IMG/VR virus record: IMGVR_UViG_3300042887_003606
Coordinates: 1 to 28,185 of that record
Source of the DNA: a virus
Direction: 5' to 3' (one strand)
DNA length: 28,185 nt
This document shows positions 1-28,185 of this stretch, one piece after another. The notes below the pieces were generated by a model that saw only the letters and a list, made by a program, of their open reading frames with translations, searched no databases and was not told the DNA's origin. The stretch's first letter is position 1, and the number at the start of each line of letters is the position of its first letter. Made by a program: the position numbers and the translations under genes.

Positions 1-1485
1 TCATTTTTTAATTTCCATTATTTTATCTAAAAGATTAACTCCCAAGACATCGAATTTAGTTAGTCCCACTTTATCTAAATCATGCATTTCAAAACCTACT
101 ACATTATTTCCGCTTTTATTTTTTATTAGCGGAGCATCATTAAGAAGATCTTCATTGGATATAATTACACCAGCAGGATGAACTCCTTGACTTTTAAAAG
201 TTCCTTCAATTCTTATAGCAAGGTCGAATAGATCGGACAACTCTCCTGTTAATTTTCCATTAACTAGTCTGCACCATTTACCTAATTTTTCGGGCTTATT
301 TTCAAGTGTCCAGATAATAACTGATTTTATATCCATTTCTTCAAGTTCATCTGAAATACTTGACTCAGGCGGAAGGCTTTCAGTGATCTCATTTAACTCA
401 GAAAATGATAAATCTCCATATATACGAGCCACTTCTTTAATTACTGATCGCCCTTGCAATCGCCCAAAGGTAATCATTTGACAAACTCGTTGATGACCAT
501 ATTTGTTCTTAAGATACTCAATGATTTCATCACGATGATTAGAAGGAACGTCCATATCAATATCCGGTAATGATATATTATCTTTGCTGAATCGACCAGA
601 ATTAAGGAACCTTGAAAATAGTAGATCGTATTTTACTGGATCAATTTCTGTAATGCCTAAAAGATAAGATACTAAACAACCTCCAGCAGAACCTCTTCCC
701 GGTCCCGGCAACCAACCATTATTTCTAACATATGCGATAATATCTTGCACAATTAAAAAATATCCCGCAAGGCCAAAGCCATTGATAATTGAAAGTTCGT
801 ACTTTACACGGTCGCCATACTCTTGTCTTTTTTCTCCTTTTAAATACGATAATTTTTTCTTCCAGCCTTCACGACATAACTGTGTTATATATTCCTCTTC
901 TGTTTGACCTTTACAGTCCACTTTTGGAAGTTTAGGCTTTGCAAAAATTGTATAGTCTTTTAGTTCAGAAATTAACTTTGTATTATTGCTAAAATTGAAG
1001 ACTTGCGCATTTCTGCTTGATTCAAATGAGTAGTCATCACTTTCAAAATATTTCTTAAATTCACCAAGATCAATGTCTTTTGCTTTTTTAAGCGTAGTTT
1101 TTAACCCAGAACAAAGAACAATTCTATGGAGAATTGCATCTCTTTTTTCTGCATAGCAGACTTCTAGTAATTCAAGACTACCATCTGGATAAAATTCAAG
1201 ATCTTCATCATAATATATTATATTCTCGCCTGAGAATAATTTAACAAGAAGTTTATAACCTTCTAGTGTTTTTGCAATAAAATGCCCATCATCGACTTTC
1301 CAACCAATGATGGGTACTATGCCTTCTTTTTTCATACAGCTAAAAAACTCAACCACACCACTTAATGAATTATCAGCAAGTAGGCAATGAGTATAGCCAA
1401 GGTCTTTACACTTTTTAGCTGCCTCTTCTGGCTTGATAAAGCCCTTTGATAGTGAATAGTGAGTTGTAATAGCTGGAATAATCAT
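1..1485 (-). CDS. dnaE: DNA polymerase III alpha subunit, N-terminal part (split or truncated)
   Basis: Replicative family C DNA polymerase, 494 aa, against about 1100-1200 aa for complete DnaE. Residues about 1-190 resemble a shrunken, degenerate PHP domain; the first metal-binding His motif is reduced to ITTHYSLSKG. The palm follows: GFGLAGYFLIVQDI, then PGPGRGSAGG, the paired catalytic aspartates in PDIDMD, and the third catalytic aspartate in LTKFDVLG near residue 480. The protein stops about 13 residues later, so the thumb, fingers, beta-binding and OB parts are missing. The TGA stop (1-3) overlaps an ATG (2-4) preceded by a GGAAA ribosome-binding-like site. A second gene, probably the C-terminal half, may therefore begin exactly at the window edge; that is inference. 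The start overlaps the upstream nuclease gene by ATGA. Family assignment is firm; the meaning of the split is open. Confidence 0.93.
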   Translation of the reverse strand: MIIPAITTHYSLSKGFIKPEEAAKKCKDLGYTHCLLADNSLSGVVEFFSCMKKEGIVPIIGWKVDDGHFIAKTLEGYKLLVKLFSGENIIYYDEDLEFYPDGSLELLEVCYAEKRDAILHRIVLCSGLKTTLKKAKDIDLGEFKKYFESDDYSFESSRNAQVFNFSNNTKLISELKDYTIFAKPKLPKVDCKGQTEEEYITQLCREGWKKKLSYLKGEKRQEYGDRVKYELSIINGFGLAGYFLIVQDIIAYVRNNGWLPGPGRGSAGGCLVSYLLGITEIDPVKYDLLFSRFLNSGRFSKDNISLPDIDMDVPSNHRDEIIEYLKNKYGHQRVCQMITFGRLQGRSVIKEVARIYGDLSFSELNEITESLPPESSISDELEEMDIKSVIIWTLENKPEKLGKWCRLVNGKLTGELSDLFDLAIRIEGTFKSQGVHPAGVIISNEDLLNDAPLIKNKSGNNVVGFEMHDLDKVGLTKFDVLGVNLLDKIMEIKK

Positions 1486-2513
1486 TCAACTGCTCCGGGG
1501 TCCTTATATGTCCCAATTGCAAATCCCGGCCTAGAACATGTAGCTACAGTCTTTTCCATACCAATAGTAGAGAGTTGCTGTTCTACGTGATGACACATTG
1601 TTTTATTTGTTCCGGGCCAAACTGTTTTATAAAAGTGACAAAGTTTTTCACATTTAAAATTGTTTCGATCTTTTGAAACTGGCTTAGGGGCTTGATTAAT
1701 TGTAATTTCTTTAAATGTCTTTTCGAGTGTCTTTATGAAGTTTTTATCATCCTGCTCATCAAAAGCAAGCGTAAATGGACCTCCATCACGACAAAAGAAG
1801 ATAGTCATTAAAGCGTGTCGATGCATAGGATATAATTTACCAATAGCATAGTGGTAAAGAAGAAGTTGAGTATCTGTCATAAGTTTCTCGTAGTCCTTCT
1901 TTTCGCCCGTGGCCCAATCTAACCTCTGCCCAGTTTTCCAGTCGATCACTTCTATTGTACCATCTGGCAGCTCAGTTACAAGATCAATCGTCCCTTTTAT
2001 CGCAAGATTTCCAGAAATTTCTTCTCCATCCGGTCCAGCGAAGCTAAATTTAGCCCAAGGTTCCTTAATAGGAATATCGAAATGTGGTTCTGTATCAATA
2101 ATTTTACGATTACGGGGGTCAAATTGTCCATTATTATACGCTAAAGTATCCCATACCATTTTATAGCAAAATTCATAATCTTTTTGATTAAACTGGTTAT
2201 GAGTACAATTAGTTTTATAATAGTCAAAACTTCTTCCAAGAATATAATTTACAAATTCACTAGTATATAACTGCTCTTCTGTAAAAGAAAAATCACCCAA
2301 AGGCTCTTGAGTGATTTTCATATTGCTACGTTTATTAAACTGTGTTCTTTTTTTACATAGTGCTAGTGTTTCAAATACCGCATGGGTTATAGTTCCTAAG
2401 TCAGCTTTTTTTCCTGATGGCGATTGATGTCCTAAAACATAAGTCATAAAATACTGCATTTGACAGTATTTCCAGTTATTTAGACTAGAACTTCTAAAAT
2501 ATGTTGTTATCAT
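1482..2513 (-). CDS. PD-(D/E)XK exonuclease, RecB/Cas4-like
   Basis: Probable phage recombination or replication nuclease, 343 aa. The N-terminus has the typical SSSLNNWKYCQMQYF helix, followed by the G-x-x-x-H motif GTITHAVFE (H44). The nuclease core has KGTIDLV (D177) and EVIDWKTGQ (D191, K193), then the helix with TQLLLYHYAI, all as in the PDDEXK_1 group that contains RecB, AddB and Cas4. C17 near the N-terminus plus C288, C292 and C307 near the C-terminus give the four-cysteine layout that holds an iron-sulfur cluster in AddB and Cas4. That this one does so is inferred. The gene lies between dNMP kinase and the polymerase, coupled to both by four-base overlaps, which points to co-expression with the replisome. 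Confidence 0.88.
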   Translation of the reverse strand: MITTYFRSSSLNNWKYCQMQYFMTYVLGHQSPSGKKADLGTITHAVFETLALCKKRTQFNKRSNMKITQEPLGDFSFTEEQLYTSEFVNYILGRSFDYYKTNCTHNQFNQKDYEFCYKMVWDTLAYNNGQFDPRNRKIIDTEPHFDIPIKEPWAKFSFAGPDGEEISGNLAIKGTIDLVTELPDGTIEVIDWKTGQRLDWATGEKKDYEKLMTDTQLLLYHYAIGKLYPMHRHALMTIFFCRDGGPFTLAFDEQDDKNFIKTLEKTFKEITINQAPKPVSKDRNNFKCEKLCHFYKTVWPGTNKTMCHHVEQQLSTIGMEKTVATCSRPGFAIGTYKDPGAVE

Positions 2514-3325
2514 CGAATTGCCATTGTTGATTGCTTTTTAGTTGGTTTGTCTGGAGCGATAAGTGTTTTTGTATCAAACCATCTCCACTCGCTAAGAATT
2601 TTTATTAGCTCTTCGCATGACTGTTCTATATTAAGGTTTTGCGTATCAATTACTGCATCGAAACCATCATAATTATTAAGTGACGTTTCGCTATCATGAG
2701 AATCTTCGCCTGAAACTTCTCTAGTTAATCTAATAACTTTTCCACCTACTGCCTGAATTGCTTTAATTTCATTTTCAAATCTTGCGTCAGAAATAATAGC
2801 TAGATTAGGTTCTTCTGCTTGAATATCTTTAATTAGTCTATTTGTCCAAATATCAGGATATACTTTTCTACAAATATCAGTTCCAAAATATTGCATAAAC
2901 TCTCGGCCAGTCATAAATCCAGTTTTACCCTTAACTTTTGTTGGCATATCTTCCCATTTATATTGGATTAATTGATTTTTTTGTTCATCAGTTCCATATA
3001 TTAATTCATTCTTAATATTAAATAAACCAATTGCCATTTCTTTCAAAGCTGTTGCAAAAGCGTAATGTTTAACAAAAGGCCAGATATTATCCATTGCCCA
3101 TACAACAAATTCAATATCTAATCTTGTAACATCAATTTGACCCTTTCCTTTAGAAATTTTTCCAGTTTCTTCTCTTATGCTTGTTTCAATAATCAGATCT
3201 CCAGTTTCTGCAATTTCAAACCCATCGATCATAGAGTAGCTTTTTAATTGATACCCATGAAGGAAATTGCAAAGAGTATTTTTCCCTGATTGTTTCTTTC
3301 CGCTGAATGCTAAAATTTGACTCAT
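2510..3325 (-). CDS. deoxynucleoside monophosphate kinase, T4 gp1-like
   Basis: P-loop kinase, 271 aa, likely phosphorylating dNMPs to dNDPs for phage DNA synthesis. The Walker A motif GKKQSGKNT is at residues 9-17. The family hallmark block FMQYFGTDICRKVYPDIW is followed by IISDARFENEIKAI, which in T4-type dNMP kinases contributes to nucleotide binding, and by VIRLTRE. Length is close to T4 gene 1 protein (about 240 aa). The start ATG overlaps the primase stop (TAATG), and its own stop overlaps the next start (ATGA), so it sits in the replication operon. It complements the dUTPase, dCMP deaminase and ribonucleotide reductase encoded elsewhere in the window. Confidence 0.85.
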   Translation of the reverse strand: MSQILAFSGKKQSGKNTLCNFLHGYQLKSYSMIDGFEIAETGDLIIETSIREETGKISKGKGQIDVTRLDIEFVVWAMDNIWPFVKHYAFATALKEMAIGLFNIKNELIYGTDEQKNQLIQYKWEDMPTKVKGKTGFMTGREFMQYFGTDICRKVYPDIWTNRLIKDIQAEEPNLAIISDARFENEIKAIQAVGGKVIRLTREVSGEDSHDSETSLNNYDGFDAVIDTQNLNIEQSCEELIKILSEWRWFDTKTLIAPDKPTKKQSTMAIR

Positions 3326-4407
3326 TAAAATAGCCCTTCTATTTGAGGTTTTAATTCTTTTTCGATATCTTCTATTGACATGTCGCCAATATCTTTTTTT
3401 GAAATTTTTGGAGTAAAATAATTAAATCTTCTTCCACCCTTTTGGATAATTCCTTGTGATGCCTTTTGTCCAGCCTCGTCATTATCAGTTAATATAACTA
3501 CATTCATAGCACCAAGTTTTTCCAATGCTATTAATTGATCTTCACTTAAATCTGATCCGAATATACCAACTGCATTTTTGATACCCGCTTCATAAAGACG
3601 CCAGACATCACCCTGTCCCTCTACAAGAATAACTGTTGAAGTTTTTTGTATAAATGGTTTTGCTTTCCATACTCCATATAAATAAAAAGATTTTTTAAAT
3701 CCTTTACTATTTATCCATTTATATTTTTTATTGCTTTCATCTAGCGATCTGCCAACACATCCTATGTAATTTAGATCTTCATCATAAACAGGAACCACTG
3801 CACGATTATACATCTGCTTATTAGAATTATAGCATTCACCGACATCAAAAACAACAAGAGTTTCCGCTAAAAATCCTCTTTCCATATAATATTTTGAGGG
3901 GATTTCAATGCTTTTTATAATCTGTTCTCTAGTAATATTTGTAATTACTTTTTCTGGTTCTCTGGTTAAAATTTCCATTAGTTTTTGATTATTATAAATA
4001 CTCTCTGGAATTTTTTCTTCTGGAATATCAATTAGTTTTTTATCAAGAAACGACAAACAAAAGTTAATTGCTTCAATAAAACTAACTTCTTTATTTTTCT
4101 TATAACTTAGAACGCCTCTAACAAAACCAATTAGATTTTTTCCAAAGTCTTTTTCACATGAATGAGTCCAGCAAACCCAATTACCTTTAGATTTTGAGCC
4201 ATCAGTAAATATGCAAGCTCCTCCTGAATTATCTCCGCCATGAACAGGACAGGAAAAAGCTAAACGATTTTCAAATTCTATATATTCAACATTAAGAGCT
4301 TCAAGCAAAGCATGTATTTTATCTGCTAATTGATTACAGATCGAATAAACCTTCTGCTGAGTTATCTTCTCGTTCTTCGAATGGCGGTTCTTCGTTTCTG
4401 TTGTCAT
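3325..4407 (-). CDS. DNA primase, zinc-finger and TOPRIM domains
   Basis: Synthesises RNA primers at the replication fork; 360 aa. An N-terminal CHC2-like zinc finger is formed by C53/H56 (CPVHGGDN) and C79/C84 (CWTHSCEK). The TOPRIM domain has VEGQGD (E263) and TDNDEAG (D308, D310), the acidic metal-binding residues of DnaG-type primases. There is no fused helicase; that is the neighbouring gene. The first 74 bases overlap the 3' end of the helicase gene in another frame, an unusually long overlap here. The start is nevertheless well supported: TCAGGAG lies 7-8 bases before the ATG at 4405-4407, and the next in-frame methionine comes only after the zinc finger. Confidence 0.92.
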   Translation of the reverse strand: MTTETKNRHSKNEKITQQKVYSICNQLADKIHALLEALNVEYIEFENRLAFSCPVHGGDNSGGACIFTDGSKSKGNWVCWTHSCEKDFGKNLIGFVRGVLSYKKNKEVSFIEAINFCLSFLDKKLIDIPEEKIPESIYNNQKLMEILTREPEKVITNITREQIIKSIEIPSKYYMERGFLAETLVVFDVGECYNSNKQMYNRAVVPVYDEDLNYIGCVGRSLDESNKKYKWINSKGFKKSFYLYGVWKAKPFIQKTSTVILVEGQGDVWRLYEAGIKNAVGIFGSDLSEDQLIALEKLGAMNVVILTDNDEAGQKASQGIIQKGGRRFNYFTPKISKKDIGDMSIEDIEKELKPQIEGLF

Positions 4408-5788
4408 CTACTGCTCCTGATTTTAATTCATTTCTGGTATACCATTCAGTTAGTTTCGCCTGAGATCCATGCATTTTTACATTAATATAGTCTCCCGGCT
4501 CAAGCCCAGAACCATGTCTCGTTTTAATGAAAACAATTTTTCTATTTCCATTTTGATCGCCATCGTCTGCAATTTCTTCATCATTTTTAACTTGAAACTT
4601 AGCAACAGTTGCTGCAAGCCATTGCAATCGATCTGATTGGGCAATTTCTTCTTCTCTATTAAGCTGAACAAATGACAAGCAAGGGACATCGTATTGAATA
4701 CAAAAATCATTCATTTTAGTAATTTGAAATCCTAATGCTTGATATTCCTGCATTGCGGCAGAAAGTCCCGCACTACTCATTAATTTAAAATAGTCATAGA
4801 TAATTAAGCAATCTTTTGTTTTACCGTTCTCGTCAAATCCAACATATTGATGAATCCATTTTTTAATAATATTTAAAATATTATCGAATGGCTGTCCTGC
4901 AATCGACATATAATGATATGGTATATCCTTTAAGTGTTGAGCTGCTTTTTTTACACTTTCTGTCGCCATAAAACTTTTAGCAAATTTACCTTTAGCAATA
5001 TCATTAATATCGACTCCGCTCAAGTTTGCCAGCATACGATTTCTTTGGTCGCTTATATCCATTTCGGTATCAAGATATAAAGCGGGGATGTGTAGTTTAC
5101 TTGCAACATGAAGAGCTACGTTTGTAGAAATAACACTTTTACCTACACCTGTTCTTGCCCCAATTAAACAGACCGATTTTCGTCTGATACCTCCTCCGCA
5201 AGCCTCATCAAACCGATTAAGGCCGGTAGGAATACCAAGATAATCAGTAGGGTTATCAATAAGAAATTGAACGTATTCATCAATATTTTCACCCACAAGC
5301 ATAGTTTTATTACTATACTCTTTGTATGCGTTTAATGTAATATCTGTAATTGGTTTTTCTACAGAGGAGATAATATCTTCTACTGCTTCATCGCCAGTGA
5401 CTTTATCAATTGCTTTTTCTGATTGCTTGATTGCTTTTTTAATATCTCTAGCTAGTTTTAACTTTGCTAACTTAGCTGCAAATTTTGGCACATTATCTTT
5501 ATTAATAGGAAAATTAAATAAACTTCTAATAAAACCCATTTCTGTATTTTTATTAATAAGTTCAAATACTCCTAGTTTTTGAGCGGCAGAAAAAATTGCA
5601 AGATACTCAATCTTTTGGTTATTCTGAATAATATCTTGCAAGCAACTGAAAATAATTTGATTTAATTCGTGAGAGAAATAATCAGCATCTATAAAATCTA
5701 AATCAACATATACTTCCAAGCCATACTGGCAAATTCCTGCCAGCACAGCACGTTCTACAGGTAAATTTTCAAGTATAGCTTGGGACAT
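4334..5788 (-). CDS. replicative DNA helicase, DnaB-like
   Basis: Hexameric RecA-fold helicase of the phage replisome, 484 aa. Residues about 5-105 match the DnaB N-terminal domain (ENLPVERAVLAGI, YFSHELNQIIF). The motor starts with YLGIPTGLNRFDEACGGG and has Walker A GARTGVGKS (210-218), YLDTEMD (motif 1a-like), Walker B LIIYDYFKLM (D332) and SFVQLNREEE. The acidic C-terminal tail (about 20 residues) overlaps the primase coding start, so helicase and primase are translated from overlapping frames. A GGAGTAAAATAAA spacer precedes the ATG. Length matches DnaB (about 470 aa). Confidence 0.93.
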   Translation of the reverse strand: MSQAILENLPVERAVLAGICQYGLEVYVDLDFIDADYFSHELNQIIFSCLQDIIQNNQKIEYLAIFSAAQKLGVFELINKNTEMGFIRSLFNFPINKDNVPKFAAKLAKLKLARDIKKAIKQSEKAIDKVTGDEAVEDIISSVEKPITDITLNAYKEYSNKTMLVGENIDEYVQFLIDNPTDYLGIPTGLNRFDEACGGGIRRKSVCLIGARTGVGKSVISTNVALHVASKLHIPALYLDTEMDISDQRNRMLANLSGVDINDIAKGKFAKSFMATESVKKAAQHLKDIPYHYMSIAGQPFDNILNIIKKWIHQYVGFDENGKTKDCLIIYDYFKLMSSAGLSAAMQEYQALGFQITKMNDFCIQYDVPCLSFVQLNREEEIAQSDRLQWLAATVAKFQVKNDEEIADDGDQNGNRKIVFIKTRHGSGLEPGDYINVKMHGSQAKLTEWYTRNELKSGAVDDNRNEEPPFEEREDNSAEGLFDL

Positions 5789-5789
5789 T

Positions 5790-6188
5790 TTATTTTACTC
5801 CATACATTCTTTTTACAATTTTTGGAAGTCGATTATACACTTCTATAATCTTTTCCGCTTGCTCAATCGCAAGTTCCTTATTTTCTTCTGCTAGTTTCTT
5901 TTCTGAAATCAATTTATTATTTGCTTCAATTAACTTCCCATTAGCATCATATAGTGATTTATTCAATTCGATAGCAGAGTCGACCATTTTTTGAAGGTCT
6001 GCTAATTGAATTTCATATTCTAAAATTTGATTATTAAGATTTCCAATTTCTATTTTTAGCTCTTCTTCTTTAGATGATCCGTAGATTGCACTATTAGTTT
6101 CGTAAACATGAATTTTTTCAAGTTCATTTGCAGCTTTACGAATTATTTCTAAATAGCTATAAACACTATTTTCATTATTATTTTCCAT
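5790..6188 (-). CDS. coiled-coil protein of unknown function
   Basis: 132 aa, not recognised. From about residue 45 to 115 the sequence is a long heptad-rich, charged helix (IEIGNLNNQILEYEIQLADL onward), predicted as a coiled coil. The N-terminus is Asn-rich and the C-terminus basic (KIVKRMYGVK). An AAGGAGAACTA site precedes the ATG. It lies one base upstream of the helicase start in the same operon, so a structural or scaffolding role near the replisome is possible but unproven. Confidence 0.75.
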   Translation of the reverse strand: MENNNENSVYSYLEIIRKAANELEKIHVYETNSAIYGSSKEEELKIEIGNLNNQILEYEIQLADLQKMVDSAIELNKSLYDANGKLIEANNKLISEKKLAEENKELAIEQAEKIIEVYNRLPKIVKRMYGVK

Positions 6189-6197
6189 TAGTTCTCC

Positions 6198-6446
6198 TTA
6201 ATAACTTCTATATATGACATAAGGGTAATAATAAATAGGATAATAATATGTTGGATAATAATAAATTACTGGCTGGTATGTATATGTAACTGTTTGTACG
6301 GGCACATTAACGTATTGTACTGGCTGTTGAACTGGTACATTTACATACTGTACTAATTGCTGAACTGGAACATTTACATATTGCTGTGGGACATTTACAT
6401 GTATTTGTCCAATTGTTATAGCTACTAATGCTATTAAAGAATTCAT
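6198..6446 (-). CDS. small exported-looking Tyr/Val/Gln/Pro repeat protein
   Basis: 82 aa, strongly biased in composition. Residues 1-14 are a short hydrophobic stretch resembling a signal sequence. Residues 22-54 hold three copies of an 11-residue unit, QYVNVPVQQLV, QYVNVPVQQPV and QYVNVPVQTVT. The last 25 residues are almost only Tyr, Pro, Ile and Val (VIYYYPTYYYPIYYYP). The start has GGGGAAACGCA before ATG, so it looks translated. No enzyme motif is visible. The pattern suggests an extracellular or envelope-associated adhesive or structural peptide; that is inference. A near-perfect promoter lies about 160 bases upstream inside the preceding gene. Confidence 0.7.
   Translation of the reverse strand: MNSLIALVAITIGQIHVNVPQQYVNVPVQQLVQYVNVPVQQPVQYVNVPVQTVTYTYQPVIYYYPTYYYPIYYYPYVIYRSY
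6285..6383 (-). repeat. three tandem 33-bp coding repeats
   Basis: Within the preceding gene, 33-base units encode QYVNVPVQ plus three variable residues, three times in tandem (residues 22-54). The copies are similar at DNA level (core tacatactgtac/tacatattg variants with aactgg spacers), consistent with slippage or unequal exchange. Confidence 0.8.
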
Positions 6447-6679
6447 TGCGTTTCCCCTTCTAAATAAAAAACACCGTTCATAAAGTCACTTACTGTCTCT
6501 TGCCTTTTTGAGAAAATTAAGTGATATGTTCTTCCAAGAATATTGATTTTTGTTGTCCAAGGACTATTATCTACATTAGATAAAAACCCATCTTCATTCA
6601 TTCCATTATATATCTCTTGCGGCAAATTGTCAAGTATAATTTTTGAATTTTCTACATAAAATGCTTGCACGTAATCCAT
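6443..6679 (-). CDS. hypothetical protein, 78 aa
   Basis: Not recognised. It is a small soluble-looking protein with a beta-rich C-terminal half (KINILGRTYHLIFSKRQETVSDF) and no cysteines or hydrophobic segment. The start ATG overlaps the stop of the small membrane gene upstream (TAATG), and its stop overlaps the start of the repeat protein gene by four bases, which supports it being real. Its codons for residues about 15-26 also contain the promoter-like sequence at 6605-6633. Confidence 0.65.
   Translation of the reverse strand: MDYVQAFYVENSKIILDNLPQEIYNGMNEDGFLSNVDNSPWTTKINILGRTYHLIFSKRQETVSDFMNGVFYLEGETQ
6605..6633 (-). promoter_or_regulatory. sigma-70-type promoter inside a gene
   Basis: On the minus strand TTGACA (6628-6633) is followed by a 17-base spacer and TATAAT (6605-6610): a 12/12 match at the ideal spacing. 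It lies in the coding sequence of the 78-aa protein and would drive the Tyr-rich repeat protein and genes beyond. A chance match is possible in AT-rich DNA, but several similar sites occur in this window. Confidence 0.5.
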
Positions 6680-6789
6680 TAATTTTCTTTCGTCCCTATT
6701 TTTGTGTTAGATAATACTCTGGTTAAAACTATAAAATAAAAAACCGTAAACAATACAAATCCAACTCCAAGATAATCGCTAATTGTCAT
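6679..6789 (-). CDS. 36-aa single-pass membrane peptide
   Basis: A short gene running from ATG at 6787-6789 to TAA at 6679-6681. The product has one hydrophobic segment (residues about 8-25, GVGFVLFTVFYFIVL) and a short polar tail ending in KIGTKEN. Its start overlaps the dUTPase stop (ATGA) and its stop overlaps the next ATG (TAATG), exactly the coupling used by its neighbours. That is the main reason to accept so short a gene. Function unknown; it does not match a holin by length alone. Confidence 0.65.
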   Translation of the reverse strand: MTISDYLGVGFVLFTVFYFIVLTRVLSNTKIGTKEN

Positions 6790-7229
6790 CCCGAACTCCC
6801 AAATCCTTTGTCTCCACGAGTTGTTGAATCAAGATCTTCAACTTCAATTGGAGTAAAATCAGGAATAGGCTGCACAATCATTTGAGCAATCTTATCTCCC
6901 GGAGAAACAATTTGACATGCACTATCTTCATTAATAATCAACACTTTAACTTCTCCACGGTAGGGAGCATCAATAACTCCTGCCATTGTATCAAAGCCTT
7001 TCTTTACAGCAAGTCCTGATCTTGGCCAAATTAAGCCCACAAAACCTTTTGAAATTCCAACCGCAATTCCTGTAGAGAATAGTTTACGTTCTCCCGGATT
7101 AAGCACTACAACTTCTGTTTCGTCACAATATAAATCTAGCCCAGCATCAAATAGATTAGCTTTATCTGGAAGTTTTGCTGTTGGGGTTAATTTTTTAACT
7201 GGTAGTTCATAACTTAAAAATGCACTCAT
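6786..7229 (-). CDS. dut: dUTP diphosphatase (dUTPase)
   Basis: Hydrolyses dUTP to dUMP and pyrophosphate, keeping uracil out of phage DNA and feeding thymidylate synthesis. 147 aa, the normal length of trimeric dUTPases. Conserved motifs in order: NLFDAGLDLYC, PRSGLAVKKG, GVIDAPYRGEVKVLIIN, KIAQMIVQP, and the C-terminal RGDKGFGSSG, the Gly-rich arm that closes over the active site. The start is placed at 7229 because AAGGA lies 6 bases before this ATG and it overlaps the upstream stop as ATGA. An in-frame start 7 codons earlier lacks these signals. Confidence 0.96.
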   Translation of the reverse strand: MSAFLSYELPVKKLTPTAKLPDKANLFDAGLDLYCDETEVVVLNPGERKLFSTGIAVGISKGFVGLIWPRSGLAVKKGFDTMAGVIDAPYRGEVKVLIINEDSACQIVSPGDKIAQMIVQPIPDFTPIEVEDLDSTTRGDKGFGSSG

Positions 7230-7696
7230 GATTTTCCTTTCAATAAACAAGATTCACAACGATAAAATTCTCTAGCGTATATTGGTAAAACTCTCTCCCT
7301 TTTTCCACATACTTCACAAATTTGATTGACTTTTTGCTCTTCGATTGATTTTCTAGTTCTCTCAGTTTGTTTAACATTTGGCGTTACAATATCTCTATGT
7401 TCTCCTTCATCAACATATTTATTATTTCTTTGGCCAGTAGAAATTGGTTGCTTTCTTCCGCTTTTTTCTACGACATTTGATCCCGCCTTTGACATGGTGA
7501 ATTCTCCCATATCAAATCTTCCAGCGATAGTCTTTTTTTCTGTTGGCACTGACGACTGAACTGCGATTGGATTTGCAGAAATTATTTCTTGATCATAAGC
7601 GTCTAACATTTCTAAACCCATTCGAACTAATTCGGGATCATTTAACTTTTTTCCTTTTGCTATAATTATTTTTGCCTGTTCTTTAAGATCGTTCAT
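7226..7696 (-). CDS. hypothetical protein with C-terminal zinc ribbon
   Basis: 156 aa. The C-terminus has CEVC (about 126-129) and, 19 residues on, CESC, a CxxC...CxxC pair likely to bind one zinc. The N-terminal 40 residues form a helix-rich segment (MNDLKEQAKIIIAKGKKL). The middle is polar and probably disordered, with KSGRKQPISTGQRNNK. AGGAG lies 8 bases before the ATG. Zinc ribbons of this type in phages may bind DNA or protein; nothing here decides which. It is coupled to dUTPase by ATGA. Confidence 0.7.
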   Translation of the reverse strand: MNDLKEQAKIIIAKGKKLNDPELVRMGLEMLDAYDQEIISANPIAVQSSVPTEKKTIAGRFDMGEFTMSKAGSNVVEKSGRKQPISTGQRNNKYVDEGEHRDIVTPNVKQTERTRKSIEEQKVNQICEVCGKRERVLPIYAREFYRCESCLLKGKS

Positions 7697-8168
7697 ACGA
7701 CTTACTCCTGCTTATATTTTCTAATACTTTAATTGATTGCTCGATTCCTTTTACTTGCGATTCTGCTGATAATACTCTGGATTCAGAAGTTGTTTTAAGT
7801 TTTTGTAATTTTAAACCAACCTCGCTATTTCTTATTGCAGAATAGTACTTTTCTTCCCATTTAGCATACTTTTCGTGCTTTTGTCCAGTTATTATATACC
7901 AGATTCCTTGTTCTGCCCATTGCTTAACCGCTTTCTCTCTGGCAATTACATTGTTTATATATGTCATATATTTATTAAGAGAATATATTGCAGTTTGGCA
8001 ATCAACTGACGACATTTTTCTTAAGTCTTCTTCTGACATATACATTATTTGATAAACTCTACCAACTAATTCAGAAGAGTTTTTTAATCCATAATCAATA
8101 AAATGTCCAGAGATCCAGTCGTCTATGCTTTTCTGGAACGCTTCGCATTTTTTTTCTATGTCGTCCAT
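7683..8168 (-). CDS. helical protein next to RecA; possible UvsY-like recombination mediator
   Basis: 161 aa, almost entirely helical and charged, with no cofactor motif. The segment KYAKWEEKYYSAIRNSE followed by LQKLKTTSESRVLSAESQVKGI resembles phage recombination mediators that load the recombinase on single-stranded DNA. It lies two genes from RecA in the same operon, the setting known for UvsX/UvsY. The similarity is general and I hold the name loosely. The ATG at 8166-8168, preceded by GGAAAG, is preferred over a GTG five codons earlier. It overlaps the nuclease gene by 13 bases. Confidence 0.65.
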   Translation of the reverse strand: MDDIEKKCEAFQKSIDDWISGHFIDYGLKNSSELVGRVYQIMYMSEEDLRKMSSVDCQTAIYSLNKYMTYINNVIAREKAVKQWAEQGIWYIITGQKHEKYAKWEEKYYSAIRNSEVGLKLQKLKTTSESRVLSAESQVKGIEQSIKVLENISRSKSYERS

Positions 8169-8569
8169 AGCTTTTCTTTCCACTCTTCTAGTGTTTCATT
8201 TTCAAATAATTCTATTAGTGTAAACTCATTAAGATCGCACCAAGTTTTTTTATCTTTATCTCTTGCTTGAGCTTTATAAAATTCCATCTTATTAGCAAAA
8301 AAGAAATTATTAAACTCTGTATGCTGTCGGCCATGCACTTCAACGATTAGTCCCCTAACTGGAATAAAAAAATCCGCTTTTAAAGTGGATTTTCTTGTAC
8401 TTGTCTTTGTTCCGGGCAAAACTATCTCTTCTAGTATTCGATCATTAGGATAACGCTCTTTTAATAAATCCTTAGCTTTAGCATGTGGTCCTGATCGACG
8501 TTCAGTTTCTACAATATTATTGCTAGGAATCCAAGAGTACTCTTTACCATCTAATCCAATAATGTTCAA
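8156..8569 (-). CDS. PD-(D/E)XK / DUF559-like endonuclease
   Basis: 137 aa. The core KADFFIPVRGLIVEVHGRQH has an acidic residue on one strand and an E-V-H-G-x-Q-H motif on the next, as in DUF559, Vsr-like and related PD-(D/E)XK nucleases. It is followed by FTLIELFENE, the usual closing strand and helix. The N-terminal part (GPHAKAKDLLKERYP) is a helix typical of such short phage nucleases. The start appears to be TTG (8567-8569), overlapping the recA stop as TTGA, with AAGGAAC 8 bases upstream. Its position directly behind recA suggests a role in recombination, for example branch cleavage. A homing or mismatch-type nuclease is the alternative. Confidence 0.7.
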   Translation of the reverse strand: MNIIGLDGKEYSWIPSNNIVETERRSGPHAKAKDLLKERYPNDRILEEIVLPGTKTSTRKSTLKADFFIPVRGLIVEVHGRQHTEFNNFFFANKMEFYKAQARDKDKKTWCDLNEFTLIELFENETLEEWKEKLWTT

Positions 8570-9558
8570 TATAATAGTTCCTTAACTTTAGACTCCAGCG
8601 TTTTATATGCTTCTGGATTTTCAGTTAAATAATTATATACCTTCTCTTGTCCTTGCAACTTAACTTTTTCAGATTCAATAAAGTCAAGGTTGTACCATGA
8701 GCCAGCAACTGAAATAAGACCAAGATCGATTGCAATCATAAGAATTTCTTGCACTTTGTCGATTCCATGACCAAATCTAATCCAACTCTCGCAAGTCTTA
8801 TAAGGAGATCCAATAGATGAACAAAGGATATCCCATGTAACCTTTAATCCAATGACATTCTTTTGATCTTTACTAGAGCTTGCAGATTCCCAAGGCTGAA
8901 CACTTTTTACTTCCATTCTCGTGTCGGCTTGGAATTGAATCTTAACACCGCCATCAGCCATTTTACTCTTACCATATCCACTGGTATTCGTAATCATGTG
9001 CGTAATCATGATAACAAGACACTTTTGGTTTGGTACAGTTTGACCAAGTTTTTTTACAAAATCTGATAGAATCTTTGGCAAACCCGGACGAGTCATGCCG
9101 CTAATATCTTCATCAAGATCACGAGAAGGAATTAGGGAAGAAATAGAGTCAATAACAAGAACACAACCTTCGTTCTCTTTTTCAGATATTAACTTTCTTG
9201 CAATATCAAGAAATGTTTCTGCTGGTAATGGCTGGTCTCCTGATCGAATTACTTGCACTAAAGATGGATCGATTCCCGGAACTTCAAAGTTCATTTCTTT
9301 AAGCCGACCCTCTACATCAAGATAAATAATCTTTCGACCTTCTGCTTGACAGTTGGCAATGATTTGCATAGTTGTGGTTGTCTTGCCAGCTTTTGGTGGC
9401 CCAGAAAGAATCATCCAAGAGCCTTCTTTAACACCACCTCCTAGAGCAAGATCAATTGCAGGACTAATAGAGATAGTTTTGTAGCTTTTTTTAGTTTCTA
9501 ATACTTTTTCGCCAGTTGTTACGTAATCGCCATATTTTTTAAGAAAATCTTTATCCAT
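8566..9558 (-). CDS. recA: RecA-family recombinase
   Basis: Homologous-recombination ATPase, 330 aa, similar in length to bacterial RecA and phage UvsX. Walker A is GPPKAGKT (53-60), Walker B CVLVIDSISSL (D137), and the stretch MITHMITNTSGYGKSKMADG corresponds to the L1/L2 side with the post-Walker B region. The N-terminal oligomerisation helix of bacterial RecA is reduced. The start ATG overlaps the end of the upstream gene by 8 bases and has no strong ribosome-binding site, so translation may be coupled. A promoter-like site lies about 105 bases upstream at 9663-9690. Confidence 0.93.
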   Translation of the reverse strand: MDKDFLKKYGDYVTTGEKVLETKKSYKTISISPAIDLALGGGVKEGSWMILSGPPKAGKTTTTMQIIANCQAEGRKIIYLDVEGRLKEMNFEVPGIDPSLVQVIRSGDQPLPAETFLDIARKLISEKENEGCVLVIDSISSLIPSRDLDEDISGMTRPGLPKILSDFVKKLGQTVPNQKCLVIMITHMITNTSGYGKSKMADGGVKIQFQADTRMEVKSVQPWESASSSKDQKNVIGLKVTWDILCSSIGSPYKTCESWIRFGHGIDKVQEILMIAIDLGLISVAGSWYNLDFIESEKVKLQGQEKVYNYLTENPEAYKTLESKVKELLY

Positions 9559-10015
9559 TGTTATTCATGTCACTTTCTATATCTTTCAATCTATTTACAA
9601 GCGTTTTGGTTCCAAATGATTTTCTTGGTTTAAATTCAAGTGGCTCAATCGCAATTATTTCAATTGTATCACGCTTTGGCGTATTGTCAAGAGCAAATTT
9701 AATTTTTTCAATTTCTTTTTTTACATTTCTAGCTCCAAGAGAAATTGTATTTTTACCTGCACTTGACTTTACAAATTTTATAACAGACTCTTCGCCGTAT
9801 TCTTTTATTAGTTTATTTGCTAACGAAACTTGCCTAATATATATTTTTTTCCATTTTGGCAGATTCCAAAACTTATAGGGGAGCGTCCCTACTTTTTCAT
9901 GCTTTGCAAGTTTCTGACAAATTAATTCAGCAACATATTGTGCTGAAGTACAAAAGTCTCCAGTTGATGGAGACTTGTATTTACTTAATGCAGTCTGGAT
10001 TTTTTTTCCCGACAT
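9551..10015 (-). CDS. hypothetical protein upstream of recA
   Basis: 154 aa, basic, no recognised motif. The segment KFWNLPKWKKIYIRQVSLANKLIKEYGEE looks like a DNA-associated helical domain and recurs in my memory among phage replication-region proteins, but I cannot name it. The start is preceded by AGGATAACTG. Its last 8 bases overlap the recA start. Confidence 0.7.
   Translation of the reverse strand: MSGKKIQTALSKYKSPSTGDFCTSAQYVAELICQKLAKHEKVGTLPYKFWNLPKWKKIYIRQVSLANKLIKEYGEESVIKFVKSSAGKNTISLGARNVKKEIEKIKFALDNTPKRDTIEIIAIEPLEFKPRKSFGTKTLVNRLKDIESDMNNNG
9663..9690 (-). promoter_or_regulatory. promoter ahead of recA, inside the upstream gene
   Basis: Minus strand TTGACA (9685-9690), 16-base spacer ending in TGA, then TACAAT (9663-9668). 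This is a full -35 with an extended -10 differing from consensus by one base. Spacer length and TGn element match the intergenic promoters at 19.92, 24.54 and 26.51 kb. It would give recA an extra transcript. Confidence 0.5.
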
Positions 10016-10482
10016 TTACAGTTATCCTCGCACATTATTCTTTTTTTAAAAAGTAACTTTTCATTTTCAGGAGTTATTTCTCTGATCTCTTCGTCTTCAC
10101 CAAGAGCGAATTGTGGCCAATAAAATTTCTTAACATGAATTTTGTTGTCACTCTTAACAATTCCAAAAGACATGAACTTGTATATCACATCAGTATTATC
10201 GGTTAGTTCTTTGCAAAGCCCTCTTATAATAAAAAATTTATCAAGGCCATTGTCATCTTGAAATATTGTTTGCTCTGGCATTCCGGGGCAAAGAACTCTT
10301 ACTTCAATTACTTTTATATTATTATTAAAGCAGAACTCTTTTAGTCTTGTCCAAGGATCTTTTTTGTCAGAAGCGTCAAAATCTGACCACACTTCTGTTC
10401 CATTATCAAGAATGCACTTCCATAATATTTCTTGCTTATCTAAAAGTAATAATATGTCTTTATTGAAACTTGTACAAAGCAT
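9985..10482 (-). CDS. hypothetical protein, 165 aa
   Basis: Not recognised. It begins with a beta-rich segment (EILWKCILDNGTEVWSDFD) followed by a helix-strand unit (LKEFCFNNNIKVIEVRVLCPG). The C-terminus has a Cys cluster, CEDNCKC (about 155-161). The pattern 'express X as cost of Y, large numbers in interface sentences' is not relevant; what can be said is that the N-terminal half resembles small phage proteins of mixed alpha/beta fold. The start overlaps the upstream stop (TAATG), and its 3' end overlaps the next gene by 31 bases. Confidence 0.65.
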   Translation of the reverse strand: MLCTSFNKDILLLLDKQEILWKCILDNGTEVWSDFDASDKKDPWTRLKEFCFNNNIKVIEVRVLCPGMPEQTIFQDDNGLDKFFIIRGLCKELTDNTDVIYKFMSFGIVKSDNKIHVKKFYWPQFALGEDEEIREITPENEKLLFKKRIMCEDNCKCREKKSRLH

Positions 10483-10781
10483 TAGTCTTCCCTAATTTTA
10501 CGAACACAATTTCCAAGTCTTGGAGGAATATTATATCCATTTGTAGGTTGTCTATTTTTTGCTGTTTCATCAGCCCTCATAGACGCTTGCTCTGTCATTG
10601 CAGTTACACCATAATCTTTTTTATGAGCAAACAACTCTCTTGTTTCAGGATAGCCTTTTGGACTTGGCTCATTTTTCTGGGCTACTTTAGGTTCAGTAAT
10701 ATTTACCTTTTTATTTTCATTGCCCATTTTAACTGTTTTGTTTATATTGGTTTTTGGAACTTCCACCTTTTTCTTCGGCAT
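10482..10781 (-). CDS. hypothetical polar, probably disordered protein
   Basis: 99 aa. Lys/Asn/Glu/Pro-rich N-terminal half (MPKKKVEVPKTNINKTVKMG), then FAHKKDYGVTAMTEQASMRADE and a basic end. There is no hydrophobic core or cysteine pattern. The ATG at 10779-10781 is chosen because AAAGGA lies 8 bases upstream; an in-frame TTG two codons earlier is too close to that site. It is coupled to both neighbours. Confidence 0.65.
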   Translation of the reverse strand: MPKKKVEVPKTNINKTVKMGNENKKVNITEPKVAQKNEPSPKGYPETRELFAHKKDYGVTAMTEQASMRADETAKNRQPTNGYNIPPRLGNCVRKIRED

Positions 10782-10783
10782 AA

Positions 10784-11140
10784 TCAATATCCTTTATTTT
10801 GAAATTCTCTTTGAGCATAAGTTAAAAACATTGATCTTCGTGTTTTCAAATACTGTAAATAATATGAAAAAACTTTCTCATCAGCTTTTTTAAATTGAAA
10901 ATTGTAGGCATTGATTTTATTAGAGTCCATTCCAAAAGGATCAAATATCATACCCCTTCCAATTTTTACATAGTAATTAATTGTTTTTTTCTGTTCTTCT
11001 TTGTTTACTATTGTTGCAATTTTAGCAACAGCGTTATGCTCTTCTCCTGATTTTCCTGTCTTCTCGATAAACTCTACGTTTACTTCATCTTTTTCTGGTA
11101 AATTAAGATCTTGTATATTTTCATTTTCGTTTCTTGACAT
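10784..11140 (-). CDS. hypothetical protein, 118 aa
   Basis: Not recognised. An acidic N-terminus (residues 1-35) leads into a compact region with NYYVKIGRGMIFDPFGMDSN, a helix, and the basic aromatic end YLKTRRSMFLTYAQREFQ. The shape suggests a small nucleic-acid- or virion-associated protein, but this is a guess. AGGAAAAACAA precedes the ATG. Confidence 0.65.
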   Translation of the reverse strand: MSRNENENIQDLNLPEKDEVNVEFIEKTGKSGEEHNAVAKIATIVNKEEQKKTINYYVKIGRGMIFDPFGMDSNKINAYNFQFKKADEKVFSYYLQYLKTRRSMFLTYAQREFQNKGY

Positions 11141-11369
11141 TTGTTTTTCCTAGACTTTCAAGCATATTTTTTACTTTTTCAATACAATCCTTCTTATCAT
11201 ATCCTACCACATGAATCTCGCCTTTGTTTGTCATTTTTAAATTTTGAAATTCTTCTGTGCAATCTACAATTTCAGGATCAACACTACCATCATCTAACAT
11301 TCTATGGATATATAGATTCACTTTTAGTATTCCTATATGTGGACCTACATTGAATTTTTCTCTTATCAT
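11121..11369 (-). CDS. hypothetical protein, 82 aa
   Basis: Small alpha/beta protein, not recognised. The N-terminal strands (GILKVNLYIHRMLDDGSVD) and a C-terminal helix (CIEKVKNMLESLGK) with basic tail are visible. AGGAAAACT lies directly before the ATG; the stop of the FmdB-like gene overlaps its start, and its own end overlaps the next gene by 20 bases. Confidence 0.65.
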   Translation of the reverse strand: MIREKFNVGPHIGILKVNLYIHRMLDDGSVDPEIVDCTEEFQNLKMTNKGEIHVVGYDKKDCIEKVKNMLESLGKTNVKKRK

Positions 11370-11707
11370 AGTTTTCCTGTTTCAATAAATTTCCGTTGTT
11401 TCTCTGGAGACAGCTTTGCTATTTTACTATTTAGCTCTCTTTTTTCTCTGTGCTTAATTCTTTCTAAAGAGCTGTCCTTTGCCATCTTTTCTTCAAGTCC
11501 ATACCGCCCAAGGCTTTTGGCATTCTTTTCGGCGAGCTGGCCGATTGTCTTCACCTCTTTATTTATTATAACAGGAGGCTCATCCAAAACAACCGACAAG
11601 CCCGCTTTTTCGCAAAATGGACAGATGGTTCTTAATGGTTCTTTGATTGAATGAAAGACTTCGAATTCTTCTTTGCATTCTTTGCAAGCATAGTGATAAG
11701 TTGGCAT
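11366..11707 (-). CDS. FmdB-family zinc ribbon protein
   Basis: 113 aa. The start MPTYHYACKECKEEFEVFHS is the signature of the FmdB/YwhP putative regulatory zinc ribbon family: C8-x2-C11, then C29-x2-C32 (CPFC). The family opening M-P-x-Y-x-Y-x-C is intact. The C-terminal half is a charged helix (LERIKHREKRELNSKIAKLS). The ATG at 11705-11707 with GAGGA 5 bases upstream is clearly the right start. A longer in-frame extension would run through the neighbouring gene. In phages the family is common but of unknown role, possibly transcriptional. Confidence 0.85.
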   Translation of the reverse strand: MPTYHYACKECKEEFEVFHSIKEPLRTICPFCEKAGLSVVLDEPPVIINKEVKTIGQLAEKNAKSLGRYGLEEKMAKDSSLERIKHREKRELNSKIAKLSPEKQRKFIETGKL

Positions 11708-11714
11708 AAATTCC

Positions 11715-11975
11715 TCAAAAACTTGGTTTATCTTCTGGATTAGACTCGTAGTATTCCTCAGAAACATAAGATAGAAAATGGGCATATCCTTCTTTGATAA
11801 TTCTCTCTTCTTCTTTTGTTCTTTCTTCAAAATCAATCATATAGTTATAATGTTCAATAATCTCAACATTAATATCTTGAGATTCTTCTTTCATGTCTTT
11901 CATTGCTGCATAAGATAAAGCTAAGTTACCTATTAAGATTCCAGCAACAATGATTGGAGCGACATACTTTCTCAT
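11715..11975 (-). CDS. small membrane-anchored or exported protein
   Basis: 86 aa. Residues 5-24 form a hydrophobic signal/anchor (YVAPIIVAGILIGNLALSYA) after a basic MRK, with an AxA-like end that could be cleaved. The rest is acidic and helical (ERTKEEERIIKEGYAHFLSYV). Function unknown. The start overlaps the phoH stop as ATGA; the ribosome-binding site is weak, so translation is probably coupled. Confidence 0.65.
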   Translation of the reverse strand: MRKYVAPIIVAGILIGNLALSYAAMKDMKEESQDINVEIIEHYNYMIDFEERTKEEERIIKEGYAHFLSYVSEEYYESNPEDKPSF

Positions 11976-12667
11976 CTAGTCTCTAGCCTTTCTAGTACTC
12001 GACCGATTATAGGGTTACGAACAATATCTGTTGCCTGAAGTTCACAAACTCCAACTCCTTGTAATCCAAATAGCTTGTCTCTAATATCCATCATTGCACC
12101 CCTCATAGAAAGGGGTAGGTCTGATTGATATGGATCGCCTTCAATAATTGCTCGTGAATGCATTCCTATTCTAGTTAAAAACATTTTTATTTGTTCATAC
12201 GTTGCGTTCTGTGCTTCATCAAGTATCATAAATGAATGATGGAAGTTTCTTCCTCTCATATACTCAAGTGGACAGAGTTCAACAATTCCAGCAGCAAGCT
12301 GTTTGTTTAATAATTCTCTGCCAAGATATTGCTGCATCTCTTCAAGAACTGGCATAACATAGGGTTGTATCTTCTCATCTTTACTACCGGGAAGATATCC
12401 AAGCCCTCTACCGGCTTCAACAACTGGTCTTGTTACTATGATTTTTTCTATTTTATTTTCTAAAAGCCAGTTACACGCAAGACCAACAGCAACCGAAGAT
12501 TTGCCAGATCCTGCTGGACCTGTACAAATTGTAATATCGTTTTCAACCATAGATATGATATAGTTTTCTTGATTAATACTTTTCGGTTTAAGTATTTTAC
12601 GATGCGGATTAGTTATAGCACTTGCTGTTGCTCTTTGAGCGGTTTTTCTTGTTTTGCGTGTTGACAT
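11972..12667 (-). CDS. phoH: PhoH-like ATPase
   Basis: 231 aa, the usual length of phage PhoH core proteins. Walker A is TGPAGSGKS (49-57), with IIVTRPVVEAGRGLGYLPG and Walker B HSFMILDEAQNA (D150, E151), all diagnostic of the PhoH family. The last conserved part is IIEGDPYQSDLP. PhoH is an RNA-helicase-like or nuclease-associated ATPase carried by many large phages. Its role in infection is not settled. A basic 30-residue N-terminal tail precedes the domain. Confidence 0.93.
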   Translation of the reverse strand: MSTRKTRKTAQRATASAITNPHRKILKPKSINQENYIISMVENDITICTGPAGSGKSSVAVGLACNWLLENKIEKIIVTRPVVEAGRGLGYLPGSKDEKIQPYVMPVLEEMQQYLGRELLNKQLAAGIVELCPLEYMRGRNFHHSFMILDEAQNATYEQIKMFLTRIGMHSRAIIEGDPYQSDLPLSMRGAMMDIRDKLFGLQGVGVCELQATDIVRNPIIGRVLERLETR

Positions 12668-12680
12668 GATTTATGATCTT

Positions 12681-13739
12681 TCATGATAAAGTAAATTCGC
12701 TTGTTGTATTTTTATATGTGTAGCGATATGTTGAGTAGTTATTTTGCCCAGCATCACCTCCACTTCTTTCTCTGTTTGTTAAGAAATTATTAGACCCAAG
12801 ATCTATTGTTAAAGAATCTTTAATGCCTAATAAAATTCCAGTGGTATACATATTTTCAAAAACTGAATTTACAACTTCATTTATATTTCCAGAAGCTCTT
12901 ATTTCTCCACTAAACGGTGGAGGGTTAGGAATTCCCGAATATACATAAGTATCAGGTATTGTTCCTGTATCTTGGAATAAGTTATTTGTTACTGGATAAA
13001 ATCCACGATCAAGAACTTCAAAAGTACACGACACATCAATTGGATATCTTACATATTTATTAGCAGCCGTATAGAATCTTCCATAAGAAGGAACTTCACC
13101 ATAGTCAAAAGATATTGTAACTTCGACTGATAATAAAGCATGACCGCTAGATAAGTGTCCTGACACTTCTGGTGGTATCCCGCTTACAAAGAAATCTTTT
13201 CTTCTCTTTACATTTCCACTATGCGCTACATAAGATGGACTATCTTCATTTGCTTTTATTGCATTTGGCATTCCACTGCTTAATAATGCATGAGAACTAA
13301 AAGAAATATCTTCTGTAAAAAATCCTTCTGTTTGGAATCTATATGATACAGATTTTAACAAGCAGTCTTTTAATTGTATTCCTGTTGGATATATGTTTTC
13401 AGAATTTTGATAATTATAAATATATAAATCAATATCCAATGGAGATGGAACTAATCTTCCAGAAGGAATTACAGATCCTGTTTTACTAACTCCAGTTATT
13501 GCTCCATCAATTGGAAGTGGTTTAACATTGTCAGAAATAAATTTACTAAAAGATATTTCAATGTTTGGTTTTTTATATATATTTTTAGACGTAAATGGAT
13601 TTCCCCAAGCAGGAATCGTTGTTGCATCTAAAGTTTGGCTTATAGATATATTTTGAATACCTGATACGCCTACATTATTTATTTTTAAACTTTGTAGGTC
13701 GTATCTTATTAAAGTTGGAGGGACTCCGAATAAACTCAT
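12681..13739 (-). CDS. probable virion (tail tube or similar) protein
   Basis: 352 aa. Predicted almost entirely beta, rich in Ser, Gly, Ile and Pro and poor in charged residues, which fits a phage structural protein. It opens with LQSLKINNVGVSGIQNISIS, as do many tail-tube and tail-completion proteins (a short exposed loop and first strands). Later strands include HALLSVEVTISFDYG and YPIDVSCTFEVLD. I do not see a catalytic motif. It is oddly placed among metabolic genes: the start overlaps the ribonucleotide reductase stop by four bases and phoH follows. The name is an inference from composition and pattern. Confidence 0.55.
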   Translation of the reverse strand: MSLFGVPPTLIRYDLQSLKINNVGVSGIQNISISQTLDATTIPAWGNPFTSKNIYKKPNIEISFSKFISDNVKPLPIDGAITGVSKTGSVIPSGRLVPSPLDIDLYIYNYQNSENIYPTGIQLKDCLLKSVSYRFQTEGFFTEDISFSSHALLSSGMPNAIKANEDSPSYVAHSGNVKRRKDFFVSGIPPEVSGHLSSGHALLSVEVTISFDYGEVPSYGRFYTAANKYVRYPIDVSCTFEVLDRGFYPVTNNLFQDTGTIPDTYVYSGIPNPPPFSGEIRASGNINEVVNSVFENMYTTGILLGIKDSLTIDLGSNNFLTNRERSGGDAGQNNYSTYRYTYKNTTSEFTLS

Positions 13740-15919
13740 ACTACTTCACAAGCTCCACCAGTACATGCCATTGCCTGTTCCAATTGAGTATCATCATATT
13801 CTTCAAGAACTTCTGTATAATCAACATCTTCATACTCTCGCTTAAGTTCAGTCCAGAGTTTAAAGTTATAAATATCTTTCATGCAATAGGTAAACTTCTT
13901 TACGTCACCTTCAAAGTACTTATTGGCAAATCTTCCACATCTTGATACCCATTCTTCTTTAGCCTTACCTTTGATTGGAGCGCCTAGTCCAAGAAGGCTA
14001 TCGCAAGCTGCCCAAAGATTATCTTCAAATAAAGTTAAAGCAACTTCAATTAAACCACTTGCAAACATGACTCCATCGCCATAATGTGCAATCATCTCGC
14101 TAGGTAAATACACAGTAGTAAATGGAGCTTGAGGATAATCCTTATCTCCTGTTACTGGAAGCAAGGAAATCCCACAGAAAAATTCACGATTATCATAAAT
14201 GAATTTCTCAACCTCTTCCCATTCCGCTGGCTTAACATTAATAGTATTGCTGACATTATGATTAAGCCAAGGCTTAGTACAAAGCTCCTTATTAGTTCCC
14301 GACAATACCCAATTTTGTTGAGTTGACTTTACCGTTTTAAGAAGTTCAATAGCAGTAATTTGGTTCTTAGTTTTGCTACCATCAGGGACTTCAATACAAA
14401 AAGCAATTACATCATCGGTCCTATTGGCCGACCAAACAGATTCTTCGCACGCTCTTGGATTACATTTTTGGAAATGTTGGTAGATTGCTTCCATCTTATT
14501 TGCCTGAACACGACGAATATAGCGTTTAGCATGATGAGGATGGATACCGCTAGCAGTACCAAGAATACAAGAAGCAGTGCCTTCAGGTTTAACGCACGTG
14601 ACTCTCGCAGCCTGATTGATGCCGATTGCTGCTGCGACCATTTTATTGGTAGATTTTGCAAGTTCTGCTGCCTTTCTTTGGATATCGGGATTTAAACAAA
14701 TTTCAGGCTTTTCAAACCAGCCCGTTCCTGATACGCCAAGTAAAGCCTCTCTGGCAAAAATCTTTTCGCTAGTTTTACCTAAATATGGAAAATTATTAAA
14801 TCCAGCTTGAAGAGTTCCAATAATTGTTACAGCACGAACTGCATCATAAAAATCTTCTTCTGTATTAACTTTCGCACAATTAACAGTAGAAAGATTACAT
14901 CCCTGCCAACCGCTTTCACCAGTTTCAATATCAACTGGATACATACCGATTTCAACACAAGGATTAACAATAAAGTCTTCATCGTCAGCCCATACAAATC
15001 CCGGCTCACCAAACTCTTTTACTGACTTCATTAGTTCAGAGAATTGTTCAGGAGTTGTCTTCTCTCGAAGTAGCAATGCTGAATTGTTAGATCGCCCCCG
15101 CTGAGGATTATCAATAAACCAATTACCAGTTTTAGCGGTAGCCATCTCTTTATCTTCTGGCGAAAAAAGGCAGATCGTCGCACTTCTGCGAACTCCTCCA
15201 GAAATAACAGCATCTGCAAAATGCATCACTATATCGTATACTTCAATAGGTTTGATTCTTTTATTGCCTCGCAGGACAGCTTTATCAAGAACGTCTTTAA
15301 TTTTATCTAATGCCCTTTTTAGTGGTTCTGGACCGGGAGCCTTTCCTCCTCCAGAAATTCTTGTTCCCTTTTTACGAATTTTATCATAAATAAATTGAAC
15401 TTCTTTTCCTTTATAATCTTGAAATTCGCTATCACTATCAAAATATGACGAAATTAAAATACCGACAGCATCGCTCCACCCTTCAATATCGTCAGGAATA
15501 GTATAATTTACTTTTCCAGATTTGCTATCTAAAAGATTTGGTAATTTATCAATATGCTTAAACTGAACTGAGAATCCAACTCCGCATCCGCAAAGAAGCA
15601 TATACATGCACTCTTGAAAGAATCTTATACGATCTGCAAAAGAAACTGTACAATTATACATTCTAGCATTATGCTTGAAGATTGGGTCTCCGCCAAATTG
15701 CAATGCTCGTTGTGAGCCGAGTCCCTTTTTCTTGAGCATCATATCATATGCCCAATCGATCATCTTTCCTACTTCTTCGCCCTTATCTGCATATTGCTTA
15801 TGCATCATATTGCGAACACGATCAACACTTTCTTTGTACGTTTCTCTTCTTTTTTTATCTGGAATAAATCTTGCATATTTTCCGGTGAAAGTATAGTCTT
15901 GGAGTGCTTTAATTGACAT
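13736..15919 (-). CDS. nrdJ: adenosylcobalamin-dependent ribonucleoside-triphosphate reductase (class II)
   Basis: Reduces ribonucleoside triphosphates to dNTPs with a B12-generated thiyl radical. 727 aa, close to the monomeric Lactobacillus leichmannii enzyme (739 aa). The expected residues are present: C90 (MYNC) and C341 (GCNLSTVN) as the redox pair, C321 and E323 in NPCVEIG as the radical cysteine and acid, and the C-terminal swinging pair C719/C724 in CTGGAC. No second subunit is needed. It needs cobalamin from the host but no oxygen. AGAGGATAATAA precedes the ATG. It sits directly behind dCMP deaminase. Confidence 0.95.
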   Translation of the reverse strand: MSIKALQDYTFTGKYARFIPDKKRRETYKESVDRVRNMMHKQYADKGEEVGKMIDWAYDMMLKKKGLGSQRALQFGGDPIFKHNARMYNCTVSFADRIRFFQECMYMLLCGCGVGFSVQFKHIDKLPNLLDSKSGKVNYTIPDDIEGWSDAVGILISSYFDSDSEFQDYKGKEVQFIYDKIRKKGTRISGGGKAPGPEPLKRALDKIKDVLDKAVLRGNKRIKPIEVYDIVMHFADAVISGGVRRSATICLFSPEDKEMATAKTGNWFIDNPQRGRSNNSALLLREKTTPEQFSELMKSVKEFGEPGFVWADDEDFIVNPCVEIGMYPVDIETGESGWQGCNLSTVNCAKVNTEEDFYDAVRAVTIIGTLQAGFNNFPYLGKTSEKIFAREALLGVSGTGWFEKPEICLNPDIQRKAAELAKSTNKMVAAAIGINQAARVTCVKPEGTASCILGTASGIHPHHAKRYIRRVQANKMEAIYQHFQKCNPRACEESVWSANRTDDVIAFCIEVPDGSKTKNQITAIELLKTVKSTQQNWVLSGTNKELCTKPWLNHNVSNTINVKPAEWEEVEKFIYDNREFFCGISLLPVTGDKDYPQAPFTTVYLPSEMIAHYGDGVMFASGLIEVALTLFEDNLWAACDSLLGLGAPIKGKAKEEWVSRCGRFANKYFEGDVKKFTYCMKDIYNFKLWTELKREYEDVDYTEVLEEYDDTQLEQAMACTGGACEVV

Positions 15920-15922
15920 TTA

Positions 15923-16396
15923 TTATCCTCTTCTTAATTTATTGGCAAGATACGCAAATATATCTTGATTAAAATCTATGTTTCTTATTTTTAAACCGTT
16001 TTCTATCAAAAATTTCATAACATCAATATCGCCTTGATTCATTGAATATATGACGCCTTTTTTATCTACTATTAATTCTTTTATATCATTTTGCCATAAT
16101 AGCTTTGCACACGTTGAACATGGATTAGCTGTTATATAAGCTCTTAAATTATTTTGTTTAATTAACATGTTGCTAATGGCGTTTTGTTCTGCATGTAGCA
16201 TAAAAGGATATTTTCCCGGCCTAACCGTTGGAAGATTAGTGTCATTAGTTTTCGCAGGAAATCCGTTATATCCAATACTGATAATATGATTATCTGAATT
16301 AACAATAATACAGCCCACTTGAGTCTGGCTATCGTGAGAACGAATAGCTGCCCAGTGGGCCATTCCTAAAAAATATTGATCCCAGTCTAGTCTCAT
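15923..16396 (-). CDS. deoxycytidylate (dCMP) deaminase
   Basis: 157 aa zinc deaminase converting dCMP to dUMP. The zinc and proton-shuttle motif is HAEQNA (H68, E70), with the second motif PCSTCAK (C93, C96). The N-terminal WDQYFLGMAHWAAIRSHDS and VGCIIVN-x-IIS-IGYNGFP blocks match the dCMP deaminase family. It lies immediately ahead of the ribonucleotide reductase, and its product feeds the same pool as dUTPase. The start overlaps the upstream stop by four bases. Confidence 0.93.
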   Translation of the reverse strand: MRLDWDQYFLGMAHWAAIRSHDSQTQVGCIIVNSDNHIISIGYNGFPAKTNDTNLPTVRPGKYPFMLHAEQNAISNMLIKQNNLRAYITANPCSTCAKLLWQNDIKELIVDKKGVIYSMNQGDIDVMKFLIENGLKIRNIDFNQDIFAYLANKLRRG

Positions 16397-16581
16397 GCTT
16401 GATACGCTTTATGAATCCAAGTGAATTTTGATTGATCGTTACGTGAGCAAAATGCTACTAATTTATTATAGCCTTCTCGCTCTTCAAAGTAACCAAAAAA
16501 TCCATCTGGATTTGAAATATTTTCTGTGTTTGGGATCTCTTTTTTTACTGTTTCATTGAGCTTGTCTACGTTAATTCTCAT
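16393..16581 (-). CDS. hypothetical protein, 62 aa
   Basis: Small protein, not recognised, with an aromatic mid-section (DGFFGYFEEREGYNKL) and end (FTWIHKAYQA). The ATG at 16579-16581 is preferred because AAAGGA lies 7 bases upstream; an in-frame TTG two codons earlier is less likely. Coupled to dCMP deaminase by ATGA. Confidence 0.6.
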   Translation of the reverse strand: MRINVDKLNETVKKEIPNTENISNPDGFFGYFEEREGYNKLVAFCSRNDQSKFTWIHKAYQA

Positions 16582-16597
16582 GATCAAGTCCTTTAAA

Positions 16598-16942
16598 TTA
16601 TTTTATGTTGAAAAGTTTAAAAACTTCTTCTTTTTCAATAAATCCGCAGTATTCAATTACTTGAGTTTCAGGGTCTTCATCTTGAAATGAAACAAAATAG
16701 AATTCTTCAATTTTTTCCTTAAATAAATCTTGCATACCTTTTGTACTATAATCACTCTTTTTAAAAAGATCTGCTAACTCTTTAGATAGAAAAAAGGCTA
16801 AGTAACCTTCTCTTTCATTTAGCAGTTGAATGCTGATACAGTGGTATTCAATTTTATTCTGTTTAAACTTAAACATGAGAAGACCGCTATCATAACGGTC
16901 AATCTCCTCTGTAATTCTAATTTTTCCAATATTAAGATTCAT
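16598..16942 (-). CDS. hypothetical protein, 114 aa
   Basis: Not recognised. It is an acidic alpha/beta protein: N-terminal strands around RITEEIDRYDSGLLMFKFKQ, a helix in LSKELADLFKKSD, and a C-terminal strand (FYFVSFQDEDPETQVIEYCG). No metal or nucleotide motif. AAGG lies 9 bases before the ATG. It overlaps the next upstream gene by 11 bases. Confidence 0.6.
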   Translation of the reverse strand: MNLNIGKIRITEEIDRYDSGLLMFKFKQNKIEYHCISIQLLNEREGYLAFFLSKELADLFKKSDYSTKGMQDLFKEKIEEFYFVSFQDEDPETQVIEYCGFIEKEEVFKLFNIK

Positions 16943-17117
16943 TCTGATTGCCTTCTAATACGACTGTTACTTTGTTTACCCTGATTTCAATGTAGGTTTT
17001 GCCATCAACCGTTTTTACATTTATATTATCCAGTACCGCCTTCACTTTGTCAAGGTCGGCCTGAGAAAAATTAAACTGTTTAAGCAAAATTTCTATGATT
17101 TTATCATTTAGTCCCAT
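16932..17117 (-). CDS. hypothetical protein, 61 aa
   Basis: One helix (LNDKIIEILLKQFNFSQADL) followed by a beta hairpin (KTYIEIRVNKVTVVLEG). Function unknown. AGGAAATATTC precedes the ATG, and its ends overlap both neighbours. Small size and tight packing with the membrane coiled-coil gene suggest the two act together, but nothing proves it. Confidence 0.6.
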   Translation of the reverse strand: MGLNDKIIEILLKQFNFSQADLDKVKAVLDNINVKTVDGKTYIEIRVNKVTVVLEGNQNES

Positions 17118-17538
17118 GAATATTTCCTACCGATCCATTATTTGAGGGCGATGGTTTTAATTTCTTAGTTGAGCCATTTTGCTCAAGAAGTTCATTTCTT
17201 TTTTCACTCATTTTAAGCATCCTATCAAGAGCTTTGCTATGATCTTCTAAAATTATTGTATGCTTATCAAGTTTAGTTTCAATAAGAACATTTGTTGCAC
17301 TCATAATCTCAGTTTGCTTTGAAAGATTATCTTTCATACTAGTTACTAGTTCAAAGTGCGCATCCATTATTGGCTCTACTTTATTCCATAATTTAGACAA
17401 TGCTTTATAACCAATGGTATAAAATAGTTTATACAATATAAATACTGTTACCAACCATACGCCCATTGGAAATCCAACTTTATTAAAGAAATCTCCAATA
17501 TTTGGTAATGCTTCATGCCAGTTAAATAAACTACTCAT
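17104..17538 (-). CDS. single-TM protein with coiled coil (holin- or virion-associated-like)
   Basis: 144 aa. After a short amphipathic start, residues about 22-46 form one membrane segment (GFPMGVWLVTVFILYKLFY). Residues 55-120 are a long coiled coil (DAHFELVTSMKDNLSKQTEIM and onward), and the tail is Ser/Asn/Lys-rich. This layout is common in phages next to late genes and is sometimes annotated as holin-like or as a membrane anchor. It lies just behind a strong terminator with only AGGAG 11 bases from the ATG, so its expression may depend on readthrough. Confidence 0.65.
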   Translation of the reverse strand: MSSLFNWHEALPNIGDFFNKVGFPMGVWLVTVFILYKLFYTIGYKALSKLWNKVEPIMDAHFELVTSMKDNLSKQTEIMSATNVLIETKLDKHTIILEDHSKALDRMLKMSEKRNELLEQNGSTKKLKPSPSNNGSVGNIHGTK

Positions 17539-17554
17539 AATATGATATACTCCT

Positions 17555-17583
17555 AAAAAAAGGGGCCGGGATTCCCCGACCCC
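17555..17583 (-). terminator. rho-independent terminator after the 212-aa virion-like gene
   Basis: On the minus strand a 9-bp GC-rich stem (GGGGTCGGG / CCCGGCCCC, one T-G pair) with a GAAT loop (17562-17583) is followed by seven Ts. It is the strongest intrinsic terminator in the window. It closes the unit that ends with the gene at 17603-18241. Confidence 0.92.
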
Positions 17584-17602
17584 AACTTAATAATAAAGGA
17601 AA

Positions 17603-18241
17603 TCACTTACCAGTAATTGGAGAATAGTAATATTTATTTGAGCTTGTAGCTGGTTTGTAATCAATAAAGTTTGTTAAGATGTACAATTCGCCCGGATAAG
17701 CTCTGCTTGGTAAAGATGATGAAGTACCAAAGTCTGTACCAGCAGTAGCAGTTGGACTTGTGATCCAAGGTGTTCTGGCTTTAATCTTTCCAGCATAACC
17801 TGAACCAGAAGCATCATAGCCAGTAAAGCTAAGTTGCATTTTGCGGATTAAACTGGTTGTATCAACCCAGTTATTTCTTACATAATAAGCTAATGATGGA
17901 GCGTATCCAACATTCGCCATAGACTGTAAGAAAGTTTTTGAAACGCCAGCAAGAGTTGTTGTAACACGAGTTAATACCCATGTTCCATTCTTTGCAGCGT
18001 TGTATGCAAAAGTTCCAGCAGAAAGAATCTTGGCTGTATTGTATGCTTTTGCACCTGAAGATACTTTTGGAAGGGTGTCGTTTGTGATATCGTTTGTGTT
18101 GATATCTTTAACTAGAATTGCTTTTGTAATTATCGTTGTAGCAGAAGTTAAACCAACGATAGTACCACCTTGTCTCTGAGCTGTATAGGTGCTACCCGCT
18201 GTATTATTTAAATACGGATTAACTGACTGATTTGGAACCAT
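17603..18241 (-). CDS. probable abundant virion protein
   Basis: 212 aa, rich in Thr, Ser, Ala, Gly and Tyr with few charges, typical of a secreted or virion protein. No signal sequence or catalytic motif. Segments such as TFAYNAAKNGTWVLTRVTTT and YVRNNWVDTTSLIRKMQLSF suggest a beta-sandwich. GAGGTAA lies before the ATG, and a strong terminator follows 20 bases behind the stop, which indicates high, isolated expression. It could be a decoration, minor capsid or tail protein; the sequence does not decide. Confidence 0.6.
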   Translation of the reverse strand: MVPNQSVNPYLNNTAGSTYTAQRQGGTIVGLTSATTIITKAILVKDINTNDITNDTLPKVSSGAKAYNTAKILSAGTFAYNAAKNGTWVLTRVTTTLAGVSKTFLQSMANVGYAPSLAYYVRNNWVDTTSLIRKMQLSFTGYDASGSGYAGKIKARTPWITSPTATAGTDFGTSSSLPSRAYPGELYILTNFIDYKPATSSNKYYYSPITGK

Positions 18242-18280
18242 AGCTATTTACCTCACTTTTATGGTTTTAATCTTAATTTC

Positions 18281-18817
18281 CTATTGTCCTGATGCTAAAG
18301 TTCCTTTTCCCATATTACTATACACAATTTCTTGGCACAATTCGATGGCTTTTTTAACTTTTTTTCGAGCCGCTTCTTTTCCATAGCCGTTTTTTTGACC
18401 AATCTCTTTATTTGTCATTCCATAATAAAATTTTTGAATAATAATTTGATGTAATTCTTTATTTATATCTTCTAAAGACATAAGAATGTCTCTTACTTCT
18501 TCTTTATTTTTAAAGTTTTCATCTACAATACTATGGCAATTTTCTATAAATTCTTGGTTGCTAAACTCTTTGGACTTCTTTTTATATATTCTTCTGGTGT
18601 TATTTTGTAAACTTCTATATAAATAAGATGAAAATTTTACATTTTTAGACTTATCAAACTTTTGCAAGCAATCTAGTAAAGTTGTCATCATAATTGAATT
18701 CATTTCTTCTTTTGTACAAACTCCTTTTAAATTTTCTCTACAAACTTTGCTCATGATCTTTTTATAAAATTCATTATCAACAGCTTCTTTAAATTTTTTA
18801 TTGCTTACAAATTGCAT
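18281..18817 (-). CDS. RNA polymerase sigma factor, sigma-70 family, phage type
   Basis: 178 aa. Region 2-like segment: LDCLQKFDKSKNVKFSSYLYRSL then QNNTRRIYKK (about 48-80), the -10 recognition and core-binding part. Region 4: SLEDINKELHQIIIQKFYYG then MTNKEIGQKNGYGKEAARKKV (about 114-153), a helix-turn-helix for -35 recognition. It is shorter and more divergent than housekeeping sigma factors, as in phage late sigma factors. It would redirect host RNA polymerase to a phage promoter class that I could not identify in this window. GGAAATAGAGA precedes the ATG; it overlaps the upstream gene by 20 bases. Confidence 0.82.
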   Translation of the reverse strand: MQFVSNKKFKEAVDNEFYKKIMSKVCRENLKGVCTKEEMNSIMMTTLLDCLQKFDKSKNVKFSSYLYRSLQNNTRRIYKKKSKEFSNQEFIENCHSIVDENFKNKEEVRDILMSLEDINKELHQIIIQKFYYGMTNKEIGQKNGYGKEAARKKVKKAIELCQEIVYSNMGKGTLASGQ

Positions 18818-19214
18818 TCTCTATTTCCTTCCTGACACTTGTAAATTGAAACATTTTACCAACCCCAACACAAAATGTGTATCTGCTCATTATCTTCAAT
18901 GCTTCTACACCATTTATTACCTTTATTTTATCTGATACTTGATGAGTTAAGTCAAAATTAGTATATCCCATCCAGCATTCCCATCTATCTGAAGGCTTTA
19001 AAACTGAATCAGATGGAACAACTCCAAATGGAGTATGAATAATTGGTTGTTGAAAATCAATCATTGGAGATAACATTGACGAAGAAGATAATAATTGCTC
19101 TATTTCATTTTGTTCTTCATTATCTATATCATTTGGTAATAAAAATGGATCTTGAGCTGGCTCAAGTAGTTCTTTTTCTTTTTCATTCCAGTTTTCCCAC
19201 ATTATTTTTTTCAT
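18798..19214 (-). CDS. hypothetical protein, 138 aa
   Basis: Not recognised. Acidic N-terminal third (residues 1-45, with LLSSSSMLS), then a more structured part with DRWECWMGYTNFDLTHQVSD and MSRYTFCVGVGKMFQFTSV. Upstream of the sigma factor in one unit; the start is coupled to the preceding stop by TAATG, with GGAGCTAAATTA upstream. Could be a late-regulation or virion-assembly protein; unproven. Confidence 0.65.
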   Translation of the reverse strand: MKKIMWENWNEKEKELLEPAQDPFLLPNDIDNEEQNEIEQLLSSSSMLSPMIDFQQPIIHTPFGVVPSDSVLKPSDRWECWMGYTNFDLTHQVSDKIKVINGVEALKIMSRYTFCVGVGKMFQFTSVRKEIENAICKQ

Positions 19215-19534
19215 TAATTTAGCTCCACGCTTGTAGGGTCTACTACTAGATTTTTGGGCTTATTTAAATTTTTATAAGATTTATTGAAGATTGAATAGTT
19301 TTTACTTCCATTAGTTTGGGTTTTAGACTGTTCTTTTAATTGATCAACTATCATTTGATTAAAGTAGCCAGTATTTATCTTATTTAACAGTGCTGCAAAC
19401 TTTTTAATATCTTCTTCTTTTTCGCCCCAAGATAGCTCTAATGCAACATTCCCTGTTTCATCTAAGCAAAATATAATAAAGGACTTTGGAGAAAACTCCT
19501 CAGAACTTTCAGGCTCTGGTGATTGATTCGGCAT
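19214..19534 (-). CDS. hypothetical protein, 106 aa
   Basis: Ser/Glu/Pro-rich first 17 residues, then a small alpha/beta core (FIIFCLDETGNVALELSWG, then KKFAALLNKINTGYFN) and a polar Asn/Lys tail. No family recognised. AGGATAATTACT before the ATG. Overlaps the upstream gene by 26 bases. Confidence 0.65.
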   Translation of the reverse strand: MPNQSPEPESSEEFSPKSFIIFCLDETGNVALELSWGEKEEDIKKFAALLNKINTGYFNQMIVDQLKEQSKTQTNGSKNYSIFNKSYKNLNKPKNLVVDPTSVELN

Positions 19535-19883
19535 AGTAATTATCCTGTATTATATTAATAAAATCGGTGATATTATATAAACTGCCTTTTTTTAGAGAAC
19601 CATTAATAAAAGGCATTGATGTTATGTACGTTATTTCTATCTTATTGTCTATTTTTCTACACGATACTAATTCTTTTGAGGGCCATTCATAATTTATTTT
19701 TATGTATTCAGAAAACAATTCTTCTATACAATTTTTTATATCTTTATGAAAAATGCTAATTTTTTTATTTATAACTTTTTTTTCATCTAAAAGTATTTTT
19801 ATGTAATTTGGATCTGTTTGATTATATTGTTTATCATAGAAAATACAAATTAAGCTAACTACAACTTCGTAATTATTTTCCAT
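19509..19883 (-). CDS. hypothetical protein, first gene behind the 19.92-kb promoter
   Basis: 124 aa, alpha/beta, not recognised. It has strands around VVVSLICIFYD and KIEITYITSMPFINGS, and a central helix (FHKDIKNCIEELFSEYIK). AAAAGGAGC lies about 7 bases before the ATG, directly behind a promoter with near-perfect consensus. It is therefore probably strongly transcribed, and it leads the unit that ends with the sigma factor and the virion-like gene. Confidence 0.65.
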   Translation of the reverse strand: MENNYEVVVSLICIFYDKQYNQTDPNYIKILLDEKKVINKKISIFHKDIKNCIEELFSEYIKINYEWPSKELVSCRKIDNKIEITYITSMPFINGSLKKGSLYNITDFINIIQDNYYAESITRA

Positions 19884-19901
19884 ATTAAGCTCCTTTTAAA
19901 A

Positions 19902-19938
19902 GGCGGGACGTTTAATAGTATTATAGCACGATCCCGCC
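19902..19938 (-). terminator. inverted repeat enclosing the -10 of the 19.92-kb promoter: terminator or operator
   Basis: GGCGGGA (minus strand, 19932-19938) and TCCCGCC (19902-19908) are perfect 7-base arms separated by 23 bases; TTTT follows. In a transcript arriving from upstream this could fold as a weak terminator. In a transcript from the local promoter (start about 19913) the left arm is absent. Alternatively the DNA dyad is an operator. Either reading is an inference. Confidence 0.5.
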
Positions 19939-19947
19939 AAGTGTCAA
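19920..19947 (-). promoter_or_regulatory. sigma-70 promoter with extended -10
   Basis: TTGACA (19942-19947), 16-base spacer ending TGC, TATAAT (19920-19925): 12/12 consensus bases plus a TGn extended -10. It lies in the 66-base intergenic gap and points at the gene starting at 19883. This is the best promoter in the window. Confidence 0.88.
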
Positions 19948-19949
19948 GC

Positions 19950-20417
19950 CTAATTTAGTAAAACCCAAGCAATTCCTTTCATTTTTTCTGATAAATTTTT
20001 AAACTCTTCGTTTTTAATATATGATTCGTTATCGCCAAGTGTTGACAAGATTACTTTATAAACCTTGTCGCTTAAGCCATTATACTTCTTTGCTATTCTT
20101 CCCTCAAAATACATTTTTCCTGCATCGTAATAATAATTTTCAAATGTCAAAGTATTTACATTATCATATTTTTCAATTCTTTTCCCCATTTCATTATTGA
20201 AAACGGCAATAAGCTCTCTGTCAATAACTTCATTGGGGCCGGACACGATATCCTTGAGGTCCTTTAATTCTTCAAGAACGCTATCACTTGGCTTTGTTAA
20301 GTTTAAATACTTGCTATAATTTGTAGTTGGCAAGCTAGGCTTTTTTGATGGTAAATAATCATATAAAAAAGCTGCCGCAACTAATGCTAGAGCTAATGCA
20401 ATTCTACCTTTTTTCAT
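19950..20417 (-). CDS. membrane-anchored hypothetical protein
   Basis: 155 aa. A basic MKKGR start and a hydrophobic segment (residues 6-20) form a signal anchor; the remaining 130 residues would be outside the cytoplasm. They include a Pro/Ser linker and an alpha/beta domain (YYDAGKMYFEGRIAKKYNGL). No lytic enzyme motif. GAGGTTAAAAA before the ATG. It is the last gene of the membrane/lysis-like cassette, 3 bases from the -35 box of the next promoter. Confidence 0.65.
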   Translation of the reverse strand: MKKGRIALALALVAAAFLYDYLPSKKPSLPTTNYSKYLNLTKPSDSVLEELKDLKDIVSGPNEVIDRELIAVFNNEMGKRIEKYDNVNTLTFENYYYDAGKMYFEGRIAKKYNGLSDKVYKVILSTLGDNESYIKNEEFKNLSEKMKGIAWVLLN

Positions 20418-20707
20418 TTTTTAACCTCAATTAGCATTGGAAAAATTTCATCAAGTTTAGCTGACGCTGCCGTTAAATTATTTTTATCGCAAGCGTCTTT
20501 TAAGCACTGCCACTTATTAACAATAAGAAGTAAACTATCTTGAGCATGATCTGGCTCTATAACTGGTTTAATTTTTACGTCCTCCGGCTTATCTTTCTTA
20601 TCGCTTGGCTTTGGCAAGTTATCCCTTATAACTTTAAAATCGATAGAGATAGATGAAAGAATTACTAGACCTGCCATACATAGTAGTAAAATTTGAAATA
20701 AACTCAT
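20414..20707 (-). CDS. small single-TM protein
   Basis: 97 aa. One N-terminal TM (residues 3-22), a Lys/Pro/Asp-rich linker (NLPKPSDKKDKPEDVKIKP) and a helical C-terminal domain with two cysteines. This is a spanin-like or anchor-like layout, but there is no lipobox. GGAGGAACACT precedes the ATG; its stop overlaps the next start by four bases. Confidence 0.65.
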   Translation of the reverse strand: MSLFQILLLCMAGLVILSSISIDFKVIRDNLPKPSDKKDKPEDVKIKPVIEPDHAQDSLLLIVNKWQCLKDACDKNNLTAASAKLDEIFPMLIEVKK

Positions 20708-20892
20708 AGTGTTCCTCCGGTTTCTCTAATTGAATCTCCTAAAATCCAACTAGCTAATAGTATTGTTACGTTCTGAATTTGCTCAGGAGTCATATCTGTA
20801 ATTCCCAAGTCATTACTTATCACTGCTAAAATCCCAGATACTGCAATCCAAAATCTTCTGGATTGTATCATTGCTTTTAATTTATCTTGCAT
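20704..20892 (-). CDS. holin-like two-TM protein
   Basis: 62 aa. TM1 about 14-29 (FWIAVSGILAVISNDLG), a short loop with TPEQIQN, TM2 about 39-54 (VTILLASWILG), and basic N-terminal residues KLKAMIQSRR. This is the pattern of small phage holin-like proteins whose loop follows 'T-x-E-Q'. It would form the membrane lesion that releases or activates a lysis enzyme. Strong GGAGGTAAAAA before the ATG. It lies three genes behind the papain-like protease. Confidence 0.7.
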   Translation of the reverse strand: MQDKLKAMIQSRRFWIAVSGILAVISNDLGITDMTPEQIQNVTILLASWILGDSIRETGGTL

Positions 20893-21229
20893 TTTTTACC
20901 TCCGTTATCATTGAATTTATTTTGTCTTCTGGTAGATCTTTGATCTTATCTATTATCGTATTTTTAATCTCTTCTCTTAAATGCATATACTCTTTTGGGA
21001 CTTTATTTTTAATTGTTCGTGCAAGCATAGCCTTTTCTACCATTCCGGGATTTTTTACTTTTGCACTTAAATTAGAAGAAAAGACATTGCATTTAATTAG
21101 CAGTTGTAAGGTGTTAATTATAATAGAGCCGATTATTACTATTAAACTTAAATCAAAAGAATATTTGCCATCTTGGCTTGGAAGATCTCTTGCTATCTCA
21201 CAAGCAAAGTTATCTACTTCTGTACTCAT
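20882..21229 (-). CDS. single-TM protein of the lysis-like cassette
   Basis: 115 aa. TM about residues 25-46 (DLSLIVIIGSIIINTLQLLI), then a basic helix-rich tail (REEIKNTIIDKIKDLPEDKI). ATG at 21227-21229 chosen because AGGAG lies 7 bases upstream and it overlaps the previous stop as ATGA; an in-frame extension of 8 codons is less likely. Function unknown. Confidence 0.65.
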   Translation of the reverse strand: MSTEVDNFACEIARDLPSQDGKYSFDLSLIVIIGSIIINTLQLLIKCNVFSSNLSAKVKNPGMVEKAMLARTIKNKVPKEYMHLREEIKNTIIDKIKDLPEDKINSMITEVKNAR

Positions 21230-21600
21230 TGCTCCTCTCCTGTGCTTTTGCATTTACATCCCTCGGCAGAGTTTGTACAAGGACAGTACACTCTATTCCC
21301 ATCGGGCTGCACTAGTACTTTTGTTCCATTGCATTCACAGGCTGGCTTTGGCTTTGGTTCTGGCTTAGGCTGAGGCTTCGGCTCTGGCTTAGGCTCAGGC
21401 TTTGGAGCTTCTTTTTTTATATACATTTTTTCTACTGTTTCAAGCACAAGATTTGCCCTATCAACAGTATTTTTTAATTCAGTTTCTACGTCTCTATTGC
21501 CATATGCGGCAAGTTCTTTTTGAGAATTGGAATAGTCATTATAAACAACTGCTAATGAAAATCCAATCAATCCCATTATTAATAATTGTATCTTTTTCAT
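21226..21600 (-). CDS. TM protein with PKPEP rod and three CxC motifs
   Basis: 124 aa. TM about residues 5-20, a short helix, then residues 65-87 of alternating Pro-Lys/Pro-Glu (APKPEPKPEPKPQPKP onward), as in the rigid periplasm-spanning arm of TonB. The C-terminal 35 residues hold C88-E-C90, C106-P-C108 and C115-K-C117. The three CxC pairs suggest a metal site or a disulfide-rich head. The layout would let an inner-membrane protein reach the outer envelope, so a spanin-like role in lysis is a reasonable guess. ATGA coupling follows directly from the protease gene. Confidence 0.65.
   Translation of the reverse strand: MKKIQLLIMGLIGFSLAVVYNDYSNSQKELAAYGNRDVETELKNTVDRANLVLETVEKMYIKKEAPKPEPKPEPKPQPKPEPKPKPACECNGTKVLVQPDGNRVYCPCTNSAEGCKCKSTGEEQ
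21340..21408 (-). repeat. short tandem coding repeat (PKPEP)
   Basis: About 12-base units of the form ggcttnggctct on the plus strand recur and encode alternating Pro-Lys and Pro-Glu. It is an expandable low-complexity tract. Confidence 0.8.
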
Positions 21601-22526
21601 GCATATACCTCTTTTATTCTATCCCAAACCATTTTTCTAACAAATCCGTCAAAATTACTGTACGCAAAAGCAGCACCAGCGGCAAGCATTTTTTCAGCAA
21701 CACTTTGTCTAATCCAAAAACTTCCTTCTGGTTGATTATGAAACTTTGGACCGCTATTCCATTTGCCCCAACTATTTTGAACTAAGAATAAAGTTTCGTT
21801 TAATCTTTCATATGTATCATCGCAAGCAATCCATGCCATAGCATGTGCCCATGATCCTTGCACTTCAGCAATACCGTACTTATCTCTGACAGAAGAGAAC
21901 CCAAGATCAGAGCAAACGGAAAGTGCATAACCATTTGCAAGCAAGTCTCTTGCTTGTTCAACTGAAGTTACCGCTGTAGCTGTTTTAATTTTATGCTTGT
22001 TGCAATTTTCAAGAATTGATTTTGGAATACCTTTGGAACCCCACGCTGTTCCAAGACCAGCATTATAAACAGACAAGTCAATCTTATCATATTTTTGTCT
22101 TGCTAAGAATCCACCTGTTAAGCTAACAAATCTTGCGGCTTGAGAGCAGTACATTCCTTGTCCACCGTGACCTCTACATCCATAGATTGGCTCTGTTGCT
22201 CCTCTTGCTACGAATACTTCTTTATCGCCTTTGTAAAGAATCTCATAGCATCTCGTAATATCAATAGCGTTTCTTGCAGCATGACTTACACAGTCGCCAG
22301 TTGTTTGTCTTTCATCTTCTCCAAAGAGAGGAAAGAAATGTTGAATTGCTTTATACGGCAATGAAAGAGTACCTTTTCCTGTTCCGTATATATCATTACC
22401 AAAACTGCTAAATAGCGGTCTTGGCAACTCTTCCATTAATGCTGCCATATCTTTAGAATCGCAAACTGCACCCTTTAAGCCATTATCATATTCTTTTAAA
22501 ATATCTTCTGGAGTTTCAAAGCCCAT
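21597..22526 (-). CDS. papain-like (C1-type) cysteine protease
   Basis: 309 aa. The catalytic layout of clan CA is complete: oxyanion Gln in RQTTGDCVSH (Q74) with nucleophile C79, His in SWAHAMAWIA (H228), and Asn in LVQNSWGKWN (N251; papain has NSWG). Two Gly-rich segments (RGHGGQGMYCSQAARF) resemble the substrate cleft. There is no signal peptide, so it is cytosolic until released or packaged. GGAGATCTTAA before the ATG. It opens the run of membrane proteins down to 19950, so it may be the lytic enzyme. A role in capsid maturation or as a virion enzyme is the alternative. Confidence 0.82.
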   Translation of the reverse strand: MGFETPEDILKEYDNGLKGAVCDSKDMAALMEELPRPLFSSFGNDIYGTGKGTLSLPYKAIQHFFPLFGEDERQTTGDCVSHAARNAIDITRCYEILYKGDKEVFVARGATEPIYGCRGHGGQGMYCSQAARFVSLTGGFLARQKYDKIDLSVYNAGLGTAWGSKGIPKSILENCNKHKIKTATAVTSVEQARDLLANGYALSVCSDLGFSSVRDKYGIAEVQGSWAHAMAWIACDDTYERLNETLFLVQNSWGKWNSGPKFHNQPEGSFWIRQSVAEKMLAAGAAFAYSNFDGFVRKMVWDRIKEVYA

Positions 22527-23595
22527 TTAAGATCTCCTTCGCTGTATTTTCCCATGAAAATTTAATTGCAGTTTCAATTCCTGCTAAATTATTTTGTAGT
22601 TGATTGTTTACTTTTTTATTATGAATTTCTCTCATATAATTTGCCGTTTGTTCGATTTGTCTATCCTCAAATGCAGCCCATTCACCTTGTCCATGAAACC
22701 AGATTCCATCATGAGCCGGTTCAAGTTTATCTATTTCAATCAAATATGAATTTTCTGTATTTGTAAATTCTGTGTGGCCCGAATAATTTGTTGTAATCAC
22801 ATGTTTTCCACAGGATAGCAATTCAAGAAGTTCAAGATTCCATCCCTCTGCCTTAACAGGAAAAACACCACAATCAATTTGTCTCATTATATTATACACA
22901 TTTTGATGTGATTTTTGTCGTGGTAAAATTTTAATCTTATTAGCTAACTTGGAATTTTTGTAATAATTGTTCCATTGTTCATTAATTTGATTAATAAATG
23001 GATTTTCACATAAAAGCCAAAGCTCAACATCGTCATCTTTTGTGAACGCTGCTTCAAAACACTTTAGAAGAACATCATGTCCTTTTCTAATTTCCCACTT
23101 ACCACAATTAAAAAATACTGTTGGCTTTCTTGCTACATTATTATTTTCATTAAAAATGGAACGATCAACACCAAGAGGAACGACATCTATCATTTCATCT
23201 GGAATGCTTATCTGGTCCTGAATAACACCTTTTGCCCACTTTGAACAAACGAAGATTTTGTCGCAAAACATCATACTTCGCTTTTCTTGTAGCGTAAATT
23301 TATTTAATTCAAAAATAGGAAATCCAATTTGAGTTCCATTGCCAACTCTTTCATGGAGTTGATTTTGATGCCAGATTTTAATAGACGTAGTTTTATTTCT
23401 ACAGTCTAAAATATTCTTTATTCGCCAGTCATATTTTTGTAAATCTTGATATAACTCAGGTTCAGGATCTCCAATAGGAAAAATAGCTACGTCTTCCCCA
23501 GATTTTACTAGTTGTTTTGCGATATTATATCCGGCTACACCATAGCCAAGACTATTAATTGGACATTGCAAAATCATAATATTTTTCTCTTTCAT
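22516..23595 (-). CDS. glycosyltransferase, family GT4-like
   Basis: 359 aa GT-B fold sugar transferase. The N-terminal part has the Gly-rich SLGYGVAGYNIAKQLVKSG. The C-terminal nucleotide-sugar domain has FFNCGKWEIRKGHDVLLKCF and the E-x7-E motif EGWNLELLE (E250, E258), followed by GKHVITTNYSGHTEF. It likely glycosylates virion proteins or surface polymers. Start at 23595, right after the upstream stop; an internal ATG 6 codons later has a slightly better AAAGAG site. Overlaps the protease start by 11 bases. Confidence 0.88.
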   Translation of the reverse strand: MKEKNIMILQCPINSLGYGVAGYNIAKQLVKSGEDVAIFPIGDPEPELYQDLQKYDWRIKNILDCRNKTTSIKIWHQNQLHERVGNGTQIGFPIFELNKFTLQEKRSMMFCDKIFVCSKWAKGVIQDQISIPDEMIDVVPLGVDRSIFNENNNVARKPTVFFNCGKWEIRKGHDVLLKCFEAAFTKDDDVELWLLCENPFINQINEQWNNYYKNSKLANKIKILPRQKSHQNVYNIMRQIDCGVFPVKAEGWNLELLELLSCGKHVITTNYSGHTEFTNTENSYLIEIDKLEPAHDGIWFHGQGEWAAFEDRQIEQTANYMREIHNKKVNNQLQNNLAGIETAIKFSWENTAKEILNGL

Positions 23596-23598
23596 TAT

Positions 23599-24096
23599 TT
23601 ATAAACAATCAGTAAGAAAATTTTCCAACAATCTTTTTGAAAGAAGATATATTGAATATTTAGGTTTACCATTTGGAAAATTTAAACAATTATGCTGCAA
23701 GTCGGCAATTTTTATGATACATGCAGCTAATTTTTCTGGAATAGAACAATCAATTAGATTAAAGATATATTCTGCATAATCTACATTTTTTTCATGTGTT
23801 AATAATCTAACAATAGTTGCTACATTTGAATTGAAAACATCTACAAGTTCTTGAAAAGTTACGTCTGTATCTTCAATTGTGTCATGAAGAAGTGCAGCTG
23901 CCAATACGTCAGATTCATTAATCTGGTAAGTTTCAAAATACAAATCAAGATCTGCACGATTATCATCAAGAAATTTTTTAGTATTTTCATATACTTTTAA
24001 AATGTGATCTTCGTAGTAATCTGCTCCGCTCCATCGTTTTTGTCCACTGTGAGCTTTTTGAGCAAAGATTTTAACGTCATTAATTGTCCACGACAT
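23599..24096 (-). CDS. HD-domain hydrolase, SpoT/MESH1-like (p)ppGpp hydrolase
   Basis: 165 aa single-domain protein. Motifs of the RelA/SpoT hydrolase domain: FAQKAHSGQKRW, H31 in EDHILKV, HD and ED in LLHDTIEDTDVT (H71, D72, E75, D76), and IKIADLQHN (D132). No synthetase or regulatory domain is present, as in small alarmone hydrolases (MESH1). It could break down (p)ppGpp or a related nucleotide during infection; the substrate is inferred. GGAGAAAAAGC before the ATG. Confidence 0.82.
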   Translation of the reverse strand: MSWTINDVKIFAQKAHSGQKRWSGADYYEDHILKVYENTKKFLDDNRADLDLYFETYQINESDVLAAALLHDTIEDTDVTFQELVDVFNSNVATIVRLLTHEKNVDYAEYIFNLIDCSIPEKLAACIIKIADLQHNCLNFPNGKPKYSIYLLSKRLLENFLTDCL

Positions 24097-24131
24097 TGCT
24101 TTTTCTCCTTTTTCTTGTGCTTATCGCACGT

Positions 24132-24494
24132 TTAATCATTCTGCCAAATTTTGATAATATTGTCTGGAAAATAAAGATCTTTAATATTATCTTCTAGATC
24201 TTCAATTGTTTGACCGGCAAAACCAGTTGCAAGAGGAGTTAACAGGAAGATAAGATCATCGTGTATATGGGCGTATTTTATTAGCTCTACTAATTGTTCT
24301 CGTACATAATCCCATCCCACAAACCCCTTTTGTAAATCTTTAGTTATTATAGCGTATGTCTGGCCCTGCCGCCCCTTAGCTTGTCCGTATTTTGCACCCC
24401 ACATCATAGCGGTTTTAGCTGCCCCAGCACCGTGCCTACCTTCAGTATTACTACCAAATACAAATATTTCATTCTGCAATAAAAATTCTACCAT
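24132..24494 (-). CDS. macro-like conserved phage protein
   Basis: 120 aa. The motif FVFGSNTEGRHGAGAA near the N-terminus, followed by GQTYAIITKD and LTPLATGFAGQ, recalls macro-domain (ADP-ribose-binding) folds and a family found in many phages. Name kept loose. The ATG at 24492-24494 has GGAG 6 bases upstream; an in-frame TTG four codons earlier lies in the terminator U-tract. Its product could act on ADP-ribosylated targets or signal nucleotides; unproven. The gene directly follows the promoter/terminator overlap. Confidence 0.65.
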   Translation of the reverse strand: MVEFLLQNEIFVFGSNTEGRHGAGAAKTAMMWGAKYGQAKGRQGQTYAIITKDLQKGFVGWDYVREQLVELIKYAHIHDDLIFLLTPLATGFAGQTIEDLEDNIKDLYFPDNIIKIWQND

Positions 24495-24504
24495 TGTTTT
24501 CTCC

Positions 24505-24536
24505 AAAAAAAAGAGCTACCCAATTCTGGATAGCTC
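24505..24536 (-). terminator. rho-independent terminator ahead of the macro-like gene
   Basis: A 9-bp stem GAGCTATCC / GGGTAGCTC (one T-G pair; 24528-24536 and 24513-24521) with a 6-base loop, then eight Ts (24505-24512). It would end transcripts from the DUF1559 unit. It overlaps the start region of the promoter at 24538-24565. Confidence 0.88.
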
Positions 24537-24537
24537 T

Positions 24538-24565
24538 ATTATAACAGGTTTCGTCTTTATGTCAA
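24538..24565 (-). promoter_or_regulatory. sigma-70 promoter with extended -10
   Basis: TTGACA (24560-24565), 16-base spacer ending TGT, TATAAT (24538-24543): full consensus with TGn. The -35 contains the DUF1559 stop codon TGA. The predicted start (about 24531) falls within the left arm of the terminator, so own transcripts may escape it. It would drive the genes from 24494 to about 19950. Confidence 0.87.
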
Positions 24566-25683
24566 TAAGAATCTGCGGAAATTACTTCTCCACCAGCTCT
24601 TGTAATCAAAGATCTAACTACAGAAGTTGATGCTGTTTCTTTTACAAATCTTACACTGCCATCTGACATACAGATATTTGCTCCGCCCGGATGCCAGCTA
24701 AAGATTTCATTGTTTGGTCCGCAGTCGTGAGTTGACCATGTTGCAGTTCCTCCGCAACTAATTTGACTAAATGATCCATTTCTATTATTATTAATACCGC
24801 TAGATACGCCAGCAGCATTATCTGGATCGCCCCATCGCCAGCTACGTCTTGCCCCAGCAACATAAGGAGCGGGAGCGTTCAAGTCTGGCAAGTAATCAGT
24901 GGTAGGCATTGAGTAATTTCCAGTTCCTTGCATTTTTGGACTTCTGCCCGTGTCTTCATAAAACATAGCAGTGTTAGAAGTGCCATCTGTAGTTGCTGAA
25001 ATTGGTACGCCTTGAAAAATATCGACTGCTCCTGAAATTACTTTACTAGGGTCGATCTGATAAGTTTTAATGCTAGAGCAGCTAGAGCAATTAAATACTG
25101 TATAGGCTGATACTGGGTAAGGACTGCCAGTTAGTGGACCATCCATAGGAACTGGAGATACATATCCAGTTTGCCACTTTGTCGTTCCATTTGCCATGAT
25201 TTCCGTATACGGGGCTGTTGCATAGTCAATACATCCAAATCCAACGCTGTCTTTTCCATTGTTTCTATCTGATGACAAGGCATTTGTTGGACACAAGAAT
25301 GTCGCAATCATTGTATTAGTTGCTGTTGTGTTCCCTGCAAAATTATAAGGTAGCTGTAGATTGAATTGATTATATACATTACCTTGCTCAATTGTTCCAA
25401 GAATCATTGTGAACGTACTATGATAATCTTGGGTTTTATAAACTTGAGAGTTTACCGGAAGATTATGTTCGCCTGATCGTGGAAGTGTTCCTCTAATACT
25501 TTCAAAGTTGTGTGCCGCTAGTCCGATTTGCTTGAGATTATTAACACACTGAGATCTTCGAGCCGCTTCTCTTGCTGATTGTACAGCCGGAAGAAGAAGA
25601 CTGATTAATACAGCGATAATTGAAATAGTTACTAACAGCTCAATTAGAGAAAATCCACGACGAACATTTTTGTTTTTAATCAC
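24562..25683 (-). CDS. DUF1559 prepilin-like protein (planctomycete type)
   Basis: 373 aa. The N-terminus is a class III prepilin-like signal: KNVRRG, cleavage after G10, then [15 protein letters not shown] with E15 as the conserved glutamate at mature position 5, and a hydrophobic helix to about residue 33. The helix continues [25 protein letters not shown], the DUF1559 hallmark. The C-terminus carries H331-X9-D341-G ([13 protein letters not shown] then SVRFV). The family is present in dozens to hundreds of copies per planctomycete genome and is rare elsewhere. GTG start (25681-25683), overlapping the HNH stop, with GGAG 10 bases upstream. Probably host-derived and exported. Confidence 0.9.
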
Positions 25684-26401
25684 TTTTATTATTCTCCACT
25701 ATTATTCTGCAATAATTAAGAAATTGCTCTTGACTAAACGCCCATTTCATAGTATTAATATCTTTATGCAACCATTGCACATTACCTTCGATATAACCTT
25801 TTGCAGAATCTATTCTATCTAATGTTGCGGTCCATTTTTTATTGTCTATTTGTGGTAAATAAATATCTATTCCACTTATTGCGCATTTAAAATTTTGTTT
25901 TTTTAATATTTCATACGCATATTCTATAGATATAGAAAGCTCATTACCTCTTTTTTTTGCTCTATTTTTAACTACTGACCAGTAGTGACCAGATATCTTT
26001 TCATAACCTTTAAAGCTATGATTTTCTTTTCCATATTTTCGTTCATACTTTCCACAATTTTTACTTCTTTCAATTCTAGAGCATGAGTTGCAGCCTTTAG
26101 TTTGTCCAGAAATTAAGTCATAATATCTTACATTTTGTTCAGTGCCACATTCGCATTTACAGTTTAATATACCATTTGAAGTTTCTGTATCTCCTATATA
26201 GTTTAATACTGTCCAGCGATTATACTTATTTCCAATTGTAGATTTAATTTTATTTTTTGAATTTTTATTTTTAGAATTTTTAATACCATATTTATTCATA
26301 TAGTTATAAAATGTTCTTTTTGAAATATTTTTAGATTTACAGAAATCCACAATAGAGTTTTCACTATTAATTACATCTTCGATATCTTTTTGTGTTAGCA
26401 T
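25676..26401 (-). CDS. HNH homing-type endonuclease with N-terminal helical DNA-binding part
   Basis: 241 aa. A helix-turn-helix-like start ([21 protein letters not shown]), a basic linker, a middle zinc-binding-like segment ([26 protein letters not shown]), and a C-terminal HNH nuclease core: [31 protein letters not shown] and [10 protein letters not shown]. It is typical of free-standing phage homing endonucleases. The ATG at 26399-26401 is chosen (GGAG 7 bases upstream). It overlaps the DUF1559 start by 8 bases, so the pair may have arrived together. Confidence 0.85.
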
Positions 26402-26437
26402 TTTAAAGCTCCTTTCGCTTGTTATACTATACACAAT

Positions 26438-26494
26438 AATTCAATAGAAGTGAATTAATTCTATTAAAATAAAGAGGCGACTCTATTCGTCGCC
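26438..26494 (-). promoter_or_regulatory. structured leader upstream of the HNH gene
   Basis: Three hairpin possibilities on the minus strand: GGCGAC/GTCGCC (26489-26494 with 26476-26481, 7-base loop, then TCTTTATTTT, terminator-like); AATAGAA/TTCTATT (26459-26465 with 26443-26449); and AATTCA/TGAATT (26451-26456 with 26438-26443). The last two cannot form together. A weak second promoter (TTCACT, 17 bases, TATAGT at 26426-26431) may also exist. Confidence 0.5.
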
Positions 26495-26507
26495 CTTCGA
26501 CAACATT

Positions 26508-26535
26508 ATTATAACACTGAATAATCAAAAGTCAA
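26508..26535 (-). promoter_or_regulatory. sigma-70 promoter with extended -10
   Basis: TTGACT (26530-26535), 16-base spacer ending TGT, TATAAT (26508-26513). It lies between the 57-aa gene and the HNH gene and gives a leader of about 100 bases before the HNH start. One -35 mismatch. Confidence 0.8.
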
Positions 26536-26544
26536 GTGAAGATT

Positions 26545-26718
26545 TTATGAAGATTGTGCTTTTTTCAACGCTTCAGGGTCTGGACGATCAGGGTCTCCCG
26601 GCTTTGCCGGTTTATAGTTTTTGCCTTCTCGCTGCTTTTTCTTTTGGATATTTTCCCATAATCCGGGCTTTTCGGCTTCTGCGTATCCACTCATTGCGTC
26701 TATATAATTTTTTTTCAT
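26545..26718 (-). CDS. 57-aa conserved-type phage protein
   Basis: Short gene from ATG (26716-26718) to TAA (26545-26547), with GGAG 8 bases upstream. The product has KPGLWENIQKKKQREG then KPAKPGDPDRPDPEALKKAQ. The pattern 'GLW-N-I-x-KK/KR...KPG...P-x-A-x-K-x-A/SQ' recurs in small proteins of many tailed phages with unknown function, from memory. It lies alone between the FkbM gene and the next promoter. An in-gene CCGGC/GCCGG palindrome is part of the codons. Confidence 0.72.
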   Translation of the reverse strand: MKKNYIDAMSGYAEAEKPGLWENIQKKKQREGKNYKPAKPGDPDRPDPEALKKAQSS

Positions 26719-26767
26719 TTGAAACTCTCCTATATAAAAATATTTGACACTATATAATATTACACAA

Positions 26768-27349
26768 TTAACTTATTTCAGCTATTGTATCAAATCCACT
26801 TGTAGTTAAAGTGTACCCCGCTTTTGTTAGTTTAGATAATATATTATTATATAATATACTATTGCCAAAACTTAATGAAAACTCAGCATGGATGTGTTCA
26901 AATTGTATTCTTTTAATATCATATTTATCAAGATCAATGGTATTCACTATATCACAATCAAGACCTTCTGTATCAATATATAATCTATCAATTATTTTTA
27001 AATTTTGACTATCGAAAAAATCATTAATAGTCATTGCTGGAACCGTAAATGATATGATATCTTGATGCTTAACATGCATTACAACATGTTCTCTCTTGAC
27101 TGAAGTGGCTTCGCATCTTACTTCATTTGCTGGCATAAATAATTCTAATTCTTTTTTATTTGGATCTTCTGTTATGGCAATATTAAAGAAGTGTACATTT
27201 TCAAATCCACTATAATGATTTACCGCCATATTCAAAGCGGATTTCATAGGTTCTATTAAATATGCATTTTTAATTGCATTTTTATTAGATTTAATATAAT
27301 GGAAAACGTGATCATCGCCATGATTACATCCAACTTGTACTATATTCAT
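26768..27349 (-). CDS. FkbM-type SAM-dependent methyltransferase
   Basis: 193 aa. SAM-binding motif I is VQVGCNHGDD (5-13), then YLIEPMKSAL (acidic residue at the end of strand 2) and the FkbM signature TINDFFDSQ...IDRLYIDTEGLD with DCDIV. It probably O-methylates a sugar made by the adjacent glycosyltransferases. AAGGAAATTTT before the ATG; the start overlaps the stop of the GT gene. Slightly short for the family (about 220-250 aa). Confidence 0.82.
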   Translation of the reverse strand: MNIVQVGCNHGDDHVFHYIKSNKNAIKNAYLIEPMKSALNMAVNHYSGFENVHFFNIAITEDPNKKELELFMPANEVRCEATSVKREHVVMHVKHQDIISFTVPAMTINDFFDSQNLKIIDRLYIDTEGLDCDIVNTIDLDKYDIKRIQFEHIHAEFSLSFGNSILYNNILSKLTKAGYTLTTSGFDTIAEIS

Positions 27350-28059
27350 AAAATTTCCTTAAAGTTATTAGTATACATATTTATTGATTCTATCCAGTAC
27401 TCGTTAAAATGATGCTGTTTATGCCATTCAGAATTTGGAACATGAGTTCCCATTTCAGCACCAATATTTTGTATTCTTGAAATAGTTGGGAATAACTCCC
27501 ATCTTTCTTTTCTTGCTACATGATTTATAGTAGCGTCCCAACTGCCATTTCGCCCTTGAAAATCCCAAACTTTTTCCATCTCATCAAATCTACTTTTCCA
27601 TGTTGCCCAGCCCCAAGGAGTGAACCAGCATCTGCGAAATACTCTATCTGTATTATTATTTTTAGGATAGTGATGTTCTGTTAAATTATCCGATGTGACA
27701 TATCCGCAAACCGTAAATAGACTAGAATCATCTCTAAATTGTTTTGCCCATTCAAAATATTTCAAACAATCTTTTCCGGGAATTGTATCGTCTTCAAAGT
27801 GAATATGATAATCATTTTGTGAAAATCCAATTGCAAGCGACTGGTAGATATTAGTATTACATCCCATTCTTCGTTTATTTATAATTGTTTCAGTTTGATT
27901 TGGTCTAAAGTTTTTAGCTAGTTTTTCAACTTCTTTTGATCCGGGGTCGCAACAAATTGTTATTTTATAATCTTCAATGCCAAAGCACTGATCAAGATGT
28001 TGTAAAAGTGTAGCAGTGTATTTTGGTCTATTATATAATGAAATTGTTAGCGTCTTCAA
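27346..28059 (-). CDS. GT-A fold glycosyltransferase (GT2-like)
   Basis: 237 aa. The opening KTLTISLYNRPKYTATLLQ is the nucleotide-binding strand of GT-A enzymes, with the metal-binding DXD-like acidic cluster HFEDDTIPG (E89, D90, D91) and an acceptor-side motif FTPWGWATWKSRF. The start is TTG (28057-28059), overlapping the previous stop (TTGA) with GAGGT 6 bases upstream; no in-frame ATG is near. Partner of the FkbM and GT4 genes. Confidence 0.83.
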   Translation of the reverse strand: MKTLTISLYNRPKYTATLLQHLDQCFGIEDYKITICCDPGSKEVEKLAKNFRPNQTETIINKRRMGCNTNIYQSLAIGFSQNDYHIHFEDDTIPGKDCLKYFEWAKQFRDDSSLFTVCGYVTSDNLTEHHYPKNNNTDRVFRRCWFTPWGWATWKSRFDEMEKVWDFQGRNGSWDATINHVARKERWELFPTISRIQNIGAEMGTHVPNSEWHKQHHFNEYWIESINMYTNNFKEIL

Positions 28060-28185
28060 GTTTTTACCTCTGTCACTTTTGATTCTGGAAAAAATTTATT
28101 TTGCAGTTCCACCTTTGAATTATATCTCTTCATGTTGGCATTGTCAACCTCTTTTGCAGAGATCTCTCCATCTCGTGCTTTTTCC
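28056..28185 (-). CDS. 3' end of a gene cut by the window edge
   Basis: Only the last 42 codons are present, ending at TGA 28056-28058. The visible C-terminus is charged and helical (ISAKEVDNANMKRYNS, then NKFFPESKVTEVKT). It is joined to the next gene by TTGA overlap. No family can be named. Confidence 0.6.
   Translation of the reverse strand, partial: EKARDGEISAKEVDNANMKRYNSKVELQNKFFPESKVTEVKT
28119..28147 (-). promoter_or_regulatory. promoter-like site at the end of the partial gene
   Basis: TTGACA (28142-28147), 17-base spacer, TATAAT (28119-28124) inside codons of the partial gene. Full 12/12 match without TGn. It would drive the glycosyltransferase and FkbM genes. Confidence 0.5.

Follow-up and report, generated by a model that had tools for sequence, protein, structure and literature searches.

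The locus described here raises the question of why a virus should carry a gene for a prepilin-like protein of the DUF1559 family, from where such a gene would have come, and what its product might do in the infected cell. The stretch of DNA analysed (the window) is an IMG/VR virus record of 28,185 bases with a GC content of 33.5%.

The DUF1559 gene and its neighbours

The gene lies on the minus strand of the window, begins with a GTG codon and forms an intact frame of 373 amino acids, whereas the plus-strand reading of the same interval is interrupted by many stops. The features of the region are collected in Table 1.

Table 1. Features of the window around the DUF1559 gene
Feature	Position	Strand	Basis and remarks
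DUF1559 prepilin-like gene	24562..25683	-	Pfam and NCBIfam profiles; found at the equivalent place in 13 further contigs
Codons for residues 10-60, prepilin cleavage motif and N-terminal helix	25504..25656	-	PF07963 and TIGR02532 above cut-off
Codons for residues 331-342, H-X9-DG motif	24658..24693	-	TIGR04294
HNH endonuclease	25676..26434	-	PHROG 3322, 90.9 bits
Hairpin in predicted 5' leader, just downstream of promoter-like site	26475..26495	-	Terminator-like scan
Promoter-like TTGACT-N16-TATAAT upstream of HNH and DUF1559 genes	26508..26535	-	11 of 12 consensus positions
FkbM-type methyltransferase, variable upstream stretch	26768..27349	-	PF05050, 37.7 bits; matched in L002, L003 and L008 only
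Gene of variable upstream stretch	27346..28059	-	Relatives of 51-54% in L010 and L011; without family match
Conserved gene directly downstream of DUF1559	24132..24506	-	PHROG 2072; own promoter-like site and hairpin (24512-24565)
Glycosyltransferase, conserved downstream	22516..23595	-	PF13692, 53 bits; PHROG 2170, 102.4 bits

The predicted product matched PF07596 (DUF1559 / SBP_bac_10) with 139.3 bits (cut-off 23.3) over profile positions 1-264 of 268, as well as PF07963 (N_methyl; 30.4 bits, cut-off 21.2), TIGR02532 (29.3 bits, cut-off 16.3) and TIGR04294 (H-X9-DG; 39.7 bits, cut-off 19). The sequence-only reading of this DNA had described a prepilin cleavage site, a helix segment and an exact H-X9-DG tail, all of which are present in the 373-residue protein: the cleavage motif RRG/FSLIE (the slash marks the cut) occupies residues 8-15, with Glu at position +5 and a hydrophobic helix thereafter, the segment [23 protein letters not shown] spans residues 38-60, and the tail motif is H331-X9-D341-G342. 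Conservation of the protein extends to its last residues. The GspG profile covered residues 9-69 with 30 bits, under its cut-off of 88.85, and in the NCBIfam profile search the named pilin models all scored far under their cut-offs.

The AlphaFold model of the protein (pLDDT 61, pTM 0.66) contains a long N-terminal helix (residues 13-64). A Foldseek search with this low-confidence model returned nothing at E 0.001. In a second structural comparison, all 13 of the matches listed were pilins or pseudopilins, the best having Z scores of 4.6 (123 residues, rmsd 4.2) and 4.3; this is suggestive at most, and Z scores of such a size may mean only a common arrangement.

The named matches among the window genes belong to phage replication, to nucleotide metabolism and to surface sugars, and the PHROGs families recognized include DNA polymerase, exonuclease, primase, DnaB helicase, UvsX, RNR and PhoH. 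The flanks of the gene are thus those of a phage, as had been proposed, and not of a bacterial chromosome; a chromosomal origin of the window is ruled out by this gene content.

In a scan of IMG/VR, 13 further loci were found at 72-100% identity, from 13 different data-set prefixes, three of which (L012-L014) are cut inside the DUF1559 gene. In all 13 contigs, relatives of the downstream genes of the window come next in unchanged order. Only the group of 100% identity (L002, L003 and L008) has the HD-domain gene that stands at 23599 in the window. Upstream of DUF1559, gene content differs among the loci and consists mostly of sugar-transfer and methyltransferase genes, as judged by eye. The HNH gene, whose last 8 bases overlap the DUF1559 gene start, was matched only in the same 100% group, and neither this gene nor the FkbM-type methyltransferase had a match within the 8 kb upstream of DUF1559 in L006, L009, L010 and L011; the loci other than these seven have little or no upstream DNA.

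Further downstream, a papain-like triad was recognized by eye in the conserved protein encoded at 21597-22526 (C79 in TTGDC, H228, and N251 in NSWG), and the triad residues were invariant in nine phage copies. Searches with this protein gave no match to a family in Pfam, PHROGs or NCBIfam or to a solved structure (best E 0.81), and its predicted model had a pLDDT of 33.5. The names assigned by eye in this work are those of the papain triad, the variable glyco genes of other loci, a thymidylate synthase-like gene and tail genes.

Residence in a phage lineage and planctomycete ancestry

The longest record of the group, G006 (155 kb), encodes a terminase, a portal protein, rIIA and rIIB, and therefore represents a large tailed phage; to judge from rIIA and rIIB, phages of this type are probably lytic. 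Both ends of the record lie in a collagen-like repeat, and 15 tRNA genes are present. The DUF1559 gene in G006 is distant from the terminase and portal genes, on the opposite strand. This position bears on whether the protein could be a virion or adsorption component, either packaged or serving to anchor progeny at the cell surface. Such a role would fit a tailed phage like G006, in which many tail genes are, as judged by eye, of surface type; however, the distance from terminase and portal, the other strand, the possession in one lineage of a promoter-like site of its own and a prepilin signal for membrane insertion all speak against it, and we consider it quite improbable.

The coding sequence bears the marks of strong constraint. 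Six pairs of close phage copies gave dN/dS values of 0.017-0.054, and the comparison of the window with the close-copy group gave 0.088-0.099, with synonymous sites near saturation. Between G006 and record G002 the DUF1559 protein is 98.1% identical, ranking third among 84 shared proteins (median 70.6), and between G006 and record G003 it is 75.5% identical, ranking tenth among 72 (median 63.1). In terms of amino-acid-changing differences (pN), its ranks were 2 of 84 and 14 of 72, respectively. In the G006-G002 pair pS was also low (0.33, rank 4 of 84, median 0.62), so part of the conservation may reflect recent exchange between phages. There was no sign in the gene of diversifying selection, such as a receptor arms race might show.

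The composition of the gene is that of its phage. GC3 was 0.26-0.35 in the phage copies, inside the range of the phage, versus 0.51-0.71 in the host orthologues described below, and codon usage correlated at 0.80-0.90 with phage genes versus 0.35-0.50 with three host genes. Within the phages, the codon usage of the gene lies below the phage-gene median (seventh lowest against 39 others in G006, eighth lowest against 24 in G003), and in overall GC it ranks fifth of 98 genes in G006 and second of 60 in G003.

The DUF1559 gene is a resident of a large tailed phage lineage and is under strong purifying selection. Its open frame and dN/dS agree with the earlier statement that it is intact and selected rather than a relic. 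The same reading had offered a host gene in transit as one explanation, and an assembly chimera would be a related one. A gene of host type within a phage, with the GC ranks and below-median codon usage just given, is what either would produce. Nevertheless, the gene order shared by the window and 13 further contigs, GC3 within the phage range, the codon correlations and dN/dS far below 1 contradict both, which are ruled out on these grounds and are scarcely credible as explanations.

To trace the origin of the gene, 84,980 species genomes were scanned by means of two narrow patterns, and four full-length relatives were found at 71-75% identity. Three of the four reside in MAGs titled Candidatus Kuenenia, which we take to be a planctomycete. 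These three (L040, L041 and L042, titled Candidatus Kuenenia stuttgartiensis) belong to one family with the fourth MAG (L043), and the title may be wrong. The four orthologues are 76-79% identical to the G006 copy; the stretches around them have a GC content of 51-60% and yielded no further match to a protein of the window or of G006. The four host genomes contain 48, 34, 66 and 56 DUF1559 matches, with, among the candidates scored, one match to the phage protein at E 1e-70 in each. Across the host family, a match at E 1e-70 was found in six of 45 genomes, with identity falling from 73-76% to 55-56% (again among candidates scored). In the class sample, with five candidates scored per genome, there was a match in 14 of 397 genomes, namely those six of the family and eight more at 43-50%.

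In the first tree, the seven full-length phage copies and the four host orthologues formed one clade (support 99/97) with host rows around it, so that the phage copies nest in a single host orthogroup; its support in the larger tree was 100/100. From the 204 DUF1559 matches of the four host genomes, the 30 with the highest scores served as paralogues in the first tree, where they were placed apart from this clade. Neither tree included the identical-copy loci L002, L003, L005 and L008 or the cut copies L012-L014. A single phage clade for both phage lineages had a p-AU of 0.268. Seven residues are common to both phage lineages versus all four hosts, and these fall outside the N-terminal helix and H-X9-DG.

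As placed by these trees, the DUF1559 gene of the phage group of the window is of planctomycete ancestry and would have been captured once or twice. The nearest relatives found are planctomycete, in keeping with the family assignment made at the outset, and close homologues were not found mainly elsewhere. For this reason, the probable host is one planctomycete lineage, an identity that rests on gene ancestry only. When the window DNA was searched against the 45 host-family genomes (at most six candidates scored per genome), the matches listed were all in the DUF1559 gene, with none in window positions 1-12000.

DUF1559 genes and their promoters in related phages

The window proved to be one case of a wider pattern, since relatives of its DUF1559 gene occur in many IMG/VR records; no relative was detected at E 1e-3 in 50,697 GenBank phage records. 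When a general DUF1559 alignment served as the query, 455 pattern matches and 217 relatives were obtained, and 80 of the latter were kept. Ten of these loci are the group of the window. Among the 70 others, 55 could be tied to G006, either directly or through one another, by two or more flank proteins in common (50 at a threshold of three), and 15 were unlinked to this component. Eleven of the unlinked loci have a GC of at least 0.51 and may be host fragments or prophages; the record of one, L096, has a terminase match. For L097, L100, L106 and L108 strands are mixed and the phage nature is less sure; the records of L097, L106 and L108 gave no terminase match.

DUF1559 was present as one copy in 36 of 37 chosen viral records and as two in the remaining one (G426, 171,040 bases; 90807-91709 and 145930-146769). 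A 355,825-base viral record carries a very divergent copy (L150, with a branch length of 2.02). The genomic position of the gene varies. In L138, L141, L145, L163 and L165 it lies between a relative of UvsX and a relative of the UvsX neighbour, these two genes having a 4-base overlap in both the window and G006. In L125, L134 and L137 it is found one to two genes past a relative of the G006 gene 48198, and in L128, L131, L142, L152 and L160 a few genes upstream of rIIA/rIIB relatives.

The relationships of the phages and of their DUF1559 proteins were compared by way of the terminases. In the terminase family search of 49 records, 22 matched at 1e-5, eight of these being strong and full-length (at least about 80 bits) and one reaching 46 bits; the remaining matches were short (under 35 bits), and in G003, as well as in the second G006 match, the gene concerned was PhoH. 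Terminases of seven DUF1559-bearing records share 50-77% identity. Those of G006, G412 and G421 are 63-66% identical, but the corresponding DUF1559 proteins only 30-36% (L111 being used in place of L112 of G412, with identical match figures). Conversely, G448 and G441 have terminases of 54% and DUF1559 proteins of 74% identity. A terminase scan, with a query built from DUF1559-bearing phages, yielded two contigs above 100 kb among the best 80 kept, both with DUF1559. The record G445 (159,659 bases; L203 and L204) contains two full-length terminase genes, 72% identical, as a result of either duplication or a chimeric contig.

The larger tree comprised 88 rows (95 less seven identical), and the branches with good support require the host label to change at least seven times and the other-phage label at least six times; few host rows underlie this count, and a change may run in either direction. 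Together, these forced changes, the differing lineages in related phages and the differing insertion sites indicate that capture or exchange of DUF1559 has probably recurred, as far as the sparse sampling of hosts permits.

The regulatory signals before the gene also differ among lineages. In the window, a strict promoter pattern occurred above chance (five sites versus 0-2 in mononucleotide shuffles), while a loose scan of positions 24000-27500 was at chance (15 sites versus 16.5 +/- 4.2 in shuffles); terminator-like sites numbered four, versus 1.6 +/- 1.2 in shuffles. In G006, a TTGACA-N17-TATAAT sequence stands 64 bases before the DUF1559 gene, and this record contains 34 strict sigma-70 consensus sites (mononucleotide shuffles, 0-1), 28 falling among small genes at 89-127 kb; the corresponding numbers are only seven for G003 and five for G002. 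Seven loci of the G006 group carry a consensus promoter and hairpin leader directly before DUF1559. In other phage groups, there was no strong sigma-70 enrichment before DUF1559 (7 of 56 loci versus 59 of 557 other genes). Hairpins of at least seven pairs within 100 bases upstream were seen at 20 of 56 DUF1559 loci versus 31 of 563 other genes, and before 10 of 128 other genes with a gap of at least 60 bases; many of the DUF1559 loci are near-copies.

In the window, by comparison, the HNH gene is what follows the promoter-like site and the hairpin, an arrangement suggesting that this gene came to be inserted between the promoter and the DUF1559 gene. The DUF1559 start codon is GTG in the lineage of the window, where HNH intervenes, and ATG in the sister lineage.

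Possible function and comparison with known systems

Carriage of this gene suggests a virus that remodels or protects the surface of its host cell during infection. Our preferred explanation, which we regard as plausible but short of probable, is that the protein is an envelope mimic that would remodel this surface, most likely for superinfection exclusion. Judging by the promoter sequence alone, the phage protein could be synthesized early from a host-type promoter. It would then be exported and cut by the prepilin peptidase of the host: the peptidase family PF01478 was found in none of 11 phage records, some of which are fragments, and in all four host genomes, with one to three each. The processed protein would enter the pilin-like envelope structures of the host, and competing or sister phages might no longer adsorb to, or inject into, a cell so altered. 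Exclusion would thus operate by replacement or masking of a surface DUF1559 protein, and the different paralogues in related phages would be matched to different hosts or receptors. This explanation is favoured because the DUF1559 lineage differs among phages of one clade, which mostly have a single copy, and because the G006 gene is distant from terminase and portal.

The main rival is that the phage supplies a short-lived host protein: with host synthesis stopped by infection, it would resupply, as with psbA in cyanophages, an envelope or secretion pseudopilin that is needed until lysis. The very low dN/dS, a sequence near that of the host orthologue and the retention of the family motifs are all consistent with such a supply, as is the consensus host-type promoter in one lineage. 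DUF1559 is the largest paralogue group in Planctopirus limnophila, and two of its 68 copies are reported to be essential (PMC10632474), which would also fit. On the other hand, a single critical protein predicts the same orthologue throughout, whereas related phages carry different DUF1559 lineages, and the host genomes already have 34-66 paralogues. We consider resupply unlikely, if well within reach.

The phage subunit could also act as a dominant-negative decoy that jams the host pilus or the type II secretion pseudopilus, thereby stopping pili, secretion or DNA uptake. Retention of the assembly helix, with the residues that set both phage lineages apart from the hosts falling further on, would suit a decoy, and so would a single copy, of differing lineage, in most of the phage records examined. 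Yet conservation to the last residues and the low dN/dS suggest a working protein and not a poison, and a decoy appears distinctly doubtful.

Surface remodelling with superinfection exclusion has a broader form, which we put forward only as a possibility, and a less than likely one: the lineages of a large clade of planctomycete phages may each have captured, swapped or moved a host-matched paralogue, usually present once, as an interchangeable pilin-like module that controls who infects. If this were true, the expanded planctomycete DUF1559 family would at least in part be a field of conflict over phage receptors. The retention of one copy with dN/dS near 0.03 in some phages, and the presence of other copies at other sites in their relatives, amount to evidence from nature that one DUF1559 protein is selectable by itself, and the phage genes offer small, testable versions of it. 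To our knowledge, few phages of planctomycetes are known, and this gene connects such hosts with a poorly known group of large phages.

In the literature searched, which leaves out most subscription journals and all preprints, there was no report of DUF1559 together with phage, of a phage-encoded pilin, of H-X9-DG with planctomycetes, of a pilin or auxiliary gene of a planctomycete virus, or, among the papers listed, of SBP_bac_10 with phage. What is described here is a gene that phages derived from their hosts, unusual in being pilin-like, and one that has probably been captured repeatedly. In these respects it recalls psbA of cyanophages, which is host-derived, strongly conserved and captured more than once; psbA encodes a photosystem subunit, in contrast to the pilin-like phage DUF1559 protein. 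In terms of proposed function, the nearer case is that of the S-layer genes of methylophage Melnitz, for which the authors propose altered host receptors and protection from superinfection (PMC9004378). The family and the host are different there, and the accessible part of that paper mentions neither a prepilin route nor repeated capture.

Type IV pilins and type II pseudopilins (PilA, GspG/PulG) have the N-terminal cleavage and helix segment in common with the phage protein. The latter is longer, however, at 373 residues versus 108-208 for the listed chains, one fusion apart, and differs further in that the pilin profiles stay under cut-off and Foldseek gives no match at E 0.001. The closest known system is the planctomycete DUF1559 family itself, with 74 genes in R. 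baltica (PMC2754498) and 91 genes with both domains in T. immobilis (PMC8567305). With this family (PF07596) the phage protein shares a full-length match, the prepilin signal, H-X9-DG and membership of one host orthogroup, and it is set apart by its phage-like codons and by its occurrence as one copy in nearly all of the phage records, versus the dozens of genes in each host genome.
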